The notes under the pieces were generated by a model that saw nothing but the letters and a program-made list of their open reading frames with translations, was not told the origin of the DNA and did not search any database. The translations under genes and the position numbers were made by a program. A DNA stretch of 61,428 nt, from assembly GCA_903879715.1 (NCBI GenBank), contig CAIRMR010000052.1, positions 1 through 61,428 of the forward strand, read 5' to 3'. This DNA is from an uncultured Bacteroidales bacterium. GTDB lineage: Bacteria; Bacteroidota; Bacteroidia; Bacteroidales; UBA4417. Below are positions 1 through 61,428 of the stretch, in pieces; within the stretch, counting starts at the first letter, position 1, and the number at the start of each line of letters is the position of its first letter.

Positions 1-1260
1 AACGAGCATTTTTTGAATGGGGTCGGCAGGATCATACTCAAGACCGGCATCACGACGGGCTTCCCAGACAAATTTGAGCGGATTGATGCGCTGAATAGGC
101 GGCTCATTGATAAATGAGAGTTCGCCGGTGGGTAATTTGAAGTATTTTAGTATCTGGTCGAAGTGGCGGAGGAAAAATGATTGCAGGGGACTGATTATGG
201 TATTGAGCGCAATTTCGTATTCGTTGATGATTCGGTTGGCATCAAAACCGGTCTTTTCGCCGGAATATGGAGTTAGCGAGCGGAACCAGTTGTGAATGGT
301 AACAATGGACAATTCAGATTGGGTGTGGAGGTCGATCCAGTTACCTTCCTCGTTCTTTTTGAACTCGATGAATTTTGCCTGCTGCGAGGTTTGACCTGGG
401 GATAAATCAGCAAGGTACTGAATGATTATGTCACCAGCCTTCTCCCCATCCACCCCTTTGAATTTATTGAACTCTTCATCCAGGCTTGCAGCATCGACTT
501 CGTCGTTTATGCCGGGGATAATGAGCAAACCTGGTGCTGTAAATCCATTCTCCAGCCTGTTCTGGTTCCAAAGATTGGTTAAACCCGAAATGATGATAGA
601 ACGCATTCCCGGGAAATAGGAACAAAGGCCATAATAATAAAACTCGGGTTCATAATCTTTGATGTGATAGACGGAATGAAGCAGCCCATCAGCACCTTTG
701 CGGAAGTCAGGGAAAAGAGGCAGCGAAGTAAGGTTTTCATCATTCTTTCCTTTGAACTCTATCCAGGAAGGATGGATCAGAACATTATTAGCCACGGCAG
801 ACAGCCTGCATTTGCTGGCATCAATATGAAACAGGTATGTGAAGGTTTTACCCGGATTGGTAATGATTTCGATATATGCATTCCCTATGTTCAGGTAATC
901 ATGCACAACATACCGAAACACGGTATCCAAAGTTTCGTAAGTATTGTTCGGTGAATCAATTAACTGGCGAAGGAGTTTATTCTGAGTTGTAAGTCCTCTG
1001 CCGACCACATAAGCAGATTTTGAATTAAGGATGGCGCGGTGAACCGGTACTTCCCGGGCAAGTTGGTTGAGCTGAGTAGGCAAAAGGTTATCTTCTCCAA
1101 AAGGGATAAAAACCTCGTAGTTGGTCTTCAGGTTGATGAAGTCTGAACGTTTGAGGTTTAAAAGGGGGAGGTAGTTATAGGTGGAGAAGGCTTTCAAGGG
1201 AGATTGCGGTTTTGAGGAGGAGGTTGCTTCGGGCGGAGCCCTCGCAATGCTGTGCTTTTT
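1..1260 (-). CDS. Phage portal protein, C-terminus beyond window
   Basis: The minus strand is open from about 1278 to the window edge and translates to a portal-like protein. It has an N-terminal PLLNLKRSDFINLKT segment, then EVPVHRAILNSKSAYVVGRGL, and later PSWIEFKGKNDENL and PLQSFFLRHFDQILKYFKLP, typical of PBSX/HK97-type portals that form the DNA gate of the capsid. The 3' end lies outside the window. There is no in-frame ATG in the first 60 codons. The ATGs just upstream lie in 11-bp repeats and run into stops after a few codons, so the start is unresolved; a TTG near 1197 or a rare codon near 1246 are options. It sits downstream of the capsid gene on the same strand, so a late structural operon is likely. 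The portal call is fairly secure, the start is not. Confidence 0.75.
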
Positions 1261-1266
1261 TAGATA

Positions 1267-1288
1267 GTCATTCGGTGGTCATTCGATT
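1267..1288. repeat. Two 11-bp iteron-like repeats before the portal gene
   Basis: Two adjacent copies of the 11-bp unit GTCATTCRRTK lie immediately upstream of the portal frame. The same unit recurs at 2745-2777 before the capsid gene and many times at 61200-61386 before the SNF2 helicase gene. The unit length of about one helical turn is compatible with binding of a phage regulator, but no binding protein is identified. Confidence 0.7.
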
Positions 1289-1305
1289 GTTGAACTCACC
1301 CCTGA

Positions 1306-1332
1306 CCCCTCTCTTTGAAGGAAAGAGAGGGG
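1306..1332. repeat. CCCCTCTCTTT hairpin, copy 1
   Basis: A perfect 11-bp stem (CCCCTCTCTTT / AAAGAGAGGGG) with a short loop lies between the capsid and portal genes. Nearly the same hairpin occurs at 9152-9178 and a shorter relative at 4450-4471, each in a prophage intergenic gap and preceded by CTCACCCC or CACCCCT. It could act as a transcript-end or RNA-stability hairpin; no T-run follows. Confidence 0.6.
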
Positions 1333-1354
1333 AACTGAGGCGAGGGAAGCAATC

Positions 1355-2704
1355 CTAGTCAACGAAGCCAGCGAGAACGACGAGTTCTTTGTGGAGGTAG
1401 GCGGTTTGGGCTTTGTACTGGACACGGTAGCGGCGCATCTGAGCTTCCTGGTTGTACCAGGTTTCGATCATTTCGGAATCGGAAGTGCCATCAGTAGCAA
1501 AGAGCAGGTTTTTGGATGTTGTAAGCAAAGCGCGGTGAGGCTTAATGCCGTTTTGTGCTACTGAGATCCATTTGTCCCAATCCGGACGGACTATTATAGG
1601 GAACCCTTCATAGGTGGGAACTTTGAGCCCGTTTTTCATGACGGCATCACCGAAGACGGTTTGACGGTCTTTGAGTGTGTGAACCAGGTTACGCCACATG
1701 GAAGAAGTTAGCATGAAGGTAAGATCGTATTCATGCATTTCAGGAGTCACGGCATCAAGCATGTTTTCGAGGGTGGTATCAGTTTCGTTGGTAGCCAGGG
1801 AACCGGCTTTAACTGCAGCAACTAATCCGGAGTTTGCTATTGTTCCAGTACCGGTAACAGTTCCGGCGGAAGTAAAACTTTGTCCTTTTACCTTGCTTAC
1901 GATTTTGATCTGAGCACCGGTAGGATTGGTGACAATCACTCCGTTGATACCTGCGCGGGCTTCGATATTGGCTTTGTGTGTGTTGAGCCATGCAACAGCA
2001 GTAGCGGTTGCTGAAGTGGCATAAGGCTGCTGATAAAGGACTCCGTTAATTGTGATATTCAGGAAAGTATCAGTACCGGCAGTGTAAGTATGAATGGCTT
2101 CCTGTTTTACTGCAGCCACAGAGGAAGCAATCGGAACGTGTTGAGTGGAAGGAATTACACCGGAGTAGAGATCATTGAACAGCCAGGACATAAAGCCCGT
2201 ATAACCGGTGTAGTTGGCATCAAGCGTTCCATTCGGATTACCAGCAGTGAAAGTTTCGGCAGCTGGATTAGCGAAAAACATCTGTCGGATAAGGTCATCC
2301 TGACCGGCCTGGGCAATGAGCGGAAGCATGACTTTATTCCAGATATCGGGAGATTTCATTTGCTCGACATCATCTACCTGGTAACCCGAAGCAAGAAGCT
2401 GCTGAACAATTGATCCCCAGAACGAACGTGCATTCTGTTCGAACTCCATTGCCATCGGCTTTACAGTGATGTCGGTGTAAGTCAGATTGAAACCTCCTGC
2501 CGGAGTAAAGCCTGGAGTGTCTTTGGGTTTGGTGAGCATCGAAGGACGGCTGATCCGGTTGAGGGTTTCAGTCCCTTTGATATCGGTGCGAACGGTGATC
2601 AGTCCGCGGATGTCTTCGGCCATAAACATAGGCTGGATAAAGTATTCATCAACAGCCTGGCGTTTAAAGGCGGGGGATGTTGTTTGTGAAAAAATGTTGG
2701 ACAT
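1355..2704 (-). CDS. Phage major capsid protein
   Basis: This 449-residue protein starts MSNIFSQTTSPAFKRQ and has the composition and position of the major head protein of Bacteroidota siphophages, between the protease-scaffold gene upstream and the portal gene downstream. The middle carries Thr/Ala/Gly-rich beta segments around residues 200-290, and the C-terminus has FPIIVRPDWDKWI and a long segment ending HKELVVLAGFVD, as in other large Bacteroidota capsid proteins. It would form the icosahedral shell. The ATG at 2704 is the first possible start and lies 24 bp after the protease stop. No signal or membrane segment is present. The assignment rests on context and general resemblance rather than a single diagnostic motif. 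Confidence 0.75.
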   Translation of the reverse strand: MSNIFSQTTSPAFKRQAVDEYFIQPMFMAEDIRGLITVRTDIKGTETLNRISRPSMLTKPKDTPGFTPAGGFNLTYTDITVKPMAMEFEQNARSFWGSIVQQLLASGYQVDDVEQMKSPDIWNKVMLPLIAQAGQDDLIRQMFFANPAAETFTAGNPNGTLDANYTGYTGFMSWLFNDLYSGVIPSTQHVPIASSVAAVKQEAIHTYTAGTDTFLNITINGVLYQQPYATSATATAVAWLNTHKANIEARAGINGVIVTNPTGAQIKIVSKVKGQSFTSAGTVTGTGTIANSGLVAAVKAGSLATNETDTTLENMLDAVTPEMHEYDLTFMLTSSMWRNLVHTLKDRQTVFGDAVMKNGLKVPTYEGFPIIVRPDWDKWISVAQNGIKPHRALLTTSKNLLFATDGTSDSEMIETWYNQEAQMRRYRVQYKAQTAYLHKELVVLAGFVD

Positions 2705-2728
2705 GGGGAGAAAATTATGAGTTATGAA

Positions 2729-3940
2729 TTATGAGTTATGAGAGGTCATTCGATGGTCATTCGATGGACATTCAGTTGTTTTGGAACTGTTTGACAATTT
2801 TCGTTTGAGATCCTTTGGGAGTTGAGAGAGGATTTGTTTTCCGGTTTCGTCTTTCTCCTGGTTGGTGGAAAGGCTGAGGGCGGGATCAGTAACGTTGAGA
2901 GGAATGGAGGGACGAGCAGAAAGTTGTTCGGTGAGTTCGGCACTTCGGCTACGCTCAGTGGCCAGTTCAGCGATCAATGCCTGGTGCTCGGTATTGAGTG
3001 CTTCGGCTTCACTGAGCAAACGGGTTTCAGTTTCTGAGGCGGTTTGAAGTTTGTCATTCACAGAAGAAAAGAAAGCGGTTAAAGCTTCCGCTTTTTGAAG
3101 TGAAGTAAATCCTTGTGTTTCGGCAAAGGATTCGGGATAGGACGCGCTGACAGCATCAAACAAGGTGTTCAATGTGATGTCCTCAGATTGAGAGTGCTCA
3201 GTGCTTTGTGTTGATTGCTCTGCCGGCTGGGTTGAGAAAGAAGCCAGGAAAGCCTCAAAATTCTGTTTAATCTTTTCAGAAAAGTTCATTTTGGAGTTGG
3301 TTAAATAGTTTGAAAGAAATTCAGTTACGGAATCAGGTTTGGAAAAGATCAGGTCCATGATCTCAGGATTTTCATCCAGAAACTGAGACGCAATACCCGG
3401 GAAGGTATTTGCTGAAAACAATCCATCCGTAGCAGCCGGTTCATCAACAATATCGGTTGCCCTGAGATCCTTGAGGCGGAAGTATTCCTTTTCAACTTCT
3501 TTACCATCCAGCTTCTCTTTAAGAAATACTGATTCCGCAATTTCAAAGACAATGGAGGCGCCGAACATGTCGGGATTTTTCTCAGCCATGTCTAAGATGT
3601 ACGAAAAAAGGTCACCGTTTGGGGTGGTCTTTGATGTTTCGTCCAGGTGGAGGTCAGCCTTTATTTTATCTCCTGCATAGGAATAGTTCTTAAAGCGGCC
3701 CAGATAAGTGCCCAGGGCAGTAGCACACATATTCGGATGCCCGAACCTTGCTTTGATCCCTGCGCTTTTAGAGGTTGCATTATCAACCAACTGAAGCAGG
3801 AACGTACGATCGATAAAACCGCCATGTCCTTTGGCAGACCCTATCATTGCAATTGTAACGCCCCGGATAATGCCATTTTCCCTGTCGATGGATGCGACGG
3901 GAGCTGAAAAGATGGGCTGTGTGGAGAAGTAACGACTCAT
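2729..3940 (-). CDS. Phage prohead protease fused to scaffold
   Basis: The N-terminal 180 residues resemble phage head-maturation serine proteases: a conserved His in KARFGHPNM (H68), a Ser in FGASIVFEI (S129) and a following LRATDIVDEPAATDGLFS segment (about 158-176) that recurs in capsid proteases. Residues about 280-345 form a Glu/Leu/Ala-rich coiled coil, so the C-terminal half probably acts as the scaffold cut out during head maturation. The gene lies just upstream of the capsid gene, the usual order. Its 3' end contains three 11-bp iterons, so the last residues (from CPSNDHRMTSHNS) are encoded by repeat DNA, and the natural end may have been changed by repeat spread. A GPO-like or U35-like fold is inferred. 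Confidence 0.72.
   Translation of the reverse strand: MSRYFSTQPIFSAPVASIDRENGIIRGVTIAMIGSAKGHGGFIDRTFLLQLVDNATSKSAGIKARFGHPNMCATALGTYLGRFKNYSYAGDKIKADLHLDETSKTTPNGDLFSYILDMAEKNPDMFGASIVFEIAESVFLKEKLDGKEVEKEYFRLKDLRATDIVDEPAATDGLFSANTFPGIASQFLDENPEIMDLIFSKPDSVTEFLSNYLTNSKMNFSEKIKQNFEAFLASFSTQPAEQSTQSTEHSQSEDITLNTLFDAVSASYPESFAETQGFTSLQKAEALTAFFSSVNDKLQTASETETRLLSEAEALNTEHQALIAELATERSRSAELTEQLSARPSIPLNVTDPALSLSTNQEKDETGKQILSQLPKDLKRKLSNSSKTTECPSNDHRMTSHNS
2745..2777. repeat. Three 11-bp iteron-like repeats before the capsid gene
   Basis: Three consecutive 11-bp units (GTCATTCGATG twice, then GACATTCAGTT) overlap the 3' end of the protease gene, 40 bp upstream of the capsid start. Beside them lies an ATGAGTTATGA-type tandem repeat at about 2715-2742. 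The unit matches those at 1267-1288 and 61200-61386. Confidence 0.75.
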
Positions 3941-3941
3941 T

Positions 3942-4061
3942 TTATTTCACAGTTTTAACCAGATCGGCACCTGCCCTGGTAGTTCTTACATAAGAAGATT
4001 TAGGAGTAGTCATGGACTTTCCTTTTCCGCTTTTAGGAGGTTTTACGTTTGTTTTAGACAT
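3942..4061 (-). CDS. Small basic phage protein, 39 residues
   Basis: A short frame starts MSKTNVKPPKSGKGKS and ends LVKTVK, with its stop 2 bp before the protease ATG. It is rich in Lys, Ser and Thr and has no hydrophobic segment. The tight spacing to the protease gene, and a -7-like TAATTTTG upstream at 4088-4095, suggest it is the first gene of the minus-strand structural operon. The function is unknown. The size and basic charge would fit a small DNA-binding or head-decoration role, but nothing proves it. Confidence 0.55.
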   Translation of the reverse strand: MSKTNVKPPKSGKGKSMTTPKSSYVRTTRAGADLVKTVK

Positions 4062-4087
4062 TTTACAGTGGATTTTAGAGTGATGAA

Positions 4088-4095
4088 CAAAATTA
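4088..4095 (-). promoter_or_regulatory. Candidate -7 element of the structural operon
   Basis: On the minus strand this reads TAATTTTG, fitting the Bacteroidota -7 consensus TAnnTTTG, 27 bp before the ATG at 4061. No TTTG at the expected distance was found, so only half of the promoter is visible. It lies in a very AT-rich divergent gap. Confidence 0.4.
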
Positions 4096-4170
4096 AATAT
4101 ACTTAAAGTATTACTTTAGTAAAATAATGCAAAATATTTGTTTAACAGATAAATATAGTATTATATTATG

Positions 4171-4178
4171 TAATTTTG
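4171..4178 (+). promoter_or_regulatory. Candidate -7 element of the terminase operon
   Basis: TAATTTTG fits TAnnTTTG and lies 25 bp before the ATG at 4203, on the opposite strand to the element at 4088-4095. The two would drive the packaging genes and the structural genes divergently. A TTTG at 4137-4140 is too far upstream to be a convincing -33 element. Confidence 0.4.
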
Positions 4179-4202
4179 TAGAAAGAATAACAGGTCTGAA
4201 AA

Positions 4203-4448
4203 ATGGACATTACCAAAGAAACCATTATTGAAGAAATTGCTGAATTGTCTGGTGAAAATGCCAGGCAATTATTTGATAAAGGACTACTTAATATACAACA
4301 TGCCAGGAAATGGATTGTGGTTAAGAAGTACTTCCGGTTAGCTAAAACCGGTCGTTCATTAACAGATATCAAATATGAGCTGAGTGCTGAATATGGGATC
4401 AGCGTTAGCTTGATTGAGAAGATGGTTTATCGGCGACCTCACCCCTAA
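4203..4448 (+). CDS. Small HTH-like phage protein
   Basis: An 81-residue protein with an N-terminal acidic helix (KETIIEEIAELSGENARQLFD) and a C-terminal part KYELSAEYGISVSLIEKMVYRR that reads like a helix-turn-helix. It is the first plus-strand gene of the divergent phage region and precedes the terminase genes, so a role in DNA recognition for packaging or in regulation is plausible. It ends 82 bp before the small terminase gene, with a hairpin repeat in the gap. I do not recognise a named family. Confidence 0.6.
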   Translation: MDITKETIIEEIAELSGENARQLFDKGLLNIQHARKWIVVKKYFRLAKTGRSLTDIKYELSAEYGISVSLIEKMVYRRPHP

Positions 4449-4449
4449 A

Positions 4450-4471
4450 TCCCCTCTCCGGTGGCGAGGGG
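4450..4471. repeat. CCCCTCTCC hairpin, copy 2
   Basis: A CCCCTC / GAGGGG stem preceded by CACCCCTAAAT, related to the hairpins at 1306-1332 and 9152-9178. It lies between the HTH-like gene and the small terminase gene. Confidence 0.5.
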
Positions 4472-4529
4472 ACTTGAAGACGAGTAATTATGAGAAACTG
4501 TTCCTAAAATAGGAAGAAATAGGAAGAAT

Positions 4530-4841
4530 ATGGAGACGAAATCGAACAAACCGCAGTTGTTCAAACCCGGTGAAGGTGGGCGGCCAAAAGGCATCAAGAA
4601 TAAGATAACCCGTGAAATTCAAGCAAAGGTTGAATGGGTGCTTGAACTACTGGATGAAACGGTTGAGGAGGACCTCAAAAAGATGAAACCACCTGATCGG
4701 ATTAGATTGTGGGCAGATTTGCAGGAGTATATCCGGCCAAAATTGCAACGGGTGAACCTGGATGTAGGAACTGAGGATAAAATCATCACTAAGATCACTT
4801 TTGAGTTAGTGGATTCAAGCGGAAAGTCATTGGATGAATAA
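4530..4841 (+). CDS. Phage terminase small subunit-like protein
   Basis: A 103-residue protein with the basic GEGGRPKGIKNK segment (residues about 14-25) followed by helical TREIQAKVEWVLELLDE. This GRPKG-KNK start is typical of small DNA-binding proteins encoded directly before large terminases in Bacteroidota prophages. It overlaps the large subunit gene by 8 bp, which supports translational coupling. It would recognise phage DNA and load the motor. The length is shorter than classical small terminases, and the call depends mainly on position. Confidence 0.65.
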   Translation: METKSNKPQLFKPGEGGRPKGIKNKITREIQAKVEWVLELLDETVEEDLKKMKPPDRIRLWADLQEYIRPKLQRVNLDVGTEDKIITKITFELVDSSGKSLDE

Positions 4842-6006
4842 AGGCGTAAAAATATCGAGGGTTTTTGTAAAGAACCGCAGAGCCAAAACCAAGATCGTGG
4901 TTAACCAGGGTTCGAGCAGGTCGGGAAAGACTTACTCGATCCTTCAGCTTTTAATACTGGAGAAGGCATTTGAAGAGAAGGATGGAGTATTTACAATCGT
5001 GAGAAAAACTATGCCTTCTTTGAAAGCGTCAGCGATGAGGGACTTCTTTGAGATTTTGAAGAGTGCTGAATTGTATGATGAGAAATTCCACAATAAGACT
5101 GAGAATACCTATTTGCTTAACGGGAACTTATTTGAGTTCGTAAGCCTGGACCAGCCGCAGAAAAAGAGAGGCGCGAAGCGCACGTATCTTTTTATCAATG
5201 AGGCGAACGAATTAAGCCTGGAAGACTGGATTCAGCTGAGCATCAGGACGGAGAAGCAAATCTTTATTGACTACAATCCGAGTATGGATGAGCACTGGAT
5301 TTATGACCTGGTGATTCCCAGGAAGGATTGCACTTTTATTCAATCTACTTACCAGGATAATAAAGATTTTCTTCCAGAGGAGGTGGTGAAGGAGATTGAG
5401 CAGCTGAAATATGTTGATGAAAATTACTGGCGGGTTTACGGGCTTGGATTGCCCGGACAAATCAAGGGTTTAATTTTTACGAATTGGGAACAATGCGAAA
5501 CGTTTCCAGCAGAGTGTAAGTGGGTGGTTTACGGGATGGACTTTGGGTTTAGTAATGACCCGACAGCATTAATAAAAGTGGGTTTGTGTGGTGGTGATCT
5601 TTATCTTGAAGAACTTATTTATAACCGGGGATTAACTAACCAGGATATTGCCCGGTGGCTTGGTGAATTGGGTCTGAGATGGACTGATGAAGTTATCGCA
5701 GATAACCAGCCGAAATGCATTTATGAGATTAAGAAAGAAGGTTATAATATCCAGGCTACCTTTAAGGGAAAGGACAGCATTCTGGCTGGTATTGATATTA
5801 TAAAAAGGTTTAAAATCCATATCACAAAAGGATCGGTTAACCTGATCCGGGAGTTTAAAAATTATAAGTGGAAGGAAGACCAAGCAGGAAAAGCAACGAA
5901 TGAACCGATTGATAAATTCAATCATGGGATCGATGCGGTGAGGTATGTGTGTTTGGCAAAGGTGATGGTGAACAGGAAGAGGATGGTGAAGGTGGGGAGG
6001 GTGTGA
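4834..6006 (+). CDS. terL: Phage terminase large subunit (PBSX/Terminase_3 type)
   Basis: This 390-residue ATPase-nuclease drives DNA into the prohead. The Walker A-like motif is NQGSSRSGKTYS (about 24-35), Walker B is TYLFINEANEL (about 117-127), and a coupling-type segment follows. The RNase H-like nuclease has acidic residues in YGMDFGFSNDPTA (D236), VIADNQ (D290) and NHGIDAVRY (D367). The length is normal for the family and all motifs are intact. The last 53 codons are duplicated as a damaged fragment at 7236-7429. No portal gene follows on this strand; portal and capsid genes lie on the other strand, an unusual split. Confidence 0.93.
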   Translation: MNKGVKISRVFVKNRRAKTKIVVNQGSSRSGKTYSILQLLILEKAFEEKDGVFTIVRKTMPSLKASAMRDFFEILKSAELYDEKFHNKTENTYLLNGNLFEFVSLDQPQKKRGAKRTYLFINEANELSLEDWIQLSIRTEKQIFIDYNPSMDEHWIYDLVIPRKDCTFIQSTYQDNKDFLPEEVVKEIEQLKYVDENYWRVYGLGLPGQIKGLIFTNWEQCETFPAECKWVVYGMDFGFSNDPTALIKVGLCGGDLYLEELIYNRGLTNQDIARWLGELGLRWTDEVIADNQPKCIYEIKKEGYNIQATFKGKDSILAGIDIIKRFKIHITKGSVNLIREFKNYKWKEDQAGKATNEPIDKFNHGIDAVRYVCLAKVMVNRKRMVKVGRV

Positions 6007-6106
6007 AAAAAGACAAGTCGATGTGGAGAAAAGGATCTATATTTCACATTTCAACCTGCTCGTGACAGAAAATAAGTTGCGCGAAAACAGGGGAACTCGT
6101 TAGTTT

Positions 6107-6904
6107 TTAGCTACTTTTTTTAGTGACTTCAAAAGATTTATCACCATCTTTAAATATTAAATTGTTTTTATCGATAAGAGCTATAGAAACATTGATATCG
6201 GAATAAGCATCAGCAGCCGAACCTTCATAAATACGATATTTGCCAATTAGTTTATTTTCTGATAGATTGAGATCAATACCCTTTCCTGATGACCCATCAA
6301 AATTCCCCCAATAAATCTTTCCATTATCAATACTACCTTTTTGTATAGTAAATAAACCATTTGCCGCTTGTGTTATTTTTAGAAGTGAATAGTTTTTAAC
6401 CTCTTCCGTATATCCCTGTGATGGATCTTTATATTGCCATTCGCCACAGACACTTTCTGTAAAGGATTTTTCTTGTGTTGTTTCTTTACTTGATTTATCA
6501 GTTACAATAATATTTACATTTTGCCATTTATATATTTTGTTACTCATGTTTTGAGAGCCAACACCACTAACCGCATCAACAGTAGTTAGAACCCACTTCT
6601 TATCCATGTTTTTTTTAAAATTGAACTTCAATACAAGTTTATCATTTGCATATGAATCTTGAAAATCAAAATGAACAATCGAACTTGCTTCAGTTTCTGA
6701 GAATTGAGATATCGGTTCTATTGAAGTTATTGAATTAACACTAAATGAGCCACCTTGCCCGCTTCCAGTATCAAAACTATTTTGAGTTACAAACTCTTTA
6801 ATAGCATTTTCTGCACTTTCTTGATTCAGTTTTTTATTTGTGTCGCAAGAACACAATAAGACTGTTGTCATAAGAATAACAATAGAACTAGCTAATATCT
6901 TCAT
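6107..6904 (-). CDS. Secreted lipoprotein of unknown function
   Basis: The 265-residue product begins with a signal peptide and lipobox (LLCSC, Cys about 20), so it should be exported and lipid-anchored. The remainder is Ser/Asn/Lys-rich and predicted mostly beta, including SVCGEWQYKDPSQGYTEEV, which looks like a lipocalin-like start of a C-terminal half. It is convergent with the large terminase gene. Its AT content is higher than that of the phage genes around it, so it is probably a late-acquired cargo gene that may change the lysogen surface. No named family is recognised. Confidence 0.65.
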   Translation of the reverse strand: MKILASSIVILMTTVLLCSCDTNKKLNQESAENAIKEFVTQNSFDTGSGQGGSFSVNSITSIEPISQFSETEASSIVHFDFQDSYANDKLVLKFNFKKNMDKKWVLTTVDAVSGVGSQNMSNKIYKWQNVNIIVTDKSSKETTQEKSFTESVCGEWQYKDPSQGYTEEVKNYSLLKITQAANGLFTIQKGSIDNGKIYWGNFDGSSGKGIDLNLSENKLIGKYRIYEGSAADAYSDINVSIALIDKNNLIFKDGDKSFEVTKKSS

Positions 6905-7008
6905 ATTTGTTGGATTAAAATTATTTACTAATTAATGTGATTATTAAGTCCTTGAAAAGTACAAAAATTATTAAATGATGCAACTTTTTTTTGAACATTA
7001 TATGAAAA

Positions 7009-7033
7009 TAAAAAAGCCCAGAAGTTCCGGGCT
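7009..7033 (-). terminator. Rho-independent terminator after the zinc-ribbon remnant
   Basis: On the minus strand AGCCCGGAACTTCTGGGCT forms a stem followed by a T-run. It corresponds in position to the terminator at 8853-8875 behind the intact zinc-ribbon gene, so gene and terminator were copied together. Confidence 0.75.
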
Positions 7034-7054
7034 AGTATTTTGATAATTTGTTGA

Positions 7055-7234
7055 TCAACAGGCGAAAGGATTACCGACCTGATTGTAAACATCTTCATCA
7101 ACTGCTGCTGAGAGAAACTGCCTGTATTCTGATTCTCCGCAGGATAAACAATAGATTTTCCCATCAGAAGGCCAGTAATATGCTGCTGACCCTTTTTTGA
7201 GGGTGGTGTTGCATTCGGGACAATTAGCGGATAT
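7055..7234 (-). pseudogene. Truncated zinc-ribbon gene, second copy
   Basis: The minus strand encodes CPECNTTLKKGSAAYYWPSD, then KIYCLSCGES and GNPFAC at the stop, closely matching the intact 73-residue protein at 8893-9114. The first 17 codons, including the start, are missing: at about 7234 the frame abuts a terminase fragment, and an in-frame stop lies a few codons further out. The remaining codons are open with mostly conservative changes, so the truncation looks recent or the domain was kept by chance. It is a remnant of a related prophage or of a rearranged duplication. Confidence 0.8.
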
Positions 7235-7235
7235 C

Positions 7236-7429
7236 CCTGATACGGGAGTTTAAGAATTATAAATGGAAAGAGGACCAGGCAGGAAAGGCAACCAATGCAC
7301 CGATTGATAAATTCAATCATGGGATTACCTTCGGTGAACTCGCTACGCTCGGTTGATGCGGTGAGGTATGTCTGTTTGGCAAAGGTTATGGTGAACAGGA
7401 AGAGGATGGTGAAGGTAGGGAGAGTGTGA
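7236..7429 (+). pseudogene. Fragment of terminase large subunit gene (3' end)
   Basis: The plus strand matches the last 166 bp of the terminase gene (5841-6006) with scattered substitutions: LIREFKNYKWKEDQAGKATN is retained and the copy ends at the same GTGTGA. A net 28-bp insertion containing CTTCGGTGAACTCGCTACG follows CATGGGAT and shifts the frame into a TGA. The sequence before 7236 is the zinc-ribbon remnant in the opposite direction. No promoter or start is present, so it is not functional. Confidence 0.9.
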
Positions 7430-7447
7430 GAGAAAAAAAATAGTAAA

Positions 7448-8698
7448 TTAATCCTTCACACACCGGATGCTGTAACCTTGTTGCAGGCGGGCCCAGTAAC
7501 GATCCACATACGCGTAGTTATAGCCCAGGCTAAGGGCCCACGCATCACTCATCGAGGTGAACAATGTAGTCGACCAAAAGGAAGCGTAGCGGCCCAAATT
7601 TTTGTAATAACCATCGACATAGTGGTAACCTCCCGGGAGCGCCGAAAAACCCTTGGAATTGGTTGCACCTGTATTAGGGCTTGCCCAATAGACAGTATCT
7701 ACTTCTTTTAATTCGCCACCAGCAACATTTTCGCCACCCAGAAAGGTAATAAGCGCATTCCATTCGGCTTCAGAAGGCACATGCCAGCCAGCAGGAGCAA
7801 GTTTTCCGGTGTTTACAGTGAACCAGTTATAAAGTGCTCCGTAGGTGTTTTTGTTGGCTATATCGTTGTTATACCAGCCAAACCCGGGTGTGAGTAACAG
7901 GGCCCAGGCCGATGTACCTGTAACCTCAGGAATGGAAGTGCCATCGTTGTATTTGGTGGTTTTAAGGTTTTCGGCCATCCATACCTGTGTTCCAATTGCT
8001 ACTGTGGAATAGTTGTTATTATCAGCATCAGTGCATAGTACAAAATTGAAAGTTATTTTTTTGCTGCCTGAAGGTACATCGGTAACAATAGTGTTATACC
8101 GACCTGATGAACTTTTAAAAAGCAAGCGATCACCTTCTTTATAAAGCATATCAATTGTGGCTTCAACGTTTTTAAATTGGTTTTCTGTGGTTTTCTTGAT
8201 TGAAGAAACATATTCAATACTTGATTTACCTGGCTGATTATTCAGGCATATCAATTTTGTAGCATAGTGATAGTTTTCACTGGTCACTTCTAAAAAATAT
8301 ATACCTTGTTTCATGTTGGAAATACGAAAACTGTGAGTTCCGATTGAGAGCAGTTTGCTTGTCTGATAAACAGTTTTTCCAGAAAAATCAACAACTCGGA
8401 TAAGTGCATCTCCATTTGCCGGAGCAAAAAATGTCAGGAATGCCTGGCCTTCCATTGGATTTGGATATAGCTGCAAAGTCTCATTATGCTTAATCAAATT
8501 TCCGATTCCTACAAATGGAGTCAGACGTAAAATATCACCACTATTCAGGGTGACAGAATCACCACTTGTTAAGTTATAAACTTTTACAATGCTAACAACA
8601 GTGGTATCTCCTGTAGCTGCAAAACTAATCATATAGTCCTGTGCGTGAACTTGAAACATAGCTAGGAAAAGGAAAAGGATAGAGGTAGATTTCTTCAT
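7448..8698 (-). CDS. Secreted FISUMP-domain protein with internal PNP sorting-like segment
   Basis: The 416-residue protein has a Sec signal peptide (residues 1-20, ending VHAQ). At about 76-150 it carries a segment like a type IX sorting domain (LQLYPNPMEGQ, then FSGKTVY and GIYFLEVTS), here internal rather than C-terminal. Residues about 225-416 form a FISUMP domain: IGTQVWMAENLKTTKYNDGT, GALYNWFT, PAGWHVPSEAEWNAL, and the terminal GYSIRCVKD. It is probably exported and displayed at the surface; the ligand is unknown. It sits between prophage fragments as likely cargo. The FISUMP call is strong; use of the internal segment for sorting is doubtful because such signals normally end the protein. 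Confidence 0.85.
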   Translation of the reverse strand: MKKSTSILFLFLAMFQVHAQDYMISFAATGDTTVVSIVKVYNLTSGDSVTLNSGDILRLTPFVGIGNLIKHNETLQLYPNPMEGQAFLTFFAPANGDALIRVVDFSGKTVYQTSKLLSIGTHSFRISNMKQGIYFLEVTSENYHYATKLICLNNQPGKSSIEYVSSIKKTTENQFKNVEATIDMLYKEGDRLLFKSSSGRYNTIVTDVPSGSKKITFNFVLCTDADNNNYSTVAIGTQVWMAENLKTTKYNDGTSIPEVTGTSAWALLLTPGFGWYNNDIANKNTYGALYNWFTVNTGKLAPAGWHVPSEAEWNALITFLGGENVAGGELKEVDTVYWASPNTGATNSKGFSALPGGYHYVDGYYKNLGRYASFWSTTLFTSMSDAWALSLGYNYAYVDRYWARLQQGYSIRCVKD

Positions 8699-8852
8699 AG
8701 CTTTAGATTTTGACGTTTATTTGGATATTTATTTATAATGAACGAAAAAAAGTAAACCAGGCTGATATATATATCATATGTAAATATACAAAGAAATGCA
8801 CAAATCGGTTCGATATAGTGGTTTTTAGTACAGAATGGGCTTATTTGATTAT

Positions 8853-8875
8853 AAAAAAGCCGGGACTGCCGGGCT
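8853..8875 (-). terminator. Rho-independent terminator of the zinc-ribbon gene
   Basis: The minus strand reads AGCCCGGCAGTCCCGGCT followed by TTTTTT, a GC-rich stem with a U-tract, 18 bp after the zinc-ribbon stop. Confidence 0.8.
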
Positions 8876-8892
8876 GAAAAGGGATGATTTAT

Positions 8893-9114
8893 TTAGCATG
8901 CATAAGGATTTCCAATGCCCAGATAAACAGCTTCATCAGCTACAGCAGAGAGGAACTGCCGATATTTAGATTCTCCACAGGATAGGCAATAGAGTTTGCC
9001 ATCAGAAGGCCAGTAATATGCTGCTGAGCCTTTTTTGAGGGTGGTACCACATTTTGCACATTTGCCGGTATACCTAACGGTAAGAGGGCGGGGATCGTTG
9101 AAGTACTTTTTCAT
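8893..9114 (-). CDS. Small zinc-ribbon phage protein
   Basis: A 73-residue protein with CAKC near residue 19 and CLSC near residue 44, a two-knuckle zinc ribbon. Between them lies LKKGSAAYYWPSDGKLY, a common layout in phage and mobile-element proteins. The start MKKYFNDPRPLTV is missing from the damaged copy at 7055-7234. A terminator follows and the neighbour upstream is another phage protein, so the two may share a transcript. The role is unknown; DNA or protein binding is the general expectation for such ribbons. Confidence 0.75.
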   Translation of the reverse strand: MKKYFNDPRPLTVRYTGKCAKCGTTLKKGSAAYYWPSDGKLYCLSCGESKYRQFLSAVADEAVYLGIGNPYAC

Positions 9115-9151
9115 TTTGTTGGGATTTAAGGTTTAAAAAACTCACCCCCTT

Positions 9152-9178
9152 CCCCTCTCTTTGAAGAAAAGAGAGGGG
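9152..9178. repeat. CCCCTCTCTTT hairpin, copy 3
   Basis: The stem CCCCTCTCTT / AAGAGAGGGG with a GAA-type loop lies between two phage genes and is nearly identical to 1306-1332, including the preceding CTCACCCC. Confidence 0.65.
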
Positions 9179-9190
9179 GGGCGAGTTAGA

Positions 9191-9622
9191 TTATCTATAA
9201 AATGATGGAAGGGTTCGGTAATTGGCGAAAATTGCTTTTTTAGCTTCGGAAATTAGCAGGAGATTGCGGTGGAACTGCTTCTCCTGTTTATCCAGGATTT
9301 TGAGTGCCTCAATTGTTTTTTGGAAGGTGCCCGGATAAGCCTGGGCTTTTTCGGATGCCTGGTTGATTGCCTGGCTTAATTCATGAAGGCGGATAAATGG
9401 GATTACAGAACCAATCAAATGTTGGTGAAAGGACCTGGATTGCCATAGGCCAAAACAGATCCAGTAGTAATGATCTTTTTCGTTTTGATCCGTGGCGTTG
9501 TAGGTGAAGCAATTGGGGTAGGGATGCTCCATTGGTTTGCCGCTGTTCATTCCTTTATTGAGGATGAAAAAGGCGAAGGGGCTTCGCTTTTGATCGGGGC
9601 TGTAAGTGGTGATTTTCTGCAT
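9191..9622 (-). CDS. DUF6943-like phage-associated protein
   Basis: This 143-residue protein reads SPFAFFILNKGMNSGKPM, then PYPNCFTY, YYWICFGLWQSRSFH, LIGSVIPFIR and a C-terminal Gln/Lys-rich helix. From memory this pattern fits the Bacteroidota phage family DUF6943; I cannot verify the number. No enzyme motif is visible. It lies upstream of, and in the same direction as, the zinc-ribbon gene, 76 bp apart across a hairpin repeat, so it probably belongs to the early or accessory part of the prophage. Confidence 0.6.
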   Translation of the reverse strand: MQKITTYSPDQKRSPFAFFILNKGMNSGKPMEHPYPNCFTYNATDQNEKDHYYWICFGLWQSRSFHQHLIGSVIPFIRLHELSQAINQASEKAQAYPGTFQKTIEALKILDKQEKQFHRNLLLISEAKKAIFANYRTLPSFYR

Positions 9623-9767
9623 ATTGAATTTTTTTTGGAGGTTAGTCCGATCTTTCCTTTAGCACCCCTTCCACAAATTTTTTAGGAAAAAAAGAAAAGG
9701 AAAAAAGAAAAAAAGGAAGCAATCCTTCCCTAATGGCACGCAAGGAAAATCAAGTGCGCGATACGGC

Positions 9768-9826
9768 TTTTTTTTAAATGAAATAACCTGATCGGAATGA
9801 ACCAAACAGGTTATTTGAAAAAAAAC
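9768..9826. terminator. Bidirectional terminator-like hairpin
   Basis: A perfect 10-bp stem AAATAACCTG / CAGGTTATTT (9781-9790 and 9807-9816) is flanked by a T-run on the left and an A-run on the right, so it could terminate from both sides. It lies in the gene-poor stretch 9623-10423, which otherwise holds purine-rich low-complexity DNA and a 7-bp tandem repeat. Confidence 0.65.
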
Positions 9827-10026
9827 GAACGCGGCTCAGCCTGGACTGCAGCTAGAAAAGCTGATATTAAAGGGAAAACATGTTGCTGAAGGCCAGCACT
9901 TGAATTTCCTGAGTACCATAGTATCTTCGTTTCCTTTTTTTCGTTTTCCTTCTTTTTCTAAAAAATGTCCTCTTCAGCCACTGATCTGAAATACTTGAAG
10001 GAAGGGGAATTGTGGGTTACTATTGA

Positions 10027-10140
10027 GATATAAGATATAAGATATAAGATATAAGGTATAAGATATAAGGTATAAGATATAAGGTATAAGATATAAGATA
10101 TAAGATATAAGATGTAAGATATAAGATATAAGGTATAAGG
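10027..10140. repeat. 7-bp tandem repeat, unit GATATAA, about 16 copies
   Basis: About 114 bp consist of the heptamer GATATAA with occasional GGTATAA or GATGTAA variants. On the minus strand a frame across it reads as LYLISYI repeats, but I regard this as fortuitous. Such arrays change copy number by slippage. No gene is seen in 9623-10423, so an effect on a neighbour's expression would have to reach the genes at 9622 or 11266. Confidence 0.9.
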
Positions 10141-10423
10141 TGTGTAGTTGAGAGGGGCAGCGTGGGGCAGTATAAATGAGACGGCAATACCTTTAAAAAT
10201 GAGCAATGAATTGCCGGTGAATAAATACTGCTGGGGCAGGATGTGTTGGTGTGTTGTAAGCATCTAAGAATAGTAAAAAAAAATCCTGAGTTGGGGGGCT
10301 CAGGATAAATTGAATTGGAAGAAGTTGAGGTAGACGGAAAGTAATTTATTTTTTAGAAAAGGTAACTATCCATTGTCTATTCTCGATTATAATTATACAA
10401 GTTCCTCCCATTTTTGAGGCAAT

Positions 10424-11266
10424 TTAATTAAATGAATTTTGAAAAAATTCAAGGAGCTCTTGTTGAGTAACATTCCATTTTTTTTCATCAACCTGAAAGG
10501 GTTCAAATTTAAATTTAATCATGTTTTCGTTACGTTCAAGAACTTCAACATAGGTAGTCATTGTTTGGAAATTCCACATCATTCCTGAAGCAAGGCCTTC
10601 AAATCCCCTGGATTGATCCCAAAATTGTGCAAAACGTGCACCCATCATTTTACCAGCTTGTGAAGGACTTGTGCCATTCTTTTTATAATCCTCTATAAAG
10701 CCTACAAGCAATGAGAACATTTGATTAACAGCGCCTGAAAAGCGCCAGACCGGTTCTGCTTTACCCTTTTGCCATTTTTTATCAATGTTAGCATTGAAAA
10801 CAACAGGCATGAATGCAGTGGAATAATAATTCTTAAATTGCCAGGCTTCTTTTACCATTTCTAATGTAATGATGTCGAAATTGTCAGTAACAGTTATGTC
10901 ACTTTTAATTATTGTTGAGTCGATATACTTTACAGATAACACAACAAGAGTTTTTGATAAAACATCCGTAGTATAAGAATAGGTATTGACTTTGTAACTG
11001 CCTTCATTTTTTTTAAGATAATCAATAAACTCATTCATGTTTTGAGACAAAGGTTTAGTTGAAGTCAGAGTAATGTAGTTGGCATCTTGATCTATAGATT
11101 TTAAAATTTCATCATACTTTTTATCGCCCCAATATTTAAACCAATTAGCGACAAAAGTTTCAGCAGATTTTTTCAGATTTTCATCTGAGGTAGATGCTTT
11201 TTGAGCAGTTTGCTGGCCAAAAACAATAGCCGGGAAGAAGATTAGCAAAAAGATAATTTTTTTCAT
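10424..11266 (-). CDS. Secreted protein with NTF2-like N-terminal region
   Basis: The 280-residue protein has a clear signal peptide (MKKIIFLLIFFPAIVFGQ). Residues about 30-150 (AETFVANWFKYWGDKKYDEI, then YITLTSTKPLSQNM and VTDNFDIITLEMVKEAWQFKN) have the layout of a SnoaL/NTF2-like domain. The C-terminal part contains GKMMGARFAQFWDQSRGFEG, which I do not recognise. It should be periplasmic. The gene is isolated, with about 160 bp and then repeat DNA downstream, and 1.7 kb without a convincing gene upstream. Confidence 0.6.
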   Translation of the reverse strand: MKKIIFLLIFFPAIVFGQQTAQKASTSDENLKKSAETFVANWFKYWGDKKYDEILKSIDQDANYITLTSTKPLSQNMNEFIDYLKKNEGSYKVNTYSYTTDVLSKTLVVLSVKYIDSTIIKSDITVTDNFDIITLEMVKEAWQFKNYYSTAFMPVVFNANIDKKWQKGKAEPVWRFSGAVNQMFSLLVGFIEDYKKNGTSPSQAGKMMGARFAQFWDQSRGFEGLASGMMWNFQTMTTYVEVLERNENMIKFKFEPFQVDEKKWNVTQQELLEFFQNSFN

Positions 11267-11549
11267 TTTGATCTGGGTTTTAAAGTTAATAATTCAAGTG
11301 AAAAAGTTGTGAAGATGATATTACGCGAAAGTATAGGATAGATTTATTGAGTCTTTTATCCGAATGGAGAGAAGGAGCGATAAAAGAAATTATTAAGGAC
11401 CTTAAATATACGAATAAATCAGATGTGTGGTGCATGATGGCTTAGAATTTTTACCGTACGCCTGTGGCTGGCGCTTATGCTTGACCGGAGGGAGGTGCGC
11501 ATACGAATACCGATTGTACTTGTTTGCTGAATTACTGCAACTACACGTC

Positions 11550-12200
11550 AACCGGGAAGTGGGGAGGTTTTAGCAGCTTGCCTGGATGGACAGACGGGTT
11601 ACGTTGAGGAGGGTTTTCGTGCTTGACGGGCGCTGTGGCTTCGGCTCCGCTCAGCCACCGGAGAAGGAGGGCGTGGGAAGCGTCCGGTGAGCCGAAAAAA
11701 GGTGCGAGGGCAGTAACCTGGCTGCCATACAGGTGTGCTGCTGTGCGTTGCGAAAGGGATTGGACGATGACGACGATGGAGGACGACGCAGTGAAGGCAT
11801 CCTTGAAGGCTGGCTGGTGAAGCCGCTACTTTGCGCGGTTTCTACCAACGGCGCAAAGTAAAAGCTAAGCCGATGCTTCGACTCCGCTTAGCATAAAGCG
11901 TAGGAGAGCCAGGAGGCTTTGCTTTAGGCGTGTACTTTGCGGACACCGTGGCTTCGACAAGCTCAGCCACCGGCGGAGGCGTGTGCCGGGAGGTGTCCGG
12001 GAAGTACGAACCTGCCAGACTGAAAGGTGACGAAACAAGGAGGACGTAAGAGGAGGAAGAGGACAATTGCTTGCAGCAACATGGCAAGTGTGTTGGGTTC
12101 TCAGATTGCTGCTCGTCACTTGTAGAACTGACTTGTAAACAAAAAGCTCACCGGCTTGTATTGCTTGTCCAACCGGAAAGTGAGGTAGGTTTTAGCAGCT
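11550..12200. repeat. Imperfect 29-30 bp direct repeat, 621 bp apart
   Basis: AACCGGGAAGTGGGGAGG at 11550 and AACCGGAAAGTGAGGTAGG at 12171 both continue into TTTTAGCAGCT. Each copy is preceded by a TTGTAYTTG or TTGTATTGC stretch. The pair bounds most of the GC-rich noncoding region, as boundary repeats of an insert or repeated unit would. Confidence 0.7.
11635..11970. repeat. Three REP-like hairpins
   Basis: Hairpins at 11635-11658 (GTGGCT / AGCCAC), 11873-11894 (ATGCT / AGCAT) and 11948-11970 (GTGGCT / AGCCAC) share an inner TTCGRCTCCGCT or TTCGACAAGCT core. The outer stem differs in the middle copy but still pairs, so structure is kept while sequence changes. A related core, CTTCGGCTACGCTCAG, occurs inside the protease gene near 2942, and CTTCGGTGAACTCGCTACG forms the insertion in the terminase fragment near 7325. 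Confidence 0.7.
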
Positions 12201-12566
12201 GATGGTTAAGCGTAACGTACTAAACATAAATTGGCTTGTTGACTAATGCTACCACAGGCATTAACCATTTGCTGCTGTGCGGCGGTGAAAGGCATGAGCT
12301 TACGAGGGACGAGTAAGTGAATGGCTTGCAACCGCATAGGAAGTGCGAGGAGTGGGGAGGACAGGGAGGTGCAGGCAGTGGCTACTTTGCATAATAGGCT
12401 TATGGGCGCAAAACATGTCAACACAAATTACCACTAATGGGTAGCTATGTACAGTTTTCTACCAAATTGTATATAGCGTCGATTAGTGGTAGTACCTCAA
12501 ACTACTCGTGAACAAGCGACCATAAGAGCATGTTATGTAAAGTACGCGAACCGGTGGATGACAGTA

Positions 12567-12627
12567 GCAATTTTTTGGCGCGGCACGCTGTATTTGCTTT
12601 TCTGCAAATACCGTGACAAAAAATTGC
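12567..12627. repeat. 61-bp nested hairpin with GTATTTGC core
   Basis: A perfect outer stem GCAATTTTTT / AAAAAATTGC encloses CACG / CGTG and a perfect inner stem GTATTTGC / GCAAATAC with loop TTTTCT. A relative of the inner hairpin, GGTGTATTTG / CAAATACACC, occurs at 23820-23849. Confidence 0.75.
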
Positions 12628-12750
12628 GACCTGGCAGCCATCCGGCACTGCCTGGGTGGGTTGGAGAGAGGGAAAAATCTGAGCGAAGTATAATTCTGAA
12701 TTATAAGTCTAATTGGGATGATTGAGAAAATGTAGATATTGATGAAGGAA

Positions 12751-12813
12751 GTGTCAAGGTTGGAACCTGAGGTGTCAAGGTTAGAAGCAGAGGTGTCAAG
12801 GTTGGAACCTAGA
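12751..12813. repeat. Three 21-bp tandem repeats
   Basis: Three head-to-tail 21-bp units begin GTGTCAAGGTTGGAACCT; the middle one reads GTTAGAAGCAG instead. They lie about 160 bp upstream of the AbiE pair in DNA with no gene. GGTTGGAACC is nearly palindromic. Confidence 0.85.
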
Positions 12814-12957
12814 ACATTTTTTTTGTTCACTATATTCTGGTTTGCAAAATGCTTATTTTTAATACTTCAAAACGTAGTTGATTTATAGAAGATTTTATGA
12901 AATTATAAAAATGCATGAAATATTCTGAAAATATCATGCAATTTGAATTTTATATTG

Positions 12958-12965
12958 TACCTTTG
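12958..12965 (+). promoter_or_regulatory. -7 element of the AbiE operon
   Basis: TACCTTTG fits TAnnTTTG and lies 8 bp before the ATG at 12974, so the transcript would have a very short leader or none. No convincing -33 TTTG is at the right distance. Confidence 0.45.
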
Positions 12966-12973
12966 TACACATT

Positions 12974-13564
12974 ATGAGAACCATATTACAATCTTTGAAA
13001 CAACACATCCAGCCGGGTGAAGTATACAGACGTTCAGATATTGAAAACTGGACAACAGCTGTAGACAGGCATTTGCACATGCTTACTGAAGATGGAACTC
13101 TTCAGAAGCTAAGCCAGGGAATCTACTATGCACCTAAGAAATCAAAATTCGGTGTTAGCCCTCCTACCGATCATAGTTTGATTGAACGTTTTCTAAAGGA
13201 TGATACTTTCCAGCTTTTTTCACCGAATGTCTATAACTCATTAGGATTGGGATTGACTCAATTATACAATACTACCTGGGTATATAACCACAAGCGCAGA
13301 GGGATATTCACCCTGAACGGAAGAAGCTTTCTTTTCAAGCTAAAGTCAGCTTTTCCTACAACCCTAAGCCGTGAATACCTGGTTGTTGACCTTCTGAATA
13401 ACCTGAGCGTACTCGCTGAGGATTCAGAAAAGGTACTGGCTAATTTCATAAGAAATATTAATCTTTTCGATGCAGAAGAATTAAAGAAAATGGCAAGTAA
13501 ATATGGAACCGGAAGTGTAAGAAAGTTGCTTTTTTCAACACTAAAAAAAATACAATATGCCTGA
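12974..13564 (+). CDS. abiEi: AbiEi-family antitoxin (DUF6088-like)
   Basis: This 196-residue protein has an N-terminal winged-helix region (SLKQHIQPGEVYRRSDIENW, then LTEDGTLQKLSQGIYYAPKK, residues about 6-56), which in the family binds the operon promoter, and a C-terminal domain ending in FSTLKKIQYA. It precedes and overlaps by 8 bp (ATGCCTGA) a nucleotidyltransferase-type toxin gene, the standard AbiE order. In known type IV systems the antitoxin does not bind the toxin but represses the operon and counters toxin action. The short leader and -7 element next to the start would suit autoregulation. The length is typical of the Bacteroidota version. Confidence 0.88.
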   Translation: MRTILQSLKQHIQPGEVYRRSDIENWTTAVDRHLHMLTEDGTLQKLSQGIYYAPKKSKFGVSPPTDHSLIERFLKDDTFQLFSPNVYNSLGLGLTQLYNTTWVYNHKRRGIFTLNGRSFLFKLKSAFPTTLSREYLVVDLLNNLSVLAEDSEKVLANFIRNINLFDAEELKKMASKYGTGSVRKLLFSTLKKIQYA

Positions 13565-14504
13565 TTTCATACACAACGATCCGGAATTTAAAGAATTATT
13601 GGCGATAGTGTCGGAAAAAGAGCGAATTGTTCCAACCCTGGTTGAGAAGGATTACTGGATTATGCATACGCTTTATGGATTGAAACAACAAGGCATAGAG
13701 TTTGAGCTAAAAGGCGGTACTTCCCTTTCAAAAGGATTTGGATTGATTCATCGGTTTTCGGAGGATATAGATATACATATCAAAACGAACTTTGGATTAC
13801 ATACAGAAGGAAAAGATGATAAATCTGAGGTCAGAGAAGGAAGAAAGGCTTTTTATGACTTGTTTTCAAAGAAAATTCTTATAGATGGTATAATTCAAGT
13901 TGAGCGCGATACGGCTTTTGATGATACCGAAAAATACCGCAGCGGAGGAATTCGTTTATATTACACCTCTTATACTGATGCGATACATGGATTGAAAGAC
14001 GGAATATTGTTAGAAGCCGGATTTGATACTGTCGCACCCAACCGGCCCGTTACTATTTCATCCTGGGTAATGAATTATGTGAAATCCCTGGATGCAGTGT
14101 TTGAATATATAGACAATACTGCACTGGATGTGTTATGCTATTTTCCAGGATATACTTTGGTGGAAAAAATTCAAACCATAGTAAACAAATACAGGAAAGA
14201 AACACAAGGCGGGCAAGCAGTGAATTTTATGCGCCAATATTACGATGTATATTGCCTGTTGAAAAATCCTGAAGTTCAGGAGTTTATAGGAACACCAGAA
14301 TACCTTATACATAAAGCAGCCCGGTTTCGCGGGGCGGACAAAGAAATACAATTGCCTGAGCATCCTGCATTGTTACTGAACGATCAAAATATCCGGCAAA
14401 AATTTGAAGAACGTTACCAAACTTCAGCTGCGCTTTACTATAGGGAGCAACCAAGTTTTGATGAAATTATTAGCTATATCCAAGAATATATTCCAAAACT
14501 ATGA
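13557..14504 (+). CDS. abiEii: AbiEii/AbiGii-family nucleotidyltransferase toxin
   Basis: The 315-residue toxin has the diagnostic nucleotidyltransferase motifs: ELKGGTSLSKGFGLIHRFSE (about 50-69) followed by DIDIHI (70-75), and an upstream VEKDYWIMHTL segment (29-39). The middle contains TLVEKIQTIVNKYR and MRQYYDVYCLL, typical of the family. Related toxins transfer nucleotides to tRNA or other targets and halt growth, giving phage abortive infection. The start overlaps the antitoxin stop, so translation is probably coupled. All motifs look intact. Confidence 0.92.
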   Translation: MPDFIHNDPEFKELLAIVSEKERIVPTLVEKDYWIMHTLYGLKQQGIEFELKGGTSLSKGFGLIHRFSEDIDIHIKTNFGLHTEGKDDKSEVREGRKAFYDLFSKKILIDGIIQVERDTAFDDTEKYRSGGIRLYYTSYTDAIHGLKDGILLEAGFDTVAPNRPVTISSWVMNYVKSLDAVFEYIDNTALDVLCYFPGYTLVEKIQTIVNKYRKETQGGQAVNFMRQYYDVYCLLKNPEVQEFIGTPEYLIHKAARFRGADKEIQLPEHPALLLNDQNIRQKFEERYQTSAALYYREQPSFDEIISYIQEYIPKL

Positions 14505-14584
14505 TTTGATCTGTTTGATACAGAAAGTAAGCTGAACAAGGTTTTTATAAAAAATATCAAAGTATATGTTCATTAAAATGCAAC

Positions 14585-14601
14585 GTTCATTTTAAATGAA
14601 C
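14585..14601. repeat. 17-bp palindrome in the abiEii-hipB gap
   Basis: GTTCATTTTAAATGAAC has perfect 8-bp arms around a central T, with a related TGTTCATTAAAATG just before it. It lies between two convergent genes. It may be an operator or a weak transcript end; no T-run is present. Confidence 0.5.
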
Positions 14602-14666
14602 ACGTATTTCTACTGAACAAATTTCATTCTACATGATTTTATCCTAAGTGTTTACCTATTCTAATT

Positions 14667-14888
14667 TTACCTTAAATCTTCAATCTGTATATTTCGGACT
14701 GAAGGTATTGCACCTAGTTCATACCCAAATAATTTCAAAACCAGGTTGACTTTATCCAAACGCAGAGTCGCTTTACCCTGTTCTAGTTCGCGGACAAAGC
14801 GCGGGCCAACACCTGCTTTTTGTGCAAGTTCAGGCTGGGTGAGGCGAACAAGTTTTCTTTTTTCTTTTACAAATTCATGTATTGTCAT
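14667..14888 (-). CDS. HipB-like XRE-family regulator without HipA
   Basis: The 73-residue protein is a single Cro/C1-type HTH domain: KEKRKLVRLTQPELAQKAGV then GPRFVRELEQGKATLRLDKV, followed by LVLKLFGYELG. This matches the HipB/y4mF antitoxin group. In HipBA systems a HipA kinase gene follows; here the minus-strand DNA downstream runs into the convergent AbiE toxin, so the partner is lost or was never acquired. Two similar inverted-repeat operators lie just upstream of the start, consistent with self-repression. It may also regulate the divergent gene at 15024. Confidence 0.8.
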   Translation of the reverse strand: MTIHEFVKEKRKLVRLTQPELAQKAGVGPRFVRELEQGKATLRLDKVNLVLKLFGYELGAIPSVRNIQIEDLR

Positions 14889-14894
14889 ATTTTA

Positions 14895-14947
14895 TACCCT
14901 TTCGGGTACAATTAATAAAATTATAGAATAATACATCCTTACGGGTA
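14895..14947. promoter_or_regulatory. Two HipB-type operators
   Basis: TACCCTTTCGGGTA (14895-14908) and CATCCTTACGGGTA (14934-14947) are inverted repeats with centres 39 bp apart, in the divergent gap before the HipB-like gene. Known HipB operators are short inverted repeats of TATCC / GGATA type, so spacing and position fit autoregulation. Confidence 0.65.
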
Positions 14948-14949
14948 TA

Positions 14950-14989
14950 AATATTTGACATAGATAAGGGATAATGTGTGTCAAATATT
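14950..14989. repeat. Perfect 11-bp inverted repeat
   Basis: AATATTTGACA (14950-14960) and TGTCAAATATT (14979-14989) are perfect inverted copies separated by 18 bp. They lie between the HipB operators and the start of the divergent gene at 15024, where an operator would be expected. Confidence 0.65.
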
Positions 14990-15023
14990 GTTAGTACTTT
15001 TAATAATCAAATCAATTTGACCT

Positions 15024-16139
15024 ATGAAAGAAGTTAAATTAACGCGCCAAGAGCTTTATGATCTGGTATGGGGTGAATCTATGCTTCAACTTGCTAAGAG
15101 GTTTATAATAAGCGATGTGGGGCTCAGAAAGAAATGCAGGAGCCTAGAAATTCCTTTACCCAATGCCGGTTACTGGGCTAAAGTAAAGTACGGGAAGAAA
15201 GTTACTGAAAAGAGACCTTTGAGGGATTTTAATGGAGAGCAAACAGCGCTATTGAAACTAAGAGAGGATGAAAATGAGAATGCATTGTCGCATGCCGGAA
15301 TGAAAAAAATGATTGAAAGTGATAACCGTATTAATCTTATTGTTCCGGAAAAGCTAAGCAACCCTGATAAAATGATATTATCAGTCAAAGAACAACTTAA
15401 ACAGAAAGAAGTTTTAAAAGAGCACAGACTTTTTATACACAGCCCTCAAAATGAGTTAAGTATAACTGTCAGACCCGTAACCTTACCCAGAGTATTATGT
15501 TTCATGGATACGCTGATAAAAGCTATGCGTGGCAGAGGATTTGAAATAAAGCTAAGCAGAGAGAGTTCCTTCTTCGTGTTTGAAAGGGAAGAATATGCGT
15601 TTTGGTGTCATGAAAATTTAACAGAGGTGACAAAAGTGCCGGGAACTATTCAAAATAAGGATAAATATATTTCGACACTGTGTTTGCATGTAAAATTCCA
15701 ATGGAGTTCCAGAGAGTGGCAAGACGGGAAAAGGATATTAGAACAACAGTTATCCAGCATAATAGCAACACTGGAAGTCAGAGGGAAAAGAGAAACAGAA
15801 GAACGAATAATCCGAGAAAATCATTGGGCAGAGCTGAGGAGGAAAGAGCAGATAGAAAAAAATATACAGGACAGAAAGGAGAAAGAACTTAATGATTTTA
15901 AAGAATTGTTTAAAAAAGCCATACGGCATGATAAAGCTGAAATGATCAGAAGCTATGCCGATAAACTTGAAAAGCACGCTATATTCAATAACGAATTGAC
16001 TGCTGAAAAGAAAGAAGAAATAGATTGGGCAAGGAAGAAAGCTGACTGGTACGATCCGTTTATTGAAGCTGATGATGAGCTATTAAGTGATGTTGAAAAG
16101 GAAGAACTGATTTTTAAGAAGAAGAATTGGCGGGGATGA
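15024..16139 (+). CDS. Conserved island protein with LTRQELYDLVW start
   Basis: The 371-residue protein opens VKLTRQELYDLVWGESML, then LAKRFIISDVGLRKKCRSLE and IPLPNAGYWAKVKYGK. I know this segment from many hypothetical proteins of mobile islands; it reads as a helix-turn-helix specifying DNA contact (about 4-55). Residues about 140-245 form a mixed domain, and 255-370 are a charged, Lys/Glu-rich helical tail with coiled-coil character. No catalytic motif is seen. It diverges from the HipB-like gene over a gap with three inverted repeats, so regulation by that protein is possible. A DNA-associated role in mobile-element biology or defence is an inference. Confidence 0.6.
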   Translation: MKEVKLTRQELYDLVWGESMLQLAKRFIISDVGLRKKCRSLEIPLPNAGYWAKVKYGKKVTEKRPLRDFNGEQTALLKLREDENENALSHAGMKKMIESDNRINLIVPEKLSNPDKMILSVKEQLKQKEVLKEHRLFIHSPQNELSITVRPVTLPRVLCFMDTLIKAMRGRGFEIKLSRESSFFVFEREEYAFWCHENLTEVTKVPGTIQNKDKYISTLCLHVKFQWSSREWQDGKRILEQQLSSIIATLEVRGKRETEERIIRENHWAELRRKEQIEKNIQDRKEKELNDFKELFKKAIRHDKAEMIRSYADKLEKHAIFNNELTAEKKEEIDWARKKADWYDPFIEADDELLSDVEKEELIFKKKNWRG

Positions 16140-16181
16140 GAAATGAACCATCGGCCACTGCCAGTGGGTTAGATTTTCAGA

Positions 16182-16844
16182 TCAATGAATAGGCCTAATG
16201 TATTTTACCGGTTGCCGAGTAAACTTAACATTTCTATTTCCCGAATTTATCAAAATGGGGTTTGTGAAATAAATTCTATATAATATCTTTACTCCATAAC
16301 TAACAGGTTGAACATCTATTATATCAGCATTAATATAATAACCTCGTGGGAAATTACCTTTTTCATTCATTGAAGCAATCTGAATCCGAAGAGGATCTAT
16401 ATTAGCAGGTTGAAGTTCCCAGTCTCCAGTATACCCTTGATTGAGAAGTGTATTAAAATTATCCCGTGTAGCGACCTGAACGCCAAAAAATTCATTATCT
16501 AATTCACTAACATCAATCGCAGCATTTGCCTGAAGATAATCTTCAAGAAAGTGCTGAATATTTGAGTGGAATTTTGAATTTACCTCAAAAAAAGTCAATT
16601 TTTCAATTAAATCTTCATTTTTAAAGTTACTTGAGTTAGCTAACCTAATGACATTTTCCAACTGTTTTACATTAAGATTTTTTATTCCCAGATTGAAATT
16701 ATTCAGAATCAATTCTTTTTCGGCAATCTTTTCACTTTCAGATAAACCAAAGTATTGAATCTCTTTGTTCAATTTTTCTTCTTGTTTACTAGCAGGTAAT
16801 CCGTGCAATGAAAAAATCAAAAAAGCTCTTTGGTATTTGGTCAT
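16182..16844 (-). CDS. Uncharacterised 220-residue protein
   Basis: The product starts MTKYQRAFLIFSLHGLPASK and has no signal peptide or obvious catalytic motif. The first half is helical and Lys/Glu-rich; the second half (from about 120) contains VATRDNFNTLLNQGY, IDPLRIQIASMNEKG and YGVKILYRIYFTNP, suggesting a beta domain. It converges with the gene at 15024. The next minus-strand gene upstream, a PP2C phosphatase, is 128 bp away. I do not recognise a family. Confidence 0.55.
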   Translation of the reverse strand: MTKYQRAFLIFSLHGLPASKQEEKLNKEIQYFGLSESEKIAEKELILNNFNLGIKNLNVKQLENVIRLANSSNFKNEDLIEKLTFFEVNSKFHSNIQHFLEDYLQANAAIDVSELDNEFFGVQVATRDNFNTLLNQGYTGDWELQPANIDPLRIQIASMNEKGNFPRGYYINADIIDVQPVSYGVKILYRIYFTNPILINSGNRNVKFTRQPVKYIRPIH

Positions 16845-16972
16845 TTGAATAAGATTAGATTATTAGTCGATTTATTTCAGTACTGAAAATTGCATATTTT
16901 ATTATGTAAAAATACACAATAATATTAATGCGAGTTTACTATCAGGAATTATTAATGATGAACTGATTCAGA

Positions 16973-17719
16973 TTATTGTAAACCACTATCAGATTCCATT
17001 TCTATCATGGCAGCTGTTAAGTTGTCGTGACGACCTTCGTTTTCAAAACCTATTGAATCAATTTTTTCAACCAATTGATTAACAGCTGTTTCGACATCTG
17101 AATTCTGACTTGCCATTTTTACCAATTCCTTTTCTGAGACAGCACCCCATATTCCATCCGTACACAAAAGAAACCTATCGCCTTTTTGATATAATAAGTT
17201 ATCCGTTATATCAATTTCCACATTTGATTTTAGGCCCAATGCCCGGGTAATGATGTTTGATTGAACAGATACGCGTGCCTGTTCTTCCGTGATTCGCCCT
17301 GCATAAACTAAATCGAAAACATAGGAGTGGTCATAAGTGCGGTGAAGTATTTTCCCATTTCTCAGCTGGTAGATACGACTGTCGCCCACGTGGCAGCAAA
17401 CGGCTTTTTGGGGCGCAATAAGTAAAGCCGAAACGGTAGTGCCCATGCCGAGGTAAAGAAGATTTGATTTGCCTTCTTTCCAAATTGTGGCATTGGCTTT
17501 TTCGATTGCTGTTTTTAAGGCATTAACCGGATTTTCATCAATGCATTTCACAACTTCATTGATGATTGTTTTAACAGCCTTTTCAGCTGCATGACGACCG
17601 CCTTTGTGCCCTCCCATACCGTCGCAAACTACAAATAGTTCACCAAATTTTGTTTTTGCAAAGTTGTAGAAGTCCTGGTTTTCGAAGCGTCCGCCTGTTC
17701 TGGATTGAATGTGATGCAT
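16973..17719 (-). CDS. PP2C-family serine/threonine phosphatase
   Basis: This 248-residue protein has all PP2C metal-binding motifs: VVCDGMGGHKGG (D33, G34), CHVGDSRIYQL (D113), LLCTDGIWG (D188) and GRHDNLTAAMIE (D232). It is a soluble, single-domain Mn/Mg-dependent phosphatase, close to the bacterial PrpC/Stp type. Such enzymes oppose Hanks-type kinases; no kinase is encoded in this window. The ATG at 17719 gives MHHIQSRTGGRFENQD, the usual family start, where the enzyme begins just before the first motif. A candidate -7 element (TATATTTG on the minus strand, 17788-17795) lies about 70 bp upstream. Confidence 0.93.
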   Translation of the reverse strand: MHHIQSRTGGRFENQDFYNFAKTKFGELFVVCDGMGGHKGGRHAAEKAVKTIINEVVKCIDENPVNALKTAIEKANATIWKEGKSNLLYLGMGTTVSALLIAPQKAVCCHVGDSRIYQLRNGKILHRTYDHSYVFDLVYAGRITEEQARVSVQSNIITRALGLKSNVEIDITDNLLYQKGDRFLLCTDGIWGAVSEKELVKMASQNSDVETAVNQLVEKIDSIGFENEGRHDNLTAAMIEMESDSGLQ

Positions 17720-17818
17720 GTTGTTTACTATTTCGTTTCAGATAAGTTTATAAAGCGGAAAGGGCTTGCCTTTAGAAAGCAACAGTTCAAATATATCAAT
17801 ATTCGCATAGTCAGCATA

Positions 17819-18322
17819 TTATATTTCACTTTTGAGCAACCAACAGAAATTTTCAACTTCTTTTTTAAAGGTTTGTAAATCTATTCTATGTTCTAATTCA
17901 GAATAGATACTGAAATTGATTCCGAAAATTGAATTATCAAGTACCAGGTTCTGATATGTCAGATTGTAATCGATTATATTATCCTTTTTGCCTAGGACTA
18001 TAACCATAAGATTCTTAAATAATTTATAATCGTTTACCGGTGAAAAATTTATATCCACGCTTTTATAAAAAATTGCAGGATTAAACAATAAGCAAGGAAT
18101 ATTTAAGCTGCGGCCGGTATGATAGCCGATATAGCCACCCATGCTGGTGCCCATTACCAGGTCAATCCTGTTATTCATTATTATTTTATCAATAATGCTA
18201 TTCACATCTGCTTGCAAATAATCAATTACAGGAGCAAAAATGTTAAAATAGTTGTTTAAAACAGCCTGCTTTTCTTCAGAAAGGCTTCCGTTTAATCCGT
18301 GGAGATAGAGAAGGTTTAACAT
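17819..18322 (-). CDS. YqiA-like alpha/beta-hydrolase
   Basis: The 167-residue product starts MLNLLYLHGLNGS, where the HG of the oxyanion region comes early, as in YqiA/UPF0227 esterases. The nucleophile motif is GTSMGG, a later acidic position is in VLGKKDNIID, and the terminal His is in ELEHRID. These make up a Ser-Asp-His triad. The frame stays open 10 codons further upstream, but the family begins at the LYLHG strand, so I chose the internal ATG at 18322. It is probably a cytoplasmic esterase with unknown substrate. The gene stands alone, with an AT-rich gap of about 250 bp upstream. Confidence 0.75.
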   Translation of the reverse strand: MLNLLYLHGLNGSLSEEKQAVLNNYFNIFAPVIDYLQADVNSIIDKIIMNNRIDLVMGTSMGGYIGYHTGRSLNIPCLLFNPAIFYKSVDINFSPVNDYKLFKNLMVIVLGKKDNIIDYNLTYQNLVLDNSIFGINFSIYSELEHRIDLQTFKKEVENFCWLLKSEI

Positions 18323-18579
18323 AGTTATGAGATATGAGTTAATAGTGGCCAATTGTCAATTCCTAATTAACGTTGACCGAATTTAACTGAGTTTTATATA
18401 TGTGAATTCTTTGGAAATTAATTATGACACGAAAAGGATAAGGTATTTCGTGTTTGTTTCTAATACAAATACAAAGGTAATGAGTGACTACGCCAAGATA
18501 AGACGTTAACAATTATTACCAAAAAAAACATTCTATAAGGCTCAGAAACTAATTAGAAAACAGGAAGTAAAGATCAATA

Positions 18580-19662
18580 TTATTTGGGATCAAATTTTTT
18601 AAGAAAATTCATAATTTCTACAAGCTCTTTAATCTTTATCTCCAGATCAGAAAAAAATGACCAATTATCTTTAATAGTAATTGAACGAAAGTGTCCATCT
18701 CTATTAAATTTGAACTTAACATTTTGATTTTTATAATAGAATTCTGCTAGGTCAGATAGAAAAGTATCTCTCTTTTTACGAATTGTTGAGCCTTTTTTAC
18801 TTTTTTCTATTTTTGGCACGGCGAATAGCTTTAATACATTTCCTTGCCACTGTAGCCCAAAATCAAAGTCATTTTTTGTTAATACGAGATCAAGTAATCC
18901 GTTACCATGGGTATTAGCCGTTTTTAAATTAAAGTCCTCTTTGGCTTTAAATTGCGAAATAGAACTATGATTAATTATCAGATTGGCTCTATAATCTTCA
19001 AATATTCCTTTCAGTTTGATTTTATCGAGAGATGTCTCCAAATTTTTAAAATCAATAGCTTCTAATCCGGCATTTGACACACAGTGAGAAATCATAACAA
19101 GTTCATTCAGGTACTCAAGCCAAAGCGAAATCAATGCATAATGTCTTTTATCAATTTTTTTCTCGACAAGAGGAAGATTTTCATTGAGCGTTTCAGCTAT
19201 TTTTTTGTACGTAATATTTTTCCAGCCATCTTCTTTACACTCTTTCGTTTCAAATAAAGTAACTAAATAAAAAAGAGGTGGCTTTGAAAATTTTTGCTTT
19301 TTACTCAGCAAATCAATCTTTTTTTTAATACTTGAACATTGACTAATATCAGTTTTCCCACTATTATGAACTGTAGTCTTTAATTTCATTTCAAAAACTG
19401 CAATTATCTCACTTTCGTTTTTAATAATGAGATCAATGGATTCTTTCTCATAAATAGGAGTAAGTTCAGCAGATTGGAATCCTTCCTCAGATTCTATCAA
19501 TTTAGAGAAGAAATTCGGAATTATTTTACATGCAAAACCGAACAATCCAGTATGGAATTTTTCCTTATCCACTAATTGAATTGCGGTAAAAGGATGTTCG
19601 ATTAAAGTTTGAAATGATTTATTAAGATCAATTTCACTCAATGATGAATTTTGCTTTGTCAT
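18580..19662 (-). CDS. PD-(D/E)XK nuclease-superfamily protein
   Basis: The N-terminal third holds a restriction-endonuclease-like core: ELTPIYEKESIDLIIKNESE then IIAVFEMKLKT (about 85-115), where D and ExK form the metal site. The following KKIDLLSKKQKFSKPPLFYL is the next helix and strand of that fold. The C-terminal half is Lys-rich and ends in long helices (IKIKELVEIMNFLKKFD). The protein (360 residues) resembles PDDEXK_4-type proteins of defence islands. It is downstream of the DUF2779 gene on the same strand, 65 bp away, so these two and the AAA ATPase may form a unit. The target and partners are unknown. Confidence 0.68.
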   Translation of the reverse strand: MTKQNSSLSEIDLNKSFQTLIEHPFTAIQLVDKEKFHTGLFGFACKIIPNFFSKLIESEEGFQSAELTPIYEKESIDLIIKNESEIIAVFEMKLKTTVHNSGKTDISQCSSIKKKIDLLSKKQKFSKPPLFYLVTLFETKECKEDGWKNITYKKIAETLNENLPLVEKKIDKRHYALISLWLEYLNELVMISHCVSNAGLEAIDFKNLETSLDKIKLKGIFEDYRANLIINHSSISQFKAKEDFNLKTANTHGNGLLDLVLTKNDFDFGLQWQGNVLKLFAVPKIEKSKKGSTIRKKRDTFLSDLAEFYYKNQNVKFKFNRDGHFRSITIKDNWSFFSDLEIKIKELVEIMNFLKKFDPK

Positions 19663-19727
19663 AATTTGATTCTTTTAAGTTGAATACTAATATGATGAAT
19701 TTATTCTAAACGAGGACATTCTTGAAA

Positions 19728-21698
19728 TTAAGAATTCAAATCATTCTTCCAGTACTCCCAAATCATTACCATTGCCAGGGTATCGAGTTCGCAGTAGCGT
19801 AGAAGGCCGGAGGCAATTTTCTTTCGCTCCAGTTCGGTGATTTGGGCAAACTGCATTTTGGCGTAAGCTGTCATGGCGGCGCCGCCATCGGCAAGCTGGT
19901 CGGACATGAAAAATTCATCAATCAGGTCTTCGTCGATGTTATCGAATAAATGCGGGAGCAGCTTATAAGGGCTTATCATTTTACCGTTTTCATCTTCTTT
20001 GATCCATATCCAGCCATCCTCAAAATTCAGACTCTTTATCTGAGAAGTCTTGCCGTAAATGGGTTGTGAATACTTTGCCCGGATAAAACCGGATGAATTT
20101 AACACGGCCGGCAGCACATATTTAATAGAGTTGGAACCACCCATCAGCGGATGATAGTAATAGTTTTTGACCAGCTTTAAAAGGTCAACCATATCCCTTT
20201 CGCCCTGGTGAGTATCGGAATGTGTAATAGTACGGAAAAAGGCAATCAGCTCATCCTTGTCGGGGACATCTACCCTGGAAGCATCCACTAACTGCTTCAT
20301 TACCTGGTTTAAAACGGCATTCTCGTGATTGGCGTACCTAAAAATGGTTCCTTTATCATTTTCAAGCTGGATTTTCAGAGCACGAAGAAAGTGGAAATTC
20401 GGAAACTCGCCTTTTTCTTCAGATAAATACTGCCCTTTATGTTCAATTACATGATCCGCGGAAACGGTATGATGCGAAAACTGAAAAGCAATCTGCTCGT
20501 ACGGTTTACGCCCTTTGTGAAAGGGAATGGCCAGCATGGATGTTTCAAAATCAATAAAATGCAAGGGGTAAACAAATTTATCAAACTCCTTTCGCAAACC
20601 TTCAGTATCAACATAAGCTTCGCTGTCGCTATCATTGGTTTTCGAAATCTGCAACCATTGTCTTTCTTTTGTTGACAAGCCTTCGGCGGAAGGAGGATCC
20701 TTTTTACCCAGATCGTCCTCTGTGACATCCTTCATGAAATAAGTACCCTTATCCATCAGACCCACTTTGCCCCTGAAATTCCAGATATCCAGGACCAGCG
20801 GAGCATCAAGTTTTTCTTTTGTGCAACCTAACTGCCCTGACCAGCATTCCTTAAATCCCGATAATTTGCCTTCCTGTTCTTCCTGTGCCGATGCGCGGAA
20901 ATCGCAGGATTTGCAGTCTTTATTTATTGGGGTAATTATGTTTTCATCTTTTTCGTATTTATCGGCAAGGTGATGAATATAACCGATAAAACTTATTGCA
21001 CGACCCGGAATCTGATAGACCTCTTCATAAACCATCTGTAACAGGTCATCGACATTGATGCGGATTAAAATCTCCTCTCCTATCTCAGCCTTGGTTGTAC
21101 CACCTATTACCTGTACAAAAGTCCTTTCGTTTTCAACCTTAATAAGCTGAAATTTCTGGTTCAACCCGTCAACAGTGGCAATCGTATTTTTATCAGCCAG
21201 CATTAAATGGGCGCGCACATTCCAATCCGGATAAGCCTTGCTTATTACATACTTCTGAAATGCGACATCATACAGGTATTCGCGCCAAGCTGATGCCAGT
21301 CCGCCCTTGGCATTACGCATATCCAGCGAATCCCTGCCATCGAAAGATTTGGATTTAACCTCAATCAAATTAATGGTATTGCCTTTTTTTTCGATGATGT
21401 CGGCACGGATAAACAAGTTTTCGTACTTAAAAGCAGCTTCAAAAATCACCAAATTTTCCTGCAATACTAATTCCTGTGTTCTCCGAAGAGGAATTTCGTA
21501 ACCACGTTCCTCAATATTTATTCCTGAGGGGTAGTAGCACTTGGCCAGTTCGCCCACCTGATAGCCACCTTCGGCCAGGGCTTCGAGAAATGAGTTGTCC
21601 TTTCCTTTGTCGGGGTATTCCTGTTTCCCGGTATAGTATAGTTTTGACGGACAATCCAGTCCTATTTTAAAGCGGGATTTTGTGAGAAGTCTGGCCAT
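19728..21698 (-). CDS. DUF2779 RecB/Cas4-like nuclease family protein
   Basis: The 656-residue protein starts MARLLTKSRFKIGLDCPSKL, a typical DUF2779 opening with a first Cys near 16. A PD-(D/E)XK core is visible in LFIRADIIEKKGNTINLIEV continuing KSKS (about 112-136). A second cysteine group near 268-271 (DCKSCDF) and about 292 (FKECWSG) could complete an iron-sulphur cluster as in Cas4/AddB nucleases. The C-terminal half (DFETSMLAIPFHKGRKPYEQ to YCELDTLAMVMIWEYW) looks like an RNase H-fold 3'-5' exonuclease. A two-nuclease DNA or RNA processing enzyme is suggested. It follows the AAA ATPase gene by 166 bp on the same strand. Confidence 0.82.
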   Translation of the reverse strand: MARLLTKSRFKIGLDCPSKLYYTGKQEYPDKGKDNSFLEALAEGGYQVGELAKCYYPSGINIEERGYEIPLRRTQELVLQENLVIFEAAFKYENLFIRADIIEKKGNTINLIEVKSKSFDGRDSLDMRNAKGGLASAWREYLYDVAFQKYVISKAYPDWNVRAHLMLADKNTIATVDGLNQKFQLIKVENERTFVQVIGGTTKAEIGEEILIRINVDDLLQMVYEEVYQIPGRAISFIGYIHHLADKYEKDENIITPINKDCKSCDFRASAQEEQEGKLSGFKECWSGQLGCTKEKLDAPLVLDIWNFRGKVGLMDKGTYFMKDVTEDDLGKKDPPSAEGLSTKERQWLQISKTNDSDSEAYVDTEGLRKEFDKFVYPLHFIDFETSMLAIPFHKGRKPYEQIAFQFSHHTVSADHVIEHKGQYLSEEKGEFPNFHFLRALKIQLENDKGTIFRYANHENAVLNQVMKQLVDASRVDVPDKDELIAFFRTITHSDTHQGERDMVDLLKLVKNYYYHPLMGGSNSIKYVLPAVLNSSGFIRAKYSQPIYGKTSQIKSLNFEDGWIWIKEDENGKMISPYKLLPHLFDNIDEDLIDEFFMSDQLADGGAAMTAYAKMQFAQITELERKKIASGLLRYCELDTLAMVMIWEYWKNDLNS

Positions 21699-21864
21699 GA
21701 TGTATTTTATAAAAGGAACTAGTTGATAATAGTTTTTTTTAAGTATTTTTTAATATACCGATTTTCAATCATTGCTAAATTATGGAATATATTTATTCCT
21801 TGAAGGGAATTCATTTATCTATTTAAACTCCCTTGCCAATTAGCATCTGGATTGTAATCAGGGG

Positions 21865-23598
21865 TTACCCGGTAATGCGAAAATTTGTTTCGACAGGTTC
21901 GCGGGTAAATCCGATCTTTTGCATGCCGGCACGGGTGATTTGTTCTTCCCGGCAGAATGTTTCAATTTCAGTGATGGAAGGAAATGAACCGTACAGCAAT
22001 TGCTGCAGCAAACATTTGCGGGCCACGTTTTCGATTTGTCCACCGCTAAGTTCAAACGATTGTGATAATTGCCGGGCATTAACCACAGAAAGGCCTTTTA
22101 TCTTATCCATCCATATCCTGATCCTGGCTTGGATATCAGGTTTTTCGAAGCATATTTTGTAGAGGAAGCGGCGCTCAAAAGCCTGGTCGAGGTTTTGAGT
22201 AAGATTGGTGGTTGCGATCAGAATGCCTTGCAAGTCTTCCATTTCCTGTAAAATGATATTCTGAATGGCGTTTTCAGTCTGATCAACAGCAGATGATCCT
22301 ATTTTTTTGCGGCTGCCAAATATACCATCAGCTTCATTGAAAAGCAGGATCGGGGCAACCTTACTTTTTTCAACTTTTGTGCGGTATTCGTCGAATATTT
22401 TTTTGATCAGTTTTTCCGATTCGCCAAACCACATGCTCTTGGTTTCACTGATGGAGATCATATGGATATCACGGCCGGTTGTGCGGGCAAGCTGGTATAC
22501 CGATTCCGTTTTACCAGTTCCAGGAGGGCCATAAAGCAGCACAGCGACACCAGTCCTCATACCGGAATCCTTCATGCGCTGGACCAGGTTCGCAGTGTTT
22601 TCAGGTTTCAATATATCAGTCAGGAATTCAAGACTTTTTGTTTCCTTGCCGCTGAAATACAACTCTTTCGGAACAATACCGGAAGCCAGGATATCTGAAT
22701 TTTTCTTTTTCTTCTTTTTGTCTCCAAAAGCAAGGTCCTTATCATCATCAAGCAATAGTTCAATGCCCGACTCGGTAAGAGAAACACGCTTGTCGCTTCT
22801 GAAATGACCGTCATCGAGTTTTACAAGGCCTGCTTTTATCAGACCATGAGATCCGCGCAGAAATGTTTTTCTAACACGCATCCTCTCCCCTATTTCAGCA
22901 TACATAAATCGTATTGCTTCAATCAGGTCGGTAGATTCTTCCTCGCCAAAAAACTCAGTACATAATAGCAGGAAGAATATTTTATCTTCATTACTTAACG
23001 AATGTTCTTCCAATCCTTTTAAAAAAGGCAGTTCTTTGTTAATATTCAGCACTCCCTGAATTTCGCGGAAAAGTTCGCTTCGAATGTACTCTCCGTCGTT
23101 ATAATCAGAAAAGATCCTGGTGAGGTGAGACATTAGGGCGTACACATCAGGAATCTCAATCGTCCTTTTTTTTGGCTTCACCCCCTTCATCAGCGAATCA
23201 AGAACTTCCCTGTTGACATAGAACTTTATGCTATTTATGTTAAAACCGCCCATCCTGCTTCTGCTCTGTGAGTTTTCGTGAAAGCTGATAATTTTCTTAT
23301 TCAGCAATTCGTCCATTTCAGGCATATATACAAGAACCGACATAGGACTACAACCGATATACCCAGCGATGTCATCAAGATCAACAGCGGTATGTCCGAA
23401 ATTCAGGCTTAGAATTACACAGAATATTGCAGACTGTATATCAGTTATTTCGAGAAAAGCAGAGAGTGCCTTAAGTTCTACCTTGCTATCTTTCAGAAAT
23501 TCTTTTTTTAGCTCTGATTCCTTTGCAAGAAGCGCAATTACTTCGACATATTTTAATAGATCAACTGCTTTTTTTTCTTTTTCAGGTATGGTTGTCAT
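21865..23598 (-). CDS. AAA ATPase with long N-terminal region
   Basis: The C-terminal half of this 577-residue protein is an FtsH/Cdc48-like AAA module: Walker A YGPPGTGKTES (357-366), Walker B ILLFNEADGIF (418-427) in which Asn replaces the usual Asp, sensor 1 ATTNL (462-466), arginines FERRF (474-478), and sensor-2-like SGGQIENVARKC. The first 300 residues are helical with winged-helix character (AGYIGCSPMSVLVYMPEMDE; RKTFLRGSHGLIKAGLVKLD) and probably recruit substrate or partners. It likely remodels or unfolds protein complexes. It is first in the minus-strand run with the DUF2779 and PD-(D/E)XK genes. A good -33/-7 promoter precedes it. Confidence 0.85.
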   Translation of the reverse strand: MTTIPEKEKKAVDLLKYVEVIALLAKESELKKEFLKDSKVELKALSAFLEITDIQSAIFCVILSLNFGHTAVDLDDIAGYIGCSPMSVLVYMPEMDELLNKKIISFHENSQSRSRMGGFNINSIKFYVNREVLDSLMKGVKPKKRTIEIPDVYALMSHLTRIFSDYNDGEYIRSELFREIQGVLNINKELPFLKGLEEHSLSNEDKIFFLLLCTEFFGEEESTDLIEAIRFMYAEIGERMRVRKTFLRGSHGLIKAGLVKLDDGHFRSDKRVSLTESGIELLLDDDKDLAFGDKKKKKKNSDILASGIVPKELYFSGKETKSLEFLTDILKPENTANLVQRMKDSGMRTGVAVLLYGPPGTGKTESVYQLARTTGRDIHMISISETKSMWFGESEKLIKKIFDEYRTKVEKSKVAPILLFNEADGIFGSRKKIGSSAVDQTENAIQNIILQEMEDLQGILIATTNLTQNLDQAFERRFLYKICFEKPDIQARIRIWMDKIKGLSVVNARQLSQSFELSGGQIENVARKCLLQQLLYGSFPSITEIETFCREEQITRAGMQKIGFTREPVETNFRITG

Positions 23599-23653
23599 AA
23601 TGTTTGTTAGTTGTTAGTATTCCAGATTAATATCATTATTAAATGCATTACTT

Positions 23654-23681
23654 CAAATTTATTTGTCCAATCCATTACCAA
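23654..23681 (-). promoter_or_regulatory. Bacteroidota-type promoter of the AAA ATPase gene
   Basis: On the minus strand TTG (23681-23679), 17 bp and TAAATTTG (23661-23654) fit the -33/-7 spacing of Bacteroidota sigma-A promoters. The start codon is about 55 bp downstream. Confidence 0.5.
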
Positions 23682-23819
23682 GAATTTTACCAGTAAAATA
23701 AAAAAGTAAAATAGTGTAAAATATCTCGCATAATACTGCACAATGCGCAGGAGCAAAATCCTGATGAGAAAACCGTTATTTGAATCAATTGATGAGGCCA
23801 AGGATGTCAGAGGCAACGG

Positions 23820-23849
23820 GGTGTATTTGATTTTTTCTGCAAATACACC
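23820..23849. repeat. GTATTTG hairpin, second copy
   Basis: GGTGTATTTG / CAAATACACC is a perfect 10-bp stem with a 10-base T-rich loop, related to the core of the hairpin at 12567-12627. The rest of 23599-23936, apart from the promoter, holds nothing I can support. Confidence 0.65.
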
Positions 23850-23936
23850 TGCAAATCTAGGGACAGGCATGACAGGATAAAGGACATGGAGACAACGATT
23901 ACCGGAATCGAGGGAATATTTACCAGTGCTAACTAA

Positions 23937-24377
23937 TTAATGGTTAAATTTTACAGAATATCCTCTCCTATCCAGATGAACCATGTGCCTGGCAAGACCT
24001 GATTTGCCGGTGTAAGTGCCAAAGGCTCCAACGAGATCGGGATGAGTGGCTTCGACCAGCATGTTGGCAGATTGCAGTATTTTAATATCCTCATTTGTAA
24101 ATTTCCAGTCGCCATTGAGATCAAAGACAAGAATATCAATTGCTTTTCCTTTCATATGATATGATTTTTCTGAAGAATTTGACAGGATCTTATTGTACCA
24201 GTTATAACGTAAGCCACTGATAACGATCCATCTGTTACGGTATCCTGCTTTTGATAATTCTACTTTGATCAGGTTTAGTTTTTGCCTGGTTTTGATATCC
24301 GGAGGCGGAAGAAAAATAAACCTAATTGTAAGAAGCATCAATACGGAAATCAGTAAGATTGTTACAGTTTTTCTCAT
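23937..24377 (-). CDS. M15/DUF882-like peptidase, membrane-anchored
   Basis: I chose the ATG at 24377, which gives MRKTVTILLISVLMLLTIRF, a clean N-terminal membrane segment; the longer frame would bury this behind a charged leader. The 146-residue product has the M15/YcbK-type zinc motif SYHMKGKAIDILV (H74, D81) and a final HMVHLDRRG (H131, H134, D136), plus the substrate loop SGLRYNWYN. Such enzymes cut peptidoglycan peptide bonds on the outer face of the inner membrane. Phage endolysins of this fold exist, but the membrane anchor argues for a host-type hydrolase. No holin-like gene is adjacent. Confidence 0.72.
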   Translation of the reverse strand: MRKTVTILLISVLMLLTIRFIFLPPPDIKTRQKLNLIKVELSKAGYRNRWIVISGLRYNWYNKILSNSSEKSYHMKGKAIDILVFDLNGDWKFTNEDIKILQSANMLVEATHPDLVGAFGTYTGKSGLARHMVHLDRRGYSVKFNH

Positions 24378-24492
24378 CCCTACTTCAATTACTATATTGA
24401 ATCTATGTATTACAGCACCAATTTGTTCTTTAATCAATACCAGATGGTTGTAGTCCCCGGTTTAGTTTGGATGAGAAAACATCTGCGGTAAT

Positions 24493-25149
24493 TTATTCAA
24501 TTACAATTCTTCCAACCCCGTTTCGACTAAGCAGATTTATTAATTCACAGAATGCTTCAGCCGGTGCAGTGCCAAGGTCGATGCTGTATAACTCGCATCC
24601 CGGTTTTTCCTTATAGGGGCCATTGATTATATGGATAACATTTAAAAATGGACCCGGACTTTTTTTACGCGGATAGTACCACTTTTGAAACCACATATCA
24701 ATCAATCCGCTTACTGAATCTGCATTTGGGTATAATGCAATTTCGCAGAGGAACCAGGGAAAGGGGTTTATTTCAATTTTCGTGTCATTTATTATGTCTG
24801 TATATACCGGGAATAAAGGAAAATCCTCTTTGATATATTCTTCATCCGTACTGTAAACGATTGGCCAGCACATAGAATCTTCCATGACCATAGATCCTTT
24901 TAGTATAGCCATATCCTGCCGGAATAATTTAGCTGTTTGACCTACAATATCCTGAATATCATTTATTGCATTTATGTCGCCTAATGACTCATCTAATTCA
25001 CAATCAGTGATTATACTCCATTTTTCTTCCAGGCCTGATAGTTGCCGGTTTTCCATATCAACCTTCTGCTTGTTTTCGAAATACTCTTCCGTAAACCGCA
25101 GCAAGTAGTGATTTCGTGATTTATGGGCAATATAAGCTAATGAATTCAT
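24493..25149 (-). CDS. Uncharacterised 218-residue protein
   Basis: The product starts MNSLAYIAHKSRNHYLLRFT and has no signal peptide. Acidic residues dominate the first half (CELDESLGDINAINDIQDIV); the second half has aromatic and proline-rich stretches (INPFPWFLCEIALYPNADS, WYYPRKKSPGPFLNVIHIIN). It ends GVGRIVIE, similar to the last residues (YNIVIE) of the unrelated-looking protein at 26346. I do not recognise the family. It lies in a file of small minus-strand genes separated by roughly 100-200 bp. Confidence 0.55.
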   Translation of the reverse strand: MNSLAYIAHKSRNHYLLRFTEEYFENKQKVDMENRQLSGLEEKWSIITDCELDESLGDINAINDIQDIVGQTAKLFRQDMAILKGSMVMEDSMCWPIVYSTDEEYIKEDFPLFPVYTDIINDTKIEINPFPWFLCEIALYPNADSVSGLIDMWFQKWYYPRKKSPGPFLNVIHIINGPYKEKPGCELYSIDLGTAPAEAFCELINLLSRNGVGRIVIE

Positions 25150-25299
25150 GTGTTATTATTTATTTTTACGGGTCACATGGAATACGCCAGATTGATCTAA
25201 ATATCATCTCCGGTTGGTGATTTATTCCAATCATGGCTATTTCATGAGATTTTTTTTGATATTGATTTCTGTACCTGGTGATTATCAGAATATTTTATG

Positions 25300-25767
25300 C
25301 TAAAGCCTGCAAACAGCCACAAAAGGTTTACAATTAAACACATGTACTATATTGTCGTAAACCCGGATTTTTGTGAATCCCAGATTGAGATCCGTATAAA
25401 TCTTTCCAGACCTGTCAAATTCGATGTATTGATATACCAGGTATCCATTTTTTTCTCTTTTGATATGAAAAGGATTAAGTGCGTAGGATAAACGCCAGTC
25501 TTCAGCCTGCCTGAATTCAACTTTCTTGCTCTCTCCTACCTTCATTCCCATCATACTTTTTACTACAACCGGTGAATTCCTTATGTATCCTGATGCGAGC
25601 TTCAACGTATCTCCGTTTCCAAAACAATACTGATAAAGAATATCAGAACCTTCAGGGGAAACAATACGGCCACCTACAATCATGGATATTACAAAAACCT
25701 TTTTGGGGTTTAAGGCAATAAAGATTACAACAATTGCCATGGCTGAAAGAAGAAAGAACTTTCTCAT
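25300..25767 (-). CDS. Membrane-anchored small protein
   Basis: A 155-residue protein with an N-terminal hydrophobic segment (FFLLSAMAIVVIFIAL) and an extracytoplasmic domain. The domain reads VGGRIVSPEGSDILYQYCFG, GDTLKLASGYIRNSPVV, then MMGMKVGESKKVEF and EFDRSGKIYTDLNLGF. The GMKVGESKKVEF segment resembles a turn in FKBP-type or carboxypeptidase-regulatory domains, but this is weak. The function is unknown. It follows the gene at 25795 by 27 bp and may be co-transcribed with it. Confidence 0.55.
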   Translation of the reverse strand: MRKFFLLSAMAIVVIFIALNPKKVFVISMIVGGRIVSPEGSDILYQYCFGNGDTLKLASGYIRNSPVVVKSMMGMKVGESKKVEFRQAEDWRLSYALNPFHIKREKNGYLVYQYIEFDRSGKIYTDLNLGFTKIRVYDNIVHVFNCKPFVAVCRL

Positions 25768-25794
25768 AAGGTAGGGTTAGATACGCAGTAATTA

Positions 25795-26169
25795 TTATGG
25801 ACAATCATCACCCAGAAGAACTTCAAGATAGGTATTCCAATCTTTCTGTGTAATCTGATATTTAATGAACGGTTTTTTCTTATCACTTACCCTGCAGACA
25901 GCTGACACTGAACGCATCATATCAATTCTGATATCATTGCCGCGAAATTCATACATTTTATGAAGGTAATTCATGTTTGTACGCTTAACGGCAGCCAACT
26001 CGGCTTTCATATTGGAGACTTCCTTTGGGATCTCAGATTTGTTGAACTCGCCAGCACGGTAACGCAGAAATCCAATGGCCTGTTTCCGAAGTATATCGGC
26101 GTGTGAAACCTGGGCGAATGAAATTGATGAGAAGGTGGAAATTACCAGAATCATTAATAATCGTTTCAT
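25795..26169 (-). CDS. Small secreted protein
   Basis: The 124-residue product has a signal peptide (MKRLLMILVISTFSSISFAQ) and a mature helical domain of about 104 residues containing two cysteines (AVCRVSD and DDCP at the end) that could form a disulphide. It sits between a small membrane protein gene (21 bp upstream) and a membrane-anchored protein gene (27 bp downstream), so the three probably form an operon from 26330 to 25300. No family is recognised. Confidence 0.6.
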   Translation of the reverse strand: MKRLLMILVISTFSSISFAQVSHADILRKQAIGFLRYRAGEFNKSEIPKEVSNMKAELAAVKRTNMNYLHKMYEFRGNDIRIDMMRSVSAVCRVSDKKKPFIKYQITQKDWNTYLEVLLGDDCP

Positions 26170-26189
26170 ATTTTTTTAGGTTTATAATT

Positions 26190-26330
26190 CTATTTCTTAT
26201 TTCTTCTCAAATATTTACCAATAAGGCCGATGGCAATAGTTGCCAGGATCATCCAAATCCATATTGCACAGTCAAAGGGAGCGGTTCCATTAAAAACTGC
26301 TGCCAAAAATTTAAAGAGTCTGTCTAACAT
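26190..26330 (-). CDS. 46-residue single-span membrane protein
   Basis: A short frame begins MLDRLFKFLAAVFNG, continues FDCAIWIWMILATIAIGLIG as a membrane helix and ends KYLRRNKK, a positive tail typical of an N-out/C-in protein. It lies 20 bp before the secreted protein gene at 26169 and 15 bp after the gene at 26346, fitting an operon. Small hydrophobic proteins with a basic tail can be toxins or membrane-complex subunits; neither can be decided here. Confidence 0.5.
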   Translation of the reverse strand: MLDRLFKFLAAVFNGTAPFDCAIWIWMILATIAIGLIGKYLRRNKK

Positions 26331-26345
26331 ATGCTTTAGCTTAAC

Positions 26346-26768
26346 TTATTCAATGACTATATTGTAAACATCCAGTTCGTTTCGCCTGATCCCCAAAGCA
26401 TTGAGTCCTTTGGAGGTCTGTTCGACCAGATCAAAGAGGGTGCATTTTTCAGGAAGCGGGGCAAAGATCAATGTAAATGACAGCAATGAACCAGCCTTTA
26501 CACGCTTCCATTCCGGAGCAACAGGGATATTCAATGCATGAATCATCCTGGTACAGTTGCCTGTATCCAGGTCGAAGAGAACGGCTGACCTGGAGATTCT
26601 GATCTTTGCATTTAAAGGGGCAGAAAAGGAACAATTAACAATGACCATCCCGACTTCCTCAAACTTGCCAAGGAGTTTGTGCCTGCTTCGTTTATCAATT
26701 ACAACGGCTGGGGATGAATAAGAGCGTTGAGTACCGTCAGTGGAATTAAATGGATTAATATCCGGCAT
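26346..26768 (-). CDS. Beta-rich protein with FTLIFxPLP motif
   Basis: The 140-residue product contains SAVLFDLDTGNCTRMIHALN, IPVAPEWKRVKAGSLLSF and TLIFAPLPEKCTLFDLVEQ. The order TG-x-x-Tyr/Thr, GIP-x-APE, G-x-x-LSFTLIFxPLP is one I know from many Bacteroidota hypothetical proteins with a beta-sandwich look. There is no signal peptide. It ends LDVYNIVIE. It leads the run of four closely spaced genes down to 25300. The function is unknown. Confidence 0.6.
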   Translation of the reverse strand: MPDINPFNSTDGTQRSYSSPAVVIDKRSRHKLLGKFEEVGMVIVNCSFSAPLNAKIRISRSAVLFDLDTGNCTRMIHALNIPVAPEWKRVKAGSLLSFTLIFAPLPEKCTLFDLVEQTSKGLNALGIRRNELDVYNIVIE

Positions 26769-26968
26769 TTGTTTTTTTTCTACAAAGCTAAGCTGTGATG
26801 TTGCGGAAATTGCGCAGGTTGCGTATAATGCTAAACGATCAGAAATTGAATTTCGTATGGATCTATTTTTCGAAGAAATGAAATATTACTCAAGGTTTAT
26901 CTATTCCTTGATGAAACTTAACAAGGCTAATATAAAAATAAGGGCTACTTTTTTTACGTTCTATCCTT

Positions 26969-27844
26969 TTATAAAATAGACAGAGCTACGTTATGTGGTA
27001 TAGCACCACCAAACCCTGATGAAAGATGCCTACATAATATTACTCTAGCCCCTGTTCCATTTTCGTAGTATACATGGTCGGGCAAAATATGTATATCAGC
27101 ATGAGTCAATGTTGGGTTAAAGATCTGGATAATTTGAAGCCTGTTTAGTGTTCCTGCATTACCCACATATTTTGCATTTTTACCTGCATACAATACTACT
27201 GTTCTGAAACTTTGGTAAAATGCGGCTGCCTGTGTAGTCATAAAATGATACCTGTTTCCAGCAAAAAAATGTGCCAGATTAAATTTGGCCTGATTCAGGT
27301 TCACAGCAGGTCTGGCACTTATTTCAGTAATAAAGCACCTTGAAAATGAAGAATCATGGAAATTTATATTCTCCATAACATTAGTTGGAGCCAAAGCATT
27401 GATTGCTTCATATTGCATTAAAAGTCTTTCCAATCCATAGTATGTATGCCCGTGGTGGCCAAGAACCAATGCCCTGGTGATTGCAAACAGCAAAGGGCTG
27501 AAAGGATTAAATCCAGTAAAAGGCGTAAACCTCGCAAGCAAACCGGGATCAAAAGGGTGTGTCAAATGATTATAATTGACTATCAAATCATTCCAGTGGG
27601 AGACATTCAAATACAATTCGTGGGCTAAGATTGCAGCATGAGCTGGATTAGCTACAGTAAGCGCTTTTTCTGTTCCGACCATTAAAATATCAGAATTGGG
27701 ATTCCCCATACCAACATAAGGGTTTAGCTGTGCTGCTGCAATAGGATTCTCCATTATAACAGCTGGGTCGAATCCTTCTGCTCCAAGTTCTGCTGCAAGA
27801 GCGGTGATCAGGTTCAAGAATGATGGTTTATTGACGAGTGGCAT
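26969..27844 (-). CDS. Uncharacterised protein, possible uracil-glycosylase-like fold
   Basis: The 291-residue protein contains NPYVGMGNPNSDILMVGTEK at about 42-61, which resembles the first strand and loop of uracil-DNA-glycosylase-superfamily proteins (a DIMxVGxxPG pattern), followed by HAAILAHELYLNVSHWNDL, a Pro/Phe-rich FTGFNPFSPL segment and HGHTYYGLERLL. Later parts are neutral and Asn/Ala-rich. The canonical catalytic motifs are not evident, so the enzyme call is weak. It has no signal peptide and stands alone between gaps of about 100-200 bp. Confidence 0.5.
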   Translation of the reverse strand: MPLVNKPSFLNLITALAAELGAEGFDPAVIMENPIAAAQLNPYVGMGNPNSDILMVGTEKALTVANPAHAAILAHELYLNVSHWNDLIVNYNHLTHPFDPGLLARFTPFTGFNPFSPLLFAITRALVLGHHGHTYYGLERLLMQYEAINALAPTNVMENINFHDSSFSRCFITEISARPAVNLNQAKFNLAHFFAGNRYHFMTTQAAAFYQSFRTVVLYAGKNAKYVGNAGTLNRLQIIQIFNPTLTHADIHILPDHVYYENGTGARVILCRHLSSGFGGAIPHNVALSIL

Positions 27845-27946
27845 AACAACAAGTATTAGTTTATGATTTTAGAGAATAAAAATGCTGGTGCTAAATTAAT
27901 GTATTCTAACTTATTTCATTGATTTTGAGTGAAATCATGCAATGAA

Positions 27947-28303
27947 TCAACCTCCCTGTAACCGCACAATCAAGTAATCGGCGTATACACCCATTTTGAA
28001 ACCATCAAACAGATCGTTATCCTGGCAGGAATAGTCCAGCAAACCTCTATTAACATGCATTGCAAGTTCAAGTATCTGATCCTTATGATCTTCATCCAGA
28101 CTTTCAATATATGCCAGGCTGCAGGAAATATCCTCCTCCGTTGCCCGCTGTCTTCTTGAGGCTAAATATTCCGCTTTCATTTCATCCGTCATCACGTTCA
28201 GCCAGTTGTATCTGAACTGCCTGAAATGTTGCAGCATGATATTATAGACAACTTCCGGATCAGGCTTCTGAATACTAAGAATCTTGTTAGCAGGAATTCC
28301 CAT
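27947..28303 (-). CDS. Uncharacterised 118-residue protein
   Basis: A soluble, mostly helical acidic protein: KPDPEVVYNIMLQHFRQFRY, ASRRQRATEEDISCSLAYIE, LAMHVNRGLLDYSCQDNDLF, ending GVYADYLIVRLQGG. Size and composition are like those of immunity or antitoxin proteins in small-gene arrays, but no motif identifies it. It lies 75 bp downstream of the gene at 28379, so the two may be coupled. Confidence 0.5.
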   Translation of the reverse strand: MGIPANKILSIQKPDPEVVYNIMLQHFRQFRYNWLNVMTDEMKAEYLASRRQRATEEDISCSLAYIESLDEDHKDQILELAMHVNRGLLDYSCQDNDLFDGFKMGVYADYLIVRLQGG

Positions 28304-28378
28304 AGTGACGGATTAAAAATAATTTCAGTGCCCTTGAGCTGATGTTGTATGTTCAAATTGAATTAATGATTATCGAAA

Positions 28379-29143
28379 TTAAAGGTTTGTCTTAATAAAA
28401 TGAGCTGAATCATCATAATAATGAGATGACCAAATAAATGGATGTGAAAGGTCAATAATTCCAGGCAGATCGAAAAATCCAATATTTTGCTCTACAATAA
28501 GTACTTCCCTAGAATTTAACGCGTTTAATTTAAGCTCTTTGTTTTCAATAAAAGTATCACATGGCCTCTTGACCATCATACGAGGAATTGAAATTTTATT
28601 TAATATGCAATATTTGTAGAATGCATTGTTACATACTTTAAGTAACAGTATGTATGAGTTACCAGTAATATTTTTCAATAAACAGCCCTCAGCAGGGACG
28701 AATGGAGGGACTATTTCATTTAAATCTTTTATAAGATCTAGAACCGCCTCCTTTGGTAGCAGTCCTCCCTCAAAAAGATTCAATGCATCATAAACATCCT
28801 GTAAATGGGGTTTTATTAGAGCAATAATTTCTGTATCACTTGGGTTTGCATAATTAATATATTCTCTAAAACTCCCATACATGGGCAAGTCTTCAATTGC
28901 ATCAAGTGTATCAAGCACCACCACGGTATCATTATTTATTGGATTGATTTCTTCTTGATTATTAATACCAAGTTCCCTACAGCCTGTATATACTATATCC
29001 GTATATATATATAGTGTTGGCGTAATTTCATTTCCATAACCCGCTGACCAATGATTTACAGCATTAAAATCATATCCCGCTGAAGGATACCAACAAAGTT
29101 TTTCAAAGCTAGATCTTCCTAAAATCAAATCTTTTAGAGTCAT
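28379..29143 (-). CDS. Uncharacterised protein with WYPSAGYDF motif
   Basis: The 254-residue product starts MTLKDLILGRSSFEKLCWYP with SAGYDFNAVNHW; the WYPSAG-D-F pattern recurs in many Bacteroidota hypothetical proteins. It has a central NNDTVVVLDTLDAIEDLP and a C-terminal SREVLIVEQNIGFFDLPGII. There is no signal peptide or membrane segment. The WYPSAG segment suggests a substrate loop but I do not know the activity. Immediate neighbours are small unknown genes. Confidence 0.5.
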   Translation of the reverse strand: MTLKDLILGRSSFEKLCWYPSAGYDFNAVNHWSAGYGNEITPTLYIYTDIVYTGCRELGINNQEEINPINNDTVVVLDTLDAIEDLPMYGSFREYINYANPSDTEIIALIKPHLQDVYDALNLFEGGLLPKEAVLDLIKDLNEIVPPFVPAEGCLLKNITGNSYILLLKVCNNAFYKYCILNKISIPRMMVKRPCDTFIENKELKLNALNSREVLIVEQNIGFFDLPGIIDLSHPFIWSSHYYDDSAHFIKTNL

Positions 29144-29299
29144 TTTTTAGAGGTTTAAGGATTTTTTTTTTAGTTATTAAATATAGTAGAGTAAGGGTTC
29201 AAATTTTCCAGATCCAACTCTTTTTTTCTAATTGTATTACCGCTCATTTTTTCCCTTCACTTGGGATTATTGTATCAATAATTCTCAAGTCTTGAATTA

Positions 29300-29596
29300 T
29301 CAACTCTCCTTTCTGTTTTTGGAGTAATCATTGTATACAACCATTTTCAATATTTCTTCCGGTTTCAAATAAATCATCCGGGTTCCAATATGATCCTTAT
29401 TTGTTATCCATTCGTTCAGGTCTTCAATTACCTTAAACCAAATAAGATCACACCCCTTGTCAGTGCTGGAATTACCTGCATGACTGCCATTAAACACTTC
29501 TCCCTTAACAAGCGAAATCCGAAAAGGGTATTTCCTTCCGAAATGATCCAGTGAATGTTGATCTGTTAGTTTAAGGAAATCAAATGAGTTTTTCAT
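29300..29596 (-). CDS. Uncharacterised 98-residue protein
   Basis: A small soluble protein: NSFDFLKLTDQHSLDHFGRK, a middle HAGNSSTDKGCDLIWFKVIE and C-terminal YLKPEEILKMVVYNDYSKNR. Charged and probably mixed alpha/beta. The gene stands alone with gaps of about 150 bp on both sides. No family is recognised; an immunity-type role is possible from size and context only. Confidence 0.45.
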   Translation of the reverse strand: MKNSFDFLKLTDQHSLDHFGRKYPFRISLVKGEVFNGSHAGNSSTDKGCDLIWFKVIEDLNEWITNKDHIGTRMIYLKPEEILKMVVYNDYSKNRKES

Positions 29597-29765
29597 TGCA
29601 TTATTTTTAAACTAGATCTAATATGGATTTTGGCGTATTCTTCGGATTTCGAAATAAAGGCATTGCCCTTGAGCAGATGTTGTATTTAATTCGTGAATTT
29701 ACGATTAATTTAATTGCTGATTATTTTAATTTTATCCAGAAATGACAAACCTTCATCATAGTTGA

Positions 29766-30425
29766 TTAGTCGAATTTTTTCCATTCCCCTTTGCGATTGA
29801 TTGATCCGGATTTTCCATGCAGTTTAGCAAGGCACCGTTCACTATCATCAAACCATCCTCTGACTTCATCAAATACAGGATCGATCAGCCAATGACCTTG
29901 TCGATCGATCCAGCCCCATTTTCCCTGATACTGAACTGCCACCATATTTTCCCTGTCGTAAACATCCAGGAATTCGCCTGCTATCACGCTGTCATAATCA
30001 GGACTGATTATCCATTCATCATCACGGTTAATAAAACCCCATTTGGCATCAAACTTTACTGCGCAATAATCCAAATGGTCAAAACAATCAGCAATCTGTT
30101 CAAACTTCGGCTGTATGATCCAACTGCCTTTCCTGTCGATAAATCCCCATTTCTCCTGGTATTTTACGCCCAAATAATTTTCTTCATCAAACGGGGCATC
30201 AGATAATTGATCAAATACCGGCCGAATGATCCAATCTCCCTTGTAATTGATATAGCCCCACTTATTGTCATGTTTTGCCCGCAGATATCCTTCCTCATCA
30301 AACTCATCATCTAAATAGTCAAATACAGGGTTGATCAGCCATTGGTCATGAATATCCAGAAAGCCATATTTTTTTTCACCATTTATTATTTTGACACCAG
30401 AATGGTTAAATTTATTTGTGTTCAT
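29766..30425 (-). CDS. WG-repeat protein
   Basis: The 219-residue protein consists almost entirely of six WG-type repeats of about 36 residues, each of the form KWGYINYKGDWIIRPVFDQL; the last (SGSINRKGEWKK) is degenerate. WG repeats form beta structures that bind other proteins and are frequent in Bacteroidota proteins of peptidoglycan or effector contexts. There is no signal peptide, so this one should stay in the cytoplasm. It is 20 bp downstream of the gene at 30446 and probably in its operon, which starts with the WYL regulator. Confidence 0.9.
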   Translation of the reverse strand: MNTNKFNHSGVKIINGEKKYGFLDIHDQWLINPVFDYLDDEFDEEGYLRAKHDNKWGYINYKGDWIIRPVFDQLSDAPFDEENYLGVKYQEKWGFIDRKGSWIIQPKFEQIADCFDHLDYCAVKFDAKWGFINRDDEWIISPDYDSVIAGEFLDVYDRENMVAVQYQGKWGWIDRQGHWLIDPVFDEVRGWFDDSERCLAKLHGKSGSINRKGEWKKFD

Positions 30426-30445
30426 ATATCATTTGCCTGAATTTC

Positions 30446-30712
30446 TTACTTATTTTCTTTATTTGAACTGCTATAAATCATTTCCCTCAATACTGCACAC
30501 TTTTCATATTCTTCCTTCTCCAGGAAATGATCAACCATAAACGAAAGTGCAAGCCGATGCTCATTCGTCATGCTTTGTGTATCAAGAACACCCATGAATT
30601 CCTCAGACACAGCTATGTACAATTTGTCTATGAATAAATCCATATCCGACCCATTGCGCAGACTGAGCAACTCAAGCATGATGTCGTGAGAAAGTTTTGT
30701 AGGTGAATCCAT
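30446..30712 (-). CDS. Small acidic protein with UVR-like C-terminus
   Basis: An 88-residue helical protein. Its C-terminal FLEKEEYEKCAVLREMIYS resembles the UVR motif that mediates contacts between UvrB, UvrC and related proteins. The N-terminal part (KLSHDIMLELLSLRNGSDMD) is also helical. It lies 26 bp after the WYL regulator gene and 20 bp before the WG-repeat gene, so the three probably form one operon. An adaptor function is a guess. Confidence 0.5.
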   Translation of the reverse strand: MDSPTKLSHDIMLELLSLRNGSDMDLFIDKLYIAVSEEFMGVLDTQSMTNEHRLALSFMVDHFLEKEEYEKCAVLREMIYSSSNKENK

Positions 30713-30738
30713 AGTTTATGAGGTATGATAAGTTAATT

Positions 30739-32103
30739 TTATTTCAGAAACGACCGATCCTTAATAACAATACGATTATCTCCAACACTGAGAACATACT
30801 TTTCAATAAAAAAATAAAGCACAGAATTAATCAAAACATTATTTAATGTAACCTGGTACCAGTCTTTTTTATTGAGACTTTTATTTACACTAACAGCTGC
30901 ATCTGCATTTTCTCCATTCGGCACTATTTTCAGCTGTTTTTCCGCATTCATCTTCCAGGGATCAATATCTACATTATCTGGAAACAGGATACTAAATTTA
31001 ATTGTCCTTCTTGCGCCTGCTTCCCAAAGGTCCTCTTCGAGCCAGGCTGGGGTGACATTGCAAACATTTGCTTTGCCAAAGGAGCGGATCACCCTTACCA
31101 GTTCCGGACCCATATAAACATTTTTAAGCGTTACTTTCATCCATTCCCCTTCCTGCTTTACTTCCTGGTGCCCTTTAATTATTGGGATTGTGCGGATATA
31201 ATCAATGTTATTGTATACATTCCCGTTTTTTACTTGAAACGAGATTGTTATGGGGGTCCCGTACCGGGTAATTCCAAGGCATCCATCCCAGTATTCCTCC
31301 GGCTTAAAGTGTTCCCTGACGAATTCCCTTTCGTTGTCATACTCAGGCTCACCAATGATACGATTTAGTGGAACAGTCCTAAAATCAATATCTTCCGGAC
31401 ATTTACCAACCACATACCACTGGCCGCGGGATTCTTTTAATATATATGGCATAAAATCCCTAGCAGTAAATATCTCAGGTTCCCGATTCGAATAAAAATG
31501 ACCCTGGTACTGTAAACTGATATACCGCCGTTCGCAGATGACATCATATAAGCCCTTAATGTTTTCTATTAATTCTAATTCCTTAACCAAAGGTGTTTCA
31601 ATGTCAATAATGGCAAAGTCTTCTTCAGGGTTATTTTCATCATCAGACTCCGCGAGTAATTTTACTTCAATGCTTTTAAGCAGTTCCCAAAAGGGGAAGT
31701 CTTTAAATTTAGCCAGGGATTTAACTATTTTTGTCAGTGAATCAAGGTCGTATTTATTAATATTTATTGCATCAAAAATCTCACCATTGAACTGATTGTT
31801 AAGTTTATAAAGTACTTCTCTCCCATCTTTTCCCGAATACACGATTACACCCTTATCAACCAGTTCTTTAAGCCGATCCCTGAGTATGGTTGGGGCAATA
31901 GTAGAGTTATTTTCGTTAACCAATGGATTGTCTTTCCCTGCAATACTGCAAGCAGAAAGTATTTCGCTATACGGCGGATTACCCATCTGGATCATGATCT
32001 CCGTGCGCGAAAACAACCTTCGAGGCTGATTTTTAAATAGCATCGCCAGCGCATAGCGCTGGCGGGCTGTGTTATCGAGAATCAGATCGAGAAGTTTATC
32101 CAT
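30739..32103 (-). CDS. WYL-domain transcriptional regulator
   Basis: The 454-residue protein starts with a winged-helix-like region (QRYALAMLFKNQPRRLFSRT; TILRDRLKELVDKGVIVYSG). A WYL domain follows (about 190-265): YISLQYQGHFYSNREPEI, FMPYILKESRGQWYVVGKCP and TVPLNRIIG, with the typical basic and aromatic ligand residues. The C-terminal WCX-like part includes WMKVTLKNVYMGPELVRVIR. WYL regulators control defence and DNA-damage genes by sensing nucleic acid or nucleotide ligands. It heads an operon with the UVR-like and WG-repeat genes. Confidence 0.82.
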   Translation of the reverse strand: MDKLLDLILDNTARQRYALAMLFKNQPRRLFSRTEIMIQMGNPPYSEILSACSIAGKDNPLVNENNSTIAPTILRDRLKELVDKGVIVYSGKDGREVLYKLNNQFNGEIFDAININKYDLDSLTKIVKSLAKFKDFPFWELLKSIEVKLLAESDDENNPEEDFAIIDIETPLVKELELIENIKGLYDVICERRYISLQYQGHFYSNREPEIFTARDFMPYILKESRGQWYVVGKCPEDIDFRTVPLNRIIGEPEYDNEREFVREHFKPEEYWDGCLGITRYGTPITISFQVKNGNVYNNIDYIRTIPIIKGHQEVKQEGEWMKVTLKNVYMGPELVRVIRSFGKANVCNVTPAWLEEDLWEAGARRTIKFSILFPDNVDIDPWKMNAEKQLKIVPNGENADAAVSVNKSLNKKDWYQVTLNNVLINSVLYFFIEKYVLSVGDNRIVIKDRSFLK

Positions 32104-32133
32104 GGCAAGATTGATTTGATTTAGTTAAACGAG

Positions 32134-32517
32134 TTAGAAAGAAGTGGTTGTAAAGATCAAAATCTCTTTAAATTTTTTCGATAACAATAAATTTTCCAAC
32201 CATGAATATCTATCTGTCATTTCGCCGGCTGCTGATTTTAAGAGACTTTTAGAGAAGGTTTCTTTTAAATTATGTTCAGAAAATATGAAATCAATAGGTT
32301 TAATAAGGTTATCCATTTTACCGTATATAATGATGGCGCCTTTCCATTTTGGAATAAGGGTTAAAATCTCAGTATAAATATTCCTGGTTTTAACCTTGCT
32401 GTAAATATAGGAATAATGGTTTTCGGTGGTGTCGTGTGTTAGCACTTTTTCTTTTTTAAGACTAAAGGTAAGGCATTTGTTAGAAGTGATTTTGAATATT
32501 GGGGTTATGTTTTGCAT
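32134..32517 (-). CDS. Uncharacterised 127-residue protein
   Basis: A small protein with a mixed alpha/beta pattern: PIFKITSNKCLTFSLKKE, LTLIPKWKGAIIIYGKMD and KSLLKSAAGEMTDRYSWLEN, ending FKEILIFTTTSF. No signal peptide is present. It lies 30 bp upstream of the WYL regulator gene on the same strand and may be co-transcribed with it. No family is recognised. Confidence 0.45.
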   Translation of the reverse strand: MQNITPIFKITSNKCLTFSLKKEKVLTHDTTENHYSYIYSKVKTRNIYTEILTLIPKWKGAIIIYGKMDNLIKPIDFIFSEHNLKETFSKSLLKSAAGEMTDRYSWLENLLLSKKFKEILIFTTTSF

Positions 32518-32858
32518 AGGATTTGTTTTTGTTATTAATAGGAGAATAAATGATAACGCGAAGATACAGTTCCAAGGTGCGGATAATCCGCAGGATAATT
32601 GAATTACATGATGACTAAAGAATATTGACGCGAAAGCCTAATCTGTGGGAAGAAGGGAACGCTCAAAATATTTACTAAAAGAGATGACTATTACTGGAAT
32701 GTGTAATAGAAGAAGACGCGCTACAACCAGAGAGATTGCACCTGAAAGCTTGAGTTCAGGAATGAAGGGGACGCTTCCGGAACGCGTCAGAAAATAAGAC
32801 GCGCTCCATGCAACGACTATACATTAAATAATAACACTAGCATTACAGGATTAAATTA
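32518..32858. other. Gene-free stretch with GACGCG motifs
   Basis: No gene is seen. The stretch carries several GACGCG or GACGCGCT motifs (near 32630, 32736, 32801). AATAAGACGCGCTCCA at about 32794 has a relative, AATAAGACGCGATCCA, near 38544 in another gene-free gap, and AATATTGACGCGAAAGCC near 32622 resembles GGATTGACGCGGAATTCC near 38397. It may be a decayed dispersed repeat. Confidence 0.45.
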
Positions 32859-33992
32859 TTACTTCTTTTTTACCTGATCAATTAAAAATGATTCAGTTTT
32901 TATCGGAATGCGTTTGTTCTTGGATAAATCAAGGTAATTTTTCGCTGACAGATTTGACATACGGGAGAAATACAATTTATCATAACTGATTGAAAAAGTA
33001 ATTAATTGAAAAACATCACCTGTAGCATCAGAGGCAACAAATAATTTGTCCCCATCAAAGAAGATAGATGATGGATTAGCGGTTGATAAAAGAGTATAAT
33101 CTTTGCCACTTGCCGAAGAACCTGCATAAGTATGTTCAATATGTAGTTCAAAAAACGAGTAGCTTCTATTAATGTCGGTTTGCTTGATATTTACGGACCA
33201 ACTAAGACTCTTATTGTATTTATTTGAATAAATAATGAGATCTTCTGATGAAAAATCAATTGGAAGTACTGAGAAATATTTTACTATGGTAGATAATGGC
33301 GGAATTATAATGGGTGAAATATAATTAAAGCGTTCAAGAATCAGACTTTTAGCATTCGTCATCTGATTCATGGTAATTAACTCATTTTTAAGAAATGCAG
33401 AGGTAAGCGGCTGATATAAATTGTTGTTATATTTAACAGATAGCTGATCATCATAAATAGCAAACGAATTTGACGAATTGGTAATTTCTAACCTGAAAAC
33501 ATTCATGTATTTATTGTTTAAATAGTATGGATTGTTTGAAATATTATCTGCTTTAGGAATTTGTTCAGAGTTAATGTATGTGTTGAAATCTAACGTTACA
33601 GAATTATAGAGGATAGCGTATTCATTCTGATCTATTACTTCATTCTCTAATAATAAATCAAGTCCTTCAATAATAAATTCATAATCTGATTTTTCGGACT
33701 TAACTTTCGTTTTCTTTAGAAAATATGAGTCCCTGGATTTATCATAATAGGAATAGTGATATTTACCATCCAATTGATTTTTAGAAAAAAAATGGTCATT
33801 GAGTGTTTCGGGAGAAACAGGTGTTATTTCAATACTAATATTGTTGTCACACTTTACTTTGTTAATTTTTGGTATAATCTCGATTGCAACCTCATAGCCT
33901 GTTTCTTTCACTTCAAGTTTTTTGATTTTGTTCTGACCATAACTAAATATGGATATGTTAATGACAAGGAAAATTGTGATAAAATGTTTCAT
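32859..33992 (-). CDS. Secreted protein of unknown function
   Basis: I start at the ATG of 33992, giving MKHFITIFLVINISIFSYGQ, a proper signal peptide; the longer frame adds 20 residues that mask it. The 377-residue product is Asn/Ser/Tyr-rich, with TGYEVAIEIIPKINKVKCDN, then FRLEITNSSNSFAIYDDQLS and IPPLSTIVKYFSVLPID, suggesting beta-sandwich domains. It is expected in the periplasm or at the surface. It is very AT-rich, a sign of recent acquisition. No family is recognised. Confidence 0.6.
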   Translation of the reverse strand: MKHFITIFLVINISIFSYGQNKIKKLEVKETGYEVAIEIIPKINKVKCDNNISIEITPVSPETLNDHFFSKNQLDGKYHYSYYDKSRDSYFLKKTKVKSEKSDYEFIIEGLDLLLENEVIDQNEYAILYNSVTLDFNTYINSEQIPKADNISNNPYYLNNKYMNVFRLEITNSSNSFAIYDDQLSVKYNNNLYQPLTSAFLKNELITMNQMTNAKSLILERFNYISPIIIPPLSTIVKYFSVLPIDFSSEDLIIYSNKYNKSLSWSVNIKQTDINRSYSFFELHIEHTYAGSSASGKDYTLLSTANPSSIFFDGDKLFVASDATGDVFQLITFSISYDKLYFSRMSNLSAKNYLDLSKNKRIPIKTESFLIDQVKKK

Positions 33993-34111
33993 TTTGCAGA
34001 GTTTTAGTTTAGGAGAGTTAATGAATGTAATTATATTTATAGAGGTCATCATTTAGTTTCATATCTTTGAAACATTGTAAATTTACTCCTATTTTTGATT
34101 ATTACTTTAAA

Positions 34112-34348
34112 TTACATATTGTTATCTGCCAGATGCACTATATTTTTTTTATGTTCTTTTATTTTTTTCAATCTTTTTCTTTGGATAAGATAAAGCCCAA
34201 TTGAGCCAAATATCAGAACCGGGTAAAGCAGACAAAAGACCATGAAATTTATTTCATAGTAAGACAGATGGGAAATATTCGCCAAATTGATAATGAAGTC
34301 CGTGCAATATGCATAAACAGACCCTCCGAATTCTATTAATTTATTCAT
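34112..34348 (-). CDS. Small membrane protein
   Basis: A 78-residue protein with one clear membrane helix (FMVFCLLYPVLIFGSIGLYL) followed by a basic cytoplasmic tail (RKRLKKIKEHKKN). The start overlaps the end of the upstream gene (34341) by 8 bp, so the two are translationally coupled and may form a complex. The function is unknown. Confidence 0.55.
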   Translation of the reverse strand: MNKLIEFGGSVYAYCTDFIINLANISHLSYYEINFMVFCLLYPVLIFGSIGLYLIQRKRLKKIKEHKKNIVHLADNNM

Positions 34349-34745
34349 TATTATTTATTTTATACAAATTAATTTCATCCTGTATATTCAATGATTTGAC
34401 AATAAAAAACCAAATTAACAAGGGGGCCAGGACAACCAGTAAAATAATATTGGCTAATCCATAATTACCGGTTTTCTGTAACAGGCTGATCATACCAAAG
34501 TATATTGTATCTGTGTATTTATAATAAGGCTTCAGGTATTTCACATGGTTTTCTTTGCAAAACCTTGTATTGTTATGGCAATTCCAGGTGCATTGATCCA
34601 AAACCTGATCATCGGAATTCATTGCAGTTATTTCATATTTAGAATATGCTTTTTCCGTGATTGTTGGCCTGACGATTTCATTTACAATTATCATTAACAA
34701 AAAGGGAAAGATCAGAATTGCACTGTTTCTAAAGTTTTTTTTCAT
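34341..34745 (-). CDS. Two-span membrane protein with extracytoplasmic Cys loop
   Basis: The 134-residue protein has a membrane helix at the N-terminus (ILIFPFLLMIIVNEI) and one near the C-terminus (IILLVVLAPLLIWFFIV). The loop between them holds three cysteines (QCTWNCHNNTRFC), which could bind metal or form disulphides. It is coupled to the small membrane protein gene downstream. No family is recognised; the pair resembles the membrane modules that accompany effector or immunity genes, but that is inference. Confidence 0.55.
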   Translation of the reverse strand: MKKNFRNSAILIFPFLLMIIVNEIVRPTITEKAYSKYEITAMNSDDQVLDQCTWNCHNNTRFCKENHVKYLKPYYKYTDTIYFGMISLLQKTGNYGLANIILLVVLAPLLIWFFIVKSLNIQDEINLYKINNNE

Positions 34746-34834
34746 AACTGGTCAAAGGGTTTGCAAGTATGTGAGAGGTGGAGGCAGGAACTAACACTAA
34801 GATACTACAGGCGGAATTATTTTTGTTCACTTTG

Positions 34835-35356
34835 TCATGGTTTGATTTCGATACGTGTCCCAATTTTTACGGCATCATATAGTTCATCAATTTCTTTGTC
34901 TGTGACCATAATACAGCCATATGTAAAGCCTATCCAACGATGAAACTTAGAAATAAACCCAAAATTGTTGAAAAGGCCGTGTATTTTAATATCACCCCCT
35001 GCCGACTTACCCAGGCGTTTTGCATTTGCAATGTCGTACTTGTTGGGAAAAGAAATTCCTAAGTTTTTGTAGCAGATGCTATTGGGATTTTTGTCGTTGA
35101 TGAAGTAAATACCTTCCGGAGTTTTATTGTCTCCCTGAAATTGCTTGTCGCCAATGGGTTGTAAGCCGATTGAAATTTTATACGTCTTTAAAAGTTGACC
35201 TTTTGAGTATACTAACAGTTCTCTTTTTGATTTAAAAACAATGATATTGTCAATTTGAACGTGTTTTGGAAGTTTATCTTCCGGATAAAAGTAATAAACT
35301 GTCAACACTATTAACGAGATGAAAACTGTTAGCCATATAATTTTACTTTTTGTCAT
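34835..35356 (-). CDS. L,D-transpeptidase (YkuD/YafK type)
   Basis: The 173-residue protein has an N-terminal membrane anchor (IIWLTVFISLIVLTVYYF) and a YkuD domain: RELLVYSKGQLLKTYKISIG, TPEGIYFINDKNP, IKIHGL with the conserved His (H126) and GFTYGCIMVTDKEIDELY with the catalytic Cys (C148). The usual SHGC is TYGC here, as in the YafK/DpaA branch, members of which cleave links between peptidoglycan and lipoprotein rather than forming cross-links. It works on the periplasmic side. It is monocistronic as far as can be seen. Confidence 0.85.
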   Translation of the reverse strand: MTKSKIIWLTVFISLIVLTVYYFYPEDKLPKHVQIDNIIVFKSKRELLVYSKGQLLKTYKISIGLQPIGDKQFQGDNKTPEGIYFINDKNPNSICYKNLGISFPNKYDIANAKRLGKSAGGDIKIHGLFNNFGFISKFHRWIGFTYGCIMVTDKEIDELYDAVKIGTRIEIKP

Positions 35357-35519
35357 TGGGTTTGTTTGAGATGGGTAGTTTTGATGGACTGCTATGGTTG
35401 ATACATTTTCCGGATTTTCAATGGGCGGGCTTTGCAGTAAAACTATTAACTATACTCAAAACGGTGTAAATTATCCCATTTCATAGTCAGATTAGATTAT
35501 TTGTGAAAGCAAAAAGCAT

Positions 35520-35600
35520 ATATGTCGTACCTACGGCACTTCCTAAAATGTGTGGTTTTCATTATTGCTACCAATATTTCGTGCCTACGGCACTTTTGAT
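35520..35600. repeat. Two copies of a CCTACGGCAC repeat
   Basis: ATATGTCGTACCTACGGCAC at 35520 and AATATTTCGTGCCTACGGCA at 35575 are related 20-25 bp elements in the same direction. The core GTGCCTACGGCAC of the second is a perfect palindrome with 5-bp arms. Both lie in the gap between two minus-strand genes. Confidence 0.75.
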
Positions 35601-35644
35601 AAAAGAAATGTGCAGTAATTTATCCCGTTTAAAGTATAATATAG

Positions 35645-36277
35645 TTAGTTTAACCGGAATACAAGTTGGTTTCTATCTGAACAATTTTTAATGAATGCTT
35701 CTTTTAGCCAGTCTATATCCGGATTATCAAGGCTTTCGATTATGGTTAGGCATATTTCAAAATTTCCGAGATTCCTGTTTAATTCTGCAATCATTATTAA
35801 CTGACTGACATCATCCGGATCAAGAATTTTAATCAAACCATTGATATTACTCTCCCATCTGGTTTTTTCTTCTTCAGAATTGCAGAGAACTTTACCATTA
35901 CGAACCCTATCGTTAAAAGACCACCAAATTCTTTGTCTAATATAGAATTCTCCTGATTTATCCTTTGCAACATTGAATGACAAAGCCATGAAATACTCAT
36001 CAATAGTCAGAAATTCAGCTTTATCTGCATTCCGCCAAAGCAAATTCTGCTCATCGCCCCAGTTATAACTCCCAATTTCCGTGGTCTTACTTAACCAAAA
36101 AATATGACCACATTTTATACATTTTGTAAGATCAGGAAATTCAGGCAGCATAGTATAAATTCTTTTCCCATCTGAATAAATCTTACCATCAAATGTATTG
36201 CCACTTAATAAACTCTGATTTTGTAAAATGTTGTCACAATTGGGGCATTTGTAAATTAAATTGGGTCCTGGCAGCAT
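35645..36277 (-). CDS. Zinc-ribbon protein of unknown function
   Basis: The 210-residue product has two CxxC knuckles, CPNC (about 11-14) and CIKC (about 53-56, followed by GHIFW), forming a zinc ribbon split by a 38-residue insert, rather like DUF2225-type proteins. The C-terminal helices (DPDDVSQLIMIAELNRNLGN, then FEICLTIIESLDNPDIDWLK) look like TPR units. It is cytoplasmic. It is not an obvious enzyme. Confidence 0.6.
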   Translation of the reverse strand: MLPGPNLIYKCPNCDNILQNQSLLSGNTFDGKIYSDGKRIYTMLPEFPDLTKCIKCGHIFWLSKTTEIGSYNWGDEQNLLWRNADKAEFLTIDEYFMALSFNVAKDKSGEFYIRQRIWWSFNDRVRNGKVLCNSEEEKTRWESNINGLIKILDPDDVSQLIMIAELNRNLGNFEICLTIIESLDNPDIDWLKEAFIKNCSDRNQLVFRLN

Positions 36278-36381
36278 GTTTTTTGATTTTATAGTGTTTA
36301 GATTCCGCCTAAATTAATTCATTTTATTTTTTACAGGATTTATTCAATGATGGTAAGAATTATGCAAACAGATGCTAAAAG

Positions 36382-37029
36382 TTATCCTTCATTTTCCTTT
36401 TGATTCCGTTTCAGCAACTCAGAAATTACAAATACAGGCTCTTCACCACTTTTAAGCAGTTGAGAAAAGGCCCAATAACAGTCTGACGTTATTCGAAAAT
36501 GCCTGCCTATGTTAGAGTGAATTATACCCGGATATAGCATATAAAGCAAAAGATCTCCCTGGTAAATAAATTCAACATAATTGTCATCGATGTTGACCCT
36601 GACCATTCCAAAAGTCAGCAGGCTATTGAGATGTGAAGATAATATCATTATATCATTTGTATTTTCTTCGTTGAAATCTACTGCTATTGCTGACCTGAAA
36701 ACAAGTTTATCCTCAGTTACCTGGTAATTAAACTCCAACTCATTATCATTATCTTTAAAAGTTGTCCGGATATATCTTTCATTTTCATACAGTCCGAAAT
36801 TCCAATTTTCTTTCCTGTGTAATTTAATGAGTTCGTTCCAGACAATTTCAGAACGGTGTTTAACCCTGAATAAGCGGATTATTTTTTTTGAATAGACCGG
36901 AATATATTTGAACGGTTTAAAAATTTTCATAACGCTATGCATTTTAATTGAAGTAAAAAACCTAAATATCAGAATGAAGACCACTGCTCTGGCAATCAGA
37001 CTTAAAAAATACGGAATGCTTTGTGACAT
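36382..37029 (-). CDS. Membrane-anchored protein, YbjN-like domain possible
   Basis: The 215-residue protein has an N-terminal membrane segment (YFLSLIARAVVFILIFRFF) followed by a basic stretch. The soluble part, NDIMILSSHLNSLLTFGMVR then VNIDDNYVEFIYQGDLLLYM, resembles YbjN/type-III-chaperone-like domains that have a helix followed by an antiparallel sheet. The similarity is weak. It is 100 bp from its downstream neighbour and may be transcribed alone. Confidence 0.5.
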   Translation of the reverse strand: MSQSIPYFLSLIARAVVFILIFRFFTSIKMHSVMKIFKPFKYIPVYSKKIIRLFRVKHRSEIVWNELIKLHRKENWNFGLYENERYIRTTFKDNDNELEFNYQVTEDKLVFRSAIAVDFNEENTNDIMILSSHLNSLLTFGMVRVNIDDNYVEFIYQGDLLLYMLYPGIIHSNIGRHFRITSDCYWAFSQLLKSGEEPVFVISELLKRNQKENEG

Positions 37030-37207
37030 GATTACCTGCTATCTGTTAGTGTTAGATTATGACAACAAATTGCGATGAAAACATTGTGTTTATTAAGCTA
37101 TATGAGGGGGCAAGATAGTTGATTAGCATATCTTATAAACTACTAATGGCAATGGGTGAAATGTTTTTTATCTGATTTAGTATTATGTGATTCTATTTTG
37201 GGTGTGA

Positions 37208-37843
37208 TTAAAGCAGCCATCCAGCTTTAATCAAGGCTTTTTTGCACTTAGGGCAAAATTCTTTTTCCTGGCTTGTAGGATTACCTCCTTCTGCATCACG
37301 CATGAAACAGGTTTTTACCGGGCAATGATTAAGACCCTGGGTATGCCCCAGTTCGTGAATTGCGATTTTGAAGAATTGCTCTTTGTTGTTTTTAAGACGG
37401 AAGATAGAAGCAACACATGCTTTACCCGGGCAATAACTAAGACCAAATATACCCCAATCAGCAACCCCATCATGAGTACAACTGATATCTTTAGTTGTAA
37501 GAGCAAATGTGACATGACCAGCAATGGTTTTGGCAGATAGCTGCCTGATCAAAGTATCGGCTCTATACCGGCTTTTTGTAGGATAAAAGGCAGAGTGAGG
37601 AAGAGGGATTGGTTTAAGAAGCCTAGTATTGGGATATATTTTTACAAACTTCTTGTAAACATATACTGACAATTCAAGAGATGAATCTGTGTAAGGGACA
37701 ATGTCGATGATTACAGGCTTTTTGACTTTTTGGGTTAATGATGCAGGTTTTTTTTGAGCTGCATTTTTAATTTCCAAATCTGGATTTCCACAGGAAACCA
37801 AAAATATTATTTCTATTATAAAAAAGAAAGAACTTAGTTTCAT
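37208..37843 (-). CDS. Archaemetzincin-like lipoprotein protease
   Basis: The 211-residue protein carries a lipoprotein signal (FLVSCG, Cys18) and the archaemetzincin zinc site HELGHTQGLNHC (163-174). The second structural zinc site is formed by C174, CFM (179-181) and CPKC (197-200), the order expected for the M54 family (HExxHxxGxxHCx4CxM...CxxC). All metal ligands are present, so it should be an active metallopeptidase. It would be outer-membrane or periplasmic, whereas most archaemetzincins I know of are cytoplasmic. Neighbours give no hint of the substrate. Confidence 0.9.
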   Translation of the reverse strand: MKLSSFFFIIEIIFLVSCGNPDLEIKNAAQKKPASLTQKVKKPVIIDIVPYTDSSLELSVYVYKKFVKIYPNTRLLKPIPLPHSAFYPTKSRYRADTLIRQLSAKTIAGHVTFALTTKDISCTHDGVADWGIFGLSYCPGKACVASIFRLKNNKEQFFKIAIHELGHTQGLNHCPVKTCFMRDAEGGNPTSQEKEFCPKCKKALIKAGWLL

Positions 37844-38860
37844 GAATGAGAAATTAATGGGCGTTGAAAGTAATTGTAAGAAAATACAAGCTAATTATAT
37901 TAAAAAAGGAATGAAGCTTTTAATCATTTAAAGGAAATGCTTAAAAGCTTAAGTGCAAAATTCTGTTACATGAAATCAAAGGTAGCATACTTATTTGATT
38001 TGCGGCTTCGATATCAAGTTTAATCAGATTATGAATTATTTATCATCTATTAATGGTGGCTGTGTATATCCAATATGCTCAAAACATTTTGGGCAGCAGA
38101 AGTCAATTATAAAACTGCTTTCGCTCATGTCTTCTATTTTAAGTTCTTTTCCTAATCCTTACCAGCCACAGGAGGGATACAAAATCTTTGATATTAAAGA
38201 TGAAGAATTAAAAGAGCATAAAGTATATGAAGATATTAAATTAAGTCTTGACGTTTTTAAACAATATAACGCTCTATCAACAAAAATTGAGATAACCCAG
38301 ACTGTCGAAGATGAATGGTAAAAATAATGAATGCACAGTTGGAGGCTATGACCAATAGTGGGTTTTAAAGCAAAATCAAAAGTTTTGCTACAAGCAGGAT
38401 TGACGCGGAATTCCTTTTGTTGCGTCAGATTTTTAGTGTGAATGTCAAAAAGATTGCAAAGGAAAGCCTGACCCCAAGGAAGGAATGGAATACCTGCATT
38501 ATTAGACATAAGAAATGAATATTATACTGGAAAACAGCAGGAAATAAGACGCGATCCAACAAGAGAATGCTGAATTGGTAGATTTGTATCGTACGGATGA
38601 GGAGGTAGGATGCGGGTGAACGGATGGATAATATACATCAAAAATAATGTAAAAAGGAAGTAATTTTATAATATATTTGTTGGAATTTCATAATACAGAA
38701 ATTTCTTTTAAAGCAAAAACATGTAGGAATAGATTTTTTGTTTAGCAACAAATATTAAATAATATTTCAAAATAAAATATTCGCAATGTATTGTATATGA
38801 TCATATTAATAGCATGCAATCTTTATATTTTGAAATTACTTACAAAACAAAGTAAAAGGG
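37844..38860. other. Gene-poor stretch before the ATPase-nuclease gene
   Basis: Apart from a weak plus-strand frame at 38031-38321 nothing convincing is encoded. The right part (38640-38860) is very AT-rich and includes TATATTTG at 38673-38680, a -7-like element, though it is about 180 bp before the ATG. Around 38395-38590 lie GACGCG-containing segments related to those at 32618-32810. Confidence 0.5.
38031..38321 (+). CDS. Doubtful 96-residue frame
   Basis: From the ATG at 38031 the frame reads MNYLSSINGGCVYPICSKHF and ends YNALSTKIEITQTVEDEW. The last 45 residues (from KIFDIKDEELKEHKVYEDIK) have a coding-like composition; the first half does not. It could be a decayed gene end left in the intergenic region. 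Nothing supports a function. Confidence 0.25.
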   Translation: MNYLSSINGGCVYPICSKHFGQQKSIIKLLSLMSSILSSFPNPYQPQEGYKIFDIKDEELKEHKVYEDIKLSLDVFKQYNALSTKIEITQTVEDEW

Positions 38861-41359
38861 ATGGGTTATATAAAAAAGATTGAAGAGTCGAAGCTAAAAG
38901 TGTATAACCAGGCTGTTGCGACCAGAATACTGGATCTAATAAATAAGCTTCGGCTTAATTCGAATGAATATGATGAAAGGCGCTGGATATGGGAGTTGAT
39001 CCAAAATGCAAAGGATGTTGCATTTGAAGATCAAGGAGTTTCGATATGCATTGATCTTGAGATAAATAACGATAGTTACCTGGAATTACGGCATAATGGA
39101 AAACCATTTTCGATTGATAATATTACTTTTTTAATTGAGCAGGTCTCAACTAATGACAGAATAAATGAAACTGACAGCAAAAACAGGACGACAGGACGAT
39201 TTGGAACCGGTTTTCTGACAACCCATCTGCTTTCAGAAGAAGTGGAAGTGAAAGGAGTTGTAAAGGAACCAAACCTTCCATATAAAAAATTCTCACTCCA
39301 ATTAGACCGAAGCGGAACTAAAATTGATGAAATAATCCGAGCTGTAAATCAATCAATAGGTTTGCTGAGCGAGCTTGATAACACTGAGGAATTTAAAGAT
39401 TTTGACAAGAAAGATCATAACACTACTTTCCGCTACTCTATCGATGAAAACGGAATTACTGCTGCAAAGAAAGGGATAAGCGACCTGGAAATATCGTTGC
39501 CTTTTACCCTGGCTTTTGTGCCAAGCATTAAATCGGTTTGTATCAATAACAGCATAACTTATAGTTTGCTGCCACAAGTTACTGTAGAAGGTGAGAACAT
39601 AGATATATACACAATTAACAAGAAAACAGGATCTGAAACAGTTGATTTTAATATCGCAGTTGTTTCCTCCGACAGAGTTTCGGTTGCGATACAAATTGAG
39701 TATAAAGATGAATCTATTTACATTATTGAACCTTCAGAGAAACTACCAAAGTTATTTTGCGATTTCCCACTAGTGGGGTCAGAAGATTTCAATATGCCGG
39801 TGATCGTGCATAGTTCACTGTTTAATCCTACTGAACCACGTAATGGAATATTTCTTTCAGATAAGGCAGGAAATCAAATCGTTGAAAATAAGAACCTGCT
39901 TATTGAAGCAAGAGATTTGTATTTTAAACTGTTACGTTTTGCCGCACAAAATAATTGGCAGAACATGTATGTTTTAGCTAAAATAGCATTACCAAAAGCA
40001 AAAGACTGGATATCACGAGAATGGTTTGCGGACTTGATTTTAAATCCGGTGAGGCAAGAGCTGCTGAGGACTCCATTAATTGATAATCCGGTATATGGAA
40101 GAATTCCTATTGAGTGCAGTGAATTTAATAATATGCCTAAAGGTGCAAGAGTTGATTTCCCAAAACACGCGAAGAGTGCCATTCTTGCAAAATTCTGGAA
40201 TATCTGCAATAATAGTTACTTCCTGTTACCAAATGAGAATGATTATCTTGAATGGTCAAAAATAATATGGGATGAGAAATACATAATAAACTTAAACAGC
40301 ATAATTAAGCTCATTGAACTAAAAGGGAATATTGATGCACTTTCAAAAACATTAGGTAAAACCAAACAAGATACCATTGAATGGCTAAATGAGTATTATG
40401 CCTTATTGGTAGAAGAAGCTGACCTGATAAGAGATATATCAACTAAAGCAATTTACCCAAACCAAAATGGGATTTTCAAAAAAAAGGAGGAACTTTTATT
40501 TGAGAAAACCATAATATCGGAAATGCTTAAAGATATTGTAAAAGACTTAGGAAATGATTTCAGAGAGAAACTGCTTGATAATGAAATCAAAATAGAATTA
40601 CCACAAAACAGCATTTGTATAGCAGCTGGAGTTGCCAACGAAATTACTAACCTGATTAAACACCGGTTGGCAGAATTGCAGCGAAGTGCTGAAACTAAAT
40701 CAATCTTTAAAAAACTCTATCTTTGGTTCAGTCAAAACAAGGAGGAAGCAGATAAGATATTTGATTACCTTTATAAGAATAAGCACAAATTGCTTGATGA
40801 TGAGGAAATTGCTTCAAGTATTGAAAAAGCGGGAATCTATGAAGAGCTATTAAAAGAGGATCCATTGCTTTCGCTGGAAAGAATTAAACAGTTGCTGGAA
40901 CTGGAAGAATTGAGCAAGGGTTTTGATCCTGGCCAACCATACGCTCCTGACGAAGAGCAAAAAAGAAAAAACTTTTTAACTGGCTGGAAGGGAGAGGCAT
41001 ATGTTTGGAAAGTGTTGTTAGAAAAAGGATTTAGTGTAGAATGGCCAAACAAATCCGAAAATGCAACTTCAAATATTATAGTTGATTTTGAAGGCGAGAA
41101 GCATTTTATTGATGATAAAGGGCAAAAATATGATCTTCTAATAAAATATCCGGACAAAAAGAATGCTTATGTACAGGTTAAATCAACAACAACGAATATT
41201 AGAAGAGCTAATGAAATAGCCTTGCCGATCAGCGTGCGGGAATGGGATTTTGTAAATGAAAAAGCTGACGATGATACATATTATTTAGCCAGGGTATTTG
41301 ATGTATCTTCGGCGCCGGATGTGTATTTTATGAAAGTTGATAAAATAGAAACCATTTAA
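38861..41359 (+). CDS. Sacsin/Hsp90-type ATPase with C-terminal DUF3883 domain
   Basis: The N-terminus of this 832-residue protein is a GHKL ATPase of sacsin type: RRWIWELIQNAKD (E45, N49), LRHNGKPFSIDN (77-88, the D-x-G equivalent) and GRFGTGFLTTHLLSE (112-126). The middle is long and helical. Residues about 705-832 match DUF3883: KGEAYVWKVLLEKGFSVEW, YDLLIKYPDKKNAYVQVKST (a PD-(D/E)XK-like D...QVK site) and RANEIALPISVREWDF. Related proteins are found in prokaryotic defence islands, where the ATPase may act as a switch for the nuclease-like end. It leads a run of five paralogous genes on the same strand, 25 bp before the first. Motifs look intact. Confidence 0.88.
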   Translation: MGYIKKIEESKLKVYNQAVATRILDLINKLRLNSNEYDERRWIWELIQNAKDVAFEDQGVSICIDLEINNDSYLELRHNGKPFSIDNITFLIEQVSTNDRINETDSKNRTTGRFGTGFLTTHLLSEEVEVKGVVKEPNLPYKKFSLQLDRSGTKIDEIIRAVNQSIGLLSELDNTEEFKDFDKKDHNTTFRYSIDENGITAAKKGISDLEISLPFTLAFVPSIKSVCINNSITYSLLPQVTVEGENIDIYTINKKTGSETVDFNIAVVSSDRVSVAIQIEYKDESIYIIEPSEKLPKLFCDFPLVGSEDFNMPVIVHSSLFNPTEPRNGIFLSDKAGNQIVENKNLLIEARDLYFKLLRFAAQNNWQNMYVLAKIALPKAKDWISREWFADLILNPVRQELLRTPLIDNPVYGRIPIECSEFNNMPKGARVDFPKHAKSAILAKFWNICNNSYFLLPNENDYLEWSKIIWDEKYIINLNSIIKLIELKGNIDALSKTLGKTKQDTIEWLNEYYALLVEEADLIRDISTKAIYPNQNGIFKKKEELLFEKTIISEMLKDIVKDLGNDFREKLLDNEIKIELPQNSICIAAGVANEITNLIKHRLAELQRSAETKSIFKKLYLWFSQNKEEADKIFDYLYKNKHKLLDDEEIASSIEKAGIYEELLKEDPLLSLERIKQLLELEELSKGFDPGQPYAPDEEQKRKNFLTGWKGEAYVWKVLLEKGFSVEWPNKSENATSNIIVDFEGEKHFIDDKGQKYDLLIKYPDKKNAYVQVKSTTTNIRRANEIALPISVREWDFVNEKADDDTYYLARVFDVSSAPDVYFMKVDKIETI

Positions 41360-41384
41360 TCCATCTCTTGAAAAACTAATTATT

Positions 41385-41834
41385 ATGCCAATAGAAGATT
41401 TAGAAGAAGGAATACAGAATGATAAAATAGTTGTCAAAAATAAGGAAGTGTTTGCTAAAAGTAATACTGTTATTGCAGGATTTGCAGTAAGGCACCCTCT
41501 TTATGAATGCAAATTACTATTATTGGGTTTTACTGACGTATACCCAAGCGATCAAGAAAATACGAAAGTGACAGGTATGCATTTTATGCCTCCTGACTAT
41601 TACAAAAGTATACCCTTTTATCCCAAATTAGTGATTGATTTGAAACAAAACCCTTATAATCATTATGTTAATGATGAAAGAGAAATTAAGTTCAATTACT
41701 ATTATTACTTAAACATAACTGATAAATTTGCAAGGCATGGTTCGGATGTTATTTACGCAATATGTAAATACAGAGAAGACGGAAAAATCAAACATGCATT
41801 TTTCAATTTACATGAGATAACACCTGATTTATAA
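41385..41834 (+). CDS. MPIE-family protein 1 of 5
   Basis: The 149-residue protein starts MPIEDLEEGIQNDKIVV. Shared family blocks are VIAGFAVRHPLYECKL with LLGF (about 30-50), KLVIDLKQN (about 82-90), a Tyr-rich NYYYYLNI and the terminal IYAICKYREDGKIKHAFFN followed by LHEITPD. It is closest to copy 2 (same length, same QNDKIVV and VIDLKQN), so these two duplicated most recently. It follows the ATPase-DUF3883 gene by 25 bp and an operon is likely. There is no signal peptide or membrane segment, and I do not recognise a known domain. A predicted small beta-rich soluble protein. Confidence 0.75.
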   Translation: MPIEDLEEGIQNDKIVVKNKEVFAKSNTVIAGFAVRHPLYECKLLLLGFTDVYPSDQENTKVTGMHFMPPDYYKSIPFYPKLVIDLKQNPYNHYVNDEREIKFNYYYYLNITDKFARHGSDVIYAICKYREDGKIKHAFFNLHEITPDL

Positions 41835-41851
41835 ATTAATAACCATCTATT

Positions 41852-42304
41852 ATGCCGATAGAAAATATAGACGAAGAAATGCAGAATGACAAAATAGTTG
41901 TTCAGAACAAAGATGTTTTTGCTCATGGCAATATTGTTGTTGCAGGATTTCTTGTTAAAAATCCCTTGTATGATTGTAAGCTGCAACTAATAGGGTTTAC
42001 TGATCATTATCCAACAGAACAAGAAAAAACACAAGTAGTTGGTATGCGGTACCACCAAGTAAACTCTTATCCCTATTATAATATTTATCTAAAAATGGTA
42101 ATTGATTTAAAACAAAATCAGCACAAAAATTTTGTTGAAGTGAACGCCACTGAATCGAGATATAATTATTATTTTTATGAAAATATTGCAGATAAATTTG
42201 CAGGACACTATTCTGATAGAATGTATGCTGTTTGCAAATACAGGGAAGATGGAATTATTAAACATGCATTTTTCAATTTACACGAGATAACACCGGATAT
42301 TTAA
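41852..42304 (+). CDS. MPIE-family protein 2 of 5
   Basis: The 150-residue protein begins MPIENIDEEMQNDKIVV and ends KHAFFNLHEITPDI, nearly the same ends as copy 1, while the middle (MRYHQVNSYPYYNIYLKMVI) differs. This pattern of fixed ends and variable centre runs through the array. It is 17 bp after copy 1 with an AT-rich leader (CATCTATTATGCC) that recurs as TATTATGCC or ATATGCC before other members, so translation is probably initiated in the same way for all. The function is unknown. Confidence 0.75.
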   Translation: MPIENIDEEMQNDKIVVQNKDVFAHGNIVVAGFLVKNPLYDCKLQLIGFTDHYPTEQEKTQVVGMRYHQVNSYPYYNIYLKMVIDLKQNQHKNFVEVNATESRYNYYFYENIADKFAGHYSDRMYAVCKYREDGIIKHAFFNLHEITPDI

Positions 42305-42322
42305 ATTAAAACACTAAATAAT

Positions 42323-42925
42323 ATGCCGATAGAAAATATTGAAGATGTAAACCAAACAAGTGTGGTGGTCTCTGAACAGAATCTTTTTCAGACAACTAAT
42401 GTAATAATTGCAGGGAAGATTAAGGTTAAACATCCATTGATGGATGAAACACTCTTATTGCTGGGATTTGTAATTGAAGATCAATACTTTAATGAAAATA
42501 ATTTCAGAGTTAAAGGTCTGGAGATTAGTTATTTTAGAGAATATTTGAATGGTGGTGAAGTTGAAACACAATACACCTCCTCAAATTCAATTATTTATCC
42601 AAAAATAATTATTGATAAGAAAACAAATCATTGTTCAAGTTATTTTAAAGACCAGCCTCTTGTTTGGAGAGATATTAGTGGGAAAAGAAATAATGATGCT
42701 TATTTAAAAGATGGCAAATATTTTTGGAAGCCTGACGGAGTTGGTGGTGAATGTTGGTATGAAACAACTTACAACTATTACTTGTTCAAGGATGTTTTTG
42801 ATAATTGGCCCGAATGTGCCACTAATAATATATATGCCTTAAGCAAATACAAAGAAAACGGGGTTTTTAAACATTGCATTTTCAATTTTCACGAATTAAC
42901 TTTAGTTGAAGAAAATAAAAACTAG
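42323..42925 (+). CDS. MPIE-family protein 3 of 5
   Basis: The 200-residue version begins MPIENIEDVNQTSVVV. It has the family core VIIAGKIKVKHPLMDETL and LLLGFVIED, an added RVKGLEISYFREYL strand, IIYPKIIIDKKTN, then an extra 40-residue insert (YLKDGKYFWKPDGVGGECW) before NYYLFKDV and the end IYALSKYKENGVFKHCIFNF with HELTL. It is most like copy 4. The insert carries charged and glycine-rich loops, as a changing binding surface might. It is 18 bp after copy 2. Confidence 0.75.
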   Translation: MPIENIEDVNQTSVVVSEQNLFQTTNVIIAGKIKVKHPLMDETLLLLGFVIEDQYFNENNFRVKGLEISYFREYLNGGEVETQYTSSNSIIYPKIIIDKKTNHCSSYFKDQPLVWRDISGKRNNDAYLKDGKYFWKPDGVGGECWYETTYNYYLFKDVFDNWPECATNNIYALSKYKENGVFKHCIFNFHELTLVEENKN

Positions 42926-42931
42926 ATTAGT

Positions 42932-43504
42932 ATGCCGATAGAAAACGTAGAAGACGAATATAAAACAAATGCAGTTGTTAAGCATCAAGATATTTTGCAG
43001 ACAAACAACGTAATTGTCGGGGGAAAAATTAAAGTAAAACATCCTTTGCTTGCTGAAACTCTTTTATTAATAGGGTTTGTGGTTGGTGATAAAAATTTAA
43101 ATTTTGAGGAATTTAGAGTTAAAGGAATGAGTATAAAATATAAAATCGATGAAACATCTTTCGCTTCCCAAAACGATATTATATATACTAAGTTAATTAT
43201 TGATTCTAAAAAACTTCATTTTTCAAATTATTACAAGTCAGATGAAGAGTTTAGATATAGGGATAATGTGAATGTGAATGATTATAAAAAACATTTATTA
43301 AGTGACTCTTCAATTCATTATTTATATGGTGGGAAGTATTCTCGTCTAAACTTCGAATATAAATTTGATTACTATTTATATGAAAAACCTAGTTCTGAAA
43401 TACCAGAATGTGTTTCAAATGAAGTATATGCTGTTTGCAAATACATTAAGGATAATATTTTTAAGTATGCATTGTTTAGTTTTCATGAGCTGATGCCAGA
43501 GTAA
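42932..43504 (+). CDS. MPIE-family protein 4 of 5
   Basis: The 190-residue protein begins MPIENVEDEYKTNAVV, continues VIVGGKIKVKHPLLAETL and LLIGFVVGD, and has FRVKGMSIKYKID, YTKLIIDSKK and a Tyr-rich KFDYYLYEKP before PECVSNEVYAVCKYIKD and the end FKYALFSFHELMPE. The conserved PEC-x-x-N-x-YA-x-x-KY block before the tail is shared with copies 3 and 5. Only 6 bp separate it from copy 3, the tightest spacing in the array and strong evidence for one transcript. Confidence 0.75.
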   Translation: MPIENVEDEYKTNAVVKHQDILQTNNVIVGGKIKVKHPLLAETLLLIGFVVGDKNLNFEEFRVKGMSIKYKIDETSFASQNDIIYTKLIIDSKKLHFSNYYKSDEEFRYRDNVNVNDYKKHLLSDSSIHYLYGGKYSRLNFEYKFDYYLYEKPSSEIPECVSNEVYAVCKYIKDNIFKYALFSFHELMPE

Positions 43505-43525
43505 AGAACCAAAAATAAAAATATT

Positions 43526-44089
43526 ATGCCAATAGAAAATACAGAGGAAGCCCTTGCCCCGATTGAAAAAGGGATTGAAACGAACAGGACGGTTATGGCT
43601 GGATTGGCTGTGCGACATGCGTTAATTCCTTATCGGTTTATTATTGAAGGGTTTGTGATAGAGGATAAGTATTTTAATCCAAATGATTTTCGGGTAAGAG
43701 GATTTAAAATTGAATATAAAAATGAAGCTGGCATTTATGAATCCGTAAATAATAAAATTTATGAGAAAGTAATTTGTGATGGGAAAAACAACAGTATTTG
43801 TTATTATTTAGGTGATGCTCAGATTGAAATGAGATCGTCATCCAGTAGTTTAATTTATCAGTATGAGGGGGCATTAAAATATCATTATTACAATTCTGGC
43901 AATGGCAGAAGTGCATTGAGTAAAGATTATTTAAAATCACTGAAATATAATTTTTATCTTTTTGAAACAACTGATACAGAAACACCTACGTGTGTTACAA
44001 ATGAGATCTACGTTTTATGTAAATATTGGGAGGAAGGTAAATTTAAATATATGATTTTCAATCTGCATGAAATCAAGCCAGATATTTAA
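43526..44089 (+). CDS. MPIE-family protein 5 of 5
   Basis: The most divergent copy (187 residues) begins MPIENTEEALAPIEKGIETN, then VMAGLAVRHALIPYRFIIEG and FVIEDKYFNPNDFRVRGFKI, with Ser-rich MRSSSSSLIYQYEGALKYHY in the centre, and ends PTCVTNEIYVLCKYWEEG followed by FKYMIFNLHEIKPDI. The first seven and last fifteen residues still match the other copies. It converges with the coiled-coil nuclease gene (22-bp gap), so the array ends here. The function is unknown. Confidence 0.75.
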   Translation: MPIENTEEALAPIEKGIETNRTVMAGLAVRHALIPYRFIIEGFVIEDKYFNPNDFRVRGFKIEYKNEAGIYESVNNKIYEKVICDGKNNSICYYLGDAQIEMRSSSSSLIYQYEGALKYHYYNSGNGRSALSKDYLKSLKYNFYLFETTDTETPTCVTNEIYVLCKYWEEGKFKYMIFNLHEIKPDI

Positions 44090-44111
44090 TGCAAAAAAAA
44101 GGTAGTCGTTT

Positions 44112-46580
44112 TTACTGTGAAACAATCCTGTATGCCCATCCTAGAAGGGCAACAGCTTCATCGAATTTTTCTTTGTAACCGGCAAGATCTTTCAGATCAG
44201 CAAAATCCTGGAGAATCATGTCGCTCCAACCGATCTCTTTAGTAACCATCTTACCATCATACTTTTTATACATCCCGATAGCTTCATCTTTACTACCGCT
44301 CACCAAGAGATAGTGGGCATAATTGCCGGCGGTGGTTAAATCAGTCTCTATCAAATAGGAAGGAATAAGCTTTGAGATGTGATCACAAAGCTGTAAGTCG
44401 CCTTTTTTCAATGGATACCACAAACCAGCCCTAAAGGAAGTAATGTGACCTAAGCCTAAAAATTTTATATCAAATAATTGGATAGCTTGTATCCGATGGA
44501 TATAAAAATGACGTTGTGCTTCTCTCAACATACAGAATGAAGTTATCATTGAACCTTTGTTCTCGTAATAGTTTGCCCACATGTAGTCCCCAAAATGTTC
44601 TTTTGAATCGCCTTCATAACTATTCATTGCAATATTCCTGAATGTAATATCGGCCTTGCCATCCTCATATTCCATGCGAACAGGATTGCAATTATAAATT
44701 GCTTCCTTTACAAGTTCATACAACTTATCATTATTTTCGGAGCCCGGATTGTTATAGAGCGGATATTTATAAGGTGAATCAAGACCTTCGATATCGATAA
44801 TAATTTCAAATGGGACAAATGCAGACTTCTCCTCAACCAGGTTAAAGCCTGCAATCCCTTTTTTGAATTTTTGTACTTCTTGATTATGGTTTTCGAGTAT
44901 TAGCTGATCTTCATAGGGATGTTGGGTAATCTTTATGTATCTATTCGCTATACTGTTTAATTTTCCTTCAATGATAGAATAATCTATTTCCGGGAGAATA
45001 TCTTCGGATGGGGGAATACCAGAGAAAGGTGATTCATCTATGATAGCTGGGTCCAAATCAACGATTGTATCTAAATTGAGGTATTTTTCACGATACATGT
45101 CAATCGCGTATTCCTGGGCTTGCTCATAGGTCCAGCGAGGTACAAATTCAGGCTTGAAATCCAAGAGCAAAGAATCAAAGGAAGACTCCGTGGTGATTAT
45201 TTTCAATACAAGGCTTATGTATTTTAGGCAATCTTCCGTTTTTGAGTTTACCTGTTCCTCGCTGAACCGAATAACAACCCATCCCTGGCTATTAAAATAG
45301 AGGTTACGAAGGTAATCGGATGATCCGATGTAATGAAGGGGCTTACGCGAAACAATATCATAGGGTTCATCAATTTCAATATCAATACACAGATTGTGTT
45401 TCGGCCAAAAAAGTGCAAGATCAGGCCTGTAGCTGTAATCCCTATTCCGAATGCTGAGGGCTATATTTGTCAATATTTCGATATCCGGAGCATGTTCCTT
45501 AATTGAATTGACGGCCTTCATTAAAATGGGTTCAGTGACCCCTGTAGTTGTATTTGATTTTGCTTTATGCCATTTAAGAACAGGGGTGTTGAATTTGGGA
45601 TAGAAAACATCCGGAAAATCAGAACTATCCAGTTTATTGAATTGCCTTAAATTGAAAAGAAATAGGCCGATATAGTCGAAACCATTTTCGCCGGTTTCAA
45701 AGCTTTTTGAAGAACGCTTGCCGATATTCCTGCCAATATGTTCAACAATTACATCATCAACTTTTTGCAGTGTTTTGGGCGAGAGTTCTTCCTTATGAGA
45801 TATCACTGGAGGAACAGTTTCGCTCCGGAGCAAATCTATGTCAGACTGAAGAGCGCTTATTTTTTCATTACCTGAATCAATATTCTTTCTTAAAGTTTCG
45901 ATTATATTGTCCTTGGTCTTGGAATTAACTGCTTCAGCCTGGAGTTGACTAACCCGCTCTTTGAGATTACGAATCATTTCCGATTGATTTGATTCGCTTT
46001 CTTTATAGGGTATCAATTGTTCATTCAGATTACTTATTTCATCTTTCTGTGCTATGTATTTTGACTCAATCTTTTTCAACTCAGAAATAATTTCTGATTG
46101 CTTTGATTCGTTTGCTTTAATTAATGCCAACTGTTCATGTAGGTTGCTAATTTCGTTTACCTGACCGGTGAATTTTAGCTCACTATCATTCAGTCGAGAT
46201 TCAACGGAAAGAATCTGACCCTGTAAAGTTTTTAAATTTTCTTTTAATTTCTCCTTTTCAATAGTAAGTGTTTGATTCGCATGTAAATCCTCATCCTTTT
46301 TCGCTTTAAGTGAAATCAAATTTGAGTGGGCTACAGTTGTTTCCGTTTTCAGAGCTGCATTTTCAGTTTTCAGAACTTCAAGTTCATTTATTGCCGCCAG
46401 GAGCAATTCTTCTTTATTATGTAATTGTTCATTAAGTAATTTGTTATGTTTTTCAGAGTCAATATTAATGTGCTTTAATAAGCTATTTGAGGATTCAAGT
46501 TTTTGATTATCTGATAATAGTTTAGGAATATCAATACCCAAAAGGTATTTTAATAATTTATAAATTAGTGTTTTAATCAT
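44112..46580 (-). CDS. Coiled-coil PD-(D/E)XK-like nuclease with WYL-like segment
   Basis: The 822-residue protein starts with a short hydrophobic helix (MIKTLIYKLLKYLLGIDIPK), then a coiled coil from about 20 to 255 (for example NEISNLHEQLALIKANESKQ, repeated as DEISNLNEQLIPYKESESNQ). Residues about 375-465 form a nuclease-like core: YRPDLALFWPKHNLCIDIEI (D387, ExD about 402-404), then DYLRNLYFNSQGWVVIRFSE. Residues about 640-715 (IYNCNPVRMEYEDGKADITF; LREAQRHFYIHRIQAIQLFD) resemble a WYL domain, and TPR-like helices end the protein. A ligand-controlled nuclease is the natural reading. It is convergent with the MPIE array. Confidence 0.75.
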   Translation of the reverse strand: MIKTLIYKLLKYLLGIDIPKLLSDNQKLESSNSLLKHINIDSEKHNKLLNEQLHNKEELLLAAINELEVLKTENAALKTETTVAHSNLISLKAKKDEDLHANQTLTIEKEKLKENLKTLQGQILSVESRLNDSELKFTGQVNEISNLHEQLALIKANESKQSEIISELKKIESKYIAQKDEISNLNEQLIPYKESESNQSEMIRNLKERVSQLQAEAVNSKTKDNIIETLRKNIDSGNEKISALQSDIDLLRSETVPPVISHKEELSPKTLQKVDDVIVEHIGRNIGKRSSKSFETGENGFDYIGLFLFNLRQFNKLDSSDFPDVFYPKFNTPVLKWHKAKSNTTTGVTEPILMKAVNSIKEHAPDIEILTNIALSIRNRDYSYRPDLALFWPKHNLCIDIEIDEPYDIVSRKPLHYIGSSDYLRNLYFNSQGWVVIRFSEEQVNSKTEDCLKYISLVLKIITTESSFDSLLLDFKPEFVPRWTYEQAQEYAIDMYREKYLNLDTIVDLDPAIIDESPFSGIPPSEDILPEIDYSIIEGKLNSIANRYIKITQHPYEDQLILENHNQEVQKFKKGIAGFNLVEEKSAFVPFEIIIDIEGLDSPYKYPLYNNPGSENNDKLYELVKEAIYNCNPVRMEYEDGKADITFRNIAMNSYEGDSKEHFGDYMWANYYENKGSMITSFCMLREAQRHFYIHRIQAIQLFDIKFLGLGHITSFRAGLWYPLKKGDLQLCDHISKLIPSYLIETDLTTAGNYAHYLLVSGSKDEAIGMYKKYDGKMVTKEIGWSDMILQDFADLKDLAGYKEKFDEAVALLGWAYRIVSQ

Positions 46581-46630
46581 AAAAGTGGAGCTTTAGATTT
46601 AACTGTTAGTACTTAAGAGGAAGCAAATAA

Positions 46631-46966
46631 TCAAACACCCTTTTCTAAATTTTTCCTAACTGTATTGCCGCTAAAAGAGTATCTCTGATCACCAAGATCG
46701 GTTTCATCACAGAACTCCTGAAAGGTGTCGAACATATCGATAAAAGGAATTAAACTAGGATCGCCTATTTGACGGACCTGCCAATCGATATTTTTTGTTA
46801 CAATACCAAAATTTCGATAAACCCAGATATCAGAAATAAAGAAATCGTCAATATGGTTTATGCACCAATCAACATATAGAGGATCAAAAATATAAACGAC
46901 TCCGAGATCATAGCCTTTGTACATGCCGAAATCAAGTTTTGTGTCTTTATCGTATGAATTTTTCAT
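46631..46966 (-). CDS. Small ExoX C-terminal-like protein
   Basis: I start at the ATG of 46966 because the longer frame would overlap the gene upstream (stop 46989). The 111-residue product reads MKNSYDKDTKLDFGMYKGYD, then LGVVYIFDPLYVDWCINHID, a pattern like the C-terminal domain of exodeoxyribonuclease X-type proteins (FGKYKGx-L-x-V-x-x-x-DPxYLxW). The exonuclease domain itself is absent. Such stand-alone domains probably bind nucleic acid. It ends 50 bp before the coiled-coil nuclease start and may share its transcript. Confidence 0.6.
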   Translation of the reverse strand: MKNSYDKDTKLDFGMYKGYDLGVVYIFDPLYVDWCINHIDDFFISDIWVYRNFGIVTKNIDWQVRQIGDPSLIPFIDMFDTFQEFCDETDLGDQRYSFSGNTVRKNLEKGV

Positions 46967-46988
46967 TTTGATAGTATTATGTATATGA

Positions 46989-47573
46989 TTAGTTATCATG
47001 AAAATCTTCATTAAATTCAGAAAAAACATTTCGTCCCAAAAAGACTTTCCATGGTAAATTTCTGAAAAGCGGGAAGCTATCAACTATAGTATTATTAGAC
47101 CTATCTATTATTTCAAATTTAGTGATTATTACTTGTTGCTCAATGACTTTATTTGGAAAAACTATCTTAAAAGTTGGTAAGTCGATGTCAACCAGATGAA
47201 AGTTTTCATTCATTTGTAAACTAGTAATCTTTGGCTCACTTGAACTTAAATGTGTCATTAAATCCTGTGAATGATAGGTATTTATATAGCCTTTATAACA
47301 AGAACAAATCAAGCCTAAAAAATGAGGAAAATCTGAGCCAGATTTATAATTTGCTCTAAATAAAGTATTTGAATAAAAATCATAAATCAAATGAAATTCA
47401 GTGCCCGTTTGAATTTTAAAAATAAAACCAGTGTGGATTAAAAGTAAATCTGATTCATCATCTAAAATGAACTGCAAAGCATGTTTTGATTGGTTTATTG
47501 CTTCAAGGTTTTTCTCAGGATCTTCGCTATAAAGAAGGTAGAGGATGTCGAGGAATTTAGTTTCTGATTCCAT
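46989..47573 (-). CDS. Uncharacterised 194-residue protein
   Basis: The product starts MESETKFLDILYLLYSEDPE. Features are a central FLGLICSCYKGYINTYHSQD with two Cys, and a C-terminal LVDIDLPTFKIVFPNKVIEQ and LFRNLPWKVFLGRNVFSEF. It is soluble and mixed alpha/beta. It lies 23 bp downstream of the UvrD-exonuclease gene on the same strand and 22 bp before the ExoX-like gene, so the run 50062-44112 may be one operon. No family is recognised. Confidence 0.5.
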   Translation of the reverse strand: MESETKFLDILYLLYSEDPEKNLEAINQSKHALQFILDDESDLLLIHTGFIFKIQTGTEFHLIYDFYSNTLFRANYKSGSDFPHFLGLICSCYKGYINTYHSQDLMTHLSSSEPKITSLQMNENFHLVDIDLPTFKIVFPNKVIEQQVIITKFEIIDRSNNTIVDSFPLFRNLPWKVFLGRNVFSEFNEDFHDN

Positions 47574-47596
47574 AATAATTAAAGTATGGGGTGAGA

Positions 47597-50062
47597 CTAG
47601 CTTGGACTATTAGTAAAATGATGAAGGATGGAATCGAGGAAATAGGATCTTGATCTTGGGAATGCTTTTCCCCACTGATTAACGGAAATAGTATGGCTGG
47701 TGAGAATGAGGCGTTTTTTTGACCGGGTTAATCCAACATAGATCAGCCTTGCGTCTTCTGTAATTGCCTCTGCTGTTTTGCTGTAATAGTGGGGATATAT
47801 ATCATTGACACATTCGGGAATGATGACATTATCGAATTCGAGGCCTTTTGCTTTGTGAATGGTGGAGATGACTACTTTATCATTATCGGTGATCAGATCG
47901 GATTCCTTGCAGGTTTTATAATGGGGCAAATCCTTTTGCAAGAGTGTTTTCAATAGCTTGGAACCACACTTATTATCCATGTTAACGAGAAGCTTTTCAA
48001 TTTGATTGATTGAGCCTTGTTCTATTTCATAGTTTACAGTAAGATTGGAATGACTAAGAAACAGATCAATTACAGCACGAAAAGTAGTTTCAAGGTTAAA
48101 AGTAGCCTGGATTTTTAACCAAAGGCTAAGAAGGTTGGACCTGAATCTGAGTAAAATTCTTTCATGTTCCTCAGCAAAAAGGAGCTGTGCTTTAAAAAGA
48201 TTCTCAATGCGAGGAAGCAGGAACTGGATTAAATTGGCAGTGGCTTTCACGTCGTCGAGAGCATTATGAGAATTGACGCCTTCGATTTTAAAAGTCTCGA
48301 TAAGGTACTCCAATTTATAAGAATTTTGTTTGGGGAATAGACGACGGGTTATTTCCAACGTATCAAAGTTGACTGCCGAATATTGACTGCTGGTTTCGAT
48401 TCCCTGGCGGTTATTATTTGATTTTAAAATTTCCAAGTCGTAATTGAGATTGTGAGCGATTAAAGGATTACCGTTAACGAAATTTTTAAACCTGGTAAGC
48501 GCTTCTTCAGAAGGAATAGCGTGCAAATCAAGATATTCATTCGTGATGTGGTGAACATGCTCAGTTTCGGCCAGGCTTTTATCGGTTTGGATGTAAACCT
48601 CAAACGTTTCACCAATTACTCCCTGGATGATTTCCACGGCTGCAATCTGAATAATATCATCAGTTTCGGTATTGAGCCCTGTGGTTTCGGTATCGAAGAC
48701 GACAACGCGGTCGTTTTTGTAATGATGCAGAAATTCCTCGAAGACAAAAATACCGGATGCGCTGGAATTTAAAAAATCGGATGGAAGGAAACCATGCTCT
48801 AAAATTAAGTTTACAAAATGACGGGATTCTTTGAGCGATTGTGTTTTGCCAAATATATTGAAAAGCCTAAACCATGAAACGCGATCGAATGGATTTGAAA
48901 TGCAGCTAAGGAAAGCTAAAATGTCTTTTGTAAGTTTGCGGCTGAACAAATCAAAGCCTGAGATGCAAAAGTGTTCGATATTGGATTCAGATAGCTTATT
49001 GCTAACTATTTCGGCGGTTTTGTTGGTACGGATAAGAATTGCGGTTTGCTTGCCCTGCTCTTTTATATATGCAGATACAAGATTTGCTGTTATGAAAGCT
49101 GCTTCATCATAGGTGGTACCCGGTACCTGATAAATTGAGAGGTCGCCGGGCTGGGGAAGGGTTACTGTTTTTGAAAACGGATCTCTTTTCCATGAAGGAG
49201 AAAGGTGGCGTTTGGCATAATCGACAAATATTTTTATAAGGTAGGAAGGAGACCTGAAATTTTCCTGAATATCGTTGTGTACTTTGCATGTTTTTTCGAG
49301 TGCAGGAAGGCGATCGAGACTGGCTCCGGTAAAGGAAAAAATAGATTGTTCGTAATCCCCAAAATAGACAATATGTGCGTTTTCGGTTGCAATGAGTTTA
49401 AGTATTTCCCACTGTATGGGGTTGATATCCTGTGCTTCATCGACCTGTATCCATGAATATTTAGTGAGTTCGTATTCTACTGTAGAATTGAGGAGATTAT
49501 AGTACGTGAGCGTTAAAAGATCATCAAAGTCGAGTAAGGAGGATTCTTCTTTGAGTTGTTCGTATTTGATGCAAACATTTTTTGCCAGTTCATTTTCGGG
49601 AGTTAAATCTTTAGGTGGCATGAGCAGATCATCCGGAAAATCGAGAGAAGTCTGTTTGATATATGTATTTAGTTTTAGTAGTTCATACGGTTTCAATTCA
49701 GCAAGTGGGTCTTCAAGAGAGATTGCTTCCTGAAGGAGCAAATTGGAATCCTCATCATCAAGGACTGAAGTGAACTGAGATAGTAATTTGTTGCGAAACA
49801 AAAAGTTAGAGCAAAAATTATGGATATTGCCAATAAATAATCCCTTGGTGGAGTGTTTGACTTCAATTCGCTCTTTCATTGCCTTTGCTGCACGATTGGT
49901 GAAGGTAAGGCAAATGATTTCTTCGGGAGGTACATGGTTGTTGAGAGCCAGATCGACGCGATGTGAAAGGAGTTCTGTTTTACCGGTGCCGGGAGGGGCT
50001 AATACAAGATGCTGGCCTTCGGAGAGGTTGATGATTTTTTGTTGTTCGGGGGTGATGGTCAT
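47597..50062 (-). CDS. UvrD-family helicase with inserted DnaQ-like exonuclease
   Basis: The 821-residue protein has SF1A helicase motifs: TPEQQKIINL (Q motif), LAPPGTGKTELL (21-32), LTFTNRAAKAM (52-62), WIQVDEAQD (204-212), and C-terminal STIHKAKGLEFDNVIIPE and LIYVGLTRSKKRLIL. Between residues about 452 and 618 sits a complete DEDDh exonuclease: VVVFDTETTGL (D457, E459), IAHNLNYDLEIL (D542) and SHNALDDVKATA (H599, D604). The insertion falls within the second helicase half, so unwinding and 3'-5' digestion are physically joined. Such an enzyme suits repair or destruction of invading DNA. All motifs look intact. Confidence 0.9.
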   Translation of the reverse strand: MTITPEQQKIINLSEGQHLVLAPPGTGKTELLSHRVDLALNNHVPPEEIICLTFTNRAAKAMKERIEVKHSTKGLFIGNIHNFCSNFLFRNKLLSQFTSVLDDEDSNLLLQEAISLEDPLAELKPYELLKLNTYIKQTSLDFPDDLLMPPKDLTPENELAKNVCIKYEQLKEESSLLDFDDLLTLTYYNLLNSTVEYELTKYSWIQVDEAQDINPIQWEILKLIATENAHIVYFGDYEQSIFSFTGASLDRLPALEKTCKVHNDIQENFRSPSYLIKIFVDYAKRHLSPSWKRDPFSKTVTLPQPGDLSIYQVPGTTYDEAAFITANLVSAYIKEQGKQTAILIRTNKTAEIVSNKLSESNIEHFCISGFDLFSRKLTKDILAFLSCISNPFDRVSWFRLFNIFGKTQSLKESRHFVNLILEHGFLPSDFLNSSASGIFVFEEFLHHYKNDRVVVFDTETTGLNTETDDIIQIAAVEIIQGVIGETFEVYIQTDKSLAETEHVHHITNEYLDLHAIPSEEALTRFKNFVNGNPLIAHNLNYDLEILKSNNNRQGIETSSQYSAVNFDTLEITRRLFPKQNSYKLEYLIETFKIEGVNSHNALDDVKATANLIQFLLPRIENLFKAQLLFAEEHERILLRFRSNLLSLWLKIQATFNLETTFRAVIDLFLSHSNLTVNYEIEQGSINQIEKLLVNMDNKCGSKLLKTLLQKDLPHYKTCKESDLITDNDKVVISTIHKAKGLEFDNVIIPECVNDIYPHYYSKTAEAITEDARLIYVGLTRSKKRLILTSHTISVNQWGKAFPRSRSYFLDSILHHFTNSPS

Positions 50063-50146
50063 TTTGATAGAATTAGAAACTCGTAAGCATTTTGATAACT
50101 AGCTATATCTTAGTGAGAAGAACTAATTAATAGTTTTCCAAACTGA

Positions 50147-50908
50147 TTACTTCAGTTCTCCGGAAAGAATTTTGTTAATACAAAGCTTGGTGTAGAGGGA
50201 AAAGCTGCCTGAGAGCATCCATTGCAGGTAAGAAGGATCGTTTGAGGCTTTTTTGCCGATGTTTTTGCCAAAGGTGAAAACAATATCGCCGTATTCATTG
50301 CGGGTGAATTTGCGTTCGTAATCAATGATGGTATTACCCTTGTTGCAAAGTTCATCCAATGAATCAACAGAAGATTGCAATGCGTATTTTTCGATCTGAG
50401 CATTGAAGACTTCGGCTGAAGCGAGAGTATCTGCTTCGGCACCATGGGCACCATCGTGGTCTTTGCCGCAATAAAATTTGTAGGCAGCGGTAAGATCGCG
50501 TTTTTCCATCATATGGTAAATACGCATTGCATCTACAAATTTTGTGTCTTCATCAAATGGGAGAGGGGCGCCGGCGCGAAGAAATTCTTCGACAATTATG
50601 GGAACATCGAAGCCGGTGCTGTTGAAACCGCCAATGTCACAGCCCTGGAAGAATTTTGAGATACTTACTGCTTTTTGAGCGAAGATGGGTTCGTCGGCTA
50701 CATCAATATCACGAATGCCATGGACCATTGTGGCTTCAGGAGGGATTGGGATTGTGGGATTGAATCGACGGGTTTTTATTTCTTTTGTTCCATCCGGGAA
50801 GAACTTGCACGCGGATAATTCAATAATCCGGTCGTTGATGCGGTCGACGCCGGTGGTTTCGGTATCGAAGAAGATGATGGGGCGGGAGAGGATAAGGTTA
50901 GAGAGCAT
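50147..50908 (-). CDS. DnaQ-like 3'-5' exonuclease
   Basis: I start at the ATG of 50908 (MLSNLILSRPIIFFDTETTG); the longer frame adds 11 residues not expected in the family. Motifs are FFDTETTGVD (ExoI), FNSTGFDVPIIVEE (ExoII) and DGAHGAEADTLASAEVF (ExoIII, DEDDh), so it should be catalytic. Bacteroidota genomes have a free-standing exonuclease of this type. The C-terminus continues DPSYLQWMLSGSFSLYTKLC, an ExoX-like extension that recalls the small protein at 46631. It is 84 bp upstream of the UvrD fusion gene on the same strand, so two DnaQ-type domains are neighbours. Confidence 0.88.
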   Translation of the reverse strand: MLSNLILSRPIIFFDTETTGVDRINDRIIELSACKFFPDGTKEIKTRRFNPTIPIPPEATMVHGIRDIDVADEPIFAQKAVSISKFFQGCDIGGFNSTGFDVPIIVEEFLRAGAPLPFDEDTKFVDAMRIYHMMEKRDLTAAYKFYCGKDHDGAHGAEADTLASAEVFNAQIEKYALQSSVDSLDELCNKGNTIIDYERKFTRNEYGDIVFTFGKNIGKKASNDPSYLQWMLSGSFSLYTKLCINKILSGELK

Positions 50909-51141
50909 AGTGTAAGCTGTTAAAAAAAATAAAGATAACAAGATAATTGAGACAAAATGTATGGCATAAATTTCGAGTGCTTGGGAGAGCCTATCATCAA
51001 CTTACATGTTATTTAAGGCAATATTTTTTTTCTCTAGCAATGGAGTAAATATAACATAACTACATGCCTCGTCGCAGCAGGAGGAGATTTATAAGGTGGT
51101 TAAACACTTGAGTATATCTTGTTGATTATGAGACGGAAATT

Positions 51142-51187
51142 CAGGATAGAAAAATAGTACCGACATGCGTTACAAATGGGTGCCAGT
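51142..51187. repeat. GACATGCGTTACAAA repeat, copy 1
   Basis: AGGATAGAAAAATAGTACCG then ACATGCGTTACAAATGGGTG followed by CCAGTAGAGG is one of four degenerate copies of an element also found at about 53709-53750 (two) and 53805-53850 (one). It lies between two minus-strand genes. The core contains an inverted GCGTTACAAACGC-like motif. Confidence 0.65.
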
Positions 51188-51196
51188 AGAGGAAGG

Positions 51197-51700
51197 CTAT
51201 GATGAGAATATTCTCCAAGGTTTAGGGAAAAATACCCAACGCCCTTCTATTTTAACCCAATATTCATAAGATATGCCTGAGGTATTACCTATTTCACGTA
51301 AAAGTGTAATATTATAAAAAACCACATTTGGTTGAAGTTTGTTCACTATATTTTTCATTCCACCAGCGTAATTACCTTTGCCCTGGGAAATATCTGAGAT
51401 ACTGAATGATCCCACTTTGATATCTGCATATTTTTCAAGCTCAGTTTTTTGTTGATTCCGCATATTCTTTTTCAAATCAACTATGTATCCGTAAAAAGTA
51501 TACGCATTTTCTTTATTGAAAACCATTGAACAGTCCTCAAGTGTAGGAAGAGAATTAATACACAGATCAAAGTATGACTTACTGTCCAGATATTTACTAA
51601 AATATACTTTTGCTTGTTCCGAATAATTCTGTGAAAATCCAGAATCTGATATTAACATTAAAGTAAAAACCAATGAAATATTAATAATTATTTTTTTCAT
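51197..51700 (-). CDS. Small secreted protein
   Basis: The 167-residue product has a signal peptide (MKKIIINISLVFTLMLISDS, cut after SGFSQ) and a mature domain beginning NYSEQAKVYFSKYLDSKSYF. Two cysteines (FDLCINS and LEDCSMV) could pair. SYEYWVKIEGRWVFFPKPWR at the end looks like an NTF2/SnoaL-type last strand. The function is unknown. The gene is 101 bp downstream of another secreted protein gene. Confidence 0.55.
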   Translation of the reverse strand: MKKIIINISLVFTLMLISDSGFSQNYSEQAKVYFSKYLDSKSYFDLCINSLPTLEDCSMVFNKENAYTFYGYIVDLKKNMRNQQKTELEKYADIKVGSFSISDISQGKGNYAGGMKNIVNKLQPNVVFYNITLLREIGNTSGISYEYWVKIEGRWVFFPKPWRIFSS

Positions 51701-51801
51701 TTGAAGTAGAGCTATTAAAGTTGAAAGGTATGATTTAAATGATGATGTAAATTTTGTATTGATAATTTCAAAAGTAAGGTCAATTTTAAATCACAGGGTA
51801 A

Positions 51802-52467
51802 TTAAAACTCTTTCTCCCCAATAGCTTCAATGGCAGCTCCATTTTTGTCGTAAAGCCAATCTTGTGTATATCTGCCTTTGTTTTGTTCAATATCAGTAAT
51901 TGTAATATTAAGGTTCCCATCCTGAAATACTTTATTCAGCCAACCTGAGCTAAAAAAGGCTAATTTTCTACTAGGGATAAAACAATAATGAATGGCATTT
52001 GAAACTGTCCAAGCAGAAGTCTCAAAATAGACTCTTTGGCCATCAGAGGATAACTGAAGGTTTGAAATGTTGCAAAGGCCCGAAAAAGGATATTCATCTG
52101 AATCTGAATAATTAATTGGAGAGCTACCTGTACCATCTGACTTGCAGCCTTGAACAATAACATTTTCAACTGATGATTTTAAATTATAAAGTACAATTTT
52201 AGTTTCATCAATTATTTCTACACCCTCTTCAGGCTCAGTAGGATTTTTAATGGTGCGTAGATAAATTACAAATGACTTATCATTAGCCATTATAGGTTGC
52301 GAATCGAAGCCTTTGGCCGTAAGTTGACGAGATTCAGCATTGTCATATTGAACATAGATATTCCCGTTTTTGATAAACGTTTTAGTAGCTTCCTGAGATT
52401 TTACGAGTTGAGCTATCAGACAAAGAGTTGCTGAAAGTAATATGCGGGAAGTAGAAGTTAGTTTCAT
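51802..52467 (-). CDS. Secreted TolB/PD40-like protein
   Basis: A signal peptide (to about residue 24, ending LVKSQ) is followed by a beta-propeller-like segment: IYVQYDNAESRQLTAKGFDS then QPIMANDKSFVIYLRT, and later ISNLQLSSDGQRVYFETSAW. The order R-Q-L-T-x-x-G-x-x-S-x-P-x-x-S-x-D is that of WD40-like PD40 repeats. At 221 residues it has too few repeats for a full propeller, so it may be a fragment of one or pair with a partner. It is expected in the periplasm. Confidence 0.6.
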   Translation of the reverse strand: MKLTSTSRILLSATLCLIAQLVKSQEATKTFIKNGNIYVQYDNAESRQLTAKGFDSQPIMANDKSFVIYLRTIKNPTEPEEGVEIIDETKIVLYNLKSSVENVIVQGCKSDGTGSSPINYSDSDEYPFSGLCNISNLQLSSDGQRVYFETSAWTVSNAIHYCFIPSRKLAFFSSGWLNKVFQDGNLNITITDIEQNKGRYTQDWLYDKNGAAIEAIGEKEF

Positions 52468-52622
52468 TTTATATCAAGAGTTAATTTACAAGTTATTAAG
52501 TTCTATTTTATCAATGTAGTAGTGTATTGCATACAGAATCCACTCTGTATAGGTTGTTTGTGAACAGCTAAGAAAGACAATAGTTATTATACAGTGTGAA
52601 AATTGAAGGTATAATATTAAAA

Positions 52623-53417
52623 TTATTCTGCAGGTGTTGCTGAGGATACATTAATCTGAAAACCACCAGTTGCTCCTGGAGCATCAGCTTTTATTTTATA
52701 CCTAATACTATTACCAGCGCCTACATATTCATAAACTGTATAGTAGACCTTACTAAGTTCTGTATCCGTTTTTGTGAACCAAGTAACTTCAACTACTACA
52801 TCCTTGAAGTTAGCAATTGAAGCGGAATTAGTGATTGTACCTTCAAGGACTTTTAGCCCAATCAAGTTGTTTCGCATCGTTCCCTCAATTTTAAGATAAT
52901 TAACAGGATTTTCCCGCTCTCTTGAAACCAGCTCTTGACGAAGCTCTTCCGGAGATTTTTCTCTAGAGGGATTTGAAAATAGTCTGTTTTCATTGCCATT
53001 ACCATTACTTCGTTTGTCGATATATGTAGTTATCCCGATTACAATGATAATAATGAGTCCCGTCCAAAACCAAATTGATTTCTTGTTTGATTTTGTTTTT
53101 TGAGTATTGGTTTTTGAAACAGGCTCAGTTTGTGGCTGAGGTTGTGGTTGAGCTGGTTGAGAATGAATTGGAAGATCGGGAAGAAATTTGCTTGATGCTG
53201 CTTTTAATCTATCAACTGAAATATATGACGGATTTGATTCAAAATCATCAATAAGTTCTTTTGCTATTTCGATTCGACCATTACTGAGTTTAACAGAATA
53301 ATTGAAATCCAGATTAAGCATACTTCTTTCATAACTTCCAAAAGCAGGATTATATGGTCTCATCTTATCAATCAATGGAACAATTGCAGTCTTCTTCTCG
53401 TCGAGTTGTTGGCTCAT
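52623..53417 (-). CDS. Single-span membrane protein with Gln/Pro linker
   Basis: The 264-residue protein has a cytoplasmic N-terminal part (VKLSNGRIEIAKELIDDFES), a Gln/Pro-rich linker (QPAQPQPQPQTEPV, about 87-100), one membrane helix (IWFWTGLIIIIVIGITTYI, about 115-133) and an outer domain with a FxLYD-like beta sandwich: YLKIEGTMRNNLIGLKVLEG, ITNSASIANFKDVVVEVTW. Such domains are extracytoplasmic binding modules. It might couple an outside signal to a cytoplasmic partner. The gene is alone, with a 470-bp gap upstream. Confidence 0.6.
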   Translation of the reverse strand: MSQQLDEKKTAIVPLIDKMRPYNPAFGSYERSMLNLDFNYSVKLSNGRIEIAKELIDDFESNPSYISVDRLKAASSKFLPDLPIHSQPAQPQPQPQTEPVSKTNTQKTKSNKKSIWFWTGLIIIIVIGITTYIDKRSNGNGNENRLFSNPSREKSPEELRQELVSRERENPVNYLKIEGTMRNNLIGLKVLEGTITNSASIANFKDVVVEVTWFTKTDTELSKVYYTVYEYVGAGNSIRYKIKADAPGATGGFQINVSSATPAE

Positions 53418-53888
53418 ATTGGTTAGTTTAGAATAAGTTTTAACTAGTTGTAGTTTGGAATTTATTTAATTGAAAAAGTTAGACTAAAGTAAAGAACTAA
53501 TACACAAAATTGATACTTTTTAAGAGTTCATCTGCGCAAAATATGATAATTGTTCAGCCGTCAAACTTAAGAAGATTTTTATAATTGAGAACTATCAAAG
53601 TTTTATTGTTAACTTTAATTTTAAGGTTTTAATAAGTACAGAGTTCTATTATATGATGGCTTAATGAATAATGTATAGCATAAGACAAGCGAATCAACGG
53701 GAGAAATTATTACAGAACATGTTGTAAGCACATGCCAGCAAGATATATCGACATGTTTTACAATCGCACACTAGGGTTAATGTGCGATTTTGAGAATTTG
53801 ATGATGGATAGAAAAATTATATCGACATACGTTATAAACGTGCACCAGAGGTTATTCACATCACTATGCACTCAAACGCAAATTGCGA
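53418..53888. other. Gene-free stretch with three copies of a dispersed repeat
   Basis: No gene is seen. From 53700 to 53860 there are three degenerate copies of the element at 51142: AACATGTTGTAAGCACATGC at about 53716, ATCGACATGTTTTACAATCG at about 53748 and ATCGACATACGTTATAAACG at about 53821, the last followed by TGCACCAGAGG. They lie just downstream of the stop of the PLD/SF2 helicase gene. Confidence 0.65.
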
Positions 53889-56800
53889 TTATCCAACAGC
53901 CATTTTCGCAGAGTTTTTCCAGAAATAAGGCGGCATAGGTTCACTGAGTTCCCAGGTGATGCTCATTGGTTTTGAGCCTGTGTATTCAACAAATCTTGCA
54001 TCTCCTAGAAAAACATATGAAATTGTATTTTTATATTCATCTTCATTCTTTTCCCTGACAAACAATAATATTTTCTTATTAAGTACTTGTTGATTAATAT
54101 AGGATAGGCCTTTCCCTTTATCAGGTCTCGATGAATTCTGAGTTTGCCAGTGAAACAAACGATCACTAATAGCAAAATCCTGATACAGAGTAGATGGAGA
54201 GAAATCTTTTTCGGACTTGATAAGGTCGATAAATAGAATTTCTGTGTTTAGGTTCTTATTTTCAGCTACACCGACACCTATTTTGTTTGATGACACTTTT
54301 TCAAATGTTGACATGTTAAATGCAACTAATATCTGATCTCTAGTATATCGACTATGAAGCTTTAGTGGCTGATTGTAAGGAAATAAAATATCTTTTTCTA
54401 AGAAATTGATCTTATCTAATAAAATTTCAAGGACTTCAATAATTTCACTGGTCAGAACTTTATTTCTACCAATTGTTCTGATACTTTCTTCCAGCGTATC
54501 AAAGCTGCCAGCAGTTTGCCATACATCATAATGCAACATTAAAGCCATTGACTTTTCTGTATCCTTTAATTCGTTCAGGTTAATTTCAAAATTAATACTG
54601 GCTAAAGATAGAATAAACTGGAAGTAAGAGGTAGAACTACATGACAACCATTTTTTACTAATAGCCCGGCTAATTTCAGTTTCATTAACGGCTGGAAAAT
54701 CTTCAATTTGTGTTGCTGTTACGCACAATCTTTTCCAACTCCCTTTTTTATATAGAGTTTGTAATGGAATGTGATAGAAGTTCATAAAATTCTTGAGTGA
54801 AAGCGGCAAAGTAGTTTGATACTGGTAGTTTCGAATTTTGTTAATTAATTGGTTTATATTCAGTGAGGTTGCATTTTTAATATTCTGCAAAATAATATCT
54901 TTTGCTTTTTTCTCCAGAACAATCGTACATCCTAAGGGTAGATGAGGAAAGTCATCTTCAATTTCTTTTGGAGTCGAAGTATTAGTTGGACCAACCAATG
55001 CCCGGAATTTACCTTCAAAATCATATTCCGGTCTTGAATTTCCAACAAAATCCAGCACTGTAAGGCATTCCTTATTTTCAGCAAGCCTTAATCCCCTTCC
55101 TAGTTGCTGAAGAAAAACAGTTAAACTTTCTGTAGGACGAAGGAAAAGAACAGTATCAATTTCTGGAATATCAATACCTTCATTAAAAATATCAACAACG
55201 AAAAGGTAATTGATTTCTTTATTCTGGAGCTTTCTGCGAATTTCTTCTCTTAATTCAGACCTAGAACTGACCAGATAGTCTGCTTTTAATTGTGCGAGGG
55301 TAAATTTTTCTGCCATGTATTGAGCATGCTCCTGCGTTACACAAAAACAAAGTGCTCTTACATCATCAATATCTCTCAGGTACTTATTGAGATTGGTTAT
55401 TATTTCACCAACCCTTATATCATTGTGCGTATAGATTTGAGTAAGTTCACTTGGAAGATATTTCCCATTTTGCCATTGTACCAGAGATAAATCGATACTA
55501 TCTGAAATTCCGAAGTACTGGAATGGACAAAGCAATCTTCTGTTTAAAGCTTCCGGCAACCTGATTTCAGCAGCAATTGTTCCTGAGAAATCCTCAAGAA
55601 TGTCTGCTCCATCCATCCTTTCTGGTGTTGCAGTTAAACCTAAAAGAATTTTAGGATTGAAATGATTTAATATAGGTCGGTAGCTTGAAGCTGCAATATG
55701 ATGTACTTCGTCAACAACAATGAAATCGTAAAATGATTCTGAAAGGGTTAATTTATCAATTCTGTTATTTAATGTTTGAACGGAAGCGAAAACGCAATTG
55801 TATGTTTCAGGTTCAATTCCATCAACCCACAACTCACCAAAATTATTATCCCGTAAAACTCCTTGAAAAGTTGCTTGCGCCTGTTGCAGTATTTCTTTGC
55901 GGTGAGCTACAAATAAAAGTGTTGAATTCGGATACTGCTTTTTAAAGTTTTTAAAATCAAAAGCAGAAATAACGGTTTTACCAGTTCCTGTAGCAGCAAC
56001 AATTAAATTCCTGAAACGGTTGTGAACTATTCTTTCAGTCTGAAGATTTTCTAAAATCTCCTCCTGAAATGGGAATGGTTTGATATCGAAGTAAGAAGCA
56101 GAGTTGTTCCTGCCGTGAGTTCTCTCTTTTTTTAGCGCAATTCTTAATTTCTCACTATGGTGAATTTTATCAAATAATTCAAAGTCTTTATCTTGCCAAT
56201 ATGTATCAAAAGTTTTCTGGAATTTAACAATAATGTGCTCAGCTTCCCTTGTTGTTACTTTAAGATTCCATTCCAAACCAGTTGTTAAAGCTGAACGAGA
56301 AAAGTTAGAAGACCCTATATAGCCCGTGTGAAATCCGGTGTTTCTTAAAAACAAGTAAGCCTTTGCATGTAATCTTTCATTGTCAGTATTGTAAGAAACT
56401 TTTATCTCTGTATTCTTTAATCCTGATAAGTATTCTACGGCTTTTAAATCTGTTGCTCCCATGTAGGAGGTAGTTATGACTCTAAGTTGACCGCCTCTTT
56501 CGGTAAACTCAAATAATTCTTTCTCGAAAATTCTTATTCCAGTCCATTTGATAAACGATACAAGGAAATTTATTTTATCTGAAGAAAGAATTTCTTTTTT
56601 GATTTCGCTTTCGAGAGATATACCTGCATTGTTTCCGGTAAATAGTTCGCTTTGAGATAACCGAGTATAAGGAGTTATTTCTTTCAAATGTTTGTCGAAA
56701 TCAGAGAATCTTGCATCGATCTTTTTAAAAATTGCAGAAAGCATCTTTGCTTCTGTTGCTATTATATCTTCATCAAATTCCTCGTCCTTCAGTTCTGTTC

Positions 56801-57035
56801 TCAAAAGAAAAATAATCTTGTTTGAAAGCTCGATTTGTTTTTCAATACTGTCGTCTCCAGTTATAAGATTGAGCGCAAAACGAATTACTTCAACCAGGTA
56901 TTGAGACAACAGCCTTGATGCCTCATTTTTATCGATGGGACTTTCTTTTATGTAATAAGTATTTCTATCCAAATTATTCAATTTGGAAGAGATCAGTTTG
57001 TTTATAAGTTGCTCATAGAGTCCAAGTTGTGTCAT
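53889..57035 (-). CDS. PLD-nuclease/SF2 helicase with DUF3427
   Basis: The 1048-residue protein joins three parts. Residues about 130-280 form a phospholipase-D-type nuclease domain with RLHAKAYLF (H223, K225) and YIGSSNFSRSA (239-249). Residues about 320-700 are an SF2 helicase: VAATGTGKTVIS (347-358), VVDEVHHIAAS (440-450), LGLTATPERMDG (465-476), then FNEGIDIPEIDTVLFLRPTE and QQLGRGLRLAE. The last 300 residues match the DUF3427 layout. The nuclease plus translocase plan is frequent in defence islands. The gene overlaps the Nudix gene by 23 bp. Motifs are intact. Confidence 0.9.
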   Translation of the reverse strand: MTQLGLYEQLINKLISSKLNNLDRNTYYIKESPIDKNEASRLLSQYLVEVIRFALNLITGDDSIEKQIELSNKIIFLLRTELKDEEFDEDIIATEAKMLSAIFKKIDARFSDFDKHLKEITPYTRLSQSELFTGNNAGISLESEIKKEILSSDKINFLVSFIKWTGIRIFEKELFEFTERGGQLRVITTSYMGATDLKAVEYLSGLKNTEIKVSYNTDNERLHAKAYLFLRNTGFHTGYIGSSNFSRSALTTGLEWNLKVTTREAEHIIVKFQKTFDTYWQDKDFELFDKIHHSEKLRIALKKERTHGRNNSASYFDIKPFPFQEEILENLQTERIVHNRFRNLIVAATGTGKTVISAFDFKNFKKQYPNSTLLFVAHRKEILQQAQATFQGVLRDNNFGELWVDGIEPETYNCVFASVQTLNNRIDKLTLSESFYDFIVVDEVHHIAASSYRPILNHFNPKILLGLTATPERMDGADILEDFSGTIAAEIRLPEALNRRLLCPFQYFGISDSIDLSLVQWQNGKYLPSELTQIYTHNDIRVGEIITNLNKYLRDIDDVRALCFCVTQEHAQYMAEKFTLAQLKADYLVSSRSELREEIRRKLQNKEINYLFVVDIFNEGIDIPEIDTVLFLRPTESLTVFLQQLGRGLRLAENKECLTVLDFVGNSRPEYDFEGKFRALVGPTNTSTPKEIEDDFPHLPLGCTIVLEKKAKDIILQNIKNATSLNINQLINKIRNYQYQTTLPLSLKNFMNFYHIPLQTLYKKGSWKRLCVTATQIEDFPAVNETEISRAISKKWLSCSSTSYFQFILSLASINFEINLNELKDTEKSMALMLHYDVWQTAGSFDTLEESIRTIGRNKVLTSEIIEVLEILLDKINFLEKDILFPYNQPLKLHSRYTRDQILVAFNMSTFEKVSSNKIGVGVAENKNLNTEILFIDLIKSEKDFSPSTLYQDFAISDRLFHWQTQNSSRPDKGKGLSYINQQVLNKKILLFVREKNEDEYKNTISYVFLGDARFVEYTGSKPMSITWELSEPMPPYFWKNSAKMAVG

Positions 57036-57417
57036 AATGTAATTTTAAAAATTCTTCTAATACAGGAATATCAGCCAAAGCCCAGTCTAATGTTTTCAGT
57101 TCTTCTGGTTCAAGCCATTTAAAACTTTTATGTTCAGCAAGAGAGATGTCGCCACTTACATATTTAGTTACATAAGGAATGAGGTTAATTTTAAAATTAC
57201 CATAATCGAAGGGTTTAGGTTCTAACCTTTGCAGGATACTTATTTCTAAATTCAATTCTTCTTTTATTTCTCTGTGCAGACAATATTCAGCAGTTTCATT
57301 CAATTCAATTTTTCCTCCAGGAAACTCCCATTTTAATGGAAGACTCATTATTTCACTTCTTTGAGTTACTAATATTTTATTTCCTTTAAAAATTATGGCA
57401 CAAGTTACATCAATCAT
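57013..57417 (-). CDS. Nudix hydrolase (MutT-like)
   Basis: The 134-residue enzyme has a Nudix box GKIELNETAEYCLHREIKEE (35-54), continuing LNL, with the residues for Mg-dependent pyrophosphate hydrolysis; the Gly of the consensus end is Asn. The N-terminal MIDVTCAIIFKGNKILVTQR is typical of 8-oxo-dGTP or CTP-type (NudG/MutT) pyrophosphohydrolases. It overlaps the helicase start by 23 bp, so translation is coupled, which argues that its substrate belongs to the same process as the helicase-nuclease. Confidence 0.92.
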   Translation of the reverse strand: MIDVTCAIIFKGNKILVTQRSEIMSLPLKWEFPGGKIELNETAEYCLHREIKEELNLEISILQRLEPKPFDYGNFKINLIPYVTKYVSGDISLAEHKSFKWLEPEELKTLDWALADIPVLEEFLKLHYDTTWTL

Positions 57418-57536
57418 TCTATTTGCGGAGTATTGCTTTGAGTTTTGGGTTTCGAGTTATTTTTATGGCCTTCGGCAATGACTTTTGAGAATTTTTTATA
57501 TGCTTTATATTCTCATATTTAGCACATTAGCAATTT

Positions 57537-58403
57537 CTAGTATTCTTGTTTAGTTGGAATTACACCTCGCACTCCACCTCTTGGTTTTTCTACATCGCCA
57601 ATATAACGTGGAATCAAGTGTATATGCACATGTGAAATTGTTTGACCAGCCGACTCGCTAATGTTGATACCAATATTGTATCCATCAGGATGAAACTTAT
57701 TGTTGATAGTTTCTTTCACCCGATTTAGCATAAACCAACATGCAGACTGTTCTTTGAAAGTTAATTGAAAATAGTTGGCTATGTGCTTTTTGGGTATGAT
57801 TAGTGCATGACCTACGTTAACTGGGAATTTATCATAAATTGCATATGCAGTAGCAGATTCCATAATCAATTCCGTTTCTTTTTCCGGATTACAAAATGCA
57901 CAATCAGTATTTCCCTTTCTTTCAAATTGGTTGTAATGTTGGTATTCATAGATTTCACAATTTTCATTCTCGAATATGGATTGATATCCCAATTTTACAT
58001 TACACTGATAAGTTGGCTTCTGATGAATTTTATGAATTCTAAAACCCTCATATTGTAAATCTCTTCTTACTGCAAAATAGGCTTTGCCTGTCGGTTTCAG
58101 TAATTGTGAAACTTCAATCAGTACATTTGCTTGTTCTTCTGGCATTAAAACATTTAAAACGTAGAAGCAGATGATTGTATCAAATTTCTTAGCTGGGTAA
58201 TCGGGAAAGTAATAAGGATCATAACCAATAATGTTAAAATCCCTAGATTTAAAGACCTCAACATCCTTTCCAAATCCACATCCAAAATCTAACATCTCGC
58301 CGAGGAGTAACTTCTTATTCAATAAGAGCTTAGCAGGAAAAGAAAGAGAATCTCTTTCCTTAGCTGTCAGATGACTAAATATATTTGACTTTAGATTTCC
58401 CAT
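57537..58403 (-). CDS. Methyltransferase-HIT fusion protein
   Basis: The ATG at 58403 gives MGNLKSNIF and overlaps the HNH gene by 13 bp; the frame is open 12 codons further upstream but would overlap more. The first half (288 residues in total) is a SAM-dependent methyltransferase: EMLDFGCGFGKDVEVFK, YDPYYFPD, FDTIICFYVLNVL. From about residue 165 a HIT domain follows: CAFCNPEKE, VNVGHALIIPKKHI and the catalytic HVHIHLIPRY. HIT domains remove AMP or other nucleotides from phosphates or amines. Joined in one chain, they suggest modification of a nucleic-acid or nucleotide-like substrate. It is part of the operon 59503-53889. Confidence 0.9.
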   Translation of the reverse strand: MGNLKSNIFSHLTAKERDSLSFPAKLLLNKKLLLGEMLDFGCGFGKDVEVFKSRDFNIIGYDPYYFPDYPAKKFDTIICFYVLNVLMPEEQANVLIEVSQLLKPTGKAYFAVRRDLQYEGFRIHKIHQKPTYQCNVKLGYQSIFENENCEIYEYQHYNQFERKGNTDCAFCNPEKETELIMESATAYAIYDKFPVNVGHALIIPKKHIANYFQLTFKEQSACWFMLNRVKETINNKFHPDGYNIGINISESAGQTISHVHIHLIPRYIGDVEKPRGGVRGVIPTKQEY

Positions 58404-59503
58404 CCTTGATATCCGCGATTCGAAATTAAATAGTCGCAACGGCTCTGCAATTGTTTGATGGCTATATTTTGCCAGTCTCCAACCGGACTATTTCCAAGCA
58501 AAGCTAATTTTATTTCTTTTTGGAATCTTTGCGATTGATTTTCATTCAATAAACCCCAAAAATGAAGAATTAGGTCCTTTCTTTTTTCAATCATCTCAAC
58601 AGAAGGAATTTTATCACGTTTCTTATTGTTGGTAGCTGGCTGAGAAGGTAATAGATTCCATAAATCATTATTTCGCCATATTGAAAATGGAATCATGTGG
58701 TCAACATCATAATTTGTTATTTCTTTTCCTGTCCAGACACAAAATACTTTTCCTTCTTTTTTCAATATCGCTTTGTAAATCTTTTTTGATTCTTCGACAT
58801 CCCTAAGTGTGATTGGGCTTTTTAGAACCTCATTAATAACTTTTTCAACAGATAGATTTTTTCCTGACGCATTAACAGAGAACTCAGCCCATTTAAAAAG
58901 AATTGAATCCTGTCCACTTATGAAACTTCCCAGGAATTTAAATGATTCGTGATAGTCAATAGGAATTGAAAATGAACCAAAATTATCAATAAGGAATTCA
59001 GCATCAATGTTTTGGCTGGTCTTGATCCTTTTACCTGGTTCAAATTCAAAAATCGTATAGTAATGATTACTGACTGAACGGCCAATATATTTCATAGGCA
59101 TCTTCGTGATTGTGTCACTTAACTTTTTCGCTAATGCTATGAAATCTGATTTCAGATTATTTGGTATTCCTTTATTTTTCAAGTCGTTATAGAAAACAGA
59201 GAATCCGCCTGAATTGATATAAGCAGAAATTATTTTCTTAAACTGATTGCCAAAAGCCAGATTTGCTTCGCCATTAATCTGAGGAATATAGGTTGCTGAT
59301 TCCAAGACAGGATAATAGTAAAGCATCCATTTTTCAATAAGCAAGCCTGTTGGACAATACATCCTGTCATTACTGAATGATATAAAAGGAGAATTTTCCT
59401 GAATGATGTCAATGACACCGCGCAACAAGGCAAATTTATACGTAGTAGACTTACTATCCCGCTCTATAATTTTACTGATATTTGAAAATACCTCACTTCT
59501 CAT
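58391..59503 (-). CDS. HNH endonuclease
   Basis: The ATG at 59503 (MRSEVFSNISKIIERDSKST) is preferred; the frame is open 12 codons further upstream. The HNH core lies near residues 255-305 of this 370-residue protein: KVFCVWTGKEITNYDVDHMI, PFSIWRNNDLWNLLPSQPAT and NNKKRDKIPS. The DVDHMIP, N-LLP and N-KK-R order matches HNH_4-type nucleases used in many restriction and defence systems. The N-terminal 240 residues are unassigned and may carry target recognition. It is the first gene of the operon with the methyltransferase-HIT, Nudix and helicase genes. Confidence 0.85.
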   Translation of the reverse strand: MRSEVFSNISKIIERDSKSTTYKFALLRGVIDIIQENSPFISFSNDRMYCPTGLLIEKWMLYYYPVLESATYIPQINGEANLAFGNQFKKIISAYINSGGFSVFYNDLKNKGIPNNLKSDFIALAKKLSDTITKMPMKYIGRSVSNHYYTIFEFEPGKRIKTSQNIDAEFLIDNFGSFSIPIDYHESFKFLGSFISGQDSILFKWAEFSVNASGKNLSVEKVINEVLKSPITLRDVEESKKIYKAILKKEGKVFCVWTGKEITNYDVDHMIPFSIWRNNDLWNLLPSQPATNNKKRDKIPSVEMIEKRKDLILHFWGLLNENQSQRFQKEIKLALLGNSPVGDWQNIAIKQLQSRCDYLISNRGYQGWEI

Positions 59504-59657
59504 TGATAAATATATTGACGCTGCTGTAATACAATGCACTAAATTAAAAGAATGCGATCAAACGAAGCACGAAGTTAACAAGTTTGCATTAATAAAATCC
59601 GGTTAGTGAACTTTTAAATAGAAGTGTTAAATTCAATCACAGGAAGGAATTAATAAT

Positions 59658-59768
59658 GTGCTCAAGCATTTGAAGTTGATGAAGGTAAGGAATGAAAACT
59701 TAATTGTCGATGCAAGTGTGAAGGTTTTTTGGGTGACCTGGGATGAATCCGGGGAGGACGAGGATTGA
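59658..59768 (+). CDS. Possible gene remnant, 36 codons
   Basis: The frame NVLKHLKLMKVRNENLIVDA continues SVKVFWVTWDESGEDED to a stop, with a coding-like composition, but no good start: GTG at 59658 or ATG at 59679 are options and a stop lies shortly upstream. It lies on the plus strand in the gap between the HNH gene and the convergent end of the phage helicase gene. It is most likely the end of a broken phage gene. Confidence 0.3.
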   Translation: MLKHLKLMKVRNENLIVDASVKVFWVTWDESGEDED

Positions 59769-59801
59769 GAAACATTGATTGATGCGGATGAAAGGCATAG
59801 A

Positions 59802-61172
59802 CTAACAAGATATACTTTTTGCCAGCCTGGCTTTGATTGAATTCATCAGGGAATCCTGGCCGGATGATTTAGATGCAAGAGATTTTATAATATCTTCGTC
59901 GATGGTGTTTTCAGTGATTAAATGATAAACATTGACAGGCCTAGATTGACCCTGACGATGAAGGCGGGCATTAGCCTGCTGATATAGTTCGAGGCTCCAA
60001 TTCGAACCAAACCAAATGACAGTGTTGCCGCCGTATTGGAGATTGAGGCCGTGGCCGGCACTGGCTGGATGGGCAAGCAGTACTGTTATCTCTTTATTGT
60101 TCCAGCGTTTCATTGTATCATTACCGAAAATTTCAGGGTTCCAGGGTTTCAGGGTTTCAAGAATACGGGAGAGATCGTGACGGAATTCGTAAAAGATCAG
60201 GATAGGATTTCCATTTGCCTGTTCGACGAGTTCTTTGAGGGCTTCAAGTTTAGCGGTGTGGAGTTCGATATAATTATGATTTTCGTCATAGACAGCACCG
60301 TTGGCAAATTGGCGGAGCTTACCGGAGAGAACAGCGGCGTTGACGGCTGTAATCTCATGACCTTGCAATAATTCAAGCATTAGAGTTGCTTCAAAATCCG
60401 TGTATTTTTTCATCGTGTCTTTATCCAGTTTGACTTTGAGGTAATGGTCAATGCGGCCCGGAAGTTCAAGATAGTCGGCTGATTTCATGCTGATGCAGAT
60501 CCCGGATATTGCCTGGTGAATCTGCTGATCAGCTCCAGGTTTTAGCTTGTATTCAAATATGATCGGACCATTACGCCTGCCAGGAGTAAAGTATTTATCC
60601 CTGAACAGGGTAAGGCGATTCCCGAGACTTTTGCCCTGATCGAGCAGGTAGAGCTGGCTCCAGAGGTCGATGAGACCGTTGGGTGCCGGGGTGCCGGTAA
60701 GGCCGACAATGCGTTTGATGTGTGGAAGGACATGACGGAGTGCTTTGAAGCGCTGAGCTTTTGGAGATTTAAAGGAGGACAGTTCATCTATGACGATCAT
60801 ATCGAAAGGGAAAAGTGATCGATAATGCCCGACTAGCCATGCTACATTTTCGCGATTGATGATGTAAATATCTGCTGCAGCATTTAGGGCATTTATCCTT
60901 TGCTTCTCAGTACCTGTAACCAATGATAACCTGAGAAAACGGGTATGATCCCATTTATCGGTTTCAGTGGACCAGACATTTTCGGCAACGAATTTTGGAG
61001 CAATGACCAAGACTTTTCTTATCTCGAAGGAGTCGTACATGAGACGGGAAACGGCGGTGAGGGTAGCAATGGTCTTGCCGAGGCCCATTTCGACGAAAAT
61101 GCCGGAGGATGGATGAGTAAGGATGTGATCTATGATGTTAAGCTGGTAGGTATGGAGGTTGGATTCGTTCAT
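59802..61172 (-). CDS. Phage-type SNF2/DEAD helicase
   Basis: The 456-residue protein is a compact SNF2-like ATPase: HTYQLNIIDHIL, GIFVEMGLGKTIAT (Walker A, 25-38), FDMIVIDELSSFKSPKAQR (DEAx-like, about 124), IVGLTGTPAPNGLIDLWSQL, LLAHPASAGHGLNLQYGGN and YQQANARLHRQGQSRPVNVY (motif VI). The length and the absence of accessory domains are typical of phage-encoded versions used in replication or anti-host functions. Its upstream side is filled by 11-bp iterons and 77-bp repeats shared with the portal and capsid leaders, which ties it to the same prophage type as the left end. Confidence 0.9.
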   Translation of the reverse strand: MNESNLHTYQLNIIDHILTHPSSGIFVEMGLGKTIATLTAVSRLMYDSFEIRKVLVIAPKFVAENVWSTETDKWDHTRFLRLSLVTGTEKQRINALNAAADIYIINRENVAWLVGHYRSLFPFDMIVIDELSSFKSPKAQRFKALRHVLPHIKRIVGLTGTPAPNGLIDLWSQLYLLDQGKSLGNRLTLFRDKYFTPGRRNGPIIFEYKLKPGADQQIHQAISGICISMKSADYLELPGRIDHYLKVKLDKDTMKKYTDFEATLMLELLQGHEITAVNAAVLSGKLRQFANGAVYDENHNYIELHTAKLEALKELVEQANGNPILIFYEFRHDLSRILETLKPWNPEIFGNDTMKRWNNKEITVLLAHPASAGHGLNLQYGGNTVIWFGSNWSLELYQQANARLHRQGQSRPVNVYHLITENTIDEDIIKSLASKSSGQDSLMNSIKARLAKSISC

Positions 61173-61199
61173 GTGGGAAGAGGGATTGCAGAGGAAAAG

Positions 61200-61428
61200 G
61201 TCATTCGGTTGTCATTCAGTGGTCATTCAATTGTTGATGATGGAGTATTGTGAGGTTTTTGAGTTGAAGGACAATAGTCAATCAGTGGTCATTCAGTGGT
61301 CATTCGGTTGTTGAGGATTGAGTGATTTGAGGTTTTAGAGCTGAAGGACAATAGTCAATCAGTGGTCATTCAGTGGTCATTCAGTTGTGGATGATTGAGC
61401 GTTTTGAGGTTTTAGAGCTGAAGGAAAA
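61200..61428. repeat. 77-bp tandem repeats with triplets of 11-bp iterons
   Basis: Units starting GAGGTTTTTGAG or GAGGTTTTAGAG at 61252, 61329 and 61406 repeat with a period of 77 bp and continue past the window end. Each full unit contains three 11-bp iterons in tandem (GTCAATCAGTG, GTCATTCAGTG, GTCATTCGGTT or similar: 61277-61309 and 61354-61386), and a first triplet lies at 61200-61232. They lie directly before the helicase start and could contain its promoter or operators. Confidence 0.9.

Follow-up and report, generated by a model that had tools for sequence, protein, structure and literature searches.

A Tiamat-like ATPase gene with a probable fused nuclease domain, followed by five small paralogous genes, in an uncultured Bacteroidales bacterium

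What would a defence-type ATPase with a nuclease-like tail do with five different small proteins encoded directly behind it? The question is raised by positions 38861-44089 of the window, the 61,428-nt stretch of DNA from an uncultured Bacteroidales bacterium analyzed here. One strand (+) carries a gene for an 832-residue ATPase (38861-41359) and then five paralogous MPIE genes: the short forms p1 (41385-41834, 149 residues) and p2 (41852-42304, 150 residues), and the long forms p3 (42323-42925, 200 residues), p4 (42932-43504, 190 residues) and p5 (43526-44089, 187 residues). A sequence-only reading had nominated this block as a candidate new system, and we recovered its six open reading frames exactly as described there, in strand, coordinates, sizes and successive intergenic gaps (25, 17, 18, 6 and 21 bp). 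Our preferred answer, to which we give a probability of roughly 35%, is that the locus joins a nuclease-fused Tiamat-like (TmtA-type) anti-phage gene to a lineage-specific, five-protein accessory cassette in the same operon.

The PADLOC profile for TmtA (PDLC03967), which we take to be the Tiamat protein, matched ATPase residues 3-581 with an E-value of 4.1e-134. This match covers profile positions 4-568 of 1063, that is, the N-terminal half alone and not the full length; the best TmtA-profile stretches of six scanned ATPase relatives likewise fell in the N-terminal half. The sacsin N-terminal ATP-binding-like domain of NCBIfam (NF047352) was found at residues 40-130 (63.8 bits; cut-off 50), while the general Pfam HATPase_c model stayed below threshold (20.0 against 26.4) and a sequence search of solved structures for the ATPase family returned HtpG as the sole match (E 0.0024). 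Candidate motifs include a catalytic E45 (in ELIQNAKD) and GRFGTGF from residue 112. Canonical GHKL ATPases have an Asp in the first G box; this protein has HNG at residues 78-80 instead. Neither H78 nor N79 varies in an alignment of seven sequences, and both are nearly invariant in one of 23; the substitution is therefore a trait of this ATPase branch. We consider it probable that the 832-residue gene is a TmtA-type defence gene.

The C-terminus carries a Pfam NOV_C/DUF3883 domain (PF13020; residues 748-823, 35.9 bits against a cut-off of 22.1, E 7.9e-09). Candidate PD-(D/E)XK-like residues E712, D758 and K774 are kept, the last within Q772-x-K774; five cyanobacterial relatives have D at the Q772 position, giving D-x-K rather than Q-x-K. 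The Q-x-K form occurs in Mrr-type nucleases. The domain is a probable nucleic-acid cutter; DUF3883 is classed as a restriction endonuclease domain in one study (PMC3710099). DUF4263, the signature domain of Shedu, was absent from the Pfam matches of the ATPase at an E-value of 1. These profile matches bear out what the sequence-only reading had said of the large protein, namely a GHKL/sacsin-type ATPase of a defence family with a PD-(D/E)XK-like C-terminal domain. They also show the ATPase core to be of the recognizable TmtA type, so that, contrary to the proposal of a new system, the core is not one.

Do the MPIE genes belong with the ATPase gene? Among 43 gaps between same-strand neighbours in the window (open reading frames of at least 130 residues), 12 are no longer than 25 bp, and five of those 12 lie within this block. 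A convergent gene (44112-46580) closes the block downstream of p5, and the number of promoter- or terminator-like sites across the region did not exceed that in shuffled sequence. We infer that the MPIE genes probably share an operon with the ATPase gene. The convergent gene, which encodes 822 residues, was rejected as a part of the system, as a 53% identical copy occurs in a same-genus genome in a neighbourhood otherwise unlike the window; just one further, unrelated-looking protein there matches the window, and an empty-site comparison with this one neighbourhood found no flank matching it. Other defence-type genes in the window encode a type IV restriction endonuclease-like protein, AbiEii and a UvrD with an exonuclease.

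The ATPase-nuclease could instead be a stand-alone, single-gene defence, with the MPIE array an unrelated lineage-specific cluster, perhaps borne by a mobile element; we regard this as a real possibility, though short of an even chance. Orphan families are common in islands, and GC3 of the MPIE genes (0.22-0.26) is lower than that of the ATPase gene (0.317), so that the two could differ in origin; several other genes of the window have GC3 values as low. The shared strand, the 25-bp gap, five tight junctions in series, the convergent end and the lack of surplus promoter- or terminator-like sites all speak against such an independent cluster.

The paralogy that had been proposed for the five proteins is unmistakable. 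All ten pairs were significant by BLASTP, from 4e-66 (p1/p2, 60% identity) to 4e-12 (p2/p5, 25%), and the alignment holds 24 invariant columns, the first of which read MPIE. Synonymous divergence is high or saturated and nonsynonymous divergence lower (for p1/p2, dS 2.9 and dN 0.27 by NG86); the paralogues diverged anciently under purifying selection on protein sequence. The ten significant pairs and high dS rule out an assembly artefact, chance similarity and a recent burst of copying. Divergence is concentrated in the middle of the alignment: pairs share on average 19% identity across columns 106-155, compared with 42-50% towards either end.

Such proteins might be brakes that keep the ATPase-nuclease off and are dislodged by phage proteins or by damage, the copies providing redundancy or answering to different triggers. 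They are small, slightly acidic and made directly after a potentially toxic nuclease, and purifying selection maintains all five. An antitoxin, however, is not usually encoded downstream or in five copies, and we think this role improbable.

Searches of Pfam, PADLOC, NCBIfam and PHROGs gave the MPIE proteins no convincing family and no household match, in keeping with their earlier description as unrecognized. What appeared were stray matches of single members: phrog_1422, of unknown function, with one member of five (E 0.0016), NF049879 (E 0.0063, at 15 bits against 950), PADLOC CARF5 (E 0.037), the sub-cut-off Pfam entries Ntox34 (E 0.063) and DUF6129 (E 0.079), and two further PHROGs (E 0.18 and 0.23). 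Beyond this locus, the genomes searched held no convincing relative. The weak matches were in G068 (E 1.4e-4), in seven genomes (E 8e-4 to 0.0055) and at two spots in the source genome (E 0.017 and 0.14); about four chance matches are expected from 395 genomes at an E-value of 0.01. We rescored the open reading frames of L008, L027 and L108-L114 and inspected alignments for L108, L111, L027, L109 and the start of L114. Judged by eye, the best inspected were a peroxiredoxin, a sigma factor and a large sensor kinase, all aligned only in part, and on this ground we take the whole set to be chance.

Structure comparison placed the family no further. The best sequence match of MPIE proteins to solved structures had an E-value of 0.13. 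The best AlphaFold2 model, that of p3, is nearly all beta (pLDDT 59.5, pTM 0.56), and the MPIE proteins are probably mainly beta; a run with p1 placed first gave a pLDDT of 34 and was set aside. Foldseek returned nothing significant, with none of 345 PDB matches reaching an E-value of 0.001 and none of 469 among viral models. Lipocalins and fatty-acid-binding proteins among the top non-significant matches, together with the Hsp90 type of the ATPase, would suit an arrangement in which the ATPase serves as chaperone to MPIE proteins that are themselves the active part of another process, for instance as secreted proteins or small-ligand binders. The best PDB E-value of 0.56, TM-scores near 0.12, an N-terminus that by eye does not resemble a signal peptide and the poor fit of a fused nuclease domain to a chaperone make this very unlikely.

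We then consider what stands behind related ATPases. A Schlafen/AlbA_2 (SLFN_AlbA_2) match occupied the slot 3' of the ATPase in 41 of 53 scanned relatives, and this tight two-gene layout was the commonest; CAP12 TIR (6), SF1 helicase (4) and PIN (3) matches were also seen, the counts overlapping since a single protein may match several families. Of the 73 loci with 300 bp or more of sequence behind the ATPase gene, 45 have an AlbA-like gene within 2.5 kb of its 3' end, and the single relative on a viral contig has an AlbA-like open reading frame 24 bp downstream. This suggests that TmtA-type ATPases are mostly paired with an effector-type gene directly behind; many TmtA-type systems may therefore be two-part.

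A custom profile detected a C-terminal NOV_C domain in six of 73 relatives, a set slightly different from the 73 loci above, and Pfam detected one in eight relatives; L062, L071, L072 and L082, cyanobacterial proteins of 1111-1299 residues, exceeded the cut-off. None of the six profile-detected relatives has AlbA nearby in the sequence available, which for L068 stops 2 bp past the gene and for L062 and L091 extends 0.8 and 1.0 kb. All six are cyanobacterial, and cyanobacterial loci without detected NOV_C equally lack AlbA; we dropped a statistical rule that the fusion replaces the AlbA gene because it is confounded by clade. Behind the fused genes of L062, L071, L072, L082 and L091 there is no same-strand open reading frame of at least 100 residues within 150 bp, although shorter ones are possible. 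Judging from these five, the ATPase-nuclease may stand alone, which favours an independent defence gene and counts against brakes.

The association of ATPase and MPIE array proposed in the sequence-only reading was not met a second time. MPIE genes were absent from the available flanks of the 80 best ATPase relatives (57 with 3 kb or more of sequence 3' of the gene), from beside the viral relative and from all 50 whole genomes carrying such ATPase loci, the last in a search run without an internal positive control. This, too, favours an unrelated cluster. The ATPase itself was present in one of 16 same-genus genomes, namely the source genome.

Returning to the preferred reading, the MPIE proteins most likely form a lineage-specific accessory cassette of a nuclease-fused Tiamat-like defence gene. 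Upon binding some signal of infection, the Hsp90-like ATPase half would dimerize and close on ATP, and closure would release the NOV_C domain for cleavage of nucleic acid. Being fused, the nuclease would stand in for the Schlafen/AlbA_2 protein that most scanned relatives encode in the slot behind the ATPase. The constant parts of the MPIE proteins would dock on the ATPase and the variable part would present a distinct recognition surface in each paralogue; hence one ATPase-nuclease would serve several triggers. That the MPIE proteins work with the ATPase at all, as gene order in one genome hints, we put at slightly under an even chance. A role as adaptors or sensors and not as brakes is a more doubtful proposition, and the complete picture of one effector and many sensors in one operon, a Tiamat-like ATPase-nuclease armed by five interchangeable, diversified adaptors of an unseen family, is unlikely. 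If the MPIE proteins do feed the ATPase, the locus would be a rare example of an immune switch in bacteria that is served by a bank of paralogous sensors, and would offer a way to learn what TmtA-type ATPases sense.

Among known systems, Tiamat shares with our protein the sacsin/GHKL-type N-terminal half (residues 3-581, E 4e-134); the locus protein differs in ending in NOV_C, with the profile matched only at 4-568 of 1063, and in the five MPIE genes behind it. Tiamat is listed among systems of unknown mechanism in one review (PMC12926258), and the literature found held no experiment tying a NOV_C-type TmtA to phage defence. The TmtA-type ATPase plus Schlafen/AlbA_2 layout has the same ATPase family and a similarly tight gene arrangement, whereas our locus has no AlbA_2 gene, a fused nuclease domain and multiple different small genes behind. 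The cyanobacterial fusions likewise close a TmtA-type ATPase with NOV_C, but are longer (1111-1299 residues), carry D-x-K and not Q-x-K, and have no MPIE gene in the available sequence. VcSduA, of the Shedu type, also unites an N-terminal GHKL ATPase and a C-terminal PD-(D/E)XK-like nuclease in a single protein, and both activities were required experimentally, according to the accessible sections of its report (PMC12137116). It has DUF4263 where our protein has NOV_C/DUF3883, and the ATPase of our locus belongs to the sacsin/TmtA branch; those sections mention no small partner genes, whereas the present locus has five.

The six same-strand ORFs described in the sequence-only reading were all present where it had placed them: the ATPase gene (38861-41359, + strand; 832 residues) is followed on the same strand by p1 to p5, which encode the MPIE proteins (149, 150, 200, 190 and 187 residues, in order), with gaps of 25, 17, 18, 6 and 21 bp. 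The next gene (44112-46580) is convergent, so the block ends there. Across the window, 12 of 43 same-strand neighbours (ORFs of at least 130 residues) are separated by 25 bp or less, and five of those 12 gaps lie in this block. Scanning 38000-44400 gave 27 sigma-70-type promoter sites (30.5 in shuffled sequences) and 3 terminator-like sites (2.9 in shuffles); a promoter-like match ahead of p1 (41256-41284, +) is within chance expectation. The contig is the window in full and belongs to a draft genome of 6.07 Mb. About 1 kb ahead of the ATPase gene (37844-38860) contains no convincing gene, its six translations giving short or broken frames only, and is possibly a decayed gene. The product of the convergent gene has 822 aa, with a coiled-coil-like start, a sub-threshold DUF559-like stretch and a WYL/YodC-like end (PADLOC, E 1.7e-09); a same-genus genome carries a 53% identical copy, whose adjoining genes look type I restriction-like by eye.

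Residues 3-581 of the ATPase matched the PADLOC TmtA model PDLC03967 (E 4.1e-134); we take TmtA to be the Tiamat protein. The sacsin N-terminal domain NF047352 scored above its cut-off, as did Pfam NOV_C (DUF3883) at residues 748-823, and Pfam HATPase_c fell below its own. The first G box reads HNG, at a position where Asp is the usual residue in GHKL proteins; an alignment of 7 sequences shows H78 and N79 to be invariant, and one of 23 sequences shows them to be nearly so. Aligned with five cyanobacterial relatives, the C-terminal domain shares E712, D758 and K774 with them; position 772 is D in the relatives and Q in the window's protein. DUF3883 is entered as "a novel REase domain" in a table of one paper (PMC3710099). 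No description of a TmtA-NOV_C fusion was found in the literature searched, mostly non-subscription papers, on DUF3883, NO VEIN, NOV_C or sacsin together with phage defence.

Relatives of the ATPase are uncommon. At E 1e-20, 8 of the 395 phylum genomes searched have one (the window's own counted); within the genus, 1 of 16 genomes does (again its own). Plasmid records gave two among 72,556, each from a cyanobacterium, and a pattern scan gave one viral contig, where an AlbA-like ORF lies 24 bp behind the ATPase and there is no MPIE gene. From genome contigs, the best 80 of 259 relatives were retained. Behind the ATPase, 58 of these 80 loci have a same-strand ORF of at least 100 residues starting -60 to +150 bp from its end. 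We scanned 53 of the 58, leaving out a duplicate (L049) and four in which the ORF is, certainly or possibly, the rest of a split ATPase (L046, L048, L066 and L068). Among the 53, 41 matched the Schlafen-type family SLFN_AlbA_2, 6 CAP12 TIR, 4 helicase families and 3 PIN; an ORF can count under more than one family, and the 53 include a few unrelated neighbours (a transposase, for example). The helicase-type matches were to SF1 families. The TmtA-type system has the look of a gene pair in which the effector can be exchanged, and not of a single gene. NOV_C was found at E 0.01 in 8 of 73 ATPase C-termini (excluding five contig-cut ends, a duplicate and the fragment L063) and was confirmed above cut-off in four cyanobacterial fusions (L062, L071, L072 and L082). 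Because an AlbA_2 gene occupies the partner slot of most relatives, the NOV_C fusion looks like an alternative effector to AlbA_2; as a general rule, replacement of that gene by the fusion is confounded by clade.

The five small proteins are paralogous, as had been proposed, with all ten pairs significant and identities from 60% (p1/p2, E 4e-66) down to 25% (p2/p5, E 4e-12). Their dS (NG86) is high or saturated, at 1.08-2.89 in nine pairs and not computable in the tenth; together with a dN of 0.27-0.66, this indicates long-standing selection to keep the protein sequence. Averaged over the pairs, identity reaches 42-50% at the two ends (columns 1-50 and 176-211), falls to 31-41% over most of the middle, and drops to 19% in columns 106-155 (41% gaps). 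Searches of Pfam, PADLOC, NCBIfam and PHROGs gave only stray matches, one member each, the best to phrog_1422 (E 0.0016), of unknown function. AlphaFold2 reached a pLDDT of 34 with p1 as the first row; putting p3 on top of these five rows raised the mean pLDDT to 59.5 (pTM 0.56; 83 of 200 residues at 70-90) in a model that is nearly all beta strands, a value to which only two of the five models came near. Foldseek gave no significant match in the PDB (best E 0.56, a lipocalin) or among viral models (best E 0.2). Among the weak matches, barrels of the lipocalin-like and fatty-acid-binding-like kind come up repeatedly, which is at most a hint that the predicted fold may be such a barrel.

The five-protein profile called for by the sequence-only reading recovered the window's own array, and no second pairing with an ATPase among the 80 loci. 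The search took ORFs of at least 40 residues in L010-L107, which include all 80, and found MPIE genes beside an ATPase relative only at the window's own locus; its other listings were a kinase in L027 (E 8e-4) and the L095 ATPase itself (E 0.75). Since DNA behind the ATPase reaches at least 3 kb in 57 of the 80 loci and at least 300 bp in 73, an array could be missed in some. Fifty genomes carrying loci of the 80 contained no MPIE gene; the same query finds the window's own genome in separate searches. Tandem paralogues of 80-300 residues occurred as pairs in nine other examined loci, among them L090 with three near-identical pieces, and a second five-gene array was not found.

The window's genome holds the five genes only, with two further matches at E 0.017 and 0.14. 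In overlapping draws of genomes, the five-row profile was positive in two of 198 relatives (its own and one other, G068). At E 0.001 it was positive in two of 393 genomes of the order (its own and G068 again) and in one of 395 from the phylum (its own); at E 0.01 it was positive in eight of 395 from the class (its own and seven others). The G068 match, which is the L027 kinase, and the seven class-level genomes were taken as chance. With tblastn at E 1, p3 had no match in 72,556 plasmid or 50,697 phage records, p1 and p4 none in plasmids and p5 none in phages; the array as DNA had none in plasmids. Pattern scans of viral contigs and the genome-contig collection gave no confirmed match, and their short exact peptide patterns can miss distant relatives. 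The MPIE-ATPase pairing is known from one locus, which is the greatest weakness of a shared role.

Other defence-type genes in the window raise the prior for defence. On the - strand lie a UvrD-type helicase with an RNase_T/DEDDh exonuclease domain within its UvrD_C region (47597-50062), an mREase_IV-like (type IV REase-like) helicase-PLD-DUF3427 protein (53889-57035; PADLOC mREase_IV, E 5.5e-228), a Cas9-like HNH protein (58391-59539) and an SNF2 helicase (59802-61172). An AbiE-like pair (12974-14504) comprises a sub-threshold DUF6088-like protein and AbiEii (E 2.2e-27); 16973-23598 (-) encodes a PP2C phosphatase (PADLOC PDC-M21C, E 1.7e-13), a DUF2779 protein and an IetA-like AAA ATPase (PADLOC IetA, E 1.7e-23), with other ORFs between. 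A phage terminase large subunit lies at 4834-6006 (Terminase_3, E 6.7e-23); on the opposite strand, 1355-3940 encodes two proteins that look phage head-like by eye and had no Pfam match at E 0.001. At 57537-58439, a methyltransferase-like part and a HIT domain are joined in one reading frame (Pfam).

The conserved ends and variable middle of the MPIE proteins would suit a set of adaptors sharing one docking surface; that they are brakes, or unrelated passengers behind the ATPase, is also likely. For the ATPase, the nearest tested analogue found is VcSduA, in which a GHKL ATPase and a PD-(D/E)xK nuclease (DUF4263) are joined; its protection was lost when either active site was altered (PMC12137116). 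If the window's protein acts likewise, its ATPase half would sense infection and its NOV_C half would cut nucleic acid.
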